NCBI GenBank assembly: GCA_017542245.1
Contig: JAFXXN010000192.1
Coordinates: 1-64,000, forward strand
Origin: Lachnospiraceae bacterium
GTDB taxonomy: Bacteria; Bacillota; Clostridia; Lachnospirales; Lachnospiraceae
Reading direction: 5' to 3'
Length of the DNA stretch: 64,000 nucleotides
Below are positions 1 to 64,000 of the stretch, piece by piece. The translations under genes and the position numbers were made by a program. Numbering within the stretch: position 1 is the stretch's first letter; every line of letters begins with the position of its first letter. Below the pieces are notes generated by a model. That model saw only the letters and a program-made list of their open reading frames with translations. It did no database searches and was not told the origin of the DNA.

Positions 1-140
1 AAAACGCCTTCTGCGTTTCCTCGGTAACAAAACGATGCTCCGCATCTCATTTCAGTCGGGGCTTGAACCCCGCCTGAAACGAAGATCTCCCCCCACCTTC
101 GCTACGCTAAGAGGTGGGGGATATCTTCTATTTTGTTATA
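1..140. repeat. 140-bp structured dispersed repeat, copy A (left end cut by window)
   Basis: This block is identical, base for base, to 59508-59647. It folds into four successive hairpins: AAACGC/GCGTTT; GATGC/GCATC; TTTCAG with GGGG pairing CCCC and CTGAAA; and a long arm CCCCCACCT/AGGTGGGGG flanked by GAAGAT/ATCTTC. It has no coding potential. The identity stops abruptly after TTTTGTTATA. A palindromic, non-coding, dispersed block suggests a non-autonomous mobile element, perhaps a palindrome-associated derivative of IS200/IS605, or a structured RNA. The origin is inferred. Confidence 0.8.
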
Positions 141-153
141 TCCGTCTGAACAC

Positions 154-201
154 AGTTTAACACAATACAGGAAATAGAAAAAGTCACCAAAAGTTACTTT
201 T
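154..201 (-). promoter_or_regulatory. Operator site 1 with -10, promoter firing leftward out of the window
   Basis: A 23-bp imperfect palindrome at 179-201 (arms AAAAGTCAC and GTTACTTTT, spacer CAAAA) is followed on the minus strand, after exactly 19 bp, by TAAACT (154-159), a 4/6 match to the -10 consensus. No -35 hexamer is visible, and the operator would cover that position. The same operator-19-(-10) arrangement occurs at 9609-9656, 12683-12730 and 15864-15911. The transcript would run through the repeat at 1-140 to a gene outside the window. Confidence 0.6.
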
Positions 202-235
202 TACATTGTAAGCATTCCCTTATCGTACAAAAACA

Positions 236-262
236 CCCCGCTTTCAGCCCTTGAAAGCGAGG
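236..262 (-). terminator. Rho-independent terminator of the type VII secretion operon
   Basis: On the minus strand an 11-bp stem (CCTCGCTTTCA with TGAAAGCGGGG, one U-G pair) closes a short AGGGC-containing loop and is followed by TGTTTTTG. It lies about 50 bp downstream of the lectin lipoprotein gene, the last gene of the operon. Confidence 0.8.
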
Positions 263-313
263 TATGATTGACTAAAAATCTTTAATCATCAGGTCAAGAA
301 ACACCGATACTTA

Positions 314-991
314 CTAATAGTCCCCATGATCTACATATTCATCAAATTCACAGATATAACCGGCTACTTTGTTTTTAACGTCTTCTTCCGATAAATCATT
401 CCATCTCATATCAGTCCAAAGATGAACGCACCATTCTACACCTTTGGAGTTGCTCGGTTCATTATTATCCCAGTTTGTAAAACCCCAATCCTCATGTGTA
501 ACCCAGTACCACGTTCCTCCGAATTTATATGCTCCTATCCAAGCCTTTTTATCATAGAAAAACTCATATAAAAGATCTGCTTCTTCCTGATTGGTGATGG
601 TTACAAGATGACCGCCCTTTTCTATGCAGGCTTCTCTTGCTTCGGTCCATGTCAGATCCTCTTCAAAGTATTCATAGACATGTCCGTTAACTTCTATTCT
701 GGTTACTTCACCCGCATCCCAGTCATCTTCATCATATTCATCATTTATATTGTCTTCGCCGTCTTCTTCCCAGTCGTCTTCATTCCGATCGCCTGTATCA
801 TTTAGGTTATCTTCACCTGTCTGCCCGTCGTCATAGTCATCCCGGTCTAAATCTTCCCTTTCTGAGTCATCTTTAGGCTTTTCAACAATATTGATATCTG
901 TTTTTCCGTTACTTTTTGATTCAGATTTTCCACAAGCTGTCATTACAACCATAACCAGGAGTACTATAAAAACCTTCAGGATTTTTTTCAT
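314..991 (-). CDS. Lipoprotein with C-type lectin-like domain, last gene of the T7SS operon
   Basis: The 225-aa product begins with a lipoprotein signal peptide (basic MKKILK, hydrophobic stretch, lipobox MTAC with Cys20). A very Asp/Glu-rich linker (about residues 35-92) leads to a C-type lectin-like fold (about 95-220). Visible fold marks are a WIGA (WIGL-like) motif, an EPSN loop, RWNDLS (WND-like) and Cys residues in EAREAC, WCVHLW and YICEF. EPN/WND-type loops often bind calcium and carbohydrate, so a surface glycan or adhesion ligand is possible. The start codon overlaps the stop of the upstream gene (ATGA), which implies translational coupling to the secretion operon. Ligand and calcium dependence are unknown. 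Confidence 0.85.
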   Translation of the reverse strand: MKKILKVFIVLLVMVVMTACGKSESKSNGKTDINIVEKPKDDSEREDLDRDDYDDGQTGEDNLNDTGDRNEDDWEEDGEDNINDEYDEDDWDAGEVTRIEVNGHVYEYFEEDLTWTEAREACIEKGGHLVTITNQEEADLLYEFFYDKKAWIGAYKFGGTWYWVTHEDWGFTNWDNNEPSNSKGVEWCVHLWTDMRWNDLSEEDVKNKVAGYICEFDEYVDHGDY

Positions 992-1962
992 CGGTTCTCG
1001 ACCTCGTCTTCCACATCTTCAGTTGCCGAAGATTCCAATTCTTCTTCGATAGCCTGAAGTTTCTTTTTAGCTTCTTCAATCCGATGATCCAAAGAATTAT
1101 CCTCTTTTTTCTTTTTTAAGACTTTGGATACCCCAAAAGTAGCTGCTCCAGATACAGCTGCTGCAGCGATTCCTGCTCCGAACATGGCTGCGCCATTTAC
1201 TCCGGTGCTTTCTGTTGAACCTGATGCACTTGGCATCGGTGCTGATGCTACAGTATTTGTTGCAGAAACTGTTTCTGCGGAAATACCCGATGCTGCCGAA
1301 TCTGCCTCTTGAATATATACATTCTCGGTAATATTATTTACTACAGTATTATTTGTAATATTTACAGTGGAGTTATCCGTATAGTTTTCTGACATTGTCT
1401 GAGCTGATGCCGTAGGAGCTACATCCGCTGCAGAACTCTGTACTGAATTCTGAACGTCTACATTTACAGGAGTATTCTGCGTACCGCCGGAAGCCGTACT
1501 GCCTGTGCTTCCTGATGAACTTGAAGCGCCGGCAGGTTGTGAAGTGCCTGAAGAAGTTACTCCAGAAGATGCAGAAGTATGTGAAGTACCAGAGGATGCA
1601 GCCGCTGCCACGCCGCCTGCTGCCGCTGCGGCACCCGAAACATGTACCGGATTTCCATAAAAATCCTTTTTATGAGCCTTATATTCAGATATCTGTGAAA
1701 CCGAATGAGTCTGTGCAGTCTTATATGTATCGGTAGAATATATAAGTGCCTCGGCCAATGCCTCTAAAACAGTTGCACGCCTGTCCAAAAGCTCTGCCAA
1801 TTTTCCAAGTGACTGTCTTGCCTCATTGAACATCCTGTCATTTCCTATAGAGCTCCTGGCCTTTTTTACTACTGCAATAACATCTCTTAAATTCTTTGCG
1901 GCTTTTGAGTATATAGTCTTCTTAAACCTCAGCTCATCCACCGTTATTTTTATAGATGCCAT
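988..1962 (-). CDS. T7SS-associated protein: helical N-terminus, Ala/Ser/Thr-rich linker, TM, acidic coiled-coil tail
   Basis: I chose the ATG at 1962 (324 aa) because GGGAGG precedes it by about 5 bp. Residues 1-100 are predicted helical with heptad character, like a WXG100/LXG hairpin but without a W-x-G turn. Residues about 105-255 are low complexity and rich in Ala, Ser, Thr, Gly and Asn. A Gly/Ala hydrophobic segment (about 258-282) ends in KKKK and looks membrane-spanning. The tail is an acidic coiled coil. It sits between the WXG100 genes and the lectin lipoprotein. I do not recognise the family; a secreted or envelope-spanning component or substrate of the type VII apparatus is inferred from position. 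Confidence 0.7.
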   Translation of the reverse strand: MASIKITVDELRFKKTIYSKAAKNLRDVIAVVKKARSSIGNDRMFNEARQSLGKLAELLDRRATVLEALAEALIYSTDTYKTAQTHSVSQISEYKAHKKDFYGNPVHVSGAAAAAGGVAAAASSGTSHTSASSGVTSSGTSQPAGASSSSGSTGSTASGGTQNTPVNVDVQNSVQSSAADVAPTASAQTMSENYTDNSTVNITNNTVVNNITENVYIQEADSAASGISAETVSATNTVASAPMPSASGSTESTGVNGAAMFGAGIAAAAVSGAATFGVSKVLKKKKEDNSLDHRIEEAKKKLQAIEEELESSATEDVEDEVENR

Positions 1963-1974
1963 AAGCACCTCCCA

Positions 1975-2289
1975 TTATTTAAGCTTGATCTTCAGCTTGT
2001 TTGCGCTGTCAGTTACTTTCTGCTCATTGCTGCTGTATACATCAGCTGACTCTGAAAGAGTTAAGGAATATGTGTTAACAACATTCATTACTTCGTCGCA
2101 CTTTGCACGTATCGCTTCATATCTTGCATAAAACTCATTAGCTGCAGCTCCGGTCCATGTAGACTTTAAATTCTTTACAGCCTGCTGACTCTGTGCCAAA
2201 TATGCTTCCATATTCTTATAACTTGTCTTTATCTCATTTGAATAAGCCTTTAATTGTTTGGTATCAACTTTAATCTGTTCTCCTGCCAT
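1975..2289 (-). CDS. WXG100 family protein (canonical WTG)
   Basis: The 104-aa protein is a helix-turn-helix hairpin of the Esx/WXG100 type. The turn carries STWTGAAANEF, the canonical W-x-G. Near the C-terminus YSSNE matches the YxxxD/E secretion signal. It lacks a signal peptide, as expected for a type VII substrate. It is one of five consecutive WXG100-sized genes between the YukD-like gene and the linker protein, and a good ribosome site (GGAGG) precedes the ATG. Partner choice among the five cannot be read from sequence. Confidence 0.9.
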   Translation of the reverse strand: MAGEQIKVDTKQLKAYSNEIKTSYKNMEAYLAQSQQAVKNLKSTWTGAAANEFYARYEAIRAKCDEVMNVVNTYSLTLSESADVYSSNEQKVTDSANKLKIKLK

Positions 2290-2307
2290 TTTGTTTTTCC
2301 TCCATTT

Positions 2308-2610
2308 TTATTTCTTCAGATATTTGTGTACTAGATCGCTTGCCTGATTATCTGCTGCCTGATACTTTGCCGAATATTGTGTGAGTGCAACGCCCATTTC
2401 TTTCATAACTTTTACAAGTTCATTAAAATTTGCCTTGTCAGCATTGTACTGCTTAAGATATGCTGCACTCGCATCACTGCTCCATACTGCCGATACCTTC
2501 TGCATGTTTTCGTCAAGCTTGTTAACCTCAGTCTTAATCTTTGTAGAAAGATTTGTAAGTTCGTTTCCGGCTTTCTTTAATTTAGCCGCATTTACCTGTT
2601 GTGTTGCCAT
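2308..2610 (-). CDS. WXG100 family protein (WSS variant)
   Basis: A 100-aa, Ala/Lys-rich helical hairpin. The turn reads AVWSSDASAAY: Trp is kept but the Gly of W-x-G is replaced by Ser. A YQAAD near the C-terminus fits the YxxxD/E secretion signal. Length, absence of a signal peptide and location among four similar genes support the assignment. It probably forms a homo- or heterodimer exported by the EssC-type ATPase encoded upstream. Confidence 0.85.
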   Translation of the reverse strand: MATQQVNAAKLKKAGNELTNLSTKIKTEVNKLDENMQKVSAVWSSDASAAYLKQYNADKANFNELVKVMKEMGVALTQYSAKYQAADNQASDLVHKYLKK

Positions 2611-2669
2611 TAATGATTCCTCCTGTATTAGTTTTTATTTAGTCTTTTTAATAAGATAGTTACTATATT

Positions 2670-2960
2670 TTATTTAATCTTAGCCTTAGCTTCTCTGTCT
2701 GCCTTTTCAATAGAATTACATGCATTTGTCAAAAAAACACTTAATTTATTTATGTCATCTGCATTTGATTTTAAAGCTGCGTTAAGTTCTTCCATATATT
2801 TTGTAAACGCCTTTGAAGAATTTCCCGACCAGATTGATTCCAAATTCTTATCGGCATCCTCTATAGGTTTTACAGTCCCGTTTATCAACTGTGAAGAAGC
2901 CTCCTTTAAGAGCCTTGCCTGTTTTCTTACTTCTGTCAGATTAATATTTATATTTGCCAT
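2670..2960 (-). CDS. WXG100 family protein (WSG, no Y-signal)
   Basis: The 96-aa protein contains ESIWSGNSSKAF, a canonical W-x-G turn between two helices. Its C-terminal helix ends in KADREAKAK and has no tyrosine for a YxxxD/E signal, so it may be the partner subunit that is exported only as part of a heterodimer. Its start abuts the stop of the upstream gene at 2960 (one-base overlap), which implies coupled translation of these two as a pair. Confidence 0.85.
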   Translation of the reverse strand: MANININLTEVRKQARLLKEASSQLINGTVKPIEDADKNLESIWSGNSSKAFTKYMEELNAALKSNADDINKLSVFLTNACNSIEKADREAKAKIK

Positions 2961-3277
2961 TAGCGCAGCCCTCCGAATTTAAGTTTACTTGCCTCACTAA
3001 CAGTACTCTTTTCGGTGTTGTCATATATACCGGCCAATTCTTTTAGTACCGTTTCATAATTAGCCATGACCGAAAGAATATCTGATGCACTTTTCTTTAG
3101 CTGACCGGCAACCGCATTCAGTTCATCTGCGGATTCACCGGCATTTGATTCCAGCATCTTGCGGAATACTGCATTAACAGCTTCAACACTCTGGAATATA
3201 GTCTTTTTCACCTGAGCTATTTCCGATGCAGCTGCCACCAGTTGCGTGGTATCCACTTTATTTACATCTGCTGCCAT
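2960..3277 (-). CDS. Degenerate WXG100-like protein without Trp, likely partner of the next gene
   Basis: This 105-aa helical protein has the size and position of a WXG100 member, but the expected turn reads KMLESNAGES with no Trp. A YDNTE near the C-terminus fits the YxxxD/E secretion signal. The downstream neighbour (2670-2960) has the W-x-G turn but lacks the Y-signal. With the one-base overlap, this suggests an obligate heterodimer in which the two signals are split between subunits, as in some actinobacterial EsxA/EsxB-like pairs. Assignment rests on context and helical pattern. Confidence 0.75.
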   Translation of the reverse strand: MAADVNKVDTTQLVAAASEIAQVKKTIFQSVEAVNAVFRKMLESNAGESADELNAVAGQLKKSASDILSVMANYETVLKELAGIYDNTEKSTVSEASKLKFGGLR

Positions 3278-3289
3278 TTTCCTCCTCCT

Positions 3290-3604
3290 TTAACCGTATG
3301 CTTTACCCGCTTTATCAATTTTTGCCTTTATCTCTTCTTCTGTTTTTGCATGGTATTCAGCTAACGAACGCATTCCTGCCGCAACCTCGGCATATTGGGA
3401 TACCATCTCATTCAGCGCTTTTAGATCTTTTTCATAGCTCGTAAAGAATTTGGTCTTAACCTCGCTGCTCCAAGTGTTATTCAATCCCTCGATTATGGAT
3501 TGGAACTTCTGAACTCCCGCATTCAGATCGGCTACCGATCTGTCCACTTTTTCTGCTGCCGATACAAGAGCTTCCGTATCAACCGCTATCTTTTTCTGTT
3601 CCAC
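3290..3604 (-). CDS. WXG100 family protein (WSS variant), GTG start
   Basis: I place the start at a GTG (3604) because AAGGAGG lies 6-7 bp upstream; an upstream ATG at 3646 would add 14 basic residues and has no such site. The resulting 104-aa protein matches its neighbours in size. The turn reads NNTWSSEVKTKFF, with Trp but Ser in place of Gly. It is the first WXG100 gene after the YukD-like gene in transcription order. No clear YxxxD/E is seen; YHAKTEE is the nearest sequence. Confidence 0.85.
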   Translation of the reverse strand: MEQKKIAVDTEALVSAAEKVDRSVADLNAGVQKFQSIIEGLNNTWSSEVKTKFFTSYEKDLKALNEMVSQYAEVAAGMRSLAEYHAKTEEEIKAKIDKAGKAYG

Positions 3605-3716
3605 GATTTTCCTCCTTCCTTTTCCTTTTACCAATTTGATTAACAATTCTTAGTATTATCAGAAATGTTTTTGATGCATGATAATGGTCATACAGCTTTT
3701 GCTAAGTTAGTCAACG

Positions 3717-3971
3717 TTATACGATTACAAGTCGGCTTCCGTTTTTTATCCCTACCTTATGAAAGCTTTCACCATCTTCTATCAGTCCTTCAAGTTCCAC
3801 CGAACAGACTGCTATATCTTTTGTACCGTTAAAAATATCATAGCCTTCATATTCTCTGATAGAGGACATGATCTCTTTCTTTGCGATACCTACCTTCATC
3901 CTGTCATCCACCTGGAAATCATATGTTTTATCATTTCCCGGGATTCTTACTTCTATATTTATTTTTCCCAT
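3717..3971 (-). CDS. YukD/EsaB ubiquitin-like protein of the T7SS
   Basis: An 84-aa protein with an alternating beta pattern (KINIEVRIPG, YDFQVDD, LEGLIEDGE, and NGSRLVIV at the end), typical of the YukD/EsaB ubiquitin-like family that accompanies Firmicutes type VII secretion. I take the ATG at 3971; a GTG at 3980 would add three residues and lies in the same purine-rich ribosome site. It sits between the EssC ATPase gene and the WXG100 cluster, the usual neighbourhood. EsaB is a small cytosolic regulator or assembly factor in Staphylococcus; the role here is by analogy. Confidence 0.8.
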   Translation of the reverse strand: MGKINIEVRIPGNDKTYDFQVDDRMKVGIAKKEIMSSIREYEGYDIFNGTKDIAVCSVELEGLIEDGESFHKVGIKNGSRLVIV

Positions 3972-4002
3972 CCTTTTCACCTGTTATAAGTTGATTAAAT
4001 AT

Positions 4003-7000
4003 TTACTGTTCCCGTACATATGGTGTCATGATTTCGACAGTCTCTCCATCAGTCACTGTAATTGCTGAACCTGCAGGGCTTTTCCTGTCATATTCGCCTA
4101 CAGAAATATCAAAATCGAATATTCTCTGTTCTGCAAGCTCCCCGCCTAAGTGGAGTCCCGTCTTCATATCCATTGCCATACGGAAAGCATTATACTGACT
4201 GCACTCATCATATTCCCTAAAGGAAACTCCCATGATAAAATGAATCTTATGTTCTAAGCCCTTATCAAATACTATCTCCAGGAATTCACTCATATCGGCC
4301 GCTTCATTATAAATCGCCTCCATGAAGTCAACTGCCGAATTAATGATAAGTACTATCCTGTCATAATCCTTTAAAGCCTTCTTTACAGATGTTCCGGCCT
4401 CTCTGGCGTTATATACCAGTTCATTTCTTTCTGTAAGTTCAGGAACCATAGTCTGTTCCATAAACGCAAACAGATCTTCTCCGCTTGTTATATATCCGTC
4501 TGCATTTATTTCTCCGGCTGCCTCCTCCATCTCTCTTAAAGGTCCATCGAAAATAAATACCCTGCTGCCCTTTTCTTTCATCTGCTTTGCAGCAAAGGTA
4601 AGGAAATTGGTCTTTCCGCTCTTTGAACCGCCACTGACAGTATAAACCAGAGTCTTGTCAAGATCTGCCGAAACTACGCCGTCACCGTTTATATTCTTTC
4701 CGATGATCAGTCTGTCGGGATCCTTGGCACCTTTAAGAATTTCATCAGATGAAACAGCTCCATATTTATTCAGTGACTTTTTCGATATTCCTTCAATACC
4801 CGCAAATTTTTCGGATATTATCTCCCTGATAGTCAGCATAATACTTGACCCTGTGCTTCTTACAGGAAGTGCGGTCTGGAATTCCAAAGGATTTCCTTCT
4901 TTTATCAGGCCTCTTCCGCTTACCCTGTCATCAGGAAGGATTTCAGTTCTCATACCTATTACAGAATCATATTCAAACCTGTCAGGCAGCTGCATTCCTA
5001 TACCCTTTGTGAAACCTTGGCGGATCCTTCCTCTTAAATCTGAAGAATTATTGCAGCTGAATATGAGATATATACCATATCCCGCAGCTTCACGCGAGAG
5101 CTGAACGAACAGATCGTCATATTCCTCATACGACTCGTTAAATGCCGCATAATTGTCAATTATAAGCAATATCATCGGCATATCCTTTTCGACTGCCAGG
5201 TAATCACGAAATGAACCGATGCCTTTTTGTGACATTACATTCTTTCTTCTTTCCAGCTCATCCCTGATAAAGTTCATTACATTCTCTATCTTCTCATCCT
5301 CACCCTCAAGGCATACTGCTCCGGTATGAGGAAGTCCTGCAAATGCTGACATTGTTCGTCCGGAAAAATCAGCTATATAGAAGTTCACCTGATCTGCCGA
5401 ATAAGTATTAGCTGCGCTGAATACTATAGTCTCGATAAGAGTGGTCTTTCCTGCACCGGATGCACCGCATATCAGAAGATGTCCGTCACGGATAAAATCA
5501 AGCGAAACAGTAAACTGTCTCTGATTTTCTGGATCGTCCGCAAGTCCTATAGGGATTGCCAAATGTTCCGTATTTAAGCCTTCCGTATCAAGATCATCAA
5601 GATAAAGCATGCCGGGTAACGGTGCCAGCCATATCTGTCGGAGCGGCTCAATGTTATTCTCAGCAGAAAGCTTTCCTGCATATTTTACTATCTCATCAAG
5701 CTGTGTAACCTTATTCAGGTTATCTCCTGACTTTTTCTTTTTCTTATTTCCTATTTTCTCGGGCTTTCCTGTAATGCCCACCATCCTCACAAAGCCCTTG
5801 CTTCCGTCATCAAACGGTACATCAGGTGTATACTGTGCACCTGACCAGCCTGACTGAAATTCTTCGAAAATCTCATCGTTTCCGACCTGCATATATCCTC
5901 GGCCCGTACCTGTGATAAATGCAGCATCGGGACGCTTAAGCATTTCATTTGAATCCTGCTTGTCAGCAACACGGAGACAAATTCTGAAACGTGTATTGCT
6001 CCAGATTTCATCATCCACAACACCACCCGGTTTCTGTGTAGCCAAGATAAGATTAACACCCAGTGAACGTCCTACACGTGCCGCAGAAACAAGCGCCCTT
6101 ACGAATTCAGGCTGTTCCTTCTTTAATTCCGCAAACTCATCTGCTATAATAATCAGATGCGGCATGGGCTCATCAGCCTCGCCGTTACGATAGAGTTCTA
6201 TGTACTGGTCAATGTGTTTTATTTTATAGTCATTAAAAACTCTCTGCCTGTGCTTGATTTCCGCATTTATAGAAAGCAGCGCTCTGGTAGTACCATTTCC
6301 TCCGAGGTTTGTTATCATGCCTGCCAAATGAGGAAGACCCTCAAAACTCTGTGCCATTCCACCGCCCTTATAATCGATAAGGATAAAAGCCACCTCATGC
6401 GGATGATAATTTATTGCCATGCTTAAAATATAACTCTGCAGTGTCTCTGATTTACCTGAACCTGTAGTACCTGCTACAAGTCCGTGAGGTCCGTGGTATT
6501 TCTCGTGGATATCAAGATATACCGGCCTTCCGCCCGATTTCTGCCCTACCATTGCCTTCATGGTCTCATAAGTACGGTTTTCCAGCCATCTGTGGTAGAT
6601 ATCGAGGTCTTCAACCTTAGACACCTTGTACATGTCAAGGAATGTCAGCATATCGGGGATTTCAGAGTTACCCGAAGTATCCCTGAGTTCGAAATTAGCC
6701 AGGTTCCTGGCAAAATAATCCATAGCCGGTAAAGAAACGTTATCTAGGTTCAGACCGTTGCTGAATCCCTCCTGTGTAGATATAGTATATGCCTTAGCTA
6801 CGCCATTTTCATCACTGATAACAGTATTACACTTTGAAGGAAGCCTTTCCGCGGACTCCGCACAGAATACAACGGTAACTCCGGTATCTGCCGGCGGATC
6901 CATCAGGAATTTTGCTATCGGCTCTCCTGCTATAAGGGATATATCTGTAACAAATATCACATAATGAGGAAGAACCTTTTCTTTTTTATCCGAATTGTTT

Positions 7001-8586
7001 GTATTTTCTTTTTCCATTCTCTCTCTAAAGAGATCCGAAAGGAAATACATCACATCACCCAAAGATCTTGAATCACTGGCTACCATTCGAAGCTTTCCGT
7101 CAGGCGTCCATGTATGCGGAATCCAGCGTAAGAAACTTAGGTCATCATATTCCTTAGCCTGGAATGCATAACAGAGACGAAGCTCTGTATATGGAAAGTT
7201 TGAAGCAAGATTCAGTGTAAACAGCCTTATAAGTGCGTTTCTTTTGGCAGGATCGGAACTTACGATTCCCACTATCCTGTTATCATAAAGTGAAACAGAA
7301 ACAGGTACCTGTTTTAATGTTCCGTAATCCTTCCGTAATTTATCCGGGAGATCATTTAAGGGATCATAGCCTGAAACCAGATCCTCGCTTGGAAGATTTA
7401 TCTCGTTGGGAGCCTTTATATCACCAATACCAAGCCTTACTGAAAGGAAATCTCTGTGAGCACTGCTCTTTTCCCAAAGACGGGACTGTTTAACTCCTAC
7501 AAACGAAAGCATTTCATCAGCCGAAGGATATTGTTCTAACAGTACTCCCCTGTTGTATTCAGCCTTTTCGGTAAGCTTCTTTTCAAGCCTGTTTATATAA
7601 TCTATATATGTAGTTTTTCTTGACTGTTCACTCTTATTTGCTTCATTTTTATTATATTTATTATTTGCTATAGCCCATACTGCTGCCATAACCGCTGCGC
7701 CGCCTGACATTACAAGGCTCGAAGCTCCGAATCCGCCTTCGCCCGTCATCAGAGCTGCAAGAGCTATGGGTATTACCATCGTAAACGAAGGTCCAATAGT
7801 AAAAATCAAAGGCTGTGCCTTATATGGCTGCTGCTGTGCACAGCGTTCTATCGACAGGGACTCATCGTCTATATTCTTGAGCTGTCTCGGAGCACGAAGG
7901 AAGTAGACCTTCTCATATTCATTCTCTTCGCTCTCATCAGTAATCTCAGGAATGACTACCGGATCAAGCAGCTTAACCTTTACACTTCCCATCGGATTGT
8001 TTATTGCTATAAGCTGTCCTAAATATACTATCTTCAAACCTACAACATATATGACATCACCGTATTTTACCGGAACCTTTTGGGAAACTGCCCTTCCGTT
8101 TAGGAATGTGCCGTTTGTACTGTTATTGTCGGTTACGTATGTATTTTCGCCTTCAAAAAAGATTTCCGCATGCTTTTCCGAAACAAATCTGTTTGTATAA
8201 ATAATGTCACAGGAACTGCCTGAACCGATTGACAGAGACTGTATCTTATCTCTTCTTAACAGATACTTGGAAAAACCGGTGCTGTCCTCACCAACCTCGT
8301 CAACTTTTATCGAGAACCAGGTTTCATCCTTTTTTACCGTACCCTCAAGCACCAGCCCATTTTCGAGCACCGCCTCGGTTACCGGCTGGCCGCCCTTTAG
8401 AAGCTCATATTTTTTATCGATATTTATGGTCCATTTTCCATCCCAGACCTCTACATTCAGAACAAGCTCATCATCCAATCCTGAAATATATGGACTTACA
8501 GCAATAGGATGTTTTCTGTTATCCACTGCCGGAAAATAGTGCTCCGAGAACCCGTTTTCAAAGAACACTGTCATTAATAAAGACAT
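4003..8586 (-). CDS. essC: EssC/YukB-type FtsK/SpoIIIE ATPase with FHA domain
   Basis: The 1527-aa protein is the motor of type VIIb secretion. An N-terminal beta-rich segment precedes an FHA phosphopeptide domain (about residues 105-190, with GS..CDI, S.KHAEI and NGTFLNG). Two hydrophobic stretches (about 260-305) anchor it in the membrane. Three FtsK-type ATPase modules follow, with Walker A motifs GTTGSGKS (about 705), GASGAGKT (about 1042) and GGSKSGKT (about 1320); the first has a clear Walker B, HLIIIADEFAEL. Length matches staphylococcal EssC. I see no EsaA-, EssA- or EssB-like gene beside it, so the machine is either streamlined or uses the unfamiliar 312-aa membrane protein encoded just upstream. 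Confidence 0.95.
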   Translation of the reverse strand: MSLLMTVFFENGFSEHYFPAVDNRKHPIAVSPYISGLDDELVLNVEVWDGKWTINIDKKYELLKGGQPVTEAVLENGLVLEGTVKKDETWFSIKVDEVGEDSTGFSKYLLRRDKIQSLSIGSGSSCDIIYTNRFVSEKHAEIFFEGENTYVTDNNSTNGTFLNGRAVSQKVPVKYGDVIYVVGLKIVYLGQLIAINNPMGSVKVKLLDPVVIPEITDESEENEYEKVYFLRAPRQLKNIDDESLSIERCAQQQPYKAQPLIFTIGPSFTMVIPIALAALMTGEGGFGASSLVMSGGAAVMAAVWAIANNKYNKNEANKSEQSRKTTYIDYINRLEKKLTEKAEYNRGVLLEQYPSADEMLSFVGVKQSRLWEKSSAHRDFLSVRLGIGDIKAPNEINLPSEDLVSGYDPLNDLPDKLRKDYGTLKQVPVSVSLYDNRIVGIVSSDPAKRNALIRLFTLNLASNFPYTELRLCYAFQAKEYDDLSFLRWIPHTWTPDGKLRMVASDSRSLGDVMYFLSDLFRERMEKENTNNSDKKEKVLPHYVIFVTDISLIAGEPIAKFLMDPPADTGVTVVFCAESAERLPSKCNTVISDENGVAKAYTISTQEGFSNGLNLDNVSLPAMDYFARNLANFELRDTSGNSEIPDMLTFLDMYKVSKVEDLDIYHRWLENRTYETMKAMVGQKSGGRPVYLDIHEKYHGPHGLVAGTTGSGKSETLQSYILSMAINYHPHEVAFILIDYKGGGMAQSFEGLPHLAGMITNLGGNGTTRALLSINAEIKHRQRVFNDYKIKHIDQYIELYRNGEADEPMPHLIIIADEFAELKKEQPEFVRALVSAARVGRSLGVNLILATQKPGGVVDDEIWSNTRFRICLRVADKQDSNEMLKRPDAAFITGTGRGYMQVGNDEIFEEFQSGWSGAQYTPDVPFDDGSKGFVRMVGITGKPEKIGNKKKKKSGDNLNKVTQLDEIVKYAGKLSAENNIEPLRQIWLAPLPGMLYLDDLDTEGLNTEHLAIPIGLADDPENQRQFTVSLDFIRDGHLLICGASGAGKTTLIETIVFSAANTYSADQVNFYIADFSGRTMSAFAGLPHTGAVCLEGEDEKIENVMNFIRDELERRKNVMSQKGIGSFRDYLAVEKDMPMILLIIDNYAAFNESYEEYDDLFVQLSREAAGYGIYLIFSCNNSSDLRGRIRQGFTKGIGMQLPDRFEYDSVIGMRTEILPDDRVSGRGLIKEGNPLEFQTALPVRSTGSSIMLTIREIISEKFAGIEGISKKSLNKYGAVSSDEILKGAKDPDRLIIGKNINGDGVVSADLDKTLVYTVSGGSKSGKTNFLTFAAKQMKEKGSRVFIFDGPLREMEEAAGEINADGYITSGEDLFAFMEQTMVPELTERNELVYNAREAGTSVKKALKDYDRIVLIINSAVDFMEAIYNEAADMSEFLEIVFDKGLEHKIHFIMGVSFREYDECSQYNAFRMAMDMKTGLHLGGELAEQRIFDFDISVGEYDRKSPAGSAITVTDGETVEIMTPYVREQ

Positions 8587-8599
8587 CTCTGTACCTCCA

Positions 8600-9538
8600 T
8601 TACCCTAATGCCATATGGTCAATCATTATATTAAATACATCAAGTAGATCTTCAAGTTTAATATTTCTTGGACATGCTGTCTCATTCCTTGAAACATAGC
8701 AGTAAATTACAAGACACATATCATTCTTAATTCCGGTGATGATGGAGACCATATCCTCTCCAAGTTCAACATCGTCAAGCGAATTGGTGGCATAATAAGT
8801 ATCCTCGTCCTGCTTATTAAATGTATAATTTTTAGCCCCATCACTTTCCATAGCAGACGTAAGCGAATACTTCATCAATTCTTCACTGGAATATAGCAGT
8901 TTATCCTCCGCAGTTACAACATCCGCGCATATTGCCATGATCAAACGCTGCCCTGATTCCTCGTCGTGATAATCATACACATCATATGATTCGCCAAAAT
9001 CCATGTTGTCAATTCTGTCGAAAACTGATGGATATACATATGTAACTCCCGTTATTTCATTGGTTTGCCTATACCAAACAGCCTTTGAGGCTACTGCCGA
9101 AAGAGAGTTTTCAGATGAATTTCCCTTTCCTGAAGCGGCAACCACGATTATTACTACGATGGCCACAACCAAAACTCCTGCTCCTATCAATATAAAAGGA
9201 AGATATTTCTTTATATCAAACGGAGCCTTATTAGCATTTCTTTCAGCTGCCTTCGCTGCCTTTTCAGCCGCTTTTTGAGCAGCCAAAGCATCCTGTGCAG
9301 CCTTTTCCTCACGTGCCTGCTGCTCTAAAAGAGCCTGCTTTTCTTCCTGTTCCTTTTGGAGTGCCTGCAGGGTTTCCAATCGTTTGATTTCTTCCGCTAC
9401 CTGCTGTTTCTGGCGTTCAAGTTCGGCTATTCTTTCTTCCTCGGCAAGCTTTGCAGCTTTTTGTGCCTCCTCATCCTGTTGCTTTTTTCTTCTTGTCGCG
9501 AACAGTGCGTCAGCTTCGTTGTGGTTGTTTTCGCTCAT
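8600..9538 (-). CDS. T7SS operon membrane protein: cytosolic coiled coil, one TM, extracytoplasmic domain
   Basis: First gene of the secretion operon, 312 aa. Residues 1-110 are a highly charged Glu/Gln/Ala/Lys coiled coil; a single TM (about 114-135, with FILIGAGVLVVAIVVIIVV) follows; the remaining 175 residues form an external domain with SAVWYRQTNEITGVTYVYPS and two Cys. Topology is cytosol-in, domain-out. A similar topology in other type VIIb loci is filled by EssB/YukC, but I see no pseudokinase signature and do not claim homology. The ATG follows an AAGGAGA site. It lies 13 bp upstream of essC. Confidence 0.75.
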   Translation of the reverse strand: MSENNHNEADALFATRRKKQQDEEAQKAAKLAEEERIAELERQKQQVAEEIKRLETLQALQKEQEEKQALLEQQAREEKAAQDALAAQKAAEKAAKAAERNANKAPFDIKKYLPFILIGAGVLVVAIVVIIVVAASGKGNSSENSLSAVASKAVWYRQTNEITGVTYVYPSVFDRIDNMDFGESYDVYDYHDEESGQRLIMAICADVVTAEDKLLYSSEELMKYSLTSAMESDGAKNYTFNKQDEDTYYATNSLDDVELGEDMVSIITGIKNDMCLVIYCYVSRNETACPRNIKLEDLLDVFNIMIDHMALG

Positions 9539-9608
9539 TTTTTTCTCCTTAAAAACATGTTTTTATGTGAAATAACTGTAACTGATATTTGAATATATTC
9601 TTTATTTT

Positions 9609-9656
9609 ATTATATACGATTTATTTTGTATTTAAAAGTCACCAAAAGTTACTTTT
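9609..9656 (-). promoter_or_regulatory. Operator site 2 and promoter of the type VII secretion operon
   Basis: The 23-bp palindrome at 9634-9656 is identical to sites 1 and 3. Nineteen bp downstream on the minus strand lies a perfect TATAAT (9609-9614). At the -35 position only TTTTAA is present, so the promoter probably needs an activator. The operator would be centred near -43. It overlaps the stop codon of the upstream response-regulator gene. The 5' leader before the first gene is about 65 nt. Confidence 0.8.
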
Positions 9657-10272
9657 TACCCTCCTTCAGATATTTTCTGATATCCGCACGGGTTTTCATA
9701 TATGTCTTACTAAGAATTGTTGACGAAACATGTTTTATGTAACCATGCTTACGATGCATTCTTTCAGCTATCTCAACATTTGAATACCCGTCTGCTATAT
9801 ACTTTGCCACTATGAGTTCCGTACTGGTCAGAAGCTTTGTTAAATCTTCCAAGGCCATCGGATCATAATCTGCAGCTGTGGTACTGACTGTTATTCTATT
9901 CTTTATCTGGGCTAAAAAAATACTTTTTACAAATGGCTTTGTAATATAATCTGCTGCCCCGCACTCGTACCCTCTTACCTGAAAATCCGGTCCATCCATT
10001 CCCGTCAGAAAAATAATGGGCGTGTTCTTTGATGCGTTTATTTTTCTGATTTCTTCAAGTGTCTGATATCCGTCCATCCCCGGCATATCAACATCCAATA
10101 GAATTAACCGGTATTCAAAACCTTTTGAAAGATACTCTAATGCCTGTTCCCCGGATTTTGCCAGAGTCACAGCGTATCCTGCATTTATCAGTATATCCTC
10201 GATAGTATTCAGCATCCTGATGTCATCATCTACACATAAAATTTCGATATCTGCTGTTTTACTGTTTTCCAT
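9649..10272 (-). CDS. Response regulator, receiver plus LuxR-type HTH (pair 1)
   Basis: The 207-aa protein has an N-terminal receiver (acidic pocket LCVDDD, phospho-acceptor Asp in LLLDVDMPGMDG, Thr/Ser switch in IIFLTG, Lys in ITKPF). The C-terminal 65 residues are a LuxR/FixJ-like helix-turn-helix (LTSTELIVAKYIADGYSNVEIAERM). Its start overlaps the end of the hybrid kinase gene by 14 bp, so the two are translationally coupled. It is the best candidate to bind the palindromes flanking this region. The second copy at 12796-13425 is a close paralog. Confidence 0.9.
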   Translation of the reverse strand: MENSKTADIEILCVDDDIRMLNTIEDILINAGYAVTLAKSGEQALEYLSKGFEYRLILLDVDMPGMDGYQTLEEIRKINASKNTPIIFLTGMDGPDFQVRGYECGAADYITKPFVKSIFLAQIKNRITVSTTAADYDPMALEDLTKLLTSTELIVAKYIADGYSNVEIAERMHRKHGYIKHVSSTILSKTYMKTRADIRKYLKEGKK

Positions 10273-12649
10273 CCTCTGTCACCTCGTTAATAACACTTTC
10301 GGCATTACGAAACTCAATATTTTCAATGTTCTCCTTTATTTTATTTAATTTTTCATCTTCACCCTTCAACTTATAAAGTTCATCTAAAACTCTTAGTGCC
10401 GGCGTCTGTTTTCCTCTCCTGACTGCTTCCAAGAGTTTCTTCCATAATTGTGTTTCATCCGTATCATCTTCTCTTTCGTCAGAACTTTTCAGCAGAACCG
10501 GCTTTATCTTCTCAAACTCATTTAAAAATTCTGTAAGGCCCTTTTCCACTCTGTTCCACTGCATTATAAAATGCGGAAGTATTGAAATTACGTATTCGCT
10601 GTCCCCATCCTTTATCCTGCGTTCCAATCGCCTTGCGGAATAGTAAAGATCCTCGCCTCCGACATTACCGGCATTTCCTTTTATTGCATGTACAAGTTTT
10701 GCCGCATTCTCATAATTTCCCGAATCAATATAATTCTTTAACTCTTCTATGCTCTCCTGTGAATTTTTAATAAAGTATTCGCAGACTCTCGAAAACTGAA
10801 GTATGTCGCCGCTGAGATGCTTTAAAGCGAGTTTTAATGAAATATCATGTTTCTTTAGGATTCTCTCTAATTTAACTCTTGTATCCACAGGCAGCTCATC
10901 CTGATTGTCTTCTTTCACAACTGAAATCAGGCCGGAAGGGAGGTACTTTCTCAATACATTTTCGAGCATCGAACTATCTATAGGTTTCAAAAGGTAATCA
11001 TCAAAACCTTTTGACAAAAACATCTCTTTCTTTTCCGGCGATGCATCCGCAGTAAGTACCACTATCGGTATTCTCCTTGCCTTCTCCTCATCTGTCTTTC
11101 TCATGGTTTCCATAGCCTCTACGCCGTCTATTTCCGGCATCATATAATCCATGAGAACCAAATCATAATCCTTATCCTGATATTTTTCGTATGCATCTTT
11201 TGCTGAACCGGCAGTATCTATTTTAACCATAGTCCTTTTAAGCAGGGATTTTACCACCATAAGGTTCATATCATTGTCATCAACAACCAAGAGCTTTGCC
11301 TCAGGTGCTATAAAGAAATCATTGCTCCCTACATTCTCATCGGTTATACTACCGGTCTTAAGCATTACCTCAAACCAGAATACGCTGCCGACACCATATT
11401 TACTTCTGACCTTTATCTCACTGCCCATAAGATTTGCCAGTTTATTTGATATTGCTAGTCCCAGTCCTGTGCCTTCTATACTTCTGTTTTTTTCGATATC
11501 AACTCTCTCAAAACTCCGGAATATCTTTTGCTGGTCTTCGTCTGCTATGCCGTTACCCGTATCCGAAACTTCAAAATGTAAAAGTACATCACGCGAAGTA
11601 TCGTTATCTGCTATCTTTATTCCCGAATCCTGAACAGTAAAAACTATTGTGCCCTTTGAAGTATACTTAACGGCATTTGAAAGAAGATTGGATATGATCT
11701 GAGAAAGCTTCCGCATGTCGCCCACGACTATTTCGGGAATTTTCTTGTCGATATCCATTACGAATTCCAAGCCTTTTTTTTCAGCTTCTTTTCCGAAAAA
11801 AGTCCCCAGACTCTGGATCATCTTCAAAATATTAAAATCTTCTTCAAAAAGGACTTCTTTTCCCATATCAATCCTTGAAAAATCAAGGAACTGATTCACC
11901 ATAAACAGAAGGTGATGTCCCGCACTGTCAACATTCTGCGCATATTCGTTTATCTGGGCATCCTCTGACTCGCGCAATATCATCTCGTTCATACCGAGGA
12001 GCATATTTATGGGTGTTCTGACTTCATGGCTGATATTTGCCAAAAGAGTACTTTTTGCCTGACTGTTCTCCTCTGCAATTTTCTGCTGCTTCCTGTACTG
12101 TCGGATATAGATCATGAAGATTGCCGCAATTCCGACAGATGAAAAGATTATTCCTGTCAACTGATCTGCAAACTGTGTATTAACAGAATCAAAATTACTG
12201 ATATATTCAGGGTGGCTGTATCCAAATATACATACTCCTATATAATACATAATCTGGATAAACTCCATAATATACAGAAGAATCCCTTTATACATAAGTA
12301 CCGTAAAAATAATCCCAAACGCAAAGAAATACGGCATGGAACCGTTAAGTCCTCCCATTTCAAAGAACAACCACGTAAAGAGTCCCATAAAAATACTCAC
12401 GGATGTGACCAGATACCCAATTATATATTTTTTGGTGATATGTACAAACATTATAAGGCATAAGCTTGCACCGGCAGCCAGTAAATTTATCAATGCTCCC
12501 ATAAAATCCGTCAGGGTAAATAAGGACTGAATGCTGCCTATCAAGCTGACAAGAATACCGGCCGTACCAAGCATCTTGAAAAAAGTTACATCCAAGTCAT
12601 TCTCTTCTCTGTAAAATTTTATTATTGCAGTCTTTATTTTATAAATCAT
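10259..12649 (-). CDS. Hybrid sensor histidine kinase with receiver and Hpt (pair 1)
   Basis: A 796-aa membrane kinase. About six TM segments occupy residues 25-185 with little extracytoplasmic sequence, so it may sense the membrane or a small ligand. HisKA follows (LLANISHEVRTPINM, phospho-accepting His near 207), then HATPase (N-box LLSNAVKYT, G-boxes DTGNGIAD and GTGLGLAIS), a receiver (LLVVDDNDMN, LMDYMMPEIDG, LLKP), and a C-terminal Hpt (VHAIKGNAGNVGG). This is a complete His-Asp-His phosphorelay in one chain, presumably ending on the receiver encoded next. It is about 80% similar by eye to the kinase at 13433-15805. Confidence 0.93.
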   Translation of the reverse strand: MIYKIKTAIIKFYREENDLDVTFFKMLGTAGILVSLIGSIQSLFTLTDFMGALINLLAAGASLCLIMFVHITKKYIIGYLVTSVSIFMGLFTWLFFEMGGLNGSMPYFFAFGIIFTVLMYKGILLYIMEFIQIMYYIGVCIFGYSHPEYISNFDSVNTQFADQLTGIIFSSVGIAAIFMIYIRQYRKQQKIAEENSQAKSTLLANISHEVRTPINMLLGMNEMILRESEDAQINEYAQNVDSAGHHLLFMVNQFLDFSRIDMGKEVLFEEDFNILKMIQSLGTFFGKEAEKKGLEFVMDIDKKIPEIVVGDMRKLSQIISNLLSNAVKYTSKGTIVFTVQDSGIKIADNDTSRDVLLHFEVSDTGNGIADEDQQKIFRSFERVDIEKNRSIEGTGLGLAISNKLANLMGSEIKVRSKYGVGSVFWFEVMLKTGSITDENVGSNDFFIAPEAKLLVVDDNDMNLMVVKSLLKRTMVKIDTAGSAKDAYEKYQDKDYDLVLMDYMMPEIDGVEAMETMRKTDEEKARRIPIVVLTADASPEKKEMFLSKGFDDYLLKPIDSSMLENVLRKYLPSGLISVVKEDNQDELPVDTRVKLERILKKHDISLKLALKHLSGDILQFSRVCEYFIKNSQESIEELKNYIDSGNYENAAKLVHAIKGNAGNVGGEDLYYSARRLERRIKDGDSEYVISILPHFIMQWNRVEKGLTEFLNEFEKIKPVLLKSSDEREDDTDETQLWKKLLEAVRRGKQTPALRVLDELYKLKGEDEKLNKIKENIENIEFRNAESVINEVTEDGKQ

Positions 12650-12682
12650 AGTTTTTATTTTTCTCCGAAAATTTACAATAAA

Positions 12683-12730
12683 AATATACTACAATATCTT
12701 CAATTTAAAAAGTCACCAAAAGTTACTTTT
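12683..12730 (-). promoter_or_regulatory. Operator site 3 and promoter of kinase/regulator operon 1
   Basis: An exact copy of the 23-bp palindrome at 12708-12730 is followed after exactly 19 bp by TATATT (12683-12688) on the minus strand. The -35 position is TTTTTA, not a consensus hexamer. The promoter drives the hybrid kinase gene beginning at 12649. If the encoded regulator binds here, the operon is autoregulated. Confidence 0.78.
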
Positions 12731-12739
12731 TTATAAACT

Positions 12740-12774
12740 AATAGCTATGGCGATTCAAAAAAGCCATAGCCATT
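12740..12774 (-). terminator. Stem-loop after kinase/regulator operon 2
   Basis: A 12-bp stem (AATGGCTATGGC with GCCATAGCTATT, one mismatch) lies just downstream of the second response-regulator gene. The U-run after it on the minus strand is poor (AGTTTATAA), so termination may be partial and allow read-through into operon 1. Confidence 0.55.
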
Positions 12775-12795
12775 TTATGCAGTCAGGTTAATGCC

Positions 12796-13425
12796 TCATT
12801 GATTGTCCAGTATACCTTCTTTTAGGTACTTTCTGATATCTGAGCGCTTTTTTATATTGGTTTTGGTTAATATTGATGAAACTATGTGTTTTACATAACC
12901 ATATGTGTAATGTGTCTGTTCTGCTATTTCAGGATTTGAAAGTCCGTCAGCCACATACTTTGCAACTGTCATCTCTAAATCCGAAAGAGATTTTCCAAGT
13001 TCTTCCAAAGCTTTTGCGTTATATTTTGAAGATGATAATGGAACGGATATCCTGTTTTTTATTCTTGCCAGAAAAACACTTTTTATAAAAGGTTTAGTAA
13101 TATAGTCCGCGGCACCGTATTCCCAGCCTCTTATCTGAAAATCAGGACCATCCATTCCGGTTAAGAAGATTATAGGTATATCTTTTGAACTGTCAACCTC
13201 TCTTATGGCTTCGAAGGTCTGATAGCCATCCATTACCGGCATATCTACATCCAGAAGTATCAGCTGATACTCGATGCCTTTTTTTAGAAAATCCAGCGCC
13301 TGTTTTCCTGATTTTGCCAACGTAACGGTATATCCCGCGTTCATTAGGATATCCTCTATAATATTCAGCATGCTTATATCATCATCAACACACAAAATCC
13401 TGCCTTCTGACATTTTTCCGACCAT
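12796..13425 (-). CDS. Response regulator, receiver plus LuxR-type HTH (pair 2)
   Basis: The 209-aa paralog of the regulator at 9649-10272. The receiver has LCVDDD, the phospho-acceptor in LLLDVDMPVMDG, and ITKPF. The HTH reads LEMTVAKYVADGLSNPEIAEQ. The recognition-helix region (QTHYTYGYVKHIVSS here, RMHRKHGYIKHVSST in pair 1) is partly conserved, which is consistent with two regulators reading related operators. Start choice is uncertain between the first ATG and an in-frame ATG four codons later. The gene follows its kinase by 7 bp. Confidence 0.88.
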   Translation of the reverse strand: MVGKMSEGRILCVDDDISMLNIIEDILMNAGYTVTLAKSGKQALDFLKKGIEYQLILLDVDMPVMDGYQTFEAIREVDSSKDIPIIFLTGMDGPDFQIRGWEYGAADYITKPFIKSVFLARIKNRISVPLSSSKYNAKALEELGKSLSDLEMTVAKYVADGLSNPEIAEQTHYTYGYVKHIVSSILTKTNIKKRSDIRKYLKEGILDNQ

Positions 13426-13432
13426 CCTTTTA

Positions 13433-15805
13433 CTATCGTGCGACTATCAGTGCCTCTGCTTTATCAAACTCAATATCCTTGATATCTTTTCTTATTTCAT
13501 CTAATATCCCGTTTTCTCCAATAAGTTCTGAAAGTTCATCAACATATTTTAGAGAAGGAGCCTGATTTCCAAGCTGGACCGCTTCTAAAAGCGCTTCCCA
13601 AAGCTCCCTTTCGCTCATCGGCTTTTCATCCCGGGCATCGTTTTTCATCAGTTTGGGCTTTACTTTTTCAAACTCTTCCAAAAATTCTTTAAGCCCTTTC
13701 TCCACTCTGTTCCATTTCATGATAAAGAAGGGAAGGGCGGCAAGACTGTATTCTATATCTCGGTCTTTTAATCTCCGCTCTAATCGTCTGGCAGAATAGA
13801 ACAGGTCTTCCCCGCCTACGTTTCCGGCATTACCCTTTACAGCATGAACAAGTATCGCTGCTTCTTCATATTCTTCCGAATCAAAATACGTCCGAAGCCT
13901 TTTGATATTCTCCTGCGAATTCTTAATAAAATACTCACATACTCTTGAAAACTGTAATATATCTCCGCTTAAGTGTTTCAAAGCAAGTTTCAGCGAAATA
14001 TCATGTTTCTTCAATATCCTTTCCAAAGACAGCCTTATTTCCACGGGAAGCTCATTCTGTTTATCATCATTTACTATGGTTATAAGACTTTGAGGGAGAT
14101 ACTTTTTTAATGTATTTTCTAATAGGAAACTGTCGACAGGTTTTAAAAGATAGTCATCAAAGCCCTTTTCCAAAAACTGTTCCTTTTTATCCGGTGTCGC
14201 ATCTGCAGTAAGAACCAATATCGGAATCCTTCTGTTCCTTTTTTCATCCATTTTTCTGAGGGTTTCCATAGCTTCAATACCGTCTATCTCAGGCATCATG
14301 TAATCCATCAGAACCAGATCGTAATCTTTTTTCTGATATTTTTCATAGGAATCCTTTGCTGATTCCGCAGAATCAATCTTTACCATAGTCCTTTTCAGCA
14401 ATGACTTTACTACCATTATATTCATGTTATTATCATCAACTACCAGAACTTTTGCCTCAGGAGCTATAAAGAATTCATCCGATTCCACCTCTTTATCAGT
14501 TTCCTTGCCGGTTTTAAGTACCGCTTCAAACCAAAACACACTGCCAACTCCATACTTGCTTCTGACCTTCACTTCTGTTCCCATCAAGTTTGCCAGTTTG
14601 TTTGAAATAGCAAGTCCCAGCCCGGTTCCTTCAATGCTTCTGTTACTTATTATATCAGCTCTTTCAAAACTTTGGAAGATTTTTTTCTGATCTTCTTCCG
14701 CTATCCCCTTTCCTGTGTCGGAAACTTCAAAATGAAGCAGTATATCCTTTCCCGTATCATTATCTGCCATTTTCATGCCCATATCCTGAACAGTAAAAAC
14801 TATAGTTCCCTTCGTGGTATACTTTACGGCATTTGAAAGAAGATTGGAAATTATCTGGGACAATTTTCTCATATCGCCAATAACTATTTCAGGAATCTTT
14901 TTATCGATATCCATTACAAATTCAAGTTTTTTCTTCTCGGCTTCCTTACCAAAAAAAGCTCCAAGACTCTGTATCATCTTCATTATATTAAAATTTTCTT
15001 CAAAAAGAGCTTCTTTGCCCATATCAATCCTTGAAAGATCAAGGAACTGATTTACCATAAAAAGAAGGTGCTGTCCTGCATTATCTACATTCTGGGCATA
15101 TTCATTTATCTGTGCATCCTCAGATTCACGAAGTATCATCTCGTTCATCCCGAGAAGCATATTTATGGGTGTCCTTATCTCATGGCTTATATTTGCCAAA
15201 AGCATACTCTTTGCCTTGCTGGACTCCTCTGCTATTCTCTGCTGCTTACGATATCCCCTGATATACAGCAGAAATGCCATTCCTATACAGAATGCCGAAA
15301 GGAGTATACCCATAAGCTGATCTATAAACTGATCCCTAAAAGTCTCAAATTGGATTATGTACTCCGGATGATAATATCCGAATATACAGACTCCCATATA
15401 GTAAAGAACCTGAACCGTTTCCATTATATAGAGGAGAAGTCCTTTGTACATCCTTAATGTAATGATCAGCCCTAATGCAAAAAAATATGGCATTGAACCG
15501 TTTATTCCTCCCATCTCAAAGAACATCCAGGTAAAAAGCCCCATAAATATTAAGCCTGAAGCTATCAGATTTCCAATAATATACTTCTTTGTAACGTGTA
15601 CAAAACACATAAGGCATACACATGTTCCCGCCATTATAAGGTTAAGAATAACCCCCATGTATCCTGACTGAGTAAGCAATACCTGAAAACAACCGATAAG
15701 ACTGACTATAGTACCTGCCGAAGCAAGCATCTTAAACAAGGTTACTTCCATTTCATTTTCCTGTGTATAAAATCTTTTAACATTCGTCTTAAATCTGCTA
15801 AACAT
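13433..15805 (-). CDS. Hybrid sensor histidine kinase with receiver and Hpt (pair 2)
   Basis: A 790-aa paralog of the kinase at 10259-12649 with the same order: about six TM segments (residues 22-190), HisKA (LLANISHEIRTPINM), HATPase (LLSNAVKYT, DTGKGIAE, GTGLGLAIS), receiver (VLVVDDNNMN, LMDYMMPEIDG, LLKP) and Hpt (VHAVKGNAGNVGG). Kinase cores are almost identical while membrane regions and C-terminal tails differ more. This suggests tandem duplication followed by divergence of input or partner. The duplication places each pair under its own copy of the shared operator. Confidence 0.93.
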   Translation of the reverse strand: MFSRFKTNVKRFYTQENEMEVTLFKMLASAGTIVSLIGCFQVLLTQSGYMGVILNLIMAGTCVCLMCFVHVTKKYIIGNLIASGLIFMGLFTWMFFEMGGINGSMPYFFALGLIITLRMYKGLLLYIMETVQVLYYMGVCIFGYYHPEYIIQFETFRDQFIDQLMGILLSAFCIGMAFLLYIRGYRKQQRIAEESSKAKSMLLANISHEIRTPINMLLGMNEMILRESEDAQINEYAQNVDNAGQHLLFMVNQFLDLSRIDMGKEALFEENFNIMKMIQSLGAFFGKEAEKKKLEFVMDIDKKIPEIVIGDMRKLSQIISNLLSNAVKYTTKGTIVFTVQDMGMKMADNDTGKDILLHFEVSDTGKGIAEEDQKKIFQSFERADIISNRSIEGTGLGLAISNKLANLMGTEVKVRSKYGVGSVFWFEAVLKTGKETDKEVESDEFFIAPEAKVLVVDDNNMNIMVVKSLLKRTMVKIDSAESAKDSYEKYQKKDYDLVLMDYMMPEIDGIEAMETLRKMDEKRNRRIPILVLTADATPDKKEQFLEKGFDDYLLKPVDSFLLENTLKKYLPQSLITIVNDDKQNELPVEIRLSLERILKKHDISLKLALKHLSGDILQFSRVCEYFIKNSQENIKRLRTYFDSEEYEEAAILVHAVKGNAGNVGGEDLFYSARRLERRLKDRDIEYSLAALPFFIMKWNRVEKGLKEFLEEFEKVKPKLMKNDARDEKPMSERELWEALLEAVQLGNQAPSLKYVDELSELIGENGILDEIRKDIKDIEFDKAEALIVAR

Positions 15806-15863
15806 AGTTTTATATATACTTCCTGTAGTATCTGCAAAATTTTTATGATTTATCTTCAGTAAT

Positions 15864-15911
15864 AGTATAACATACTTTTTTTATATAAGGAACTAACTAA
15901 AGGTGACATTT
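15864..15911 (-). promoter_or_regulatory. Operator site 4 (diverged, flipped) and promoter of kinase/regulator operon 2
   Basis: At 15889-15911 16 of 23 bases match the palindrome when read in the opposite orientation to sites 1-3; the GGTGAC and TAACT cores are kept. On the minus strand TATACT (15864-15869) follows exactly 19 bp downstream, as at the other sites, and the -35 position (TTCCTT) is not consensus. On the other side the operator lies upstream of the glutamine synthetase promoter, 29 bp (19 plus about one helical turn) from its -10. Confidence 0.65.
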
Positions 15912-15917
15912 TTTCTG

Positions 15918-15946
15918 TTGACAAATCTATAAAAAAGAAGTAATAT
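15918..15946 (+). promoter_or_regulatory. Sigma-A promoter of glutamine synthetase operon
   Basis: TTGACA (15918-15923), 17-bp spacer, then TAATAT (15941-15946). A shifted TATAAT at 15944-15949 is also possible. The predicted start near 15953 gives a leader of about 100 nt that carries the stem-loop at 15964-16012. Confidence 0.75.
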
Positions 15947-15963
15947 AATTCATTGAAATGAGC

Positions 15964-16012
15964 AAAGGCGTTCACTTTAGTTTGGGCTAAAACTGGATGC
16001 CTTTATTTTATA
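15964..16012 (+). promoter_or_regulatory. Leader stem-loop/attenuator upstream of glutamine synthetase
   Basis: AAAGGC (15964) pairs with GCCTTT (15999-16004), with an inner stem TTTAG/CTAAA and hexaloop TTTGGG, followed by ATTTTAT. It reads like an intrinsic terminator inside the leader. An ANTAR protein is encoded in the same operon, and ANTAR proteins act by antitermination at paired hexaloop hairpins (NitR beside clostridial glnA is the precedent). Control of glnA by this attenuator is therefore inferred. The loop is G at position 4 but not A at position 1 of the ANTAR consensus. Confidence 0.5.
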
Positions 16013-16050
16013 ACCAACAGTAAAAATTACCTATTGGAAAGGGTTAGAAA

Positions 16051-17283
16051 ATGAAATACTCACCTGAAGAAGTTTTAGAATATGTTAAAGATGAGGACGT
16101 GAAATTTATCCGTCTGTCTTTTTGTGATGCATTTGGAGTCCAGAAGAATATCGCAATAATGCATAGCGAACTGGAGCGTGCATTTGAACAGGGCATCGTC
16201 ATTGATGCTTCTTCCATATCAGGTTTTGGAGATGAAATGAACTCTGATCTGTTCCTGCATCCGGATCCTGATACTTTGGCACTCCTTCCCTGGAGACCGG
16301 AACACGGTTCAGTAATCAGGATGTACTGTGGTATAACATATCCGGATGGTACCCCCATCGAATGTGACACCAGGACCTTTTTGAAAAGAGCTGTTGATGC
16401 TGCTGCAAAGAAAGGCTATTCTTTCTCATTTGGATCAGAGCTTGAATTTTATCTGTTTGAATTGGATGATAACGGCAACCCTACTGTTATTCCTCATGAT
16501 CATGCCAGCTATATGGACATTGCTCCAAGCGACAAAGGCGAAAATGTACGTCGTGAAATCTGCCTTACTTTAGAGCGTATGGGCATCCGTCCCGAAAGCT
16601 CACATCATGAGATCGGTCCCGGTCAGAACGAAATAAATTTCCGTTTTTCCGATGCATTAAATGCCGCAGATAATGCAATGACATTCCGTACTGTCGTAAA
16701 AACTATGGCTCATAGGAACGGTCTTTACGCTGACTTCTCACCTCTTCCTATTAAGGATGCCCCCGGAAACGGCTTTCACATCAGTATTTCTGTAAACAGC
16801 TCTTCTGATTCGTCCGATTCCGATAATGATAATCTGGCGACTATGCGGTATATGCTCGCAGGCATCCTTGAAAAGATAGAAGATATGACTCTCTTTTTCA
16901 ATCCACAAAAAGATTCTTATTTAAGACTTGGACACAACAAAGCTCCCAAGTATATCTCCTGGTCACATGAAAACCGTTCTCAGCTGGTCAGGATCCCGGC
17001 GGATTCACATGGACACGCAAGAGCAGAACTCAGATCTCCTGATCCTTCGGCCAATCCATACCTGGCTTACGGTCTGCTCATCTACGCCGGCCTATATGGT
17101 ATTGAAAACAAACTGGTACTTCCCGAAGCCGCTAACATCAATTTCTTTAAAGCCGATAAATCCACCCTGTCTAAGTTCAGCCAGCTTCCGGATTCACTCG
17201 AACTTGCGAAAAGAAATGCTTCAAGCAGTGATTTCATTAAGAATCTTGTTCCTGCAGAGATTCTCGAATTATATTGCAGATAA
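16051..17283 (+). CDS. glnA: Glutamine synthetase, short type I-like form
   Basis: A 410-aa glutamine synthetase, about 30-60 residues shorter than typical GSI. Visible family marks are GSELEFYLFEL, HHEIGPGQNEINF (metal-binding Glu residues), NGFHISIS (metal-binding His), NRSQLVRIP (flap and Arg) and RSPDPSANPYLAYGLL. A compact linker (SSSDSSDSDN) replaces part of the central region. It makes glutamine from glutamate and ammonia. An ANTAR gene follows by 40 bp, and a candidate attenuator precedes it. It could be a second, nitrogen-regulated GS or a GS-like ligase with another amine substrate. Confidence 0.88.
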   Translation: MKYSPEEVLEYVKDEDVKFIRLSFCDAFGVQKNIAIMHSELERAFEQGIVIDASSISGFGDEMNSDLFLHPDPDTLALLPWRPEHGSVIRMYCGITYPDGTPIECDTRTFLKRAVDAAAKKGYSFSFGSELEFYLFELDDNGNPTVIPHDHASYMDIAPSDKGENVRREICLTLERMGIRPESSHHEIGPGQNEINFRFSDALNAADNAMTFRTVVKTMAHRNGLYADFSPLPIKDAPGNGFHISISVNSSSDSSDSDNDNLATMRYMLAGILEKIEDMTLFFNPQKDSYLRLGHNKAPKYISWSHENRSQLVRIPADSHGHARAELRSPDPSANPYLAYGLLIYAGLYGIENKLVLPEAANINFFKADKSTLSKFSQLPDSLELAKRNASSSDFIKNLVPAEILELYCR

Positions 17284-17322
17284 TCCATAGATACCCTATG
17301 AAAGTTGAGAGGAGGGAAATGC

Positions 17323-17901
17323 TTGGATCAATCAGAACGCGTATATAGTGTGCTTATAGTTTCTTCGTCTAAAAGCTTTTTAGATCTGATGGCAGAAAAT
17401 CTGCCGGAAGCAGGATTCAGCCCTGTACACACCGCCCCTACCATCAGTGCCGCAAGACGGAAGACAGGTGATTTTTCATACGATTTCATTTTTATAAATT
17501 CACCCCTTTCCGACGATATCGGGACCAGATTTGCAATAGATATTTGCAGCACTTCAGTTGTCCTGCTTCTGGTTAACAGTGAAATATACGAAGATATAAA
17601 CTATAAAGTTTCAAAGCATGGCGTATTTACTCTTGCAAAGCCATTTTCCAAAGCCATGATATCCACAGCTATCAATTGGATGGCCAGTGCCCGTGAGATA
17701 ATTAACAAATCTCAGAAGAAAACAAGCACCGTTGAAGAAAAAATGAGCGAGATCAGAGCTGTTAACCGTGCAAAGTGGCTTCTTATTAATGAACTTAATA
17801 TGAGTGAACCAGAGGCTCACCGTTATATAGGCAAGCAGGCCATGGACAGATGTGTATCAAAAGGTACAGTGGCAAATGAGATTATAAATACATATACATA
17901 A
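17323..17901 (+). CDS. Pseudo-receiver ANTAR antitermination regulator
   Basis: The start is a TTG at 17323 with GGAGGG six bp upstream; the protein is 192 aa. The N-terminal receiver fold lacks the acidic pocket (LIVSSSKSF instead of DD) and has Asn at the phospho-acceptor position (FIFINSPL), so it cannot be phosphorylated in the usual way. The C-terminal ANTAR domain (about 130-190) has AKWLLINELNMSEPEAHRYIGKQAMD. ANTAR domains bind RNA hairpins to prevent termination. Its place after glnA mirrors NitR of Clostridium and predicts nitrogen-dependent antitermination by protein-protein or ligand input rather than by a kinase. Confidence 0.85.
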   Translation: MDQSERVYSVLIVSSSKSFLDLMAENLPEAGFSPVHTAPTISAARRKTGDFSYDFIFINSPLSDDIGTRFAIDICSTSVVLLLVNSEIYEDINYKVSKHGVFTLAKPFSKAMISTAINWMASAREIINKSQKKTSTVEEKMSEIRAVNRAKWLLINELNMSEPEAHRYIGKQAMDRCVSKGTVANEIINTYT

Positions 17902-17951
17902 AAACAGCTATCATAATCGACGTAAAACCCGACCATGACAGCTGTTTTTTT
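17901..17951. terminator. Bidirectional terminator between ANTAR gene and thioredoxin
   Basis: AAAACAGCT plus TCAT pairs with ATGA plus AGCTGTTTT across a large loop, with a T-run on the plus strand and an A-run that gives U's on the minus strand. It separates the two convergent operons. Confidence 0.75.
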
Positions 17952-17968
17952 GTTCTTAAATATTCAAG

Positions 17969-18277
17969 TTATTTTAACATTTCCAATATCTTTTCCTTTG
18001 GCTGTACTCCTACCTGTTTAGCTGCTACTTCACCTTCTTTTAATACCACAAGAGTAGGTATGCTCATAACACCAAAGCTTTCCGCAAGGTCAGGTTCATC
18101 ATCCACATTAACCTTTCCAACGATATATTCGGGATATTCCTCAGCTATTTTGTCCACAATAGGCGATACCATCTTGCATGGGCCGCACCAATCTGCAAAA
18201 AAATCAATAAGAACTGTCTTCTGACTATTCCTGATTTCTTCAAAATTTTTCTCTGTTATACTGATCACTGCCATCAT
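17969..18277 (-). CDS. trxA: Thioredoxin
   Basis: A 102-aa cytosolic thioredoxin with the redox site WCGPC (FFADWCGPCKM) and the cis-proline segment SIPTLVVLKEG. It reduces protein disulfides with electrons from thioredoxin reductase or ferredoxin-dependent reductases. The ATG at 18277 follows GGAAGGG by five bases. It is the last gene of a minus-strand cluster with the aminotransferase, Lrp regulator and HypE-like gene, about 20 bp after the aminotransferase. Confidence 0.95.
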   Translation of the reverse strand: MMAVISITEKNFEEIRNSQKTVLIDFFADWCGPCKMVSPIVDKIAEEYPEYIVGKVNVDDEPDLAESFGVMSIPTLVVLKEGEVAAKQVGVQPKEKILEMLK

Positions 18278-18298
18278 CAATACCCTTCCTTTCCATAA

Positions 18299-19468
18299 TT
18301 AATCTGCTTTTCTGTATTTTTTTACAAATCTCTCAATTCTTTCCAATGCCTCTTTAATCTTATCTATAGAATAAGCATAGGAAATCCTCAAATAACCCTC
18401 ACCACTGTACCCGAACGCCGTTCCGGGAACAACAGCCACTTTTTCTTCCTGTAAAAGCTTTGTAGCAAATTCTTCAGAAGTCATACCGGTACTTTTAATA
18501 CACGGAAATACATAAAATGCACCTCTGGCCTCAAAGCAATCCAGTCCCATGTTCCTCAGTGCATGAAGAAGATATCTGCGGCGCTGGTCATAAGCCTCTG
18601 TCATCATTTCCACATCCAGGTCTCCATGCTTAAGTGCTTCTATAGCAGCATACTGGCTGGTGGTAGGGGCGCACATTATGGAAAACTGATGTAGTTTGGT
18701 CATCTGCTTTATTATCTCAGCCGGACCTGCAGCATATCCAAGTCTCCATCCTGTCATTGCATAGGACTTTGAAAATCCGTTTATCACTATAGTTCTTTCC
18801 TTCATTCCGTCTAATGAAGCTATAGATGTATGCTGTCCGCCATATGTCAGCTCGGCATATATCTCATCCGACAAAACAAAAAGGTCTTTTTCCTTTATGA
18901 TATCTATGATCTTTTCAAGATCCTCTTTTGCCATTACTGCGCCTGTCGGATTATTTGGAAACGGAAGAACCAATACCTTTGTTTTTTCTGTACATGCATC
19001 TTGGATCTGCTTTGCAGTCAGTTTAAACTCATCTTCCGCCTTCAGTTCTATTATAACCGGCTTGCCGCCTGCCATTATTACACATGGTTCATAAGAAACA
19101 TAACTGGGTTGAGGGACAAGTACTTCATCTCCCGGATCAAGCATGACACGAAGCGCGATATCTATAGCTTCACTACCGCCTATAGTGACAATCGTCTCTG
19201 TTTTCCAGTCATAACAAATATTAAATCTTCTGTGCATATACCTGCATATCTCTTCCCTCAGTTCTTTAAGACCTGAGTTCGAAGTATAGTAAGTTCTGCC
19301 TTTTTCTAATGAGTATATTCCCTCTTCCCTTATATGCCAGGGTGTATCAAAATCGGGTTCGCCAACTCCAAGCGAAATTGCATCTTTCATCTCATGAACG
19401 ATGTCAAAGAATTTCCTGATTCCGGAAGGTTTTATCTCTGTAATAGTTTTATTTAACGGATTTCTCAT
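18299..19468 (-). CDS. Class I/II PLP aminotransferase (AspC/AlaT type)
   Basis: A 389-aa fold-type I aminotransferase. Motifs are LGVGEPDFDTP near the N-terminus, Y-rich YYTSNSG, LPFPNNPTGAV, LSDEIYAELTY, the PLP lysine in SKSYAMTGWRLGY, and an Arg in GYLRISYAYS that binds the substrate carboxylate. Substrate may be aspartate, alanine or aromatic 2-oxo acids; sequence alone does not decide. An Lrp/AsnC regulator gene lies 40 bp upstream in the same orientation, so amino-acid responsive control is likely. Confidence 0.9.
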   Translation of the reverse strand: MRNPLNKTITEIKPSGIRKFFDIVHEMKDAISLGVGEPDFDTPWHIREEGIYSLEKGRTYYTSNSGLKELREEICRYMHRRFNICYDWKTETIVTIGGSEAIDIALRVMLDPGDEVLVPQPSYVSYEPCVIMAGGKPVIIELKAEDEFKLTAKQIQDACTEKTKVLVLPFPNNPTGAVMAKEDLEKIIDIIKEKDLFVLSDEIYAELTYGGQHTSIASLDGMKERTIVINGFSKSYAMTGWRLGYAAGPAEIIKQMTKLHQFSIMCAPTTSQYAAIEALKHGDLDVEMMTEAYDQRRRYLLHALRNMGLDCFEARGAFYVFPCIKSTGMTSEEFATKLLQEEKVAVVPGTAFGYSGEGYLRISYAYSIDKIKEALERIERFVKKYRKAD

Positions 19469-19507
19469 TTTTTAAGCCTCTTCAAAAACCGGATATTATT
19501 TTATCTA

Positions 19508-19999
19508 TCAGTATGACATCGTGATTCTGGGATCGTCACTCTCAAACTGCATAATAAGACCCTGATCCTTATATTTTTTAAGTACAAAATGGGTTGCAGT
19601 ACTCATTATAGATTCCATAGGCGCCAGCTTTTCGAATACAAAACGTGATACCTCACGCATACTTTTTCCCCTAATGATCACGGTCAGGTCAAATCCTCCC
19701 GACATAAGATATACCGACTCAACCTCATCAAATTTATATATTCTTTCGGCTATATTATCAAAGCCCTGTCCTCTTTGAGGAGTAACCTTTACTTCTATCA
19801 ATGCTGTCACTTTTTCATCCGAAACCTTATCCCAGTCAATAAGAGTAGGATATCCGCAGATTATCTTATCTGCTTCCATTTCCGCAATAGCAGTCGTGAT
19901 CTCTTCTTCAGTACTCCCAAGCATTATGGCCAATTCGTTTAAATCTGTCTTTGCATTCTTTGCCAAAACTCTAAGGATTTTTTCTTTAAGTTCTTTCAT
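19508..19999 (-). CDS. Lrp/AsnC family transcriptional regulator
   Basis: The 163-aa protein has an N-terminal winged HTH (LRVLAKNAKTDLNELAIMLGSTEEEI) and a C-terminal RAM/AsnC effector domain (VTALIEVKVTPQRGQGFDNIA, SVYLMSGGFDLTVIIRGKSM). Such proteins form octamers and respond to amino acids. It overlaps the HypE-like gene upstream (ATGA-type four-base overlap) and probably controls the aminotransferase downstream. Confidence 0.92.
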   Translation of the reverse strand: MKELKEKILRVLAKNAKTDLNELAIMLGSTEEEITTAIAEMEADKIICGYPTLIDWDKVSDEKVTALIEVKVTPQRGQGFDNIAERIYKFDEVESVYLMSGGFDLTVIIRGKSMREVSRFVFEKLAPMESIMSTATHFVLKKYKDQGLIMQFESDDPRITMSY

Positions 20000-20511
20000 T
20001 TTAAGTTTCCTTTCAAATATCTTACAGTATCGCCTACAACCGTTCTTGCTCTTTCCTTTGTGGTATAGCCTATAAGCGATGCGTTAATCCCATGTGCAGA
20101 TAACAGGCTTAATGTTTCACCGGGATTTTGTACCGTAAATATATGGCTTCCGGTACTGTCGGCCTCCTCATATGGATTTATGTCCACAAAATCACACAGT
20201 TCTATAACATGCTGGTCTATAGTTATATTCTTTAGTTCAACACACAGTCCCGTATCAAGTTCTTCACCAAGTTTCCAAAGAGCTCCGAATATACCATCTG
20301 CCCCGCAGCTTACAAATGTGGAGAAGCTTGTCATTTCTTTTACCGATAAATACTCCTTTTGTTTTTTCATCTCCGTTTCGAGGAGTATCTTTATATCTCT
20401 TAAATATCTTTCGGAATAGATACGGGCCAGTTCTTTTCTTCTGTCATTAAGTATCTTTTCTGCCGTCATCAGGCCTGCTGTCCCGAGCATTATTATGGCT
20501 TTTTCTCCCAT
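19996..20511 (-). CDS. HypE/AIR-synthase-like C-terminal domain protein
   Basis: The 171-aa protein resembles the C-terminal half of the AIR synthase/HypE (PurM-like) fold, with SCGADGIFGALWKLGEELDTG, NPYEEADSTGSHIFTV and GINASLIGYTT in the usual order. No N-terminal ATP-binding half is present, so it cannot act as a normal PurM or HypE enzyme alone. Hydrogenase maturation genes are absent nearby. It overlaps the Lrp gene by four bases, and a link to amino-acid metabolism is more plausible by context. Moderate certainty on the family. Confidence 0.6.
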   Translation of the reverse strand: MGEKAIIMLGTAGLMTAEKILNDRRKELARIYSERYLRDIKILLETEMKKQKEYLSVKEMTSFSTFVSCGADGIFGALWKLGEELDTGLCVELKNITIDQHVIELCDFVDINPYEEADSTGSHIFTVQNPGETLSLLSAHGINASLIGYTTKERARTVVGDTVRYLKGNLK

Positions 20512-20556
20512 CTTTAGTACCTGCTTAGTTGAATTTAACGCCGGACTATGATATAA

Positions 20557-20661
20557 TTACGGAACAAGTGCAGCAACAACAGATGCAACCAGCGCTGCAA
20601 CAAGTATGATGACTATGATAAGTGTAAATATTTTTTTTGTTTTTTTGCTGTAAAGATTCAT
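20557..20661 (-). CDS. Small 34-residue membrane peptide
   Basis: A short reading frame starts at an ATG (20661) preceded by GGAGAA with six-base spacing. It encodes a basic N-terminus (MNLYSKKTKK) and one hydrophobic segment (TLIIVIILVAALVASVVAALV), then stops. The code is not shared with a larger frame and the ribosome site is good. This is a classic small inner-membrane protein pattern. I do not recognise the family or function. Confidence 0.6.
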   Translation of the reverse strand: MNLYSKKTKKIFTLIIVIILVAALVASVVAALVP

Positions 20662-20744
20662 GCTATGTTCTCCATTCTGTTGATAATATAATATTACACT
20701 TTTCTTTATCCTGTCCGGAAAAATAAAAGTGAGGAAGGACTGTT

Positions 20745-21365
20745 ATGAAAATTCCCGTATTCGGGCTGGTAATGATATTTGTTATCTGGCTCTCATATGA
20801 ATTAAAAAAACATACTAAAGAAGAAGCCAAAACACATAAGGATTTCTGGGAACGAGAACGCAAATCCGGTTTTATTCCAAGGAAAAGCACCTCTGATATC
20901 CATTATATAACAATAACTGAAAGCTTTCTTCCCGTTGACAGGGGCGATGATACCAGTGAATTAAATGTTCTCTGCAAAAGGATATTAAACTTCTCCGATA
21001 AAAAAATCGCAGATCTGTCGTCCATGACCAACACCGAATTAAAAGAAAAATACGGAACCGCAAATTTTACAAGCCTTTCGGAAGCAGATACTAATTTTAC
21101 AAATCTTGTTCCTCTCCTTGGCAGACTTTGCGAACTTCTTTATGAAGAAGGACGGCTCGCCGAAGCAGAGACTGCTGCCTTATTCTGTGTTGATTCAGGA
21201 ATAATGACTTATCCTGTGTTATATACTCTCGGAAATATCTATTCCGTCATCGATGACAAAGAAAGACTCGACCAGCTTATAAGTAAAGCCGAAACCCAAC
21301 CGTCATGTCAGGAACGTACTTTAAATATGCTGAAAGCTCTTTCTTCATCGTCTTCTTCTGATTAA
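20745..21365 (+). CDS. Membrane-anchored TPR-like protein of unknown function
   Basis: A 206-aa protein with one N-terminal TM (FGLVMIFVIWLSYEL) and a charged linker. The second half has helical-hairpin signatures like tetratricopeptide repeats (LCELLYEEGRLAEAETAALFCVDSG, YTLGNIYSVIDDKERLDQLI). The central part contains a conserved-looking ITITESFLPVDRGDD. A short GAGGAAGG site precedes the ATG. It is convergent with nth, 10 bp apart. I do not recognise the family; a scaffold at the membrane is possible. Confidence 0.7.
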   Translation: MKIPVFGLVMIFVIWLSYELKKHTKEEAKTHKDFWERERKSGFIPRKSTSDIHYITITESFLPVDRGDDTSELNVLCKRILNFSDKKIADLSSMTNTELKEKYGTANFTSLSEADTNFTNLVPLLGRLCELLYEEGRLAEAETAALFCVDSGIMTYPVLYTLGNIYSVIDDKERLDQLISKAETQPSCQERTLNMLKALSSSSSSD

Positions 21366-21374
21366 GTAATATTT

Positions 21375-22004
21375 TTATGCTTTTGCCGACGGACAATAAT
21401 CTTTTAATCCGCAGATTTCACATTTGGGTCTACCTGATATACACACATTTCTTCCGTGATCGATCAGTTGAAGATTTAATCTTAGCCAATGTTCCTTCGG
21501 AATTATCTTCATGAGTTCAAATTCGGCTTTAACTGCATCATCAGTATCGGTTAATCCCAGAAGCCTGGATATCCTTTTTACATGAGTATCAACTACAATA
21601 CTGTCATCATTATATATATGACATCTTATGACATTTGCAGTTTTTCTACCTACACCAGGAAGTCCTGTAAGCTCCTCAAGACTGCTCGGAACTTTTCCGT
21701 CATATGATGAAAGAAGCACAGCCGCACATTCTTTTATATGCTTTGCTTTTGATCTGAAATACCCTGCGGGTCTTACATCTTCTTCCAGTTCGTTTATGTC
21801 TGCAGAAGCAAAATCTTCCAATGTTCTGTATTTTTTATAAAGTGTTTTTGTTATTATATTTACCCTTGCATCTGTACACTGAGCGCTTAAGATTGTTGCA
21901 AATAACAGCTGCCAGTCAGTTTCATACTCCAGATAGCATTTTTCGTCCGGGTAAAGCTCATCCAGCTTGTTTAATATTGCCGTAATCCGTTCCTTTTTTC
22001 GCAA
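21375..22004 (-). CDS. nth: Endonuclease III
   Basis: A 209-aa base-excision glycosylase/AP lyase. The helix-hairpin-helix reads LTGLPGVGRKTANVI with the catalytic Lys, followed by the catalytic Asp in VDTHVKRIS. The C-terminal 4Fe-4S loop is C-x6-C-x2-C-x5-C (CISGRPKCEICGLKDYC). It removes oxidised pyrimidines. Full length and all catalytic residues are present. Confidence 0.97.
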   Translation of the reverse strand: MRKKERITAILNKLDELYPDEKCYLEYETDWQLLFATILSAQCTDARVNIITKTLYKKYRTLEDFASADINELEEDVRPAGYFRSKAKHIKECAAVLLSSYDGKVPSSLEELTGLPGVGRKTANVIRCHIYNDDSIVVDTHVKRISRLLGLTDTDDAVKAEFELMKIIPKEHWLRLNLQLIDHGRNVCISGRPKCEICGLKDYCPSAKA

Positions 22005-22054
22005 ATTATCTCTCCGGTAAATTAATTCTTTTCTTTAGTTCTATCCATTTTATC

Positions 22055-24187
22055 TTAAGTAAGATAAGGAGGAAGATTCTTCATGCACACCCCTGAACGC
22101 GGTTTAAGACGAAGGCTTATTACTCCGTTCTCGGGACGATATACTATGGCTGAAGGAGTAAATCCTTCATCACTTGTTTCCATAAGCCTTACCATGGTTT
22201 CATGATCCGTAGAACCAAGCTCCCAGACAGGTATATCAACCGTTTCCCATGTATCATTATTATTTATTGCTATAACAAATCTATGATGTCTGTCAAATCT
22301 TCCGTAACATATAATGCCATGTCTTCCTGCCAGATACTTTAACGACCCGGTCTTTAAAGTTTCATAATCGCGGTGCAGTTTTATAAGATCCTTATGATAT
22401 CTTATAAGTTCCGTATCTTCTCTGCCCCACGGATATGTCCTTCTGCTATCCGGATCCGTCCATCCGCAAAGTCCGGCTTCATCTCCGTAATATATTGTCG
22501 GAGCTCCCGGCCATGTCATCTGGATAAGAACAGCTTCCCTCATCACCGAAGGTCTTATGCCAAGTGACGCCGCATCGCTTCCTGCTGTATTAAGCCTTCC
22601 GCATCTGCCATGGGTTCTCGTCATAAATCGGGAATGATCATGATTCGAAAGTTCATTCATCGCCGTCTGTAAAGACTGCCAGTTCATGCGGGACATATGA
22701 TAAAGCATTGCTCCGTAAAATGCCTCATGATTATTCAGAAGATCAGCGCGAAAGTGGTCGTTGTGCTTTTCAAGCCCTGTAAGAAACCATGTAACCGGCT
22801 CCATAAATGCTTCATAATTCATGATGGTATCCCACTCATCACCCTGAAGCCATTTCCATGAAGCTTCATAGTTTTCTGCCAAAATGATTGCTTCCGGATT
22901 CGCTGCCTTAACTTCACTTCTGAATCTTTTCCAGAATTTATGGTTATATTCTTCTGAAAAACCCAAGTCGGCAGCTACATCCAGTCTCCATCCGTCAGCA
23001 TTAAACGGCGGAGAAACCCATTTCTTTCCTATACCTATTATATAGTCTTCCAGTTCCTTAGAGCCCTCATAATTTAACTTAGGCAAAGTTTTATGCCCCC
23101 ACCAGCCATCATAATCATCATTATCCGGCCAGTTTTCAGAATAAAACTTAAAGAAATCTCTGTATGGACTGTCAGCACTTACATATGCTCCGGGCTCATA
23201 TCCCCTGTCGGCTCCGTAAATCTTCTGTTTGTCCATCCATTTATTAAATGAACCGCAGTGGTTAAACACACCGTCCAGTATAACTCTCATGCCTCTTCTG
23301 TGGATTTCGGAAACAAACATAGAAAAAAAGTTATTGCTGGCTTCAAGATTTCTTTTATCTGTTACACGGTTTCTGTACCGTTCCGCATAAATATTGTCAT
23401 TTGTATTATCCGGAAGTATATCTCCGGTATCATAAGGAATGATTGTAAAATGCGGATCTATATAATCGTAATCCTGTATATCATATTTATGATTTGAAGG
23501 TGATACAAACAACGGATTGAAATATATAACCTCAACTCCAAGATCCTGCAGATAGTCCAGCTTATTTAAGACTCCCGTAAGATCTCCTCCGTAAAATCTC
23601 CTGATATCATCACATTCAGGATTTGAATGCCAGTTATATACCTTCTCAATATGCTTTCCAAGGTATGCATATTCATGATTCAATACTTCGTTGCTGCCAT
23701 TTCCGTTACAGAAACGGTCAACGAATATCTGATACATTACCGCACCTTTGGCCCAGTCAGGAGTCTTAAATCCCGGCATGATCTTAAAATTATATGTCGG
23801 ATCAAGTTCATCTGTAACACCAACCTGATTGTAATAGTAATACTTTTCGCCGCACCATATCAGAAAATAATATTCGATGTTCTCTGACCCGACAACGAAT
23901 GACGTCTCATAATAATCGAATAGGTCGTCCGATTCCACAACTGTCATTTGCATGCGGGTCTCACCGATAACCAGAACGGTAGCGAAAACATTCCCTCTGG
24001 CAGTTCTGAGTCTCAGCCTGACTTTTTCGCCTGCTTCCGGTTCCGCCGGGATCCTGTATTGATCGGTTCCATCCGAAAAAACAGCACGTCGGATAAACTC
24101 ACGAACCATAAATGCGGTATTGGAGCCTGACATATTCTCCACCGGTGCATAATTCTGTTCAGTTTGAACTTTATGTCCAAATTCCAT
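22055..24187 (-). CDS. GH13 neopullulanase/cyclomaltodextrinase-like glycosidase
   Basis: The 710-aa protein has an N-terminal beta domain of the CBM34/neopullulanase type (about 20-130) and a GH13 barrel. The four conserved regions are VILDGVFNHCG (about 306), GWRLDVAADL with nucleophile Asp (about 401), IILAENYEASW with acid/base Glu (about 434) and ELSNHDHSR with the transition-state Asp (about 516). No signal peptide is seen, so it acts inside the cell on maltodextrins, pullulan or cyclodextrins. It is the first gene left of the trigger-factor-like gene. Confidence 0.9.
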   Translation of the reverse strand: MEFGHKVQTEQNYAPVENMSGSNTAFMVREFIRRAVFSDGTDQYRIPAEPEAGEKVRLRLRTARGNVFATVLVIGETRMQMTVVESDDLFDYYETSFVVGSENIEYYFLIWCGEKYYYYNQVGVTDELDPTYNFKIMPGFKTPDWAKGAVMYQIFVDRFCNGNGSNEVLNHEYAYLGKHIEKVYNWHSNPECDDIRRFYGGDLTGVLNKLDYLQDLGVEVIYFNPLFVSPSNHKYDIQDYDYIDPHFTIIPYDTGDILPDNTNDNIYAERYRNRVTDKRNLEASNNFFSMFVSEIHRRGMRVILDGVFNHCGSFNKWMDKQKIYGADRGYEPGAYVSADSPYRDFFKFYSENWPDNDDYDGWWGHKTLPKLNYEGSKELEDYIIGIGKKWVSPPFNADGWRLDVAADLGFSEEYNHKFWKRFRSEVKAANPEAIILAENYEASWKWLQGDEWDTIMNYEAFMEPVTWFLTGLEKHNDHFRADLLNNHEAFYGAMLYHMSRMNWQSLQTAMNELSNHDHSRFMTRTHGRCGRLNTAGSDAASLGIRPSVMREAVLIQMTWPGAPTIYYGDEAGLCGWTDPDSRRTYPWGREDTELIRYHKDLIKLHRDYETLKTGSLKYLAGRHGIICYGRFDRHHRFVIAINNNDTWETVDIPVWELGSTDHETMVRLMETSDEGFTPSAIVYRPENGVISLRLKPRSGVCMKNLPPYLT

Positions 24188-24254
24188 CGTTTTTCTTACC
24201 GTAATTACGGCTTTCTCCCAAAAATAAAATCTGATATGCTTTGATAATCCGTAC

Positions 24255-27161
24255 TCAGTCCCAGATTATCGTCGTGTTACTGTACAGATAATCTTCAGCT
24301 TTGTATTCAAACATAGTATCAATGACTGATCTTTTTCCATAAACCGATTCATTGGTTGCTATCAGCTCTGAAGCACTGCTAAGTCCTAATTCCGATGCCA
24401 GTTTCTCATATTCCTTCGGAAGTTCTTCTTCGGAAATGCTCCAGTTATTTTGTGCGGCAATCGAAGCGGTAAGGGCATATTTAGCCATCATGTAATCGTA
24501 CAGTTCTTTCTTCTTGACAACTATTTCTGCATCTGTATAGCCTGCCATCTTATATGTCTGGTCTATTCCTGCTTTTTTCACATACTCGTCAATATAAGTA
24601 TTAAGAATTTCCCTTGTCTCATCATCAAGGTCAGAAATATTATAATTCTTTATCGCTTCATCAAAAACAGCTGCTTTTACTTCACTCTCATCAGGAGCAG
24701 GAATGTCTTCAGGAAGATTTGCTTCTGCAGTATCATAGATTTCTTTTTCACACGCTTCCAAAGAATCATATCCTAATATTCCGACTATGAATCTCTCAGA
24801 CCATTCAGGTCCGAAAGTCTTCTTAATATCCGTTACGGTTATCCTAAACACACCTGTATATCCTGCGAAAGCACCGTATCTGTCATCAAGTGTCAGCGTA
24901 AGATCCTTTGTTTGTCCAACCTTCACACCCAACAAAAGATCGTCAATACCAGCACCGTATTCATATTGTCCGACAGTTGCGGTATTATCTTTGTATGAAT
25001 AACTGTCAAGAACTATGCCACCGATAACAGCTGCGGCATCAAAAACTATACTGTCACCCATTTCTATACCGTTATCATTACCGGTGTCTTCGTAAACCGT
25101 ACCCGCATACTGTGAAAGGAAATCCAATTTCGCCTGATCAAGATTTACCTCAAATACTTCAGGTCTTGCAAAATGATCATATACCTTAAAACTGCGGTTT
25201 GAAACACTCACAGGAGAGCCTTGTAAAATATCCCAGGAATAAACATAAGCGCCATCCTTTTGCCTGGGTTTTTCCATAAATTTCGAATAATCATATGGGT
25301 CTTCTATCCCAAGATATTCTTTAATCTTCTGTTTTACAAGTGTATTGGCTATTCCTGCAAGTCCGGAATTAACCATATCCCTGGCTCCGTTTATATCGGC
25401 ACCGAGATATTCCTTAAGGATACCGTTAATGAAATTGTTCAGTTTGTCATCATTGATAGTATCAATTTTTTCGATGAGCTGTTTACCCAGTGTGGGAATA
25501 TCTATATAATCCGTCTCATGAAGCTGAAACAGATCTATAGTATTGGCTTCAGAAGTATCTAAGGGCATCTCGACCGTTCCGGCAGTAAAATTATTTACGA
25601 TACGGATCCTTGCAGATTCATTTTCCGACTGTTTAAGAACAATTGTTGCATCAATGTCCGATGATGTAAAGCAATCACCGGAATAATTACCCGATACTGT
25701 CAGGCAGTACTGGCTGCCGCCTCTTAATACACTCTCAATTATAGCTCCGGGCTTAACGGTTAAATTAAAGAAAGTCTTTCCGTCTTTAAGTTCCGTTTCA
25801 TTCAGTAAACTTCCAACCTTTATTCCGTTAAGTGAAAGCTCCATTCCAAATTTCTTTTTATTCTCATCTTCCTCATCAATGAGTTTCAGAAAATCCAGCT
25901 TAAGTTTTGTCTCATTGATTGAAACCTTTAAAGATCCTCCTAAGATATCCCCCTTATCATCTACATACAGCTTTATTTCCATAGAAATGGAAGCCTCATC
26001 CAGATTGCCTCCGAAAATATCCTTAATCTTATCGGTGATTCCTTTTATGGAATCCGGTAGGAACTTTTTAATGTCGATATCTTCATCTCCGGTTATGAAA
26101 GAAAGTTCTTTTTTATAAGAGTTGATAATATCCCTTGTTGCTTTTTTATCCAATTTCCCCGTAAGGATATTTACATCTTTTTCAAGACCGTTTACAGTAA
26201 TCTGGGCTTTTTTCTCAAGTTCAGCTTCTTCTACCTTATCATAGACGATATGGATCAGTTTATCCAGTTCATCTCCGTTAAGCTTTCCCCTTATAAGAGA
26301 AAGTTTATCCTTAGCTTTCCCGATATCTATAACAGGTTCTTTATCCTTAGAAAGGCCAAGATAGCTGTCTGCCTTATTAACAATTTCCCGCAGTTTGGGA
26401 TCGATTTTCTTTTCTTCATCAAGAAGACCTGAAATATCGATAGTCTGAGGCTTGTAAGAAGGGATGGAAAGATATACCTGCTCCGTATCTTTCTTATACT
26501 CTCCTCCAAGTGTGATAATGTCAACATCGTTATATGAAGGAGTAACCAGTATGCCGACAGCATTCTTCCCGTCTACATCCACTTCATAACTTATCCCAAC
26601 ATTATCTATCCCGGCAAATGTCTGTTCAAGGAAAAGCCTTCCGAATTCAGCTGAAATGAAGGCATTAATCTTTCCTTTTACCGCAAATGATTCAGGGAAC
26701 TCTTTATCTTTATATTTTGCTGTATATTCATTAAAACTGTTTTCAGCCTTTTCAATATTCCTGTCCATGACATATTCAAAATATTCAGTATCATTTTTTG
26801 TCATCATGGCCAGTTTATTTTTTACGTAATCTGTCTTGGTTGCATATAAAATTGCAAAACCTGCACCCAGTGCCAAAATTATTGCAACAATAGTGATTAT
26901 AGCAATTTTCAGGCCCCTATGTTTTTTCTTTTTAAGAACCAGCTCTTTCTTCTCCTGTTTCTTCTCAGTATAGGCAGCTATTTCCATACTGTTTACAATA
27001 CTATCCTGAGTCACCATGTTCTCAACCGGAGTATAAGTCATTTCAGCCGGAGCAGCAGTGATCTCAGCCGAAGCACCAGTGTTCTCAGCCGGAATACTTT
27101 CAACCGCGGTCTCTTCATTAACAGTATTATCATTTGTTATAACATTATTTTCCTCTTCCAT
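24255..27161 (-). CDS. Membrane-anchored protein with trigger-factor/FKBP-like C-terminus
   Basis: A 968-aa protein. The acidic N-terminus (1-80, with repeated Ala/Glu/Thr/Pro phrases) is cytosolic; a TM follows KKKKHRG (about 84-107); the large remainder is outside. About 110-660 is a repetitive beta/alpha region with a weak likeness to membrane-tethered DUF-type proteins of Lachnospiraceae. About 690-775 resembles the FKBP domain of trigger factor (GIEMGDSIVFDAAA, YGAGIDDLLLGVKVGQTK, GVFRITVTDI). About 780-968 is helical like the trigger-factor/SurA chaperone arm. An extracytoplasmic foldase or chaperone is inferred. The ATG follows GGAGG weakly. Confidence 0.75.
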   Translation of the reverse strand: MEEENNVITNDNTVNEETAVESIPAENTGASAEITAAPAEMTYTPVENMVTQDSIVNSMEIAAYTEKKQEKKELVLKKKKHRGLKIAIITIVAIILALGAGFAILYATKTDYVKNKLAMMTKNDTEYFEYVMDRNIEKAENSFNEYTAKYKDKEFPESFAVKGKINAFISAEFGRLFLEQTFAGIDNVGISYEVDVDGKNAVGILVTPSYNDVDIITLGGEYKKDTEQVYLSIPSYKPQTIDISGLLDEEKKIDPKLREIVNKADSYLGLSKDKEPVIDIGKAKDKLSLIRGKLNGDELDKLIHIVYDKVEEAELEKKAQITVNGLEKDVNILTGKLDKKATRDIINSYKKELSFITGDEDIDIKKFLPDSIKGITDKIKDIFGGNLDEASISMEIKLYVDDKGDILGGSLKVSINETKLKLDFLKLIDEEDENKKKFGMELSLNGIKVGSLLNETELKDGKTFFNLTVKPGAIIESVLRGGSQYCLTVSGNYSGDCFTSSDIDATIVLKQSENESARIRIVNNFTAGTVEMPLDTSEANTIDLFQLHETDYIDIPTLGKQLIEKIDTINDDKLNNFINGILKEYLGADINGARDMVNSGLAGIANTLVKQKIKEYLGIEDPYDYSKFMEKPRQKDGAYVYSWDILQGSPVSVSNRSFKVYDHFARPEVFEVNLDQAKLDFLSQYAGTVYEDTGNDNGIEMGDSIVFDAAAVIGGIVLDSYSYKDNTATVGQYEYGAGIDDLLLGVKVGQTKDLTLTLDDRYGAFAGYTGVFRITVTDIKKTFGPEWSERFIVGILGYDSLEACEKEIYDTAEANLPEDIPAPDESEVKAAVFDEAIKNYNISDLDDETREILNTYIDEYVKKAGIDQTYKMAGYTDAEIVVKKKELYDYMMAKYALTASIAAQNNWSISEEELPKEYEKLASELGLSSASELIATNESVYGKRSVIDTMFEYKAEDYLYSNTTIIWD

Positions 27162-27226
27162 AGACCGTCCTTTCCGTTTAAACGGTAAACCACACCTTCT
27201 CTATCCGGATCATTAAAATCCTTACT

Positions 27227-27255
27227 ATTATACCTTTTTATTATTATTTAGTCAA
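27227..27255 (-). promoter_or_regulatory. Sigma-A promoter of the trigger-factor-like gene
   Basis: On the minus strand TTGACT (27250-27255) and TATAAT (27227-27232) are separated by 17 bp. The -35 overlaps the stop of the penicillin-binding protein gene upstream. This makes the chaperone-like gene and GH13 gene a separate unit from pbp. Confidence 0.8.
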
Positions 27256-29672
27256 TCCCCCGGAATGATACTTTCAGAAATCACCTCTGTCTTATGCATA
27301 ACAGGTTTCCCTTCATGATCATATAGCGTCCAGCTCCCCTCTTTAAAATACCCATCCGGATAGCCATCAGCTCCTACAATGACCTTATCACCATTCTCAT
27401 CATAGAAAAACCGTTCTCCATCATCATCAAAATACACAGGCTTTCCTTCCCTGTCAAGTTCAGTATCATCGGAAATGTTAGGAGACAGCAGTATTTCGCT
27501 TCCATCTTCTCCAAAATAAAGTATCGTGCCATTAAAACCGGTTATATTGTCAGTATCGGTATATATCTCAGAATCATTATCTGCAGCTTCGGTATCTCCG
27601 TTATCGGTAAGCAAACCGTTTTCATCCGTATTTCCATCAGAGCCGAGCCTGTCATCAACATATGTTTCAAAGGATCTGTCCGGTAAACCCGTGTGGATTT
27701 TTTCCATAAAACTGTTCCAAATGTATCCCGGATAGGTATTACCCATCAGCTCTTCCATTTCACGAGGGTAATCATATCCTACCCAGATTCCCGTGGTATA
27801 ATAGCATGTATAACCGACAAACCACCCATCTTTCTGTTTATTTGTGGTTCCGGTCTTCCCTGCAGAAGTCATACCTGAAAGCGCAAGTCTTCTTCCTGTA
27901 CCTGAAGTCATAACTGTCTTCAGCACATCGGTCATCATCCTTGTTGCATTTTTTTCATATATACGCATCCTGTCATTTTCATTTCCGTATCCCCCGGTAA
28001 CGGTATTCCCGTCAGAATCGGAAATTCTCAAAATACATGTCGGATTTCTAAATACTCCGTCATTATAAAGAGCAGCATAGGCTCCTGTCATCTCCAAAGC
28101 GGTCACACCATATGTAAGGCCTCCTAAAGAAGCCACCGGAACATAATCCTTGTCAACTATGCTTTCAAAGCCCATACGTAAAAGATATGACAGACCAGTA
28201 TCCGGAGTCAGTTCTTCAAAAAGCTTCCATGCTATAGTATTCTTGGACACCGCCACAGCATATCTTATGTCTATCTCTCCCGAGTAAACTCCTCCTGAAT
28301 TTCTGGGGCCTCCGCTAAATTTCTCATCAACCACAGTCGTATCCGGATAATATCCCCTCTCAAACATCGGTGTATATACTACCAAAGGTTTTATGGAACT
28401 TCCGGGTTGACGCGGACTCTGAAAAGCTCTGTTTAAAGTATATCCCTCATATTCGGAACTTCTGCCCCCGATAATTGCCACCACATATCCTGTATCGTTA
28501 TCTATACATACTCCCGAAGCCTGAAGGCTGTAAATTCCTTCTTCATTTTTCTCGTCAAAATTACTCAATCCGTTATCTATCGACTCTTGGAGCAGGACTT
28601 GTTTCTCCGGGTTAAGCGATGTATAGATCCTATATCCTTTTGTATAAAGACTTCTCTTCAATCTGTAGTATTCTTCTTCATACAGTTCTTCATACGCAGC
28701 CCTGTCTTCTTCATCCAAAAAAGAATTCCTTATTTCAAATCCTTCACGCTTCATCAATTCCCTTACCGCACAATAATAAGTAAAGGTTTCAGCATAATCC
28801 TGCTTTTCCGGATTATTTTTCTCCTTGATAATTATCTCTTCTTTAACGGCCTGATCATATTCCTCCTGAGTTATAAGCCTGTTATCCCTCATTTGGAGCA
28901 GGACACTGTTTCTCCTTTTTAATGTACTTTCGAAACGCTTTATAGGATTATAATCGGACGGACTGTTAGGTATTCCGCATAGAAAGGCAGTTTCAGATAA
29001 AGTCAGTTCTCCGACTGTCTTCCCGAAATAGCCTTTAGCCGCTGCCTGTATTCCGTAAAAACCGTTAGCAAAGTAAATATTATTTATATAAAATTCAAGT
29101 ATTTCATTTTTAGTGTATTTTTTCTCAAGACCTACTGCAAGAAAGATCTCCTTAACTTTACGATCAACAGTCTTCTCATTTGTAAGATATACCGTTCTTG
29201 CAAGCTGCTGGGTAATAGTGCTTCCGCCCTGCCTTATCTCCCCATCATTATCGACATATGCTTTCGCTGCACGAAGTACTGCATAAAAATCAAATCCCGA
29301 ATGTTCGTAGAATTTTCTGTCCTCTGTTGCAAGCATAGCATTTATACAGTTCTGTGGTATAGCATCATATGAAAGATAATATACGTCTTTTTCGCCCTTC
29401 ATTACAGAAAGAACACTGCCGTCAGCCCAGTAACAGATTGAAGTCTGGGATGCCCTGAAATCCTCCGGTACAGATGACGCAGCTATAACCTCTGCCTCAT
29501 TTTTCAGTTTATTGATCCGCTCTCCGTATTTACAATATAAAATAATGCCCAGAATCAGACACACGCAAAAAAGTAAAAGAAACAGACTTAAGAAAATCTT
29601 TAAGATAATCCTTATAATCCCTCTTTTCTTTTTTTGTGAGGTATCCTTTCCAGACATATTTTCAGGCTCCAA
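27252..29672 (-). CDS. Class A penicillin-binding protein (PBP1A family)
   Basis: The 806-aa cell-wall synthase has a short cytosolic tail, one TM (about 18-42), a GT51 glycosyltransferase domain (EDRKFYEHSGFDFYAVLRA, GGSTITQQLARTVYL, KVKEIFLAVGLEKKYTKNEILEFYIN) and a transpeptidase domain with SSIK (about 425), SKN and KTGTTN (about 607). The C-terminal 130 residues are acidic, Asp/Glu/Tyr-rich, with repeated DDG/DENGD-like phrases suggesting a wall-facing tail. It polymerises and crosslinks peptidoglycan. Confidence 0.95.
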   Translation of the reverse strand: MEPENMSGKDTSQKKKRGIIRIILKIFLSLFLLLFCVCLILGIILYCKYGERINKLKNEAEVIAASSVPEDFRASQTSICYWADGSVLSVMKGEKDVYYLSYDAIPQNCINAMLATEDRKFYEHSGFDFYAVLRAAKAYVDNDGEIRQGGSTITQQLARTVYLTNEKTVDRKVKEIFLAVGLEKKYTKNEILEFYINNIYFANGFYGIQAAAKGYFGKTVGELTLSETAFLCGIPNSPSDYNPIKRFESTLKRRNSVLLQMRDNRLITQEEYDQAVKEEIIIKEKNNPEKQDYAETFTYYCAVRELMKREGFEIRNSFLDEEDRAAYEELYEEEYYRLKRSLYTKGYRIYTSLNPEKQVLLQESIDNGLSNFDEKNEEGIYSLQASGVCIDNDTGYVVAIIGGRSSEYEGYTLNRAFQSPRQPGSSIKPLVVYTPMFERGYYPDTTVVDEKFSGGPRNSGGVYSGEIDIRYAVAVSKNTIAWKLFEELTPDTGLSYLLRMGFESIVDKDYVPVASLGGLTYGVTALEMTGAYAALYNDGVFRNPTCILRISDSDGNTVTGGYGNENDRMRIYEKNATRMMTDVLKTVMTSGTGRRLALSGMTSAGKTGTTNKQKDGWFVGYTCYYTTGIWVGYDYPREMEELMGNTYPGYIWNSFMEKIHTGLPDRSFETYVDDRLGSDGNTDENGLLTDNGDTEAADNDSEIYTDTDNITGFNGTILYFGEDGSEILLSPNISDDTELDREGKPVYFDDDGERFFYDENGDKVIVGADGYPDGYFKEGSWTLYDHEGKPVMHKTEVISESIIPGD

Positions 29673-29707
29673 TCATTTTTTGAAAAAACTGCGGATAAAA
29701 TAATACA

Positions 29708-30322
29708 CTATAATCTTGGCCAGATTATGAGCAATATTCCTTCCCTGACACTTATCCTTGACTCTTTACCGACAAACTCATTGCTTACTCCTAAAGGAAA
29801 AGTATCGGTAAGCATATGCCCTCTGACCTCATATTTCAGGCCTTCTATATCTACATCCATGCTCTTATCCGAAAGTGAAAATACAGAAATAAACCCTTTT
29901 TCAAACGGCTCAAATCTGATCTCTCCGTTTTTTATAACCGTCAAAATACTCTTATCGTTATACAGGTAACCACTGTAACCTTCTTTTGCAAGATTTGCAA
30001 GCAACTGTATATTGGCTACGGAATGCTCAATTCTCCCACCGAGTCCGCAGTAGATATGAAATTCCCTGTATCCTCTTTTTATTCCCTGTTGCACCGCTTC
30101 CCAGGTATCTGTCACATCCTTTTCAGGTTTTAATGAAATAACATTCGGATGATTGGGAACATATTTCAGGGTATCAAAATCCCCTACGACCATGTCAGGT
30201 ACTATTCCTTCTTTTTCTAAATATTTTAATCCGGCATCGGCTGCTATTATATAATCATTTTCATTCTTTACAAAATCCAAAAGGCTGCTCTCACCCGCTG
30301 CCACTATAATACATTTCCCCAT
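29708..30322 (-). CDS. thiN: Thiamine pyrophosphokinase
   Basis: A 204-aa TPK. Marks are AADAGLKYL, VGDFDTL, KPEKDVTDTWEAVQQG, GLGGRIEHSVANIQLL and GVSNEF. The GGRxDH element has Glu instead of Asp, a conservative change. It transfers pyrophosphate from ATP to thiamine to make thiamine diphosphate, the cofactor needed by the phosphoketolase encoded at 37809-40190. I saw no TPP riboswitch in front of it. Confidence 0.92.
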   Translation of the reverse strand: MGKCIIVAAGESSLLDFVKNENDYIIAADAGLKYLEKEGIVPDMVVGDFDTLKYVPNHPNVISLKPEKDVTDTWEAVQQGIKRGYREFHIYCGLGGRIEHSVANIQLLANLAKEGYSGYLYNDKSILTVIKNGEIRFEPFEKGFISVFSLSDKSMDVDIEGLKYEVRGHMLTDTFPLGVSNEFVGKESRISVREGILLIIWPRL

Positions 30323-30365
30323 TGTTAAATCCTTCAGATATGATGTGGTCCGCTCACAAAAACAC

Positions 30366-30393
30366 TACCCCGACAGCACCTGCCATCGGGGTA
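30366..30393 (-). terminator. Terminator of the DUF1858 gene
   Basis: TACCCCGA pairs with TCGGGGTA around a 12-nt loop and on the minus strand is followed by GTGTTTTTGTG. It lies between the DUF1858 gene and thiN. Confidence 0.8.
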
Positions 30394-30439
30394 AGCTCCA
30401 TAAATCTTAAAGAGTTCTTATGCTTATGCTCATTTTACC

Positions 30440-30643
30440 TCAAGCCTTATTCTTCTCAATAAAGCTATTAATTTCAGCAACAAGCTCATCTGCATCAAGA
30501 CCATGAACGAGAGCTGCATCACCAATGGACTCTGCCTGAGAAGCGGGACATCCTAAACAATGCATTCCTGCACTCATCAGAACAGGTGCAACATCGGGAA
30601 CTTCCCTTAAAAGCTCACCAATAGTAATATCCTTTGTTATCAT
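30440..30643 (-). CDS. DUF1858 domain protein
   Basis: A 67-aa protein with the DUF1858 core: [39 protein letters not shown], containing the paired Cys in GMHCLGC. It is followed by an Asp/Glu-rich helix ([20 protein letters not shown]). The family is small, cytosolic and often near redox or hybrid-cluster genes; the Cys pair suggests metal or redox binding. Own promoter and terminator are visible, so it is monocistronic. Confidence 0.9.
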
Positions 30644-30707
30644 AATACCTACCTGCTTTCTTTAATAAATAATCATCTGCCGTACCTTTAGGCCGGCCTC
30701 AAGAGGT

Positions 30708-30736
30708 ATAATACATGAATCATAACTCAATGTCAA
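30708..30736 (-). promoter_or_regulatory. Sigma-A promoter of the DUF1858 gene
   Basis: On the minus strand TTGACA (30731-30736) and TATTAT (30708-30713) are separated by 17 bp, giving a leader of about 55 nt before the ATG. Confidence 0.78.
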
Positions 30737-30762
30737 TGTATTAAAATGATTTCATAAAAGTT

Positions 30763-31530
30763 TTATTTTTTCTTCTTTGCCGGTTTTGTGTTCTTTTTTC
30801 CTTCCGGTTTATCATTTTTATTTTCAGGTTGGGATTTAGGCTCAGTAACATTCGGCTCTGCAACTTTATCAGACTTGTCGTCTTTATCTGTTTCTTTTTG
30901 TGCCTCTTCTTCGGGTTTCTTTCCTGCCCCTTCCTCTTTGGCTTTCTTTCCTGCTTCTTCCTCTTTGGCTTTCTTTCCTGCTTCTTCCTCTTCGGCTTTC
31001 TTTCTTGCTTCTTCCTCTTCAGCCTTTCTTCTTTCCTCTTCCTCTTTACGGCGTCTTTCAGCCTCTTCGGCCTCATAAACTGCCTTAAGTCCATTTTTAA
31101 TATTGCTCAGATCGTTTTCGCTCATCAGCTTGTCATGATTCACGATCACTATCAGTCTTCCGTGATGACTGCAAGCACCCGCTACATATGCTGTTTTTCC
31201 TGAATTCACAATTATAGGAATCTTTTGCAGGTCTCCGTCATCAATATTATCTATCTCTACAGTTTTATCTACTCTGTACCCAAATGTTCCGTGCCCTGTT
31301 TTCAGATATATGATCTGGCTAAGCCTGGGTTCCTCGCTTTTGTCGATATTCAGTAAAGTTCTCAGGCGTATCAACGGGACCCATTCACCCCTGAATTTAA
31401 TAATACCTTCACAAAAATTCGGAGCACCCTCAAGTATCATCTCCGCTTTACCGTTCTCAATACTGCGTACAAGCAGGCTGTCCAGTCCGAAAAACTGGCC
31501 GTCTATTTCACAAATGACCTGTTTATTCAT
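30763..31530 (-). CDS. CheW-domain protein with Lys/Glu-rich repeat tail
   Basis: I chose the ATG at 31530 (255 aa) because GGAG lies about six bases upstream; an ATG at 31542 has poor spacing. Residues 1-135 are a CheW/SH3-like chemotaxis coupling domain (EGIIKFRGEWVPLIRLRTLL, FGYRVDKTVEIDNI). From about 150 the protein is a charged helix of nine-residue units (EEAGKKAKE) encoded by a 27-bp tandem repeat at 30921-31028, then a PK-rich tail. It lies 50 bp after prfB in the secA-prfB operon. The coil may set spacing in a chemosensory array or scaffold. Confidence 0.85.
   Translation of the reverse strand: MNKQVICEIDGQFFGLDSLLVRSIENGKAEMILEGAPNFCEGIIKFRGEWVPLIRLRTLLNIDKSEEPRLSQIIYLKTGHGTFGYRVDKTVEIDNIDDGDLQKIPIIVNSGKTAYVAGACSHHGRLIVIVNHDKLMSENDLSNIKNGLKAVYEAEEAERRRKEEEERRKAEEEEARKKAEEEEAGKKAKEEEAGKKAKEEGAGKKPEEEAQKETDKDDKSDKVAEPNVTEPKSQPENKNDKPEGKKNTKPAKKKK
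30921..31028 (+). repeat. 27-bp tandem repeat, four imperfect copies inside the cheW-like gene
   Basis: Four units of 27 bp (30921, 30948, 30975 and 31002) encode repeated EEAGKKAKE-type residues. Copies differ by one to a few bases. In-frame units of nine codons can expand or contract without frameshift. Confidence 0.85.
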
Positions 31531-31580
31531 GATAATCTCCATTTCTCCGCTGCAAATTACGGTACAAACAGTGATATTCT

Positions 31581-32720
31581 TTATTCTGTCAGGTCTCCGC
31601 CCTTATAAGGAGGACACCCCTGTTTAAGCCATTTAAGATATCCGTTAATAAAGAGATCTATACTGCCGTTTAAGACCGAATCAGCATTTGCAGTACTGAC
31701 ACCTGTACGAAGATCTTTTATCATCTTATAGGGCTGCAGGAAATATGACCTGATCTGACTTCCGAAGTTATTATCCTTTACTTCGCCACGGATATCCGCA
31801 GTCTTGTCAAGGTTTTCCTGCTGTTTCAAGATCAGAAGTTTTGACTTTAATATCTGCATAGCCTTATCTTTATTCTGATACTGAGACCGCTCATTCTGGC
31901 AGGATACAACTATACCTGTGGGGAAATGGGTGATACGGATGGCTGATGATGTCTTGTTGACCTTCTGTCCACCGGCACCCGATGAACGGAATATATCTAT
32001 ACGGATATCATCATCCGGAATTTCAATGTCAAGATCTTCTTCTATATCAGGCATAACATCACACGAAACAAACGAAGTCTGTCTTTTTGCCTGCGCATTG
32101 AAAGGAGATATACGTACAAGTCTGTGTACTCCATGTTCGGACTTTAAATGTCCGTATGCATTTATGCCGTTAATCTGAAGTGTAACCGATTTATAGCCTG
32201 CTTCATCACCCTCAAGAAAATCAAGAAGTTCCAGTGAATATCCCTTTGCCTGAGCCCACATGGAATACATACGATAAAGCATACTGCACCAGTCACAGGC
32301 TTCTGTTCCGCCCGCTCCCGCATGAAGGGTAACGATTGCATTACACTTATCAAATTCTCCGTCAAGAAGAGTTGCAAGCCTTACTTCTTCAAAATCTTCG
32401 GTAAATTTATCAAATTCAGCCTGAACCTCACCGACCATGGATTCATCATTTTCCTCATTAACCATCTCGATAAGATCATACAGATCATGATAATGAGCCT
32501 CAAGATCTTTATACTCCTGAACCGTATCCTTCAGGTTCTTAAGTTCTTTCATGTAGTTCTGTGCTTTTGCTGCATCATTCCAGAAGCCCTCTTCTTCCAT
32601 GATGCCTTCAATTTCTTCTATCCTATAGCCTTTCTTTTCAAGATCGAGTGAATCCCCGACCTCTTTTAAAGGAGACGCATATTGATTCAATTCATATTTT
32701 ATCTGGTCAAGAGCTACCAT
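31581..32720 (-). CDS. prfB: Peptide chain release factor 2
   Basis: A 379-aa RF2 with the anticodon-like tripeptide SPF (RISPFNAQ) and the catalytic GGQ in SGAGGQKVNKTSS. It reads UGA/UAA. The N-terminal region (SLDLEKKGYRIEEIE) is in one continuous frame, so the autoregulatory +1 frameshift at an early UGA found in many bacteria is absent. Transcribed with secA upstream and the CheW-like gene downstream. Confidence 0.97.
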   Translation of the reverse strand: MVALDQIKYELNQYASPLKEVGDSLDLEKKGYRIEEIEGIMEEEGFWNDAAKAQNYMKELKNLKDTVQEYKDLEAHYHDLYDLIEMVNEENDESMVGEVQAEFDKFTEDFEEVRLATLLDGEFDKCNAIVTLHAGAGGTEACDWCSMLYRMYSMWAQAKGYSLELLDFLEGDEAGYKSVTLQINGINAYGHLKSEHGVHRLVRISPFNAQAKRQTSFVSCDVMPDIEEDLDIEIPDDDIRIDIFRSSGAGGQKVNKTSSAIRITHFPTGIVVSCQNERSQYQNKDKAMQILKSKLLILKQQENLDKTADIRGEVKDNNFGSQIRSYFLQPYKMIKDLRTGVSTANADSVLNGSIDLFINGYLKWLKQGCPPYKGGDLTE

Positions 32721-32801
32721 TTTTTCTCTCCTCTTTATATCCGATACTACAAATACATTCTTTAAGCAACTTTACATACCCTGAAAAAGAAGGTTTTCCT
32801 G

Positions 32802-35450
32802 TCACTCAAATTTTCCGGACGCTTTACAGCAGAACTTATATTTCTTTCCGCTTCCGCAAGGACAGGGATCGTTGGGAAGTATTTTCTTTGAAGAACGGCG
32901 CTTAGGTGCATTAACAGCCGTATCATCTTTATTTGTTCCCGATTCCTTTGCTACCTGTTCACGTTCAATCTTCCTTTCAACATGAACTCTGAGAAGCATT
33001 CTTATTGTGTCCTCTGCGATTCCGTCAGTCATTTCCTGGAACATATCGAAGCCCTGGATCTTATATGAATCGATAGGATTACGCTGAGCAAACGACTGAA
33101 GTCCTATACTCTGGCGAAGCTGATCCATATCATCGATATGATTCATCCACTTTGTATCTATAGCCTTAAGCAGAATGATTCGTTCAACCTCACGGAACTC
33201 TTCTGCCTGAGCAAATTCAGCCTCTTTTGCCTCATATAGCTCCAAAGCACGATGCTGTATCTTTTCAATCAGATTTTTCTTCTTAATAGTTCTTATCTCA
33301 TCATCACTGATTGTTACCGGTTCCATAGGGAAGATGGGAAGAAGCATATCATTCAATGCCTTTATATCCCACTCTTCTGTTACCTGATCATCACTTATGC
33401 AGGCATTTACACAGCCATCGACAGTATCGTTCAGCATTCGGATAATGGTATCCCTCATGCTTTCTCCATCAAGAACCCTGCGTCTTTCAGCATAAATGAT
33501 TTCACGCTGTTCGTTATTAACTTCATCGTATTCAAGAATATTTTTTCTGATACCAAAGTTATTATTCTCTATCTTCTTTTGTGCACGTTCTATTGCATTG
33601 GTAAGCATCTTATGATGAATTTCCTGCCCATGCTGAACGCCTAAAGCAGTAAAGACTTTCATCATTCGTTCCGAACCGAAAAGTCTCATAAGATCGTCTT
33701 CCAAAGAAATAAAGAACTTCGATTCACCGGGATCGCCCTGACGTCCAGAACGTCCACGTAACTGGTTATCGATACGTCGTGCCTCATGTCTTTCGGTTCC
33801 GATGATCCTCAAGCCGCCGACTGCTTTAACCTTCTCGGCTTCTTCCAACCTCTTAGCTTCATCCATGCTGTCATCGCTTCCGCCAAGCTTTATATCGGTA
33901 CCACGGCCGGCCATATTGGTCGCAATGGTAACTGCACCGTAACGTCCTGCCTGCGCTACTATCTCAGCTTCCATCTCATGGAATTTAGCATTTAAGACAT
34001 TATGCTGAATGTTACGCTTCTTAAGATATGAACTGATCTCTTCGGAAGATTCGATAGTAATCGTACCTACAAGTACAGGCTGTCCCTTCTGATGCGCTTC
34101 CACGATAGCATTTATTATTGCTTCGATCTTCTCCTGATGGGTGCAGTATACAGCATCCTCATAATCCACACGGATAACAGGCTTATTCGGAGGTATGGTA
34201 ACAACATCCATTCCATATATCTCACGGAATTCCTTGTCTTCGGTTATAGCTGTACCGGTCATACCACACTTCTTCTCATATTTATTAAAATAGTTCTGAA
34301 GAGTAATGGTTGCAAGTGTTTTGGATTCACGGTTAACCTTTACATGTTCCTTAGCTTCAATAGCCTGATGAAGTCCGTCAGAATAACGTCTTCCGGGAAG
34401 GATACGTCCGGTAAAGTCATCTACTATCAGTACTTCATTATCTTTTACAACATAATCTTTATCTCTAAACATAAGATTATGTGCACGAAGTGCAAGAATG
34501 ATATTATGCTGTATCTCAAGGTTTTCAACATCAGCGAAGTTATCAAGGTGAAAGAACTGCTCAACTTTGGCAACACCCTGCTGTGTAAGATGTACTGCTT
34601 TTTCTTTCTCATTTACAACAAAATCACCGGTTTCCTCTGCCTGTTCTCCGCCAAATTTAGCAGCCATAACCGTTTCCATTTTGCTAAGCTCTTTTTCGGT
34701 ACCTTTCTCCATCTGACATGCAAGAATATCACACATCTCATAAAGTTTGGTAGACTTTCCGCTGGGACCCGAAATGATCAAAGGAGTACGTGCCTCATCG
34801 ATCAAACAGGAGTCAACCTCGTCGATAACGGCAAAGTGAAGTTCTCTCTGAACCATATCTTCTTTATATATCGCCCTGTTATCACGAAGATAGTCAAAAC
34901 CAAACTCATTATTGGTACCATATGTTATATCACAATTATATGCTTCACGTCTTTCATCATTTCCCATCGTGTTAAGAATATATCCACATTTGAGTCCCAT
35001 GAACTCATAAATATGTCCCATATTCTCTGCATCACGCTTTGCCAGATAGTCATTTACCGTAACTACATGAACTCCCTTACCCTCAAGTGCGTTAAGGTAG
35101 ATAGCCATAGATGATGTCAGTGTTTTTCCTTCACCGGTGAACATTTCGGATATACGTCCCTGATGAAGAACGATAGCACCTAAAAGCTGCACATGAAATG
35201 CCCTCTGATGCAATGTCCTGACGCCGGCTTCACGGGCTGCGGCAAAAGCCTCCGGAAGAATATCGTCAAGAGTCTCTCCGTTTGCAAGACGCTCTTTGAA
35301 CTTTAAAGTCATCCCTCTAAGCTCTTCATCCGACTTTGCCTGCATCTCAGGCTCAAGCCCCTCTATTTTCTGCGCAATAGGTTCAATTCTCTTTATCTCT
35401 CGCTCGCTGCGGGTCTTGAATATTTTGCGCCAAAAGCTTTTCTTTGCCAT
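32802..35450 (-). CDS. secA: Protein translocase ATPase SecA
   Basis: An 882-aa SecA with Walker A (MFTGEGKTL), DEAD motif [17 protein letters not shown], helicase motifs ([26 protein letters not shown]) and the C-terminal zinc site [13 protein letters not shown]. It drives Sec-dependent secretion from the cytosolic face of the membrane. A perfect sigma-A promoter lies about 95 bp upstream. Confidence 0.98.
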
Positions 35451-35543
35451 TTCTTAGTCCTCATTCCATATATATGATATTTATCTGTCATCGAGCTATG
35501 ACCTAAATTATAACCCGGATCAAGTCTCAAAAACTATCGGAAT

Positions 35544-35572
35544 ATTATAACATATTATAAACATTCTGTCAA
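35544..35572 (-). promoter_or_regulatory. Consensus sigma-A promoter of the secA-prfB-cheW operon
   Basis: On the minus strand TTGACA (35567-35572) and TATAAT (35544-35549) are separated by exactly 17 bp; both hexamers are perfect. It lies just after the broken ABC-exporter gene, so secA is expressed independently. Confidence 0.9.
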
Positions 35573-35586
35573 ATTCCGCTTTCGAA

Positions 35587-37413
35587 CTATGCCGAAAACT
35601 GGCTGTTATAGAGATTCGAATAGAATCCTCCCTTTTGAAGCAGTGTTTCATGGTCTCCCTGTTCTACAACATGTCCGTCCTTCATAACCAGTATTATATC
35701 TGCATTTTTTATGGTAGATAATCTATGTGCTACCACAAAGCTTGTACGGCCTTCCATCATAGCATCAAATGCTTTTCGGATTCCGATCTCTGTACGGGTA
35801 TCAATAGAAGATGTTGCCTCATCCAGTATAAGCATCGGAGGAAGAGCCAGCATAAGACGGGTAATACATAAAAGCTGTTTCTGTCCTCCTGAGAGAGAAC
35901 CTCCGTCTTCAGATATCAAAGTATCATAACCGTTAGGAAGCCTTCTTATAAAACTATGTGCATGCGATTTCTTAGCAGCTTCTATTATCTCTTCATCTGT
36001 TGCATCAGGTTTTCCGACTATGATATTGTCCCTGATAGTCCCTTTCTTCAGCCATGTTTCCTGAAGAACCATACCGTAATTCCGGCGAAGTGATTTTCTG
36101 GTCATACTTTTTATCGGAATGCCGTCAACACTTATTTCTCCCGAATTAACGTCATAAAATCTCATTATCAGATTTATAAGAGTGGTTTTACCACATCCTG
36201 TAGGCCCTACTATAGCTATTTTCTGTCCGGGTTTAACCTTAAGATTAAGATTCTCAATAAGCTTTTTCTCAGGCACATATGAAAAGCTGACATTTTTAAG
36301 TTCAACAGCCCCTTTTGCATCCTTCAATTCTACAGCATCTGCTGCATCAGGTGTCTGTGCCTCGGTTTCGATGATAGAGAATACTCTGTCTGCACATGCA
36401 AGTGCGTTCTGCAGTTCCGTAACAACACCGGATATTTCATTAAACGGCTTTGTATACTGATTTGCATATGAAAGGAAAATCGTAAGCTGTCCTATTGTAA
36501 GCCTGCCCGAAATCACCGAAAGCCCACCTGTAAGGGCTACTCCGGCATACACTATGTTGTTTACAACTCTCGTAGAAGGATTAACCAGTGAAGAAAAGAA
36601 AATGGCCTTTAACGAACACTTTCTAAGTCTTCCGTTTACCTCATCAAATCTTTCTATAACTTCATCTTCCCTGTTAAATGACTGAACAACCTTCTGATTG
36701 GTTATCATTTCATTTATCAGGGCAGTCTGCTCACCACGGGTCGCACTTTGCAGTTTAAACATACCGTAAGTCTTTTTTGCAATAAAAGATGCCACGAACA
36801 AAGACAGCGGAGTTACCAGGAAAACCACCAGCGCTATCATAACATTTTCATAAAACATAAAGAACAATGTTCCTATAATAGTAATTGCTCCGGTAAATAA
36901 CTGTGTAAACCCGAGAAGAAGCCCATCTGCAAACTGGTCCACATCCGCTATCATACGGCTGACCATATCTCCGGAGGATGTTTTATCGAGATAACTCAGA
37001 GGAAGCTGTTGTATTTTCTTAAATGCCTTACGTCTGACATCCTGAGTTACGGAATAGACAATCCTGTTATTGCAGAGTGTCATGGACCATTGTGTAACAG
37101 CTCCCACCAAAATAACCGAACCCATTTTTATAAGTACGATCGTGAACTCTTACCAGAACATGGACGAAGTAAATGCAATCCATGTTTCTCCTAAAGGCAT
37201 TTTCCCGTCTGCCAGATATTTTATTAAATCTACTGCATCACCGGTGAGGATAGGAAGGTACAACGCAGAGATTACAGACAAAAGTGCAAGAACTATCGTC
37301 AGGATAAAAAATCCAGTGTATGGCTTTATATATGGTAAGACTTTTTTTAATGTTGCTATCTGAGAAGCATTCTTCTTTACGTCTTTTTTACTCATAGGCC
37401 GTTCCCCGTTCAT
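35587..37413 (-). pseudogene. ABC exporter (permease-ATPase) interrupted by an in-frame TAA
   Basis: Codons 1-87 encode the N-terminus and first TM (LPYIKPYTGFFILTIVLALLS). A TAA at 37150-37152 then stops translation. The same frame reopens at once (EFTIVLIK, then MGSVILVGAV) and runs 520 more residues through TM segments, Walker A (GPTGCGKTT), signature SLSGGQKQ and Walker B (MLILDEATSS). No shift is needed to join the parts. The canonical ABC-exporter partner usually encoded just upstream is absent. I call it a recent nonsense pseudogene; internal restart at 37125 would give a protein lacking TM1. Confidence 0.8.
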
Positions 37414-37575
37414 ATGATATAACTACCTAAATAATCAGTATAACATAATAAGCATTCAATATCTACTATTATTTTTTTATCAACCACCCACCATTTAAGT
37501 CTATGCAAATTTGTGTGCTACCACTTCAAAACTTCATCATTTTTTACAGATTTAAACCCACTTTAGGGCATAATA

Positions 37576-37600
37576 AAAAGCCTTGATAAACAAGGCTTTT
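37576..37600 (-). terminator. Terminator downstream of xfp
   Basis: AAAAGCCTTG pairs with CAAGGCTTTT around ATAAA; on the minus strand it ends in TTTTTATT. It is a strong intrinsic terminator. It may originally have been that of rpsI if the intervening DNA was inserted. Confidence 0.85.
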
Positions 37601-37710
37601 CGTTGATTTTTCTGTATTTGTCTGATATAGGCATTTTTGCCGTGATTTTATCTCTTTGTTAACGCTTGCCTATCTTTAGCCCCCGTAAATAGGCGTTTTT
37701 TAGACACGTT

Positions 37711-37730
37711 GGGTGCTGTACGGGTGCTAC
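37711..37730. repeat. 20-bp direct repeat flanking xfp, distal copy
   Basis: The sequence is identical to 40429-40448 and is built from an 11-bp period starting GGGTGCT. Together the copies bracket the phosphoketolase gene. Confidence 0.75.
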
Positions 37731-37808
37731 GCAACAAGGCTTACATGCACTCACACATTCTTTTTAATCACTCACATAACTTCCTCTAAAGACGGATTTT
37801 GGTTTTCG

Positions 37809-40190
37809 TCAGTTTATGTCGTCCCATTTCCAGCTGACTACTTCAGGAAGATCTACGCCGTAATCATGGATGTACTGCTTATGCTCAACAAGCTTATCGC
37901 TCATCTTCTGGTAGAGATATGCACCGGTATTTCCAAGCTGTGGCAGGAATCTTAATGCATCCTGTACCAGATGGAAACGGTCGATATCGTTCTGTACACG
38001 TACGTCAAACGCTGTAGTGATGGTACCTTCTTCTTTGTAGCCGCGTACATGCATAAGTCTGTTATTGTGACGACGGTATGTAAGCTCATGGATAAGTGTT
38101 GCATAGCCGTGGAAGTTGAATATTACAGGCTTGTTTGTGGTAAATAGCATGTCGTATTCAGCATCGGAAAGCCCATGAGGATGTTCCGCCTGAGGAACAA
38201 GCTTGAATAGGTCTACCACATTTATAAAACGGATCTTGATGTTTGGCAGTTCTTTTCTGAGGATGGATACTGCAGCTAAAGCTTCCAATGTTGGAGTTTC
38301 TCCTGCACATGCAAATACGATGTCGGGTTCCTTTCCCTGATCGTTTGAAGCCCAGTCCCATATGCTGATACCTTGCGTACAATGCTTTACAGCCTCTGGC
38401 ATGGAAAGCCACTGGGGACGTGGATGCTTTGACGCTATAATAACATTTACATAATTGCGGCTCTTTAAGCAGTGATCCATTGTAGAGAGCAGAGTATTTG
38501 TATCAGCAGGCAGATAGATACGTACTACGTCGGCCTTCTTGTTTGCAATATGATCCATGAACCCGGGATCCTGATGTGTAAATCCGTTGTGGTCCTGCTG
38601 CCATACTGTAGAGCACATGAGGAGGTTCAGAGATGCGATCTCTTCTCTCCAGGGCAGCTGGTTGCAAACTTTGAGCCACTTTGCATGCTGTGCGCCCATG
38701 GAGTCGATGATCCTTGAGAATGCCTCATAGGTATCAAAGAATCCGTGACGTCCTGTGAGCAGGTATCCTTCGAGCCAGCCTTCGCACATATGCTCTGAAA
38801 GCATGGAGTCCATAACTCTTCCGAATCTGGAAAGATGATCGTCCATATCAGACTGCTCGGCATTCCAGTCTCTGTTTTCTACTTCGAATACGGAGGTGAA
38901 ACGGTTTGAATTGTTCTCGTCAGGCGAAAAGATACGGAAGTTCCTGGCTTCTGCGTTAAGCTTGAATATGTCACGGATATAAGCGGCAAGATTTGCAGTA
39001 TCCTGGCTTTCCTTTGCACCATGTTTTTCAATATCAAAACCATATTTCCTGAAATCAGGGAGACGAAGGTCTCTGAGCAGTCTGCCTCCGTTTGCATGCG
39101 GATTCATGCCGAGTCTGCTGTCACCCTTGGGACAGAGCTCTGTGATCTCGGGAAGTACTTTGCCGAATTCGTCAAACAGTTCTTCGGGCTTATAGCTGTG
39201 CAGCCAGTCGGAAAGCATCTGTAAATGCTCGGGCTTATCCATCATGATGGGTACCTGGTGAGCCAGGAAATTCCCCTCGATGCGGTTCCCGTCAACCACC
39301 TTGGGTCCGGTCCATCCCTTGGGAGTACGGAGTACTATCATGGGCCATACGGGACGTGTTGCATCATTGTTCTTACGCGCATTTTCCTGAATATCCTTTA
39401 TTCTTTCGATAACGGTGTCCATGGTCTCGGCCATAAGTCTGTGCATGGTCATGGGATCGTCACCTTCTACGAAATAAGGCTCCCATCCGTTTCCGTGGAA
39501 GAAATCAATAAGCTCCTGCTTTGACAGACGTCCGAAGATAGTAGGATTTGCGATCTTGTATCCGTTGAGATGTAAAATAGGAAGTACGACACCGTCTCCT
39601 ACAGGATTGATGAATTTGTTACACTGCCATGAGGTAGCCAGAGGTCCGGTCTCTGCTTCGCCATCGCCTACCACTACTGTAGCTATAAGGTCAGGATTGT
39701 CAAAGATGGCACCACAGGCATGGGCGATGGAATAGCCTAACTCACCGCCTTCGTGTATTGAACCGGGAGTTTCGGGGGCACAGTGGCTGGGAACTCCGCC
39801 GGGGAAGGAGAATTGCTTGAAGAGCTTCTGCATACCCTCCTCATCCTGAGAAATATTGGGATATATCTCGCTGTATGATCCGTCGATATAGTCGTTTGCT
39901 ATAAAGAAGTTTCCTCCGTGACCGGGGCCGGAGAGAAGGATCATATCGAGATCATAACGCTTGATAACCCGGTTTAAGTGCGTGAAAACAAAGTTCTGTC
40001 CAGGAACCGTTCCCCAGTGACCGACTATTTTTTTCTTTACCATGTCGGCGGTTAAAGGCTTTTTTAAAAGCGGATTATCCAGAAGATAAAGCTGGCATGC
40101 TGAAAGATAGTTTGCCGTACGGAAGTACTTGTCCATTTTCGTGATAAGCTCATCGGTAATGGGACCTTTTTCTAAGATGATATTTTCCAT
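37809..40190 (-). CDS. xfp: D-xylulose-5-P/fructose-6-P phosphoketolase
   Basis: A 793-aa thiamine-diphosphate enzyme of full length for XFP. Marks are GPGHGG near residue 67, the signature [22 protein letters not shown] and [16 protein letters not shown] (ThDP binding), and [20 protein letters not shown]. It cleaves xylulose-5-P or fructose-6-P with phosphate to acetyl-phosphate plus glyceraldehyde-3-P or erythrose-4-P, feeding acetate and ATP formation from sugars. The gene stands alone between two non-coding stretches with short direct repeats, downstream of rpsI. Codon use looks richer in G/C than its neighbours. Confidence 0.97.
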
Positions 40191-40255
40191 ATTTGCGCCT
40201 TTCTACAATAAAATGTATAAACAATAGCGGCACGCTGCGTGTCACTCCTGATATA

Positions 40256-40284
40256 AACATACTCTAAACGCTAAATTAAGTCAA
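40256..40284 (-). promoter_or_regulatory. Sigma-A promoter of xfp
   Basis: On the minus strand TTGACT (40279-40284) and TATGTT (40256-40261) are separated by 17 bp. The leader of about 60 nt includes a GGCACGC/GCGTGCC-like hairpin before the ATG. Confidence 0.72.
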
Positions 40285-40417
40285 TACAAATAAATATCGA
40301 TTTTTTTGCTGAAAACTGATTGATTTTTGACATATACGCCATTTCTGCCGGTAAACATATATCGGAAGGTCTGAGTAGCAGAATAGACCACAGACTCCTT
40401 ACGCTTCAGATATTAGT

Positions 40418-40448
40418 GGGTGCTGTATGGGTGCTGTACGGGTGCTAC
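40418..40448. repeat. 11-bp-period direct repeats (GGGTGCT units) between xfp and rpsI
   Basis: Three GGGTGCT units spaced 11 bp apart. The last 20 bp (40429-40448) are identical to 37711-37730 on the other side of xfp. Such iterons next to a gene 3' end resemble arm-type sites of integrating elements; that is inference. Confidence 0.7.
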
Positions 40449-40492
40449 CGTCAGTTTTTGAGCAGTTCTCAGCACGTTTTTCGGGCAAAAAG

Positions 40493-40525
40493 AAAACCTC
40501 GCAAACACAGTGTTTACGAGGTTTT
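40493..40525 (-). terminator. Terminator downstream of rpsI
   Basis: AAAACCTCG pairs with CGAGGTTTT with an inner AAACA/TGTTT stem; the minus-strand transcript ends in TTTTCTTTTT. It lies about 40 bp past the rpsI stop. Confidence 0.8.
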
Positions 40526-40561
40526 TCGTTGTTTTTGATAAATAAACCCGTTCGGGATTGA

Positions 40562-40963
40562 TTATCTCTTTGAGAACTGAGGAGCACGACGAGCTGCCTT
40601 TAAGCCGTACTTCTTTCTTTCCTTCATACGAGGATCTCTTGTTAAGAAACCTGCTTTCTTAAGAAGAGGACGATATTCCTCTGAATCAGCCTGAAGAAGT
40701 GCTCTGGAGATACCATGTCTGATAGCACCTGCCTGACCTGTAAATCCGCCGCCATGTACATTAACAAGTACATCAAACTTGTCAACAGTATTTGTAAGTT
40801 CGAGAGGCTGACGAACTACAACCTTAAGTGTTTCAAGGCCGAAATATGAATCAATATCTCTTTTATTTACAGTGATCTTGCCTGTTCCGGGTAATAAATA
40901 TACTCTTGCAATACTGCTCTTTCTTCTTCCTGTTCCATAAAATCTGGATGTATCTTTAGCCAT
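40562..40963 (-). CDS. rpsI: 30S ribosomal protein S9
   Basis: The 133-aa S9 has [33 protein letters not shown] and the conserved C-terminal tail ending in PQFSKR that reaches the ribosomal P site. It follows rplM by 23 bp, the universal L13-S9 arrangement. The last codons plus stop contain the 11-bp block TTATCTCTTTG (plus strand) that is duplicated at 37648-37658. Confidence 0.98.
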
Positions 40964-40986
40964 TTTATTATTCTCCTTTCACCCGA

Positions 40987-41439
40987 TTAGCTAAGCTTTG
41001 TATCAATAACAAGTACTTCGGGCTTCTGAGCCTGCTGCTCATGCTCGGGACCTGCATATACGTGAAGTTTCTTTATCATCTGGCGTCCAAGTGCTGCTTT
41101 GGGTAACATACCCCTAACTGCAAGACGGATGACTTCCTCAGGCTTCTTAGCAAGCAGCTGACGAAGAGTGGTCTCACGGAGTCCACCCGGATAATCCGAA
41201 TGATTGTAATAAATCTTCTGATCAAGCTTCTTTCCTGTAACCTTAACCTTAGCTGCGTTAACAACTATAACATTGTCTCCCATATCAAGGAAAGGGGTAA
41301 AGGTAGGCTTGTTCTTGCCTCTTAAAATACTAGCAATCTGAGCGCAAAGACGACCTAATGTCTGTCCTTCAGCATCAACAACATACCACTTTCTCTCAAT
41401 GGTCTTTCCACTGGGCATATAGCTCTTTGTTGTGTCCAT
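40987..41439 (-). CDS. rplM: 50S ribosomal protein L13
   Basis: A 150-aa L13 with [38 protein letters not shown] and [14 protein letters not shown]. First gene of the rplM-rpsI operon; AGCAGGAGG precedes the ATG. The leader is about 110 nt and includes a small hairpin (ATGGC/GCCAT), compatible with an autoregulatory r-protein leader, which is not established here. Confidence 0.98.
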
Positions 41440-41554
41440 TTCAGTTCCTCCTGCTATTAATCTTTTATGCCTTCATATTATAAAGGCTGTATACCTGTCC
41501 CAATGGCAAGCCATAGGAATAGTAATCTCTTTTCAGCAAAACGCTGCGTGGGTG

Positions 41555-41583
41555 AGTATACTATATAGTTTTTAATCTGTCAA
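41555..41583 (-). promoter_or_regulatory. Sigma-A promoter of rplM-rpsI
   Basis: On the minus strand TTGACA (41578-41583) and TATACT (41555-41560) are separated by 17 bp, a near-consensus promoter fitting a ribosomal protein operon. Confidence 0.85.
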
Positions 41584-41745
41584 TGGTTTTATTAAAATTT
41601 TTTCCAAAAAAATCAATTTTTTATTTTTTCAAAGGCATTTTTGTCATTTTAATAATTACTTATTTGTCCTTTCTCGTTTTTTAATATTTTTTCCATAAAA
41701 TTATCCCAAATCATGGAACCGTTTATTTCATTCTGTCGTCTAATC

Positions 41746-41774
41746 TTCACAAAGGACATAAATAAGATTAGATA
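41746..41774 (+). promoter_or_regulatory. Weak promoter candidate for the VWA lipoprotein gene
   Basis: TTCACA (41746-41751), 17-bp spacer, TAGATA (41769-41774). The match is modest. It lies 32 bp before the chosen ATG and its AAGGAGG site. The rest of 41585-41745 is AT-rich with no other feature that I can support. Confidence 0.4.
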
Positions 41775-41805
41775 TATAAAAAGCATTCCATTAAGGAGGT
41801 TTCTT

Positions 41806-43269
41806 ATGAAAACATCAAAATTGAAAATGTTACTTATTATTATATTATGTTTCATCCTTGTCTTTACAGGATGTTCAAAAGCAGAAAGCAAAAAGGATTC
41901 ATCCTCGCCGGTTAAAGAATCGTCCGTGCCGGGAACAGCCAAAGATGACGATTCCTCATCATCCGGCGAAAGATCAGGATCTTCTGCTGTGGAGCCGATC
42001 ATGTCCCCGGACAGTCCTGTATCATCCTCTTCTGCTTCTGATTCCGGAAGTTCCGAATATAAAGTTGGTGCTGACGCACTTCTCAGTGAATCCAAGTTTT
42101 CCCTTTCTGACGCTTCTGCCGGAACCGACGGAGTAACTGCAGACGCATTTTCGTCAAAAACTGATTCCGATTATGGAGAAACGGAACCCATGGAACCCAT
42201 AGATATTTATGAGCCTATACGTCCCGATAATGAACAGATTTCTGCCGGACTCCTTACAGCCGGTGAATGGAATGATAACAAAAATTTTGACTTCCTGAAA
42301 AAACTGCTTTCCGACGGACAGAATTATCCTTATGAAAATTTCTTTACCAGTTGGAATCTGTCTCCGTTCAACAGGCTGGTGATCGAGTGTTCATCCGGTG
42401 AAGTAAAAGTAACAGGTGCCAAAGTAAGTGTTCTTGATCAAAATGGCAACCCCATCTGGCAAGGTGTCACAGATTATGAAGGAACTGTCTATGCATATTA
42501 CGCACTCTTAGATCCCGATATGATGCCGGCTCAGGTTAAAGTAAATTATGACAGTTCAGAACAAACTTATACCGTATCAAAAGATGATCTCCTGGAAACT
42601 TCGGTTATCAAGATCAATCTCGAAGAATACATCCCAAAAACAAAGACACTCGATCTTATGTTTACAGTAGATACCACAGGATCTATGGGAGATGAAATCT
42701 TTTATCTTCAGAAAGAGCTTGAAAATGTAATCAAACGCGTTCAGGAAGATTCTTCGAATATTCCTACCAGACTCAGCGTTAACTTCTATCGTGACCATGG
42801 CGATTCTTATGTTGTCCGTCCTTATGAATTTAGTTCAGATATAAATAGTCAGCTTGCATATCTGAACAAAGAGTATGCAACAGGTGGCGGAGACTTTGAA
42901 GAAGCATTGGAAGAAGCACTCGAAAGTTCAATCAAAGAGCATGCATGGAATGAAGACAGCATCAAACTTTTATTCCTTGTACTGGATGCTCCCCCTCATA
43001 AAACCGATGCAATCAAGCAAAGCCTGATAGATACACTTCAAAAAGCTTCTGAAATGGGTATCCGAATTATCCCCGTTGCTTCAAGCGGAATAGATAAGGA
43101 TACTGAGTTCCTGCTTAGAGCATTTGCCATGACCACCGGAGGAACCTACACATTCCTTACCGACGACAGCGGCATAGGCGGATCCCACCTTGAACCCACA
43201 GTAGGTGAATATACAGTCGAACATTTAAACGATCTTCTTGTAAGAATCATTGAAGAATATATCGGCTGA
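41806..43269 (+). CDS. Lipoprotein with von Willebrand factor A domain
   Basis: I place the start at 41806 (487 aa) directly after AAGGAGG; an upstream in-frame ATG has none. The signal peptide ends in a lipobox (VFTGC), followed by a Ser/Asp/Pro-rich linker (about 25-140). A beta-rich region (about 190-280) precedes a VWA domain (about 285-487) with a MIDAS-like DTTGSMGDE, ATGGGDFEEAL and LVLDAPPH. It is likely a surface-anchored, metal-dependent binding protein. Downstream is a bidirectional terminator. Confidence 0.88.
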   Translation: MKTSKLKMLLIIILCFILVFTGCSKAESKKDSSSPVKESSVPGTAKDDDSSSSGERSGSSAVEPIMSPDSPVSSSSASDSGSSEYKVGADALLSESKFSLSDASAGTDGVTADAFSSKTDSDYGETEPMEPIDIYEPIRPDNEQISAGLLTAGEWNDNKNFDFLKKLLSDGQNYPYENFFTSWNLSPFNRLVIECSSGEVKVTGAKVSVLDQNGNPIWQGVTDYEGTVYAYYALLDPDMMPAQVKVNYDSSEQTYTVSKDDLLETSVIKINLEEYIPKTKTLDLMFTVDTTGSMGDEIFYLQKELENVIKRVQEDSSNIPTRLSVNFYRDHGDSYVVRPYEFSSDINSQLAYLNKEYATGGGDFEEALEEALESSIKEHAWNEDSIKLLFLVLDAPPHKTDAIKQSLIDTLQKASEMGIRIIPVASSGIDKDTEFLLRAFAMTTGGTYTFLTDDSGIGGSHLEPTVGEYTVEHLNDLLVRIIEEYIG

Positions 43270-43315
43270 TCAATATGACAACATCCATTTTACGCTCCCC
43301 TGGATTTAGATACGG

Positions 43316-43352
43316 AAACTCCGCAGGATGATTCTTGTCCTGCGGAGTTTCT
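43316..43352. terminator. Bidirectional terminator after the VWA lipoprotein gene
   Basis: A 13-bp perfect stem (AAACTCCGCAGGA with TCCTGCGGAGTTT) lies between the convergent VWA and CofE-like genes. Confidence 0.88.
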
Positions 43353-43380
43353 ATTAATAGTAAAAACTTATTCTTTAAAA

Positions 43381-43427
43381 TCAACGTCACCTCGAAAACG
43401 CCTCCAGCGTTTCCTCGATAACAAAAC
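43381..43427. repeat. Partial copy of the structured dispersed repeat
   Basis: About 47 bp match the left end of the 140-bp element (compare 59494-59537), including its first hairpin. In that hairpin the stem AAACGC/GCGTTT is unchanged while the loop is CTCCA instead of CTTCT. The similarity ends beside the stop of the CofE-like gene. Conservation of stem with loop change hints that the fold matters. Confidence 0.7.
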
Positions 43428-43429
43428 AA

Positions 43430-44650
43430 TCAATATCCCTTGCTCAGGTTATCAAAATAACCCTGAATAAGTATTATAGGAGTTCCCTTATCACCGCTTC
43501 CGGAAGTAAGATCGCAAAGCGATCCGATAAGGTCGGTCAGTCTTCTCGGTGTAGTTCCCTGAGAAACCATATCCCCTACAAGTGATTTGTCTTTATTCTT
43601 TGCTAAGTCTGCATCCTTCTCGCGGATACGTTCTTCTATTGCTTTCTTAAGTTCATCTCCCTTAAGCTCTGCAAAATCATTATCTGCAAGATATTTAAGT
43701 TTAAGTTCATTTGGCTGTCCGATAAGTCCTGCTGTATGGAAAGGAGATACTACCGGATCAGCAAGCTCCCAGATTTTTCCGACAGGATCCTTGAATGCAC
43801 CGTCACCGTAAATCATAACTTCAATATTCTTTCCGGTTTTCTCCTTAAGCTGGGCTGCAATACCATCAACTATAGGCTGTGCATTATCCGGGAAAAGCTT
43901 AACAGTTTCTTCGGTAGCCTTATTTGTTCCGAGCAGGCCGTAGGAAGAATTACATCCGCTGCCGTCAACGGGTGAAGTCAAAATATCATCAAGTCCTAAA
44001 ACAATTTCTCCGCCTGCTGCCTTTAAAAGTCTTTTGGTACGTACTCTGGTATGTATATCACAGCAGAGAACACTCTTCGTATATTTCAGAATAGTTCTGC
44101 AGTCATTAGCAAGAATAACCTCACATTCACAATCCTGGCTTTCTATAAGCTCCTTATAATACTGTATATAATCAACGCCGGTAAAAGGATGCTTAACAAT
44201 ACCGAAATAGTCTCTGAACTGCTTCTCTGTAAGTACATCCGTCCATGGATTAATTCCTTTTTCGTCAAGAGAATCAAGATCTATCAAATGATTTCCAACT
44301 TCATCCGAAGGATAGCTCAGCATAAGGACTATCTTCTTTGCACCTCTTGCTATACCCTTAAGGCAGATAGCAAAACGGTTACGGCTCAGAATTGGGAATA
44401 TAACTCCTATTGTACTGTCACCAAATTTATTACTTATATCTTTAGCAATCTGATCTACCGATGCATAATTACCCATTGCTCTAGCAACTACGGCCTCGGT
44501 AACCGCTACTACATCCCTGTCACGAAGTTCAAATCCTTCACCTTTAGCTGCTGCAAGCACGCTGTCAACAACGATCTGTGCGATATCATCTCCCTGTTTG
44601 ATAATGGGCGCACGGACACCTCTTGATACTGTTCCTACGAATCTCTCCAT
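43430..44650 (-). CDS. CofE-like (F420-0:L-glutamate ligase family) protein
   Basis: A 406-aa protein related to coenzyme F420-0:glutamate ligases, with RDRDVVAVTEAVVARAMGNY, FGIVKHPFTGVDY, LCCDIHTRVRTKRLLKAAGG and YGDGAFKDPVGKIWELADP. Organisms of this kind are not known to make F420, so the real substrate of this clade is unclear. It is followed on the leading side by a DUF1846 gene 60 bp upstream in the same orientation. The C-terminus contains GTPRRLTDLIGSL-like sequence. Confidence 0.78.
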   Translation of the reverse strand: MERFVGTVSRGVRAPIIKQGDDIAQIVVDSVLAAAKGEGFELRDRDVVAVTEAVVARAMGNYASVDQIAKDISNKFGDSTIGVIFPILSRNRFAICLKGIARGAKKIVLMLSYPSDEVGNHLIDLDSLDEKGINPWTDVLTEKQFRDYFGIVKHPFTGVDYIQYYKELIESQDCECEVILANDCRTILKYTKSVLCCDIHTRVRTKRLLKAAGGEIVLGLDDILTSPVDGSGCNSSYGLLGTNKATEETVKLFPDNAQPIVDGIAAQLKEKTGKNIEVMIYGDGAFKDPVGKIWELADPVVSPFHTAGLIGQPNELKLKYLADNDFAELKGDELKKAIEERIREKDADLAKNKDKSLVGDMVSQGTTPRRLTDLIGSLCDLTSGSGDKGTPIILIQGYFDNLSKGY

Positions 44651-44711
44651 AGTCTTACCTCCATTTTACATTTTCTGTATTATCAACTTTACTTATGGCA
44701 ATTTATAATTT

Positions 44712-46202
44712 TCATGATTTATGATAAAGCTTCTTGTTCTGATATACCGGTTCAGTCGTCAGATTTACACCAAGTTTTCTGAAAGTATTTACATCAACCT
44801 GTGAAAGGATTACACTTGAATGAACTTCACATCCCTTTAATTTCTCAATCTGCTGCATAGCAGTCTCGGCCAAAGGATCGGTTACGGCGCATATTGAAAG
44901 TGCGATCAAAACCTCATCCGTATGTAATCTCGGATTATGATTTCCCAGATGATTAACCTTTAAATCCTGAATAGGCTCAATGATGCTCGGAGAAATAAGT
45001 TCTATCCTGTCATCAATACCACCCAGTTCTTTTAATGCATTAAGTAAGAGTGCCGAAGATGCTCCAAGCAGTGAGCTGGTCTTTCCGGTAATTATCTTTC
45101 CGTTTGGAAGTTCCATGGCGGCCGCAGGCTCTCCTGTCTGTTCTGCTTTAATTCGTGCAGCAACCGTTACCGCTCTGTCATCACAGGTAATGCCTGCCTG
45201 CTTCATAAGCAGCTCGATCTTTAAGACTTCATCTTCGCTTCCGCTGCCTTTTCGAAGCTGACTTAAAGCATTATAATATCTTCTGATTATTTCCTGATTT
45301 GCGGCCTCCTTTACAACCTCGTCATCTGTTATACAGTTTCCAACCATGTTTACACCCATATCGGTAGGAGACTTATAGGGTGATTCTCCGAGGATAGCCT
45401 CAAATATGGCATTCAGTACCGGGAATACTTCAACATCACGGTTATAATTTACTGCCATATTTCCATATGCTTCAAGATGGAACGGATCTAACATGTTTAC
45501 ATCATTCAAGTCAGCCGTTGCTGCTTCATATGCAAGATTAACCGGATGTTTAAGAGGAAGGTTCCAAACCGGGAAAGTCTCAAACTTTGCATATCCTGCC
45601 TTAATCCCGCGTTTGTTCTCATGATAGAGCTGAGAGAGACAAGTTGCCATCTTTCCGCTTCCCGGTCCCGGCGCCGTAACAACAACAAGTGAACGTTCGG
45701 TTTCAATATAATCATTTTTACCGTAACCTTCATCACTTACTATGAGGGAAATATTTGCCGGATATCCCGGGATAGAATAATGTCTGTAAACCTTAATTCC
45801 TAAGCTTTCAAGTTTTTTCTCATAAGCAACCGCACTTGGCTGGGCTGCGTACTGCGTCAGTACAACACTTCCGACATAAAGCCCATATCCCCTGAATGCA
45901 TCAATAAGACGAAGTACATCCGCATCATATGTGATTCCAAGATCACCACGAACCTTGTTTTTCTCTATATCGCCCGCATTTATAGCTATAACTATCTCGG
46001 CCTGATCCTTAAGATTTACAAGCATATTTATCTTACTGTCGGGGGCAAATCCCGGAAGAACCCTTGAAGCATGAAAATCATCAAAAAGCTTTCCGCCAAA
46101 TTCAAGATACAGTTTTCCTCCGAAGCTGCCTATACGCTCCCTGATATGTTCTGACTGCATCTTCAGATATTTATCATTATCAAAACCTAATTTTCTGTTC
46201 AC
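44712..46202 (-). CDS. DUF1846 family protein
   Basis: I take a GTG start at 46202 (496 aa, the usual family size). The frame is open further upstream to 46283, but a strong promoter (46289-46317) places the transcript start near 46282, leaving no room for a ribosome site there. The protein shows [57 protein letters not shown] (nucleotide-binding-like) and [16 protein letters not shown]. The function of the family is not established. It lies just upstream of the CofE-like gene. Confidence 0.88.
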
Positions 46203-46288
46203 TGTGTTTATTCTCTCCTTCCGGATAATAGATGTATCGTATAAGCAACTGTTATATCTGCATCCTTCATTTCTTAAAAACAAAAAAA

Positions 46289-46317
46289 ATTATATCAAAT
46301 CGTGCTGTTAATTTCAA
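46289..46317 (-). promoter_or_regulatory. Sigma-A promoter of DUF1846/CofE-like operon
   Basis: On the minus strand TTGAAA (46312-46317) and a perfect TATAAT (46289-46294) are separated by 17 bp. Confidence 0.82.
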
Positions 46318-46349
46318 CATAAAATTAGCTTTTTTGAAAAATATTTATG

Positions 46350-46378
46350 TTGCAAAAACATAAAAAATCTTGTATTCT
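46350..46378 (+). promoter_or_regulatory. Sigma-A promoter of the Na/Pi transporter gene
   Basis: TTGCAA (46350-46355) and TATTCT (46373-46378) are separated by 17 bp. It is divergent from the DUF1846 promoter, with 32 bp between the two -35 hexamers. Confidence 0.72.
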
Positions 46379-46428
46379 TAAAGTGATAGCTTTTTGTAGA
46401 AAAAGGTCTCTTTTACGAGGTAATTAAG

Positions 46429-48216
46429 ATGGATCTGGCACATGTACTTCAGCTTATAGGCGGTATAGGACTGTTTTTATACGGAATGAAATATCTGGGT
46501 TCTTCACTTGAAAGACTTGCGGGAGCCCGGCTTGAAAAAACACTCGAAAAACTTACCGGGAACCGTGTTTCCGGTCTTTCTTTCGGCATACTTGTTACAG
46601 CTGTCATCCAGAGTTCTTCTGCAACCACCATCATGCTCGTCGGTTTTGTTAATGCCGGTATAATGAAACTGGCACAAACAATTCCCGTTCTTCTCGGTGC
46701 CAATATCGGTACAACCGTTACAGGTCAGATATTAAGACTTGGCGATGTATCCGGAAACGGAAGCCTCTGGCTTACTATGTTAAAACCTTCTTCCTTTGCT
46801 CCGCTTATTATCGGTATCGGTGCTTTCATAATGCTCATGAGCAAGAAAAAGAAGGCTAATAATATTGCTTCCATACTTATAGGCTTCGGTATTCTGTTTT
46901 TCGGAATGACTACGATGGAAACAGCACTCGACCCTCTAAAGACTTCCGAATCATTCCGGGAAGCTTTCACCACCTTCACCAATCCCTTTATCGGGCTTGC
47001 ACTCGGCATAATTCTTGCCATGATCCTTCAGAGTTCCTCTGCCGCAGTAGGTATTGTACAGGCAGTTGCCGCTGCTACGGGTAATGTAACCATGGCAGTA
47101 GTTGCGCCTATGGTGATAGGTATCAGTATCGGAAAACTTTTCCCTGTATTTCTTGCAAGCATCGGAACCAAAAAAGAAGCCCAGCAGGTTGCACTTTCAC
47201 AGCTTTTCATAAGTGCCGTCGGAGGTCTCCTCGGTATGGTTGTCTTTTATGTTGCGGTAGTTCCCTTAGGACTGGTTAATATGGATACCGTAATGAACCG
47301 TGGTAATATAGCTGACTTCAATACCATATATAATGTTGTAGTCAGTCTATTCTTCCTTCCCTGGTGCAGCTTTGTGGCAAAAGTTGTCAAAAAAATCCGA
47401 AAGGATTCCCGCCCGAGCAAGATCGACCAGGAACTTGCCATGCTCGACGTCATCTTCTTAAAAACTCCTGCTGTCGCTTTGGAACAGTGCCGCAAAGTAA
47501 TTAACGGCATGGGAACCACGGTTATAGAAAACTACGGTATAGCCATGGATATGCATGAGGAATACAATGAAAAAGCAATAGAGCTTCTTAATGAAAACGA
47601 ACGGTTTCTTGACAAATCAGAAACAGTCCTTAACGATTATATGGTTAAAGTAAATGCATGTAACCTTAATCCGGAAGAACAGAAACTTGCCACAGAAATC
47701 CTCCACTCGGTCATGGATTTTGAACGAATGGGCGATCACTGTATAAAATTGTATGATGTAGCAGAATATAACAAAAATGAAAAAATAGAGTTTTCACCTA
47801 TTGCCAAAAAAGAGCTTGGAATCTTAAGTGAAGCCGTGTCCGAAATAGTAAAAACCACGGTTGGATCCCTTACAATGGACAATCCCGAACTTGCTCTTAA
47901 AGTAGAACCTTTGAGGGATATAATCTCATCTTTGAGCGAATCTATAAGAGAACGCCATGTAAAACGTCTTCAGGCCGGTCATTGCACTGTTCAAAGCGGT
48001 ATATCCCTGGTTGAATGTCTCACCAGTTTTGAAAGGATTTCGGCATACAGTTCCAATGTAGCCCTGCATGTTATTGAGCGTCATTATGCAAAGGGCAGTT
48101 TTGATATGCATCAATATACCAAGGATATAAAGGCAAATTCCAAAGAATATAAGGATTTCCATGACTCCTATGAAGAAAAATATATCAAGGCATTAAATGA
48201 TATTGCTGCTGTCTGA
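46429..48216 (+). CDS. Na/Pi cotransporter family protein with PhoU-like C-terminus
   Basis: A 595-aa protein. The N-terminal half has two inverted copies of the SLC34-type QSSSATT motif (VIQSSSATTIMLVG and MILQSSSAAVGIVQA) within about nine TM segments. The C-terminal 230 residues are a cytosolic PhoU-like helical domain. The likely role is sodium-coupled phosphate import or export with built-in regulation. No pho-box was recognised upstream. Confidence 0.93.
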   Translation: MDLAHVLQLIGGIGLFLYGMKYLGSSLERLAGARLEKTLEKLTGNRVSGLSFGILVTAVIQSSSATTIMLVGFVNAGIMKLAQTIPVLLGANIGTTVTGQILRLGDVSGNGSLWLTMLKPSSFAPLIIGIGAFIMLMSKKKKANNIASILIGFGILFFGMTTMETALDPLKTSESFREAFTTFTNPFIGLALGIILAMILQSSSAAVGIVQAVAAATGNVTMAVVAPMVIGISIGKLFPVFLASIGTKKEAQQVALSQLFISAVGGLLGMVVFYVAVVPLGLVNMDTVMNRGNIADFNTIYNVVVSLFFLPWCSFVAKVVKKIRKDSRPSKIDQELAMLDVIFLKTPAVALEQCRKVINGMGTTVIENYGIAMDMHEEYNEKAIELLNENERFLDKSETVLNDYMVKVNACNLNPEEQKLATEILHSVMDFERMGDHCIKLYDVAEYNKNEKIEFSPIAKKELGILSEAVSEIVKTTVGSLTMDNPELALKVEPLRDIISSLSESIRERHVKRLQAGHCTVQSGISLVECLTSFERISAYSSNVALHVIERHYAKGSFDMHQYTKDIKANSKEYKDFHDSYEEKYIKALNDIAAV

Positions 48217-48221
48217 AAACA

Positions 48222-48959
48222 TCAATATACCTTATGTTCAAATAAAGACAGGTATTCAGTATTCCCGTCTCCTCCTTTTATAGGAGACGCTATGTGTTTT
48301 ATATATCTGAATCCAATATTTTCCATATCGCGGATGACTCTGTTTACTACTTCGATACGTATCAGGTCATCCGTTATTACGCCCTTATATTTTGCAGCAA
48401 GTTTGGGACCGCATTCAAACTGAGGTTTTATAAGTGCCATCAACATAAAATCATGTTTTGAATTTCCCAGATTTTTAAGGGCTATAGGGAGTGATATGAA
48501 AGACGCATCACAAACCGCATAGTCGATATCTGAATAATTCTCCTCTTCAAAATCCCTTATATCAGTTTTTTCATGAAGTTCAACTCTCGGATCACTCTTA
48601 AGTTTTTCATCCATTATGTCCGTTCCGACATCCACAGCTATAATCTTTGCTGCCCCATGTTTTAGCGCACAATCCGTAAAGCCTCCGGTAGATGAACCGA
48701 TGTCAAGTATTACCTTATCCTTAAAATCCAGTCCGAATTCTCTGATTGCCCCTTCAAGTTTCAGTCCCCCACGGGATACATATTTTAACACTTCATTCTC
48801 AGAAATAGTTATCAGATCCTTTTCCAAAACCAACTGACCGGTTTTCGTAACCTGTTTTCCGTTACAGTAGACGAATCCGCCCCTTATCAGTTCCTGGGCT
48901 TTTGACCGGCTTTTTATCCCAAGGCTTTCCGTCATATATACATCAATCCGTTTTCCCAT
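48222..48959 (-). CDS. tlyA: TlyA family rRNA 2'-O-methyltransferase
   Basis: I take the ATG at 48959 (245 aa) because AAGGAAAT lies upstream. It has an N-terminal S4 RNA-binding domain (RIDVYMTESLGIKSRSKAQELI) and an FtsJ/Rossmann SAM fold (VILDIGSSTGGFTDCALKHGA, VDVGTDIMD, KPQFE). The family methylates rRNA cytidines and was once called hemolysin. It is convergent with the Na/Pi transporter gene, five bp apart. Confidence 0.9.
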   Translation of the reverse strand: MGKRIDVYMTESLGIKSRSKAQELIRGGFVYCNGKQVTKTGQLVLEKDLITISENEVLKYVSRGGLKLEGAIREFGLDFKDKVILDIGSSTGGFTDCALKHGAAKIIAVDVGTDIMDEKLKSDPRVELHEKTDIRDFEEENYSDIDYAVCDASFISLPIALKNLGNSKHDFMLMALIKPQFECGPKLAAKYKGVITDDLIRIEVVNRVIRDMENIGFRYIKHIASPIKGGDGNTEYLSLFEHKVY

Positions 48960-48983
48960 AAATAAATATTTCCTTATCAAAAC

Positions 48984-49010
48984 ACCCCTGAAGGCATGCC
49001 TTACAGGGGT
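48984..49010 (-). terminator. Stem-loop between nucleotide-kinase gene and tlyA
   Basis: ACCCCTGTAAGGC pairs with GCCTTCAGGGGT (one bulge) and on the minus strand leads into GTTTTGATAAGG. It is a moderate terminator after the kinase gene, overlapping the tlyA leader. Confidence 0.6.
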
Positions 49011-49020
49011 ATACAAAATT

Positions 49021-49767
49021 TTATAAACATTTTACGGATACAAACTCATATCCTTCCCTTGCTGCTTTTTCTATACTGTCACGGCCTGAAACAATTTCAA
49101 AATCTTCTGCTCCGGGTGTGATCACAGCTTCCGTCTCAAATACCTCATCATTATCACGGGTATTTCCCGCCTTATCCTTCAGCAGGCGGGCAGGTGACAG
49201 AAGGAAACGTGCTCCTTTACCTTCTTCAAACCTCTTTTTCTCGTTAATAATGATCTCTGCCAATACTTCAGGCTTTGTAAATGTTGAATCCAGGACAAGA
49301 TCGTAATTATTCAGGTTAAAATAATCGATCCCGTATAATTCCCTGTACCTCGCATCCTCAGTCCGCGCCCGTTCAATAAGGTTTAATTTAGCGTCTTCAA
49401 GCGAAGAATAGCTTTCAACCTCACCGCGTTTGTTGTCATTAAAAACACGTCTGGAAGCTTCATCGATACTCACTGAAAGGAAAACTTTAAAAGCATTTTC
49501 CGCGAAATGCCAAGCCAGCCTTGAGTCAAAGAAAAGCTCCTTCTTACTTTCTATCGAAAGCTGTCTGACTTTTTCATCAATAATGTTGTCAAAAGAATGA
49601 TCCTGCTGCATAAGCTTGTTCATCTCAAGCACTGTAAGTCCGCGTTCTTCTGCAAGCTCACGCTGTATCTTACCGGTCGAATATATTTCTAATCCGTATT
49701 TCTCCTGCATTATCTTTGCAATGGTCGATTTACCGCTTCCGAGATTTCCTGTTAACGTAATATGCAT
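49021..49767 (-). CDS. Cytidylate-kinase-like P-loop nucleotide kinase
   Basis: The start at 49767 (248 aa) follows GAGGTG by six bases. Walker A is TLTGNLGSGKSTI, followed by YSTGKIQRELAEERG and a LID-like RARTEDARYRELYG, as in the cytidylate kinase/AAA_18 family. The C-terminal 80 residues (from about RFLLSPARLLKDK) are an extra domain of unknown role. Substrate is not certain. It is between tlyA and the L,D-transpeptidase gene. Confidence 0.78.
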   Translation of the reverse strand: MHITLTGNLGSGKSTIAKIMQEKYGLEIYSTGKIQRELAEERGLTVLEMNKLMQQDHSFDNIIDEKVRQLSIESKKELFFDSRLAWHFAENAFKVFLSVSIDEASRRVFNDNKRGEVESYSSLEDAKLNLIERARTEDARYRELYGIDYFNLNNYDLVLDSTFTKPEVLAEIIINEKKRFEEGKGARFLLSPARLLKDKAGNTRDNDEVFETEAVITPGAEDFEIVSGRDSIEKAAREGYEFVSVKCL

Positions 49768-49801
49768 CTTCATCACCTCGTATACTTTGGTTCAACAGAC
49801 A

Positions 49802-51052
49802 TTATTTACCTGATCCCTGGGGATAATATACATACTCAACTTCCTGAGGAACTTCTTCTATAGTCCAGTTATCCGTCCACGGTATCTTACCCTTCTTTAA
49901 TGTAGGTCTGACATCGGGAGCCTCAGCAAGCTTAAGCTGTTCCCTGATAGCCTTGGTTTCGGTATCCTTTGAAGAACCGGCTCTGATAGTAACTTCAGTT
50001 CCGGGAGCTGCATTATAATATATCCATCTTGCATCGGGAACAGGAAGTCTTACACAGCCGTGTGAAACAGCATTTCCAAGGTTATTCCAAGATGTTCTGG
50101 TCCAGGAATTTGCATCTCCTAATGTATCGTAAAGAATTGAATGGAAATATGTGGCGCTGGTGATCAGGCTCCAATACTGTGCATTTCCGCCTACATTGAA
50201 ATGGCCAAACCTTACCTTAGTAGATTTCATCTTGAAAGTTCCCTGTCTTGTAGGTGTAGAAGATTTACCTACAGTACAAAGCATATATCTTACGGGGATG
50301 GTATATTTTCCGTTACTGTCCTTAGTGTATACCATTACCACTCTCCAGTAAAGGTCAACTATGATCTTATAAGTATCAGGGCTGGGACAAGCCTTAGGAT
50401 ATCCTGATTCTCCGGAGTCACCTACAAGTTCTTCAAATGTCATATGAGTAGTAGGTGCAAGATCATCAAATGTAGGATTCTCAATTATCTTAATCTTCTC
50501 ATATACATGAATAGTTACACTGTAACTTTTCCCGCTCTTACAGCTGGCTGTAATGGTCGCCATACCTGTCTTATTTGCAGTGATCACACCATCATCATCG
50601 ACTGAAGCGATTCTCGGAGAAGATGAAGAGAACTTTTCAACCTTATCTCCTTTAACCTTTGCTTTCATAGTGTTTCCGATTCTCATATAATCATCTTTAA
50701 CACTTATGTAAGGCTCTACAACAGTTACTTTACATGTATATTTAATATCGTTGCATTTTGCCTTGATCTTACATTCTCCGGCTCCGACTCCGACAACAAC
50801 ACCGTTTTCAACTGTTGCCACATTTGTATCGGAACTCAGCCACCATTTGATCTTCTTAGGCGCATTATTCAGAACGAGCTTAAACTTTTTACCGACATAT
50901 ATTGTCTTTTCGGTATAGTTAAGACCTATCTCTTCTGAGCCCTCAGCCTCATCAGCTCTTACGGGAGTGCTGAAACTTCCCGATAATACTGCGATTATAA
51001 CCAACATTGTTATAATCCTGATCATAGTTTTGCCTTTTTCTCCTATCTTCAC
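49802..51052 (-). CDS. L,D-transpeptidase (YkuD) with Ig-like BIG2 domains
   Basis: The start is a GTG at 51052 (416 aa), five bases after AAGGAGG. A signal peptide (about MKIGEKG to VRADE) leads to two Ig-like BIG2 repeats (about 45-115 and 118-200, with SSDTNVATVENG and SSSPRIASVDDDG). The C-terminal YkuD domain (about 240-375) carries the catalytic HSILYD...SHGCVRLP. It forms 3-3 crosslinks or attaches proteins to peptidoglycan at the cell surface. Confidence 0.92.
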   Translation of the reverse strand: MKIGEKGKTMIRIITMLVIIAVLSGSFSTPVRADEAEGSEEIGLNYTEKTIYVGKKFKLVLNNAPKKIKWWLSSDTNVATVENGVVVGVGAGECKIKAKCNDIKYTCKVTVVEPYISVKDDYMRIGNTMKAKVKGDKVEKFSSSSPRIASVDDDGVITANKTGMATITASCKSGKSYSVTIHVYEKIKIIENPTFDDLAPTTHMTFEELVGDSGESGYPKACPSPDTYKIIVDLYWRVVMVYTKDSNGKYTIPVRYMLCTVGKSSTPTRQGTFKMKSTKVRFGHFNVGGNAQYWSLITSATYFHSILYDTLGDANSWTRTSWNNLGNAVSHGCVRLPVPDARWIYYNAAPGTEVTIRAGSSKDTETKAIREQLKLAEAPDVRPTLKKGKIPWTDNWTIEEVPQEVEYVYYPQGSGK

Positions 51053-51135
51053 TTTTTCCTCCTTATAATATCCGGTTCCGGCAGAAATATACTGCCGTTC
51101 TCCGGTAATGTTCTCTCGTACCACATACTCCTGTT

Positions 51136-54100
51136 TTATTTGATTGAAGCATGAAGTTCCTGAATGGAGCGGATCGGCGAAGTCTGTCCGCGTTTTACTG
51201 CAAGTATGCCCTTAGCCGCCGCCTTGGCTGCTGCCATGGTAGTTATATAAGGAACATGCTCTCTGATAGCAGACTTACGAATATAACTTCCGTCATTTCC
51301 GGCTTTCTTTCCTGCAGGAGTATTGATAATAAGCTGAACCTGTTTGTTGATGATAATATCTTCAACATTAGGACGGCCTTCTCCTAATTTATCAATCTTT
51401 TCAACATTAAATCCTGCTGCCTTTATAAGCTCGTAAGTCCTTCCGGTCGCTATAAATGTAAATCCTGCTTCCGCTAAGTCTCTGACTGCTTCCAAAACTT
51501 CAGTCTTATCGCGGTCATTTACACTGACAAGTGCCTTTCCTTCTGTAGGAAGTACTGTCTGAGTAGCTTCTTCTGCCTTAAAGAATGCTTCTCCAAAGTT
51601 ATCCGAAATACCAAGAACTTCACCTGTCGAACGCATCTCGGGACCAAGTACGGGGTCAACCTCCGGGAACATATTGAACGGGAATACCGCTTCCTTTACT
51701 CCATAGTAAGGAATATCGCGCTCCTTTAAATCATGTATGGGTGAAGGACGTCCTGTAATCTCCTTAGTGATTATCTCTGTAGCGATGGGTACCATATTTA
51801 CTGCACAAACCTTTGATACAAGCGGTACCGTACGTGATGCACGAGGGTTTGCTTCTATAACGTAAACCTTGTCGTTTTCTATCGCATACTGCATATTCAT
51901 AAGTCCCTGTACATGCAGTTCTTCTGCTATCTTTCTTGTATAATCTTCAATTGTCTTAATATTCTTTAATGAAAGGTTCAATGAAGGAATGATACATGCG
52001 GAATCTCCCGAATGGATACCTGCAAGTTCGATATGCTCCATAACAGCGGGAACATATGCATGCTGTCCGTCACAAATCGCATCTGCCTCACACTCTGTAG
52101 CATGACGAAGGAATCTGTCGATAAGAATAGGACGGTCAGGTGTTACGCCAACTGCTGCAGCCATATATTCCTTCAATGTATCACGGTCATATACGACTTC
52201 CATTCCACGTCCGCCAAGTACATATGAAGGACGTACCATAACAGGATATCCGATTCTTTCTGCAACTTCAATAGCTTCATCAACATTTACTGCCATACCT
52301 GCCTCAGGCATCGGTATATTCAGTTTTTCCATCATTGCACGGAATCTGTCTCGATCCTCTGCAAGGTCGATAACCTCAGGAGTAGTTCCAAGGATCTTTA
52401 CTCCGTTAGCCTGAAGCTGTGAAGCAAGGTTAAGAGGTGTCTGTCCTCCGAACTGAGCAATAACTCCCACAGGCTTTTCTTCATTGTATATACTTAATAC
52501 ATCCTCTAATGTCAGGGGCTCAAAATAGAGCTTGTCCGATGTATCATAGTCTGTTGAAACCGTCTCGGGATTACAGTTTACGATAATAGTCTCAAATCCG
52601 AGCCTCTTAAGAGACAAAGCTGCATGAACGCTGCAGTAATCGAATTCGATACCCTGACCGATTCTGTTAGGACCACCGCCTAAGATCATTATTTTCTTCT
52701 TGCCGTTATCAACTGCGGGTACACCCTTACCTTCGGGAATATTGTAGCTTGAATAGTAGTATGCACTGTTCTCGGTACCGCTGACATGTACGCCTTCCCA
52801 ACGCTCTACGATACCTGCCTCAATTCTTGCATTTCTGATGTCTGCCTCGGATACTTCCAAAAGTTTAGCAAGATACTTATCTGAGAAACCATCCTGCTTG
52901 GCAGTTCTCAATACATCAGCTGAAGGAACGGCACCTTTCATGGCGATAAGGCTTTCTTCTTCCTCAACAAGTTCTAACATCTGCTCAATAAAATATTTCT
53001 TGATCTTGGTAAGGTTATAAAGCTCATCTATCGAAGCACCCTTACGAAGAGCTTCATACATAATGAACTGTCTCTCGCTCGAAGGGTTCTTTAAAAGATT
53101 TAAGAGCTCTTTTACATCCATATCGTGGAATGTCTTGGCAAATCCTAAACCGTATCTTCCGGTCTCAAGGCTTCTGATTGCCTTTTGGAATGCTTCCTTA
53201 TAAGTCTTACCGATGCTCATTACCTCGCCTACCGCGCGCATCTGGGTTCCTAATTTATCCTGAACACCCTTGAACTTCTCGAATGCCCAACGTGCAAACT
53301 TGATAACAACATAATCTCCGTCAGGAACATACTTGTCAAGTGAGCCGTACTTTCCACAAGGAATCTCATCAAGTGTAAGTCCCGAAGCAAGCATTGCTGA
53401 AACCATGGCAATGGGGAATCCCGTTGCTTTGGAAGCAAGCGCCGATGAACGTGAAGTTCTGGGATTGATCTCTATTACTATAATTCTGTCGGATACAGGA
53501 TCATGTGCAAACTGTACATTCGTTCCGCCGATAACCTGTACTTCATTTACAATCTTATATGCCTGCTCCTGAAGACGATCCATAACTTCCTGTGAAATAG
53601 TAAGCATGGGAGCTGAACAGAAAGAATCACCGGTATGAACACCCATGGGATCGATGTTCTCGATAAAGCAGACGGTGATCATCTGTCCCTTAGCATCTCT
53701 TACAACTTCAAGCTCAAGTTCTTCCCATCCCATGATGGACTCTTCTACAAGAACCTGACCTACAAGAGAAGCCTGAATACCGCGTTCGCAGACAATCTTT
53801 AACTCTTCTGTGTTGTATACAAGTCCGCCGCCTGCGCCACCCATAGTGTATGCGGGACGAAGTACTACAGGATATCCGAGTTTATCGGCTATAGCCAAAG
53901 CATCCTCAACCGAATAAGCAACTTCTGACCTTGCCATCTCAATACCAAGTTTGTTCATGGTATTTTTAAATTCTATTCTGTCTTCACCACGCTCAATGGC
54001 ATCAAGCTGGACACCTATAACCTTCACGCCGTACTTGTCAAGTATTCCTTTTTCTCCGAGTTCGGAACATAAATTAAGACCGGATTGACCGCCTAAATTG

Positions 54101-54363
54101 GGCAGAATAGCGTCCGGTCTCTCTTTTTCGATAATCTGTTCAAGCCTCTTAACATTAAGGGGCTCAATATATGTAACGTCAGCCATATCAGGGTCGGTCA
54201 TAATGGTTGCGGGATTAGAGTTAACAAGAACGATCTTGTAACCCAGTTTACGCAATGCCTTGCATGCCTGAGTTCCCGAATAGTCAAATTCACATGCCTG
54301 TCCTATGATTATAGGCCCCGAACCGATAATGAGTACTTTGTTGATGTCACTTCTTTTTCCCAT
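51136..54363 (-). CDS. carB: Carbamoyl-phosphate synthase large subunit
   Basis: The start ATG at 54363 (1075 aa) follows GGAGG by six bases. Two homologous ATP-grasp halves are seen ([20 protein letters not shown] and [20 protein letters not shown]), followed by the C-terminal regulatory MGS-like domain ([16 protein letters not shown]). It makes carbamoyl phosphate from bicarbonate, ATP and ammonia for pyrimidines and arginine. The small subunit carA is not next to it; galE lies upstream. Confidence 0.97.
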   Translation of the reverse strand: [1075 protein letters not shown]

Positions 54364-54419
54364 GATACGCCTCCATATTATCAAAACTATTAGTCTCCAG
54401 CTTAATTGCTCAATCTGTA

Positions 54420-54460
54420 TAAAAGACTATCTGCAAGTAAACTTGCGATAGTCTTTCTGT
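54420..54460 (-). terminator. Stem-loop between galE and carB
   Basis: AAAGACTATC-GCAAGT pairs with ACTTGC-ATAGTCTTT with single mismatches and leads into TTTTATAC on the minus strand. It could end the galE transcript or attenuate carB; the sequence does not decide. Confidence 0.65.
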
Positions 54461-54591
54461 GCAAATCAGCTGTGAATAGTACCTATCTGAAATATAGTAG
54501 CATATTATCTGATTCTTATCAACTTTTTTTTTCAATTCTTCAGTTAGAAATTTAAGTGCAGCGCCAACTATTATTTGTGCAATTTTGAAAA

Positions 54592-55605
54592 TTAATATCC
54601 TTCAGGATTATTTTTCTGCCATCTCCAGGAATCTTCGCACATTTCTTCAATGCCATACTTTGCTTCCCATCCAAGCTCTGCCTTTGCCTTAGACGCATCC
54701 GCATAACACTCGGCAATGTCTCCGGGACGTCTGGGCGTGATCTCGTAAGGAATTTTAACTCCCGAAGCCTTTTCAAAAGCCTTTACAATATCGAGAACAC
54801 TATATCCCTGACCTGTACCGAGATTGTATATTTTCAGTCCGCAGTTCTCTTTGATCTTGTCAAGCGCCTTAACATGTCCCAAAGCCAGATCCACTACATG
54901 GATATAATCACGGACTCCCGTTCCGTCATGTGTAGGATAATCATTTCCGAAAACATTCAGATGATCACGTCTGCCTACTGCAACCTGAGTAATATAAGGC
55001 ATCAGATTGTTCGGAATGCCACTCGGGTTCTCACCCATGGTTCCGCTCTTATGAGCTCCTATGGGATTAAAGTATCTGAGTAATATAACATTCCATTCTT
55101 TATCCGGAACTGTCAGATCGGAAAGTATCTGCTCCAACATGGACTTCGTCCATCCATAAGGATTTGTGCACTGTCCTTTAGGGCATTCCTCCGTAATAGG
55201 TACAAATGCCGGATCACCATATACTGTGGCCGATGAAGAAAATACTATGTTCTTCACTCCTGCATCTCTCATAACTTCCAACAGACAGAGAGTCCCGTAA
55301 ATATTGTTATTGTAGTATTCCAAAGGCATACTGACAGATTCTCCCACAGCCTTCAGTCCCGCAAAATGAATACAAGATTCTATGTCAGGATTTTCGCCGA
55401 AGATTTTCTTTAACGCTGTCTTGTCCCTTATATCTGCTTCATAAAACGCAGGTCTTTTTCCTGTGATCTTCTCTATTCTGTTTAAAACCTCAGGGCAGGA
55501 ATTGCTCAGATTATCTACTATGACAACTTCATAACCAGCATTCTGAAGTTCAACAACTGTATGGCTTCCTATGTATCCGGTTCCACCGGTAACCAATACT
55601 GACAT
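54592..55605 (-). CDS. galE: UDP-glucose 4-epimerase
   Basis: A 337-aa extended short-chain dehydrogenase. NAD binding is at [16 protein letters not shown], the active Tyr-x3-Lys at [12 protein letters not shown], and [10 protein letters not shown] holds the catalytic Ser. It interconverts UDP-glucose and UDP-galactose for capsule, wall polymer or galactose use. It has its own promoter. Confidence 0.97.
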
Positions 55606-55689
55606 TTTTCATACTCCCTTCTTAATAGAAAAAATGTTATTGCCCCGTACAGATAATTTCGGGACAAAACAGGATTTAATCCTAACACA

Positions 55690-55718
55690 ATAATATACTA
55701 TATTCCAATCATTTACAA
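55690..55718 (-). promoter_or_regulatory. Sigma-A promoter of galE
   Basis: On the minus strand TTGTAA (55713-55718) and TATTAT (55690-55695) are separated by 17 bp. Confidence 0.7.
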
Positions 55719-55811
55719 GCATTTCTTTATCGGATTTCTTTGAATATCAAACAATAAATATGCATGTCTTATGTCTGTTGACCGTTTATGGTCATAAAAC
55801 ATAAAAAACAA

Positions 55812-55840
55812 TTGCAAGAACATCCTTTTCGTGGTATAAT
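55812..55840 (+). promoter_or_regulatory. Sigma-A promoter of the chemoreceptor gene
   Basis: TTGCAA (55812-55817) and a perfect TATAAT (55835-55840) are separated by 17 bp. No sigma-D (TAAA/GCCGATAT) motif was seen in front of this gene. Confidence 0.82.
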
Positions 55841-55954
55841 CAATATTTGTGTAATACTGTTTTTTTCTTCAGGTAAAAATGTTTGTTCAGCATAGAAATA
55901 CTTGATTTTTTATAGCTATATGCTTTATTTTTAATGCGTCGGAGGCATTATATC

Positions 55955-58462
55955 ATGAAAAACGGGAATTTTGGCACTAACAGCAATGAAAAACTTTCTA
56001 TTTTCTCCAGCATGAGCACCAAGATTGCAATCCTTATAAGTATCCTGGTATTCATCATAGTTGCTGTCGAAGTATTTATCGCTTCTAACAGGGCATCGAC
56101 AGCTATGCAGACCACATATCTTAATTATGCGCAGAATCTTGCAGAAGAAGCTGCATTAGGCGTTGATTTTGCTACAGAATTCGGCGAAGAAGCATATGGC
56201 GGTTATGCTAAGAACCTTGCTCAGGAAGCTGCTGTTTCCATAGATTTCTCCCGCAGATTTGGAGAATCGGTATATAAATCATATGCCCACAATCTCGCAG
56301 AAGAGGTAGCTCAAAGTGTAAGCCTGGCTTCCTCAGCCGTCAGCAGTCTTGCCACCGGCACAGAAAACACTGAAGGTGCTAACTCCGAAAATTCCCTGAA
56401 ATTTGAAGCATATAATTCCATTCTTAACGATGTAACAATAAAAGATGTTGACGGTTCATACGCATATTTGGTTTCTCCTTTAGGCGAGATGCTTTGGCAT
56501 CCAAATTCCGAAAAAATCGGACAGCCTGTAGAGAATGCAGCTGTGAAAGGTATTGTTGAAGAACTTAAAGCCGGAAAAAAAGTTGAAAACGGCTCCATCC
56601 TTTATGAATATAAAGGTGCAACAAAACTGGCCGGCTACGCATTTACAGATGACGGCAATATATTGATAGTCACAGCTGACTACAATGAATTCATGAAGAT
56701 TGACTACGATACTCTTTTGGGCAATATCCATATCGACGGAGTTGACGGTTCATATGCATATATGGTTTCACCTACAGGTGAAATGCTTTGGCATACAAAT
56801 ACCGAGAAAATCGGACAGCCCGTTGAAAACGCTGCCGTTAAGGGGATTGTTCAGGATCTTAAGGACGGCAAAAAAGTTGAAGACGGTTATGTTATTTATG
56901 AATACAAAGGTACAATCAAACTGGCCGGTTATTCCTTTACCGAAACAGGCAATATCGTCCTTGTTACAGCCGATTATGATAAATTCATCATCATCGATTA
57001 TGACAAGCTGATAGGCGGAATTGAGATATCCGGAGTCAGCGGTTCTTATGCTTATATGGTTTCTCCCGACGGTACCATGTTATATCACAAAACTACCGAA
57101 AAAATCGGGCAGCCTGTTGAGAACGCTGCAGTTAAGGGCATCGTTGAAGATCTGAAGAATGGCAAGAAAGTCCCGAACGGTTCTTGTGAATATGAATATA
57201 AAGGTTCCTATAAAGTTGCCGGATATGCCTTTACCAATTCCGGTAATGTAGTAATCGTTACAGCCGATAAAGATGTCATGATGGCATCCGTAGATAATAT
57301 GAGACATTCACTCATCATTTACGGTATCATATGCATAATAGTAGCAGTAATACTTGTTTCATTCTTCATCATACTTCTGGTAGGCTCATTAAAGAAACTC
57401 ATACCGGTTATCAATAAGACTGCAAACTATGATTTCTCAACCGATCGAGAATCTGACAAGCTGGAAAAGCGAAGTGATGAAATCGGTCTCATCGCAAGAG
57501 CTCTTTCAAAAACACGAAACAATCTTCGCAGTATTGTCGCAACGATTTCAGATTCAGGATCAAGCATCGACGAGAATGTAGATAAACTTAAAGTCACCAT
57601 AGACAGAGTTGGGCAGATGTGCGAGAATAATTCCGACATAACCGAAAAACTGGTTGCCGGTATGGAAGAAACAGCAGCTACCACATCTTCCATCACACAA
57701 AATGCCGAAAGTGTCCGTGCAAACGCCAAAAGCATTGAAGACAAAACAAATGAAGGAGCTGTTCTTTCCAAGGAGATCCTTTCAAGGGCACAAGAGCTTG
57801 CAATAACTACAGAAAAAGCAAGTAAGACTACAATAGAGATTTATGAAGCTGTAAAAATTAAGTCTGCTGAAGCAATCAATGCTTCAAAATCCGTCAATAA
57901 GATTAATGAACTGACCAACACGATCAATTCTATATCATCGCAGACCAGCCTGCTTTCACTTAATGCTTCTATTGAAGCTGCCAGAGCAGGAGAGGCAGGA
58001 AGAGGATTTGCCATTGTCGCTTCGGAGATCAGCAATCTGGCAAATCAGACCTCAGAAGCTGTAAGCAGCATCTCAAACATCGTCAAAGAAGTCAATAATG
58101 CTGTCGGCCAGATGTCAGAATGCCTGGCACAGACAACTTCATTTCTCGAGAAGAATGTTCTTAATGATTACAGGGTGTTTGGTAAAGTCAGTGAACAGTA
58201 TAAAATCGATGCAGATACATTTGGAGACAGCATGCTGGCAATTAAAGAAAGCATCAAGAGTCTTAATGCCGACCTTGAAAACATTGTATTTTCAATAAAC
58301 GACATTGACAAAGCCATTAACGAACAATCCGGAGGTGTAAGTGATATCGCCGAAAAGACAATGGATATTGTAAATGAAACTTCGGGAAGTTCCGAAGAAG
58401 TCGAGAAATGTAAAGACGCCGTGTCCGGATTGAATGACATAATCCAAAGATTTAACCTATAA
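55955..58462 (+). CDS. Methyl-accepting chemotaxis protein with triplicated sensor repeats
   Basis: I chose the ATG at 55955 (835 aa) with GGAGG upstream. TM1 lies at about 22-46. Residues about 58-130 hold three 26-residue helical repeats (YxxYAxNLAxEAA..). Residues about 153-447 hold three 98-residue repeats (DGSYAYxVSPxGEML, KIGQPVENAAVKGIV, YKGxxKLAGYxFT), each like a single Cache/PAS sensor. TM2 (HSLIIYGIICIIVAVILVSFFIILLVG) follows, then a HAMP-like region and the methyl-accepting hairpin with tip SLNASIEAARAGEAGRGFAIVASEI. It signals to CheA/CheW. Ligand unknown. Confidence 0.93.
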   Translation: MKNGNFGTNSNEKLSIFSSMSTKIAILISILVFIIVAVEVFIASNRASTAMQTTYLNYAQNLAEEAALGVDFATEFGEEAYGGYAKNLAQEAAVSIDFSRRFGESVYKSYAHNLAEEVAQSVSLASSAVSSLATGTENTEGANSENSLKFEAYNSILNDVTIKDVDGSYAYLVSPLGEMLWHPNSEKIGQPVENAAVKGIVEELKAGKKVENGSILYEYKGATKLAGYAFTDDGNILIVTADYNEFMKIDYDTLLGNIHIDGVDGSYAYMVSPTGEMLWHTNTEKIGQPVENAAVKGIVQDLKDGKKVEDGYVIYEYKGTIKLAGYSFTETGNIVLVTADYDKFIIIDYDKLIGGIEISGVSGSYAYMVSPDGTMLYHKTTEKIGQPVENAAVKGIVEDLKNGKKVPNGSCEYEYKGSYKVAGYAFTNSGNVVIVTADKDVMMASVDNMRHSLIIYGIICIIVAVILVSFFIILLVGSLKKLIPVINKTANYDFSTDRESDKLEKRSDEIGLIARALSKTRNNLRSIVATISDSGSSIDENVDKLKVTIDRVGQMCENNSDITEKLVAGMEETAATTSSITQNAESVRANAKSIEDKTNEGAVLSKEILSRAQELAITTEKASKTTIEIYEAVKIKSAEAINASKSVNKINELTNTINSISSQTSLLSLNASIEAARAGEAGRGFAIVASEISNLANQTSEAVSSISNIVKEVNNAVGQMSECLAQTTSFLEKNVLNDYRVFGKVSEQYKIDADTFGDSMLAIKESIKSLNADLENIVFSINDIDKAINEQSGGVSDIAEKTMDIVNETSGSSEEVEKCKDAVSGLNDIIQRFNL
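56413..57294 (+). repeat. Three 294-bp (98-codon) in-frame repeats in the chemoreceptor gene
   Basis: The DGSYAY coding sequence recurs at 56447, 56741 and 57035, a spacing of exactly 294 bp. Protein units are clearly homologous but not identical; the GQPVENAAVKGIV segment is identical in all three. Upstream a 78-bp repeat occurs three times (anchor points 56126, 56204 and 56282). Confidence 0.9.
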
Positions 58463-58485
58463 AACACAAAATATGATAGCGCAAC

Positions 58486-58521
58486 AAAATGGCTTCCCAT
58501 CAGAAACGGGAAGCCATTTTT
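58486..58521. terminator. Bidirectional terminator between chemoreceptor and nucleotidyltransferase genes
   Basis: A stem AAATGGCTTCCC/GGGAAGCCATTT with a 9-nt loop and T-runs on both strands separates the convergent genes. Confidence 0.9.
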
Positions 58522-58530
58522 ATGCAAATT

Positions 58531-59460
58531 TCAAAATCTTAAAACTGTCTGCCAGAGTTTTTCAGGATATTTTCCTTCTGCTATCAGGTTACGGATAGCT
58601 TCTACCACTTTCGGCCTGTCTTCTTTATAGGTAACGCCGAACCACTTTGCATCGGTTTCCAAAAGTCTTACTTCTGCGGTTTTAGCGTCTATTTCATCCT
58701 GAACAGCTGTAAGTAAATAATATTCAGCCTTATTAAGCTTATCGCCTTTATTGATTTCAAAAAATTCTTTGAGTCCTTTCTCCAAAGTATCGAAGAATTT
58801 GGGTGTAAAGCCCCAGCAATTCATAGAAACATGTAAATTTTCATCAAGTTCTTCTATATTACCGTTCTCATCAGTATTTATCAGTCTTCCGTCGGAAATC
58901 CTTTCTATCTTTGTATGCTCCGAAATAGATGTTAGATTTCCGTCCTTATCCATACATACTCCCCTCGAAACAGACCCGTTCTCGGTAAGGGTATTCTTCA
59001 GCAGATAAGCAGCCATACAGTATTTATGTATACCGTCATTTTCTGACGAGCTGCGTCCAAGGTATTCAGCCAGACACTTAAAAGCTTCCGCTCCGTAAAA
59101 ATCGTCAGAATTAATAACCGCAAAAGGTTCATCAACATATTTTCTGCAGCAATATACCGCATGTGCCGTTCCCCAGGGCTTTACACGTCCTTCCGGAATG
59201 CTGCCGTTTTCAGGAATATCTTCTATATCCTGAAAAGCATATTCCACCTTAACAGCCTTTTCTATACGCTCTCCGACAGTACTTCTGAATAGATCCAGAT
59301 TCTCCTTTTTTATTACAAAAACTACTTTGTCGAATCCGGCAGCTTTTGCATCATAAATTGAATAATCAAGCAAAAACTCCCCTCCGGGTCCTAGGGGATC
59401 TAGCTGTTTCAAGCCTCCGTATCTGCTGCCCATTCCTGCAGCCATAATCACAAGTGTCAT
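58531..59460 (-). CDS. Sugar-phosphate nucleotidyltransferase
   Basis: A 309-aa NDP-sugar pyrophosphorylase-like enzyme. The N-terminal nucleotide loop is MAAGMGSRYGGLKQLDPLGPGGEFLLDYS, with FAVINSDDFYGAEA for metal and substrate binding. It likely activates a sugar-1-phosphate with NTP; the sugar is unknown. The upstream intergenic DNA carries copy B of the structured repeat. Confidence 0.88.
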   Translation of the reverse strand: MTLVIMAAGMGSRYGGLKQLDPLGPGGEFLLDYSIYDAKAAGFDKVVFVIKKENLDLFRSTVGERIEKAVKVEYAFQDIEDIPENGSIPEGRVKPWGTAHAVYCCRKYVDEPFAVINSDDFYGAEAFKCLAEYLGRSSSENDGIHKYCMAAYLLKNTLTENGSVSRGVCMDKDGNLTSISEHTKIERISDGRLINTDENGNIEELDENLHVSMNCWGFTPKFFDTLEKGLKEFFEINKGDKLNKAEYYLLTAVQDEIDAKTAEVRLLETDAKWFGVTYKEDRPKVVEAIRNLIAEGKYPEKLWQTVLRF

Positions 59461-59493
59461 TTTGTTTTCCTCTTTTCTGTAATTATTCCGGAG

Positions 59494-59647
59494 TCAATGT
59501 CACCTCGAAAACGCCTTCTGCGTTTCCTCGGTAACAAAACGATGCTCCGCATCTCATTTCAGTCGGGGCTTGAACCCCGCCTGAAACGAAGATCTCCCCC
59601 CACCTTCGCTACGCTAAGAGGTGGGGGATATCTTCTATTTTGTTATA
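59494..59647. repeat. Structured dispersed repeat, copy B
   Basis: Bases 59508-59647 are identical to 1-140 and share the same hairpins. About 14 further bases at the left (59494-59507, TGTCACCTCG-type) also recur at 43381. The element fills the gap between aroE and the nucleotidyltransferase gene. Confidence 0.82.
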
Positions 59648-59663
59648 CTGCTGTTTTTAACAA

Positions 59664-60560
59664 TCAAGAAGACAGCAATACATCTACTCCACATCTTGCC
59701 TGTTCTTCAAGCATTCGTATGCCTTTTACTGTCATGCATCCTGCTTCTTTCGCTTTTTTTATAAGCAGCGTTTCATCCGGATTATATACGCAATCTGCAA
59801 CCACTAAATCTTTCCTTAGTCCTGTTTCTTTAGGAATCGGCAGTTTTAGTTCATCACCGTTTCCGGTCACCATTCCAACAGGAGTTGAATTAATCAGAAT
59901 ATCTGCTTTATTAAGCGAATCTAGTATTCTCTCCGTGTTACAACTGTCAACAAATTCAATAAAAGTATCTGCCTTTTTTAATTTTCTAAGCATCTTTAAA
60001 GTAAGATCCATATTGGAAGAAATTCCATTATGTCCGGTAAAATTCTCTTCATCCGTTTTAGTATCGTGAGTAAATGATTCCAAAGCTGATCCTCCACGGC
60101 ATACTATGGTAATCATTCTCATTTTTCTTAAAACGGCTTCTGCTATGATAGACCGTGCGGCACCTCCGCAGCCAAGTATAACCATATGCCTGCCAGTAAG
60201 CTTTCCGCAACACGGTTCTATGGCGTTCAGCATCCCTCGGCCATCCGTTGAATCTCCGTAAAGTTTTCCGTTCCTAAACGATACGGTATTAACTGAATCG
60301 GTAACCAAAGCCGTTTCCGACAATTCATCCATGAGTCCTGCCACATCTGTTTTCCATGGCATGGTTACATTGCAGCCTTTCCATTCACCATTTTTTAATT
60401 CATTAAAAAATCTTTGGAGTTCCTCTTCGGTTTGGATCTCATTACGTATATATACGACATCCCTGCCATATACAAGTCCACGTTCCGAAACAAATCTCTC
60501 AAAAAGCTCCGGTGATTTTGAATGTCCCACCGGAGTTCCTATTACACAAAACTTTTTCAT
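59664..60560 (-). CDS. aroE: Shikimate dehydrogenase
   Basis: A 298-aa enzyme with GTPVGHSKSPELF, the catalytic Lys in NVTMPWKTDV, STDGRGM with the catalytic Asp, and the nucleotide loop VILGCGGAARSIIAE. It reduces 3-dehydroshikimate to shikimate with NADPH. The family also contains quinate dehydrogenases. It stands next to the dCMP deaminase gene in the same orientation. Confidence 0.92.
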   Translation of the reverse strand: MKKFCVIGTPVGHSKSPELFERFVSERGLVYGRDVVYIRNEIQTEEELQRFFNELKNGEWKGCNVTMPWKTDVAGLMDELSETALVTDSVNTVSFRNGKLYGDSTDGRGMLNAIEPCCGKLTGRHMVILGCGGAARSIIAEAVLRKMRMITIVCRGGSALESFTHDTKTDEENFTGHNGISSNMDLTLKMLRKLKKADTFIEFVDSCNTERILDSLNKADILINSTPVGMVTGNGDELKLPIPKETGLRKDLVVADCVYNPDETLLIKKAKEAGCMTVKGIRMLEEQARCGVDVLLSS

Positions 60561-60628
60561 ATTATATTTTCCAATATCTAAGTCCGTTATTTATTTTCTG
60601 CCAACAGCTTATAAAATCTTTTAGTAGG

Positions 60629-61111
60629 TCACAATTCAAGCGAAATCTTCCGTCCGGTCCTCTCGTATTTTCTCAAAACAACACCTGCACTCTTAAGCAT
60701 CCTCTTAGAACATATAGTACTCTGCTGATCGGCATATTTGTCGCAATCGTAAACAACTTCTTTTATTCCGGACTGAATAATGGCTTTAGCACATTCGTTA
60801 CACGGAAAGAGCGTGACATAAATGGTTGTACCTTCAAGGTTTCCGCCTCTGTAATTTAATATTGCGTTGAGCTCGCTATGGGCAACATAGAGATATTTAT
60901 TATCCTCTCCTTCACGGCACCAGGGATATTCATCATCCGAGCAGCCCATGGGCAGACCGTTATATCCTATGGAAAGAATCTTATGTGAAGGGCTTACTAT
61001 ACACGCTCCAACCTGGGTTCCCGGATCCTTTGACCTGCAGGCTGCAAGCTGTGCCACTCCCATAAAGTACTCATCCCAGCTTATATATTCTTTTCTTTTA
61101 TCGTCTTTCAT
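60629..61111 (-). CDS. Deoxycytidylate deaminase (ComEB-like)
   Basis: The start at 61111 (160 aa) follows AAGGAG by seven bases. Zinc and catalytic motifs are AHSELNAI and LFPCNECAKAI. It converts dCMP to dUMP for dTMP synthesis. Length fits the family. Confidence 0.93.
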   Translation of the reverse strand: MKDDKRKEYISWDEYFMGVAQLAACRSKDPGTQVGACIVSPSHKILSIGYNGLPMGCSDDEYPWCREGEDNKYLYVAHSELNAILNYRGGNLEGTTIYVTLFPCNECAKAIIQSGIKEVVYDCDKYADQQSTICSKRMLKSAGVVLRKYERTGRKISLEL

Positions 61112-61150
61112 GTCTTTTCTCCTTAAAATATAAATCATCAACCCGTAAAA

Positions 61151-61179
61151 AGTATATCATTTCTTTAAGAATTTGACAA
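61151..61179 (-). promoter_or_regulatory. Sigma-A promoter of the dCMP deaminase gene
   Basis: On the minus strand TTGTCA (61174-61179) and TATACT (61151-61156) are separated by 17 bp, about 40 bp before the chosen start. Confidence 0.78.
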
Positions 61180-61206
61180 GAAGACTTTTTAATATGAGAC
61201 TATTTC

Positions 61207-62718
61207 TCAGCCATTCAGAAGACTCAAAATAGTCTGAGGTCTTTCGTTAGCCTGGGCAAGCATAGCCGTTCCTGCCTGCTGAAGTACATTCTGCTGAGTA
61301 AATGCAGTCATCTCTTCCGCCATGTCCGCATCCTCTATTCTTGACATAGCTTCCGTCATGTTAAGTCCGGCCGTATCAAGATTGGTCACAGTGTGCTCAA
61401 GCCTGTTCTGATAAGCACCAAGCTTTGATCTCATGGCAGAAACTGCATTTACCGCATTATCAAACATTGAAATGGCATAATTTGCAGACTCATAAGTACA
61501 TACATTAAGATTTCTTATACCTAAAGTCTCCGAATCAATACGAGGTAATTTCACCTCCATTGTCTGATCCTCATTTGCGCCCAGCTGGAGGAACATACTT
61601 CCCGCAGCAAGCAATGTAGATTTAACTTCAAGCTCGCCGTCAGAGGTATATGTCTGGTCCACGCTTCCGTCACCTTTAGCATCCGTAAAGACAGTTCCCG
61701 CAAGTCCGGGATCAAGCTTTATCTTCATTTCAAAACCGTCACCGTCTTTTACCGTTACTATATTTCCTTCTGCGGAATATGTTGAAGTCTCTGAAAAGCC
61801 GCTTTCTCCAAGACTTATCTCAGCGTCAACACCTTTCGCAGAAACAGTCTCTTCTTCATCGTACATAATACCTAAAGCATCTGCCAGATCAGGATTGTCA
61901 CACTTTAATTCTATTTTCTGAGCTGAGCCATATCCTTTTGAAACAAATATCAGATTTCCGCTACCGATATCCTGTTTCTCGTAACCGGCAGTCTCAGCAG
62001 GACCTTCGGTATTTTCATCACTTCCGAAGAAAACATCTATGCCTATAACATCACATGTGCTTCTAAGAGAAGCAAACCATTCCTCCTGGGTCATATCCTC
62101 CTTAAAGTCCACGGGTACCCCGTTTATGTACAATGTTCCTGCTTCTGCCTCCGAAACATCAGAAAGAGAAGGGGCCTCACAATTGATAACTGCCTGCCTG
62201 GCATCCGTTACCACGGTTATATCATAATTTCCCGCCATTACCGTATCAGAAGTATAAATAATATCTACACCCGGTATATCCGAATATGAATTATTATCAA
62301 GATCGCCGTTAAGCAGGGACTTGGTATTGAACTCCGTCGTCTCAGAGATACGGTCAACTTCTTTTAAAAGCTGATTAATCTCTGTCTGCAGAGCCAATCT
62401 GTCATCTCCTGTATTGGTATCGCTTGCTCCCTGAACTGCAAGCTCCCTGCATCTCTGCAGAAGGGAAGTCACCTCGTTCAAGGCTCCTTCAGCTGTCTGT
62501 ATTACAGATATTCCGTCCGATCCGTTCATAGAAGCTCTTTCAAGACCTTCTATCTGCGTTTTCATTTTTCTCGAAATAGCCATGCCCGCAGCATCATCGG
62601 CGGCTTTATTTATCTTATATCCTGACGATAATTTCTGCATAGCTTTATCAAGTGAATTTCCGGTTGTTCTCATATGTGCATTTGTCTGTAATGCTGAAAT
62701 ATTATGATTTATTCTCAT
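61207..62718 (-). CDS. Flagellin
   Basis: A 503-aa flagellin. The conserved N-terminal D0/D1 region is MRINHNISALQTNAHMRTTGNSLDKAM...ADDAAGMAISRKMKTQI, and the C-terminal D1/D0 ends in FTQQNVLQQAGTAMLAQANERPQTILSLL. The central region (about 150-400) is variable. It polymerises into the flagellar filament. Only 32 bp separate it from the upstream flagellar-type gene, so they may be cotranscribed. Confidence 0.97.
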   Translation of the reverse strand: MRINHNISALQTNAHMRTTGNSLDKAMQKLSSGYKINKAADDAAGMAISRKMKTQIEGLERASMNGSDGISVIQTAEGALNEVTSLLQRCRELAVQGASDTNTGDDRLALQTEINQLLKEVDRISETTEFNTKSLLNGDLDNNSYSDIPGVDIIYTSDTVMAGNYDITVVTDARQAVINCEAPSLSDVSEAEAGTLYINGVPVDFKEDMTQEEWFASLRSTCDVIGIDVFFGSDENTEGPAETAGYEKQDIGSGNLIFVSKGYGSAQKIELKCDNPDLADALGIMYDEEETVSAKGVDAEISLGESGFSETSTYSAEGNIVTVKDGDGFEMKIKLDPGLAGTVFTDAKGDGSVDQTYTSDGELEVKSTLLAAGSMFLQLGANEDQTMEVKLPRIDSETLGIRNLNVCTYESANYAISMFDNAVNAVSAMRSKLGAYQNRLEHTVTNLDTAGLNMTEAMSRIEDADMAEEMTAFTQQNVLQQAGTAMLAQANERPQTILSLLNG

Positions 62719-62750
62719 AGTCTATACCTCGCTTTCATTCTGTTCTTCTA

Positions 62751-64000
62751 TCAAAACGCCGAAACTATCGCTCCCGCCGCTTTATAAAGTTCATCTGCTC
62801 CGGGTATTCCCTCTTCATCCGACCCGTTTTTTAATCGGGAAAGATATGAAATATAAGCATCGTCAGATTGTTCAATATTTGAATATGTTAAACCTTCTAC
62901 CGATATGCCTGCTTCTGTAAGTTTCGCTTTAAGCGCCTCAATACTTTCATCGTTACCTGTTTTTAATCCATCGCTTTTTCCTTTGGATGGCTTTATATAT
63001 ACTATTCCTTTCACTGACGGTCCATCATATTTCGTATCCATTATGACCATATTCAGATCAGCCCTGATACTGCTGTCTTTTTCTGATATCTGTACAGAAA
63101 CCGTCCCACTGTTTCCGGAATTCCTGATAAGTGTCAGATTTACCTGCTTAGATCCGTTTTCATCTTCCACATTAAATCTGTAATGCCCCTTTCCGGCCAG
63201 TTTTTCAAGCATCTCTATCCGTTCAACTCTTGAATTCAGTTCAGCCGCTGCCTGAGCAGTTATCGCTGTTTTAAAAGCCTGTCCGGTAAGTGCATTAGCC
63301 ATACGCGTCTTTATCCCAAGGAGTTCGTCCGTCTTTGACTGCGAATTAAGGGCTTCATTTAGTTCTGAGGATGATACGCTGACTGCAGTATCTGTCTTTC
63401 CGCCTTCCTCCAGAATATCTCTTAATGCATTTCTGTTAATAAACGAATCCTTAATTCCCAAACTGTTAAGGAATGAAGCCTCCGTGGAGTTGGTCATCAT
63501 TAAAGATGCAATTTCCTTTGCCTTCTCAATTGAACCGCTTCCTGGCGAATAGTTTTCGAGTCCCTCAGACAGGTCTTCCAAAGTTATATTCCCCAGATCT
63601 TTTCCAGCAAGAGCTTGGTTCCACGCTGAAGGTTCTGTCACATTTAGGCTTTTCTCCAAAAGTCCGTTCTGGTAGCGGAATGCTGAATCTATCTGATCCG
63701 TAACCGAATTTCTGTAATACGAATTCTTCTGTTCCGTTTGATCGTCAATCTTAAAATCTATTTCTGTATTAACAGATCTTACCTCTGTCATAAGATTCCT
63801 TAACGAAATCTCTTTTCCTGAGTTAAGTGCCGCTCCTAAAGCAGCTCCGTCATTTTTACTTATATTATACAGCAGTCTGTAAATTCCTATATAAGCATTT
63901 CTTTCATTTTCGCTTATCAGGCTGCTTTCCTCCATTTTTACCAGAAATTCTCCGTAACTTCGTTCCTTTGAAACGCCCTGCTCCTTAAGGAATGACGAAA
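62751..64000 (-). CDS. Flagellar-type protein of unknown family, 5' end cut by window
   Basis: The reading frame stays open from its stop at 62751 through the ATG at 63933-63935 to the window edge (upstream codons read SSFLKEQGVSKERSYGEFL), so that ATG is internal. The visible 415 residues are hydrophilic and helical in the N-terminal part, with a beta-like segment near 270-330 (YRFNVEDENGSKQVNLTLIRN) faintly like the C-terminal domain of hook-length proteins. Location directly before flagellin suggests a flagellar role. Family (perhaps the DUF6240 group) is not certain. Confidence 0.7.
   Translation of the reverse strand, partial: SSFLKEQGVSKERSYGEFLVKMEESSLISENERNAYIGIYRLLYNISKNDGAALGAALNSGKEISLRNLMTEVRSVNTEIDFKIDDQTEQKNSYYRNSVTDQIDSAFRYQNGLLEKSLNVTEPSAWNQALAGKDLGNITLEDLSEGLENYSPGSGSIEKAKEIASLMMTNSTEASFLNSLGIKDSFINRNALRDILEEGGKTDTAVSVSSSELNEALNSQSKTDELLGIKTRMANALTGQAFKTAITAQAAAELNSRVERIEMLEKLAGKGHYRFNVEDENGSKQVNLTLIRNSGNSGTVSVQISEKDSSIRADLNMVIMDTKYDGPSVKGIVYIKPSKGKSDGLKTGNDESIEALKAKLTEAGISVEGLTYSNIEQSDDAYISYLSRLKNGSDEEGIPGADELYKAAGAIVSAF

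Follow-up and report, generated by a model that had tools for sequence, protein, structure and literature searches.

How is a type VII secretion operon controlled when it lies beside two operons for sensor kinases and response regulators, and when the same short DNA motif stands in front of all three? The question is raised by the window, that is, the whole stretch of 64,000 nucleotides analysed here from a Lachnospiraceae bacterium, whose assembly has an estimated contamination of 8.58%. The genes of the locus are the following:

314..991, minus strand, lipoprotein with a C-type lectin domain, final gene of the cluster (Pfam Lectin_C; lipobox by eye)
988..1968, minus strand, 326-aa protein whose C-terminal segment is hydrophobic by eye (no family assigned)
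1975-2289, 2308-2610, 2670-2960, 2960-3277 and 3290-3646, minus strand, five WXG100-type small proteins
3717..3980, minus strand, 87-aa protein (no family match)
4003..8586, minus strand, EssC-type secretion ATPase (TIGR03928, 1130.7 bits against a cut-off of 778.4; FHA, FtsK_SpoIIIE)
8600..9538, minus strand, 312-aa protein, its gene opening the type VII operon (a single hydrophobic stretch by eye; not confidently assigned to a family)
9649..10272, minus strand, RR1, response regulator, REC and GerE-like (Pfam; full-length alignment with RR2)
10259..12649, minus strand, HK1, hybrid histidine kinase HisKA-HATPase-REC-Hpt (Pfam)
12796..13425, minus strand, RR2, REC and GerE/LuxR-type response regulator (Pfam)
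13433..15805, minus strand, HK2, hybrid histidine kinase HisKA-HATPase-REC-Hpt with a hydrophobic N-terminus (Pfam)

The EssC ATPase and the WXG100 proteins by which a T7SSb system is recognised are both present at the locus. The first of the WXG100 proteins (1975-2289) scored above the Pfam WXG100 cut-off, and the other four matched the NCBIfam model TIGR03930 with E values of 1.3e-11 to 5.4e-7, all below its curated cut-off. The position and size of the 87-aa protein suggest an EsaB/YukD-like component, and no match to EssB/YukC, EssA or EsaA was obtained among the proteins scanned (10 against Pfam and 8 against NCBIfam). In both kinases the HisKA, HATPase, REC and Hpt domains were all above the Pfam cut-off. 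RR2 contains Response_reg (90.1 bits) and GerE (27.9 bits, cut-off 23.5) domains; in RR1 the former reached 95.2 bits and the latter 20.8 bits, below the cut-off, yet the protein can be aligned with RR2 over its full length. These Pfam domains bear out an earlier note on this DNA, which had described two LuxR-type regulators with complete phosphorelay kinases between the motif copies. RR1 and RR2 are 68% identical, the two kinase-regulator operons being paralogues, and D60, which we take to be the conserved phospho-acceptor aspartate, is invariant in the four regulators aligned (4/4), within LLLDVDMP or ILLDVDMP.

The motif copies, all oriented along the minus strand, and their -10 hexamers are listed below with scores from a matrix that was built from 47 promoters of other genomes, the own genome being excluded:

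179..201 (core 183-197), minus strand, putative operator copy 1, score 41.5, behind the lectin gene and reading off the contig edge
154..159, minus strand, -10 TAAACT of copy 1, extended (TGT before)
9634..9656 (core 9638-9652), minus strand, putative operator copy 2, score 40.0, in front of the type VII operon and sharing bases with the RR1 stop codon
9609..9614, minus strand, -10 TATAAT of copy 2
12708..12730 (core 12712-12726, GTAACTTTTGGTGAC), minus strand, putative operator copy 3, score 46.0, upstream of the HK1-RR1 operon
12683..12688, minus strand, -10 TATATT of copy 3
15889..15911 (core 15893-15907, GTCACCTTTAGTTAG), minus strand, putative operator copy 4, diverged, score 38.5, upstream of the HK2-RR2 operon
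15864..15869, minus strand, -10 TATACT of copy 4, extended (TGT before)

The earlier note had spoken of three exact palindromes. Copies 1 to 3 are indeed one 23-mer with no mismatch among them, but their arms pair at only 8/11 positions, and those of the diverged copy at only 4/11. The distance that it had given, 19 bp from the 23-mer to the -10 hexamer at the three copies and the diverged one, was found at all four sites and corresponds to 23 bp from the 15-bp core. Its argument that this arrangement is not due to chance also stood: 0 of 100 shuffles contained three places within 3 mismatches of the 23-mer, and under the matrix from other genomes the first four ranks in the whole window go to the four sites (38.5-46.0), the next non-overlapping place scoring -0.3 and the shuffles reaching at most 6.9.

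A scan of the own genome with the palindrome pattern, as the note had proposed, gave no enrichment (47 places at up to 3 mismatches against 83 in the control), and a large own-genome regulon defined by the 23-mer was rejected; with 0-1 mismatches only the three window copies were recovered. However, a fifth promoter of equal geometry was found at G000:C53:124291, with TATCCT at 23 bp, serving a lipoprotein gene on contig C53. The own genome contains at least five promoters of this type and the related genomes many more, so that the proposed regulon of four promoters was too small. Candidates on contigs C54, C78 and C86 were discarded as having no -10 at 22/23 bp on either side, and those on C47, C160 and C179 and at C53:136829 as having none at 23 bp in the matched orientation, the sole orientation inspected. 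Being close to the edge of contig C68, site 179 has its target outside the window; this is probably a lipoprotein operon across the contig gap. In the related genome G216 the place equivalent to copy 1 is also occupied, before a lipoprotein gene. Coincidence, or the recent local duplication of a single promoter inside the window, would fit the identity of three copies and the paralogy of the kinase-regulator operons, but it is extremely improbable, since the copies differ in their flanks and spacers, the C53 site belongs to a separate contig, and site and distance recur in related genomes at dozens of promoters, including those of unrelated genes.

The comparison was extended to 24 genomes of the genus, own genome included, of which 11 have the regulator and 13 do not; the genome-wide site sets do not include symmetric TCAC/TCAC sites. 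In related genomes, for which the note had suggested a comparison of the spacing, the distance was conserved: among 44 sites newly fetched from regulator-positive genomes, 32 had their -10 at 22/23 bp from the core, compared with 5.8 on average for other offset pairs, while 12 had none there. In the regulator-negative genomes of the genus the peak was equally strong (10/15 sites against 1.3), which counts against the regulators as readers of the motif. Among 61 aligned promoters, a set chosen for a spacing of 22 or 23, the distance was identical in 51 and differed by 1 bp in the remaining 10, and histograms made without spacing selection gave the same peak. Many genes with a signal-like N-terminus also stand behind such promoters in the related genomes. 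The regular spacing bears on the possibility that the palindromes are transcription terminators or intergenic RNA hairpins. Copy 1 follows the lectin gene, copy 2 overlaps the stop codon of RR1, the arms end in T runs, and moderate RNA folds of about -5 to -10 kcal/mol were predicted for C53, G205, G208, G216b, G209, G201 and G011. Nevertheless, a hairpin function is very improbable, as the sites lie upstream of genes at a fixed distance to the -10, the window copies fold weakly (0 to -4.9 kcal/mol) and the sites of the G216 type VII locus, G112 and G203 reach 0 to -3.4 kcal/mol. An Rfam search of the window gave no match.

The same promoters were informative about the mode of action. The edge of the operator falls where a -35 would lie at a spacing of 17 bp, but TTG stands at this place in just 15/51 aligned promoters and in 0/4 in the window; the claim that a -35 is missing was thus broadly right. 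A genuine consensus -35 was not accepted, the TT[G/C/T] edge being indistinguishable from the symmetric extension of the operator. A TG, which was unused for selection, precedes the -10 in 24/51 and 5/10 promoters. An operator near -41 to -43, a constant distance and a poor -35, as in class II-type promoters, were therefore all found, in agreement with the centre at about -43 that had been assigned to this position. If the regulators bound the operator as repressors instead, with autorepression and a type VII operon silenced until a signal arrives, the reach of the operator edge to the -35 position would be understandable, and the many -10s near consensus mean that a bound dimer could block RNA polymerase. 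This is unlikely, because repressor sites need no such near-constant spacing (51/61, with 10 off by 1 bp) and because a -35 that is poor in most promoters suits an activated one. We infer activation rather than repression by the regulators.

Enrichment of the motif also follows the regulator. Motif matches numbered 112 against 22 in the control in the 11 regulator-positive genomes, and 22 against 19 in the 13 regulator-negative ones. In 14 family genomes without a regulator match at E<=1e-20 there were 8 matches against 49 in the control, and 0/8 had a -10 at 22/23 bp. Close kinase-regulator loci were defined by a regulator at least 60% identical to RR1; in 11/13 of them the kinase gene, or the operon that contains it, is preceded by a site with its -10 at 22/23 bp. 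The homologue search over genome contigs kept 80 loci, those beyond the first four (L069-L072) being at most 46% identical and unused. There are exceptions. In G221 and G204, which both encode the regulator, sites occur at other places but not at the kinase operon; in G221 only a one-mismatch candidate was seen, about 820 bp upstream of that operon and scoring 6.2. The type VII operon of G205, which adjoins a different kinase-regulator pair, has no such site, whereas that of G208 has one even with the kinase-regulator pair encoded on a separate contig. Genomes with more distant regulators, G063 (about 48% identical) and G079 (33-35%), gave zero motif matches.

A different DNA-binding protein that merely co-occurs with the regulators in the genus might read the motif, and a few genomes hold sites without a close regulator. 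In G206, an assembly rated 100% complete, a lipoprotein gene is preceded by a convincing site; the 16 matches to the regulator at E<=1e-12 in this genome all stop by residue 150 of 209, so that no full-length regulator of the RR type was found there. G210, G211, G215 and G217, whose assemblies are less complete or more contaminated, likewise contain sites with a -10 while showing no close regulator. Such a protein is quite unlikely, however, given that the enrichment tracks the regulator, that the close kinase-regulator loci carry the sites, and that G112, from a different genus with a close regulator, has a site at its kinase operon and a -10 at 22/23 bp in 2/2 sites. In addition, the outer base of the half-site tracks a recognition-helix residue of these very regulators. 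Where the residue after 'VK' is Q (G201, G203, G209, G213) the outer G:C ratio is 10:28, and where it is K, R or H (G000, G204, G205, G208, G221, G112) it is 39:3, as counted by hand; Fisher's test gave 6.6e-11 on 10:32 against 39:3, some palindromes being counted in both orientations. G011 has Q in its regulator, yet its single site is of the G type. The sample consists of related genomes, and although the label changes 4 times on the regulator tree, well-supported branches force only one change, so that the covariation may have a single origin.

The matrix ranking, the spacing, the regulator-linked enrichment and the helix-base covariation together indicate that the sites are probably operators for RR1 and RR2, LuxR/NarL-type regulators that would act as activators beside the -35 position. 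The hybrid kinase would hand phosphate to the receiver domain of the regulator, which once phosphorylated would bind two half-sites one helical turn apart, [G/C]TNAC-N5-GTNA[G/C]. With the core centred at about -43, immediately upstream of the -35 position, the bound regulator would recruit RNA polymerase to promoters whose -35 is weak and whose -10 is good and in many cases extended. Its predicted targets are both kinase-regulator operons themselves, which would amount to positive feedback, the type VII secretion operon, whose 312-aa first gene is directly behind a site in G216 and G208 too and separated from it by one inserted gene in G201, and the lipoprotein genes, that on C53 and probably those beyond the gap from site 179. 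Most comparative tests thus favoured the note's assignment of the regulators to the type VII operon and their own operons, with binding and activation deduced from sequence.

The five own sites are all hybrid, with one TAAC and one TCAC half-site, so the two regulators may bind together. An oriented RR1-RR2 heterodimer on one operator, making an AND gate of two signals at the type VII operon, is a tentative idea that we consider doubtful. On this view the divergence between Q and K/R/H at one helix position would keep the operator dialects of the paralogues apart. Hybrid [G/C]TAAC plus [G/C]TCAC sites account for 12/17 in the own genome and G216, the genomes with an RR1-type regulator plus a second paralogue, against 2/35 in the other regulator-positive genomes, and the promoter-proximal half is TCAC in 11/12 of them. 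On the other side, hybrids also occur in G211 (2/3) and G217 (1/1), where no such regulator was found.

The open-access literature that was searched contained no paper on this regulon, and a regulator, an operator and a target list are here proposed for type VII secretion in uncultured Lachnospiraceae. Going by the target list, the secretion machinery, likely exported proteins and their sensors would be joined in one switch. The covariation renders response-regulator specificity testable through a single-residue swap.

Among known systems, DegU belongs to the LuxR/NarL class. In B. subtilis, high DegU-P is described as activating the type VII (Ess) operon yukEDCByueBC (PMC3701619); no DegU operator was seen in this source, where 'binding site' has 0 occurrences. 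By analogy, the present locus may resemble DegS-DegU in that a response regulator of this class controls a Bacillota type VII operon, but here the gene for a hybrid phosphorelay kinase adjoins the operon, and the operator has a fixed spacing, [G/C]TNAC-N5-GTNA[G/C]. A search for NarL residue numbers found no paper. With DosR/DevR and other NarL/LuxR-type regulators the receiver and the GerE helix-turn-helix are shared, while the operator sequence differs. The 21 structure matches of the regulator include DosR (1zlj), VraR (2rnj) and NarL (1je8) and are weak (best E 2.4e-5; DosR 0.0064). The covarying residue after 'VK' is presumably at the position of DosR Asn183, if the match ranges are gapless and the numbering is right. 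Lys179, Lys182 and Asn183 of DosR are reported to contact bases (PMC4082495 and PMC5861037).

In class II activation by LuxR-type proteins the operator lies near -42.5. The promoters described here share with that arrangement a dimer site abutting the -35 and a fixed distance to the -10, and they differ from it in a phosphorelay input instead of a small signal molecule and in the frequent extended -10.

The assembly of this genome (4.72 Mb in 203 contigs) has an estimated completeness of 97.06% and contamination of 8.58%, and the window starts at base 1 of contig C68. The four nearest named contigs belong to MAGs of uncultured Lachnospiraceae or Clostridia, with water-buffalo reticulum and horse faeces among their sources. 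The minus-strand gene order is HK2 - RR2 - HK1 - RR1 - type VII cluster:

13433-15805, minus: HK2, hybrid kinase (HisKA, HATPase, REC, Hpt)
12796-13425, minus: RR2, response regulator (receiver and GerE)
10259-12649, minus: HK1, hybrid kinase (HisKA, HATPase, REC, Hpt)
9649-10272, minus: RR1, response regulator (receiver and GerE, the latter under the Pfam cut-off)
314-9538, minus: type VII cluster, encoding an EssC equivalog (TIGR03928, 1130.7 bits), five WXG100-type proteins (four under the curated cut-off) and a lipoprotein with a lectin domain

Three identical 23-mers (179-201, 9634-9656 and 12708-12730) and a diverged fourth copy (15889-15911), all directed to the minus strand, were found where the earlier note had placed them, each 19 bp from a -10-like hexamer as it had stated. 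Its description of exact palindromes was not borne out, as the arms match at only 8 of 11 pairs in three copies and 4 of 11 in the fourth. One site precedes HK2, one HK1 and one the type VII cluster, where it overlaps the RR1 stop codon; the remaining one lies behind the lectin gene. A matrix built from 47 promoters, all of other genomes, gave them scores of, in descending order, 46.0, 41.5, 40.0 and 38.5, a test independent of the genome and not of ancestry, since some training promoters (from the related genome G216) are homologous to those of the window. The places ranked next (17.7 down to 2.3) were the same sites on the opposite strand or overlapped one; the best place overlapping no site scored -0.3, and five local shuffles reached 6.9 at most. 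Beside the HK2 promoter, a hairpin-like element conserved by eye (15960-16006), also present upstream of the kinase gene in loci L161 and L162, precedes a glutamine synthetase-like gene (by eye) at 16051; an Rfam search gave no match for it.

The spacing was then counted from the 15-bp core to the -10 in the flanks of the further genus matches to STAACYWWWNGTKAS, accepting on one side a TA...T hexamer with at least 4 of 6 matches at 22 or 23 bp. Such a -10 was present at 32 of 44 new sites from regulator-positive genomes, where other adjacent offset pairs averaged 5.8 (sd 2.4, maximum 13), and at 10 of 15 sites from regulator-negative members of the genus (1.3 at other offsets). The 12 and 5 remaining sites, respectively, had none at 22/23 bp, the former including all three extra places of the own genome. 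Alignment of 61 distinct promoters, chosen for that spacing (51 at 23 bp, 10 at 22 bp), revealed flanks A-rich upstream and T-rich downstream, symmetric with the core. TG, which was outside the selection criteria, preceded the -10 in 24/51 and 5/10 of them, respectively. Placing the -10 at -12 to -7 puts the core at -50 to -36, with its centre at -43, immediately upstream of the -35 position.

Regulators related to RR1/RR2 (E ≤ 1e-28) were found in 11 of the 24 genomes of the genus, own included. Thirteen loci encode a regulator sharing 60% or more identity with RR1: two of the window, ten of the genus and that of G112, from another genus. In 11 of them the kinase gene or its operon is preceded by a site whose -10 lies at 22 or 23 bp. 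None was found upstream of the kinase in G204 and G221, the latter having a one-mismatch candidate about 820 bp upstream (TACAAT at 22, score 6.2). Loci with distant regulators gave a mixed picture. In G011 (regulator 35% identical) a site with TAGAAT at 23 bp lies just behind the regulator gene; the G212 locus has the palindrome without a -10 there; and no site was present at the second kinase-regulator pair of G205, at the pair of G079, in G063 (3.8 kb of contig examined) or at locus L072.

Some of these loci showed further features. In G011 (L038:1285-1487), about 246 nt separate the site promoter from the next called frame, with a terminator-like inverted repeat by eye and possibly a small RNA. 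The kinase promoter site of G208 has, 91 bp upstream of it (L164:7027), an operator core within a long, strong hairpin (-22 kcal/mol); neither side of this core has a -10 at 23 bp. On contig C77 of G205 (L172:12763), the palindrome between the type VII cluster and a divergent kinase gene is another one, around GTGTCCCTTAGGGAC, followed by TATAAT 23 bp downstream; the neighbouring kinase-regulator pair is paralogous (regulator about 32% identical), and the locus may share the architecture while using a different operator. G079 has TATACTTTTAGTAC twice near its distant kinase-regulator pair (L174:10256, minus; 12478, plus), each copy with a -10 at 23 bp; here too the distance is the same and the operator differs.

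Three lines of evidence, namely presence, position and covariation, point to the regulators as readers of the site. Motif matches in the genus numbered 112 (control 22) in genomes with the regulator and 22 (control 19) in those lacking it. Fourteen family genomes without a regulator hit at E ≤ 1e-20 gave 8 matches against 49, none of the 8 with a -10, and the 3 matches of G112 (control 1) fall at two places, each having TATAAT at 23. Genomes with distant regulators only yielded 2 against 1 (G011), 0 against 2 (G063) and 0 against 1 (G079). The positional line is the location of sites at kinase-regulator operons. As for covariation, where the recognition-helix residue after 'VK' is Q (G201, G203, G209 and G213), half-sites start with G or C in a ratio of 10:28; where it is K, R or H (six genomes), the ratio is 39:3, both by hand count. 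Fisher's test on 10:32 against 39:3, some palindromes being counted in both orientations, gave 6.6e-11. G216 has one regulator of each kind and mixed half-site starts, and G011 is an exception, with Q and a G-type site. On the regulator tree the residue label needs 4 changes (shuffled mean 4.9), well-supported branches force only one, and a single origin of the label is compatible with these data. From equal-length match ranges and residue numbering, the covarying residue presumably corresponds to Asn183 of DosR. That residue contacts bases according to two reports (PMC4082495, PMC5861037).

Sites with a -10 also occur in the regulator-negative genomes G210, G211, G215 and G217. In sequence, three of the four sites of G211, an assembly of 64% completeness, are similar to those of G204. 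A convincing site precedes a lipoprotein gene at C11:9641 (L248:1541) of G206, a genome with a completeness rating of 100%, and is flanked on either side by a -10-like hexamer at 23 bp. A full-length regulator was not found in G206, whose 16 RR2 matches (E ≤ 1e-12) stop at or before residue 150 of 209.

All five own sites combine one TAAC and one TCAC half. Such hybrids make up 12 of 17 promoters in two genomes having an RR1-type regulator and a paralogue, against 2 of 35 in the other regulator-positive genomes; the collecting pattern demanded at least one TAAC half. Among regulator-negative genomes, hybrids were 2/3 in G211 and 1/1 in G217. RR1 may read TCAC, and RR1 and the paralogue may bind together; as this is a single contrast, of two related genomes against the rest, it serves as a lead rather than a finding. 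A symmetric GTCACCAAAGGTGAC in the type VII cluster of G216 (L161:15979), located between essC and the gene after it and with no -10 at 22-24 bp, could be a pure TCAC-type site.

Genome-wide enrichment of the 23-mer was not observed (47 matches against 83 in the control, up to 3 mismatches). Shorter patterns gave 12 places against 14 and, for another, 10 matches against 4. The sole place outside the window with a -10 at 23 bp in these scans was C53:124291 (TATCCT, extended), where a lipoprotein start codon lies 97 nt past the estimated transcription start. Together with the four window sites, this makes at least five promoters of this type in the own genome.

The site at 179 reads off the contig end. 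A repeat of about 140 bp (1-141 and 59508-59647) ends the contig, between this promoter and its presumed gene; bases 1-124 form part of it and have at least 40 matches in the genome, as full or partial copies (40 scored of 172 candidates). Contig C149 starts with the same 124 bases, reversed, and its genes next to the repeat match those that in G216 follow the lectin gene and third site: lipoprotein (49% identity), fn3-like (48%, twice), lipoprotein (51%) and a further gene (68%), the run then reaching a glutamate-dehydrogenase-like start. The order is much alike, C149 lacking the leucine-rich-repeat gene of G216 and having the second lipoprotein gene inverted. Since in G216 the same site directly precedes the first lipoprotein gene, the lipoprotein operon of C149 is the most likely target of the 179 promoter, an assignment by synteny because contig C146 likewise starts with the repeat.

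Downstream of 67 oriented sites, a number that includes overlapping loci and sites taken in both orientations, 61 frames reached 45 aa or more. As a raw count, the N-terminus is strongly hydrophobic in 44, kinases included, and 10 of the 44 additionally have a lipobox by a simple rule. By eye, the targets include HK1/HK2-family kinases, lipoproteins, two proteins resembling glycosyltransferases, and repeat-rich proteins whose N-termini are signal-like. Type VII clusters are among them in the own genome, G216 and G208; in G201 one inserted gene stands between the site and the cluster. The cluster of G205, adjoining a different kinase-regulator pair, has no site. In G208 the type VII cluster and the kinase-regulator pair are on separate contigs, which fits action in trans.

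It is established that hybrid kinases with Hpt run a His-Asp-His-Asp relay, as HK1/HK2-type kinases would. The regulator, bound just upstream of the -35 position, would activate by touching RNA polymerase. The constant distance, poor -35 and frequent extended -10 suit such an activator; a repressor is less apt, because it would tolerate variable placing.

In an open-access full-text library, the papers retrieved on type VII secretion in Lachnospiraceae or Butyrivibrio and two-component regulators were off-topic as judged by title and opening of the abstract, none of six operator sequences occurred in the full texts searched, and no description of this operator or regulator was found. The closest precedent is DegU-P, which, according to the published report, activates the type VII system of Bacillus subtilis (PMC3701619). 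Finally, the system can be filed, as a predicted activator, with the NarL/LuxR-type activators acting at promoters with the operator beside the -35.
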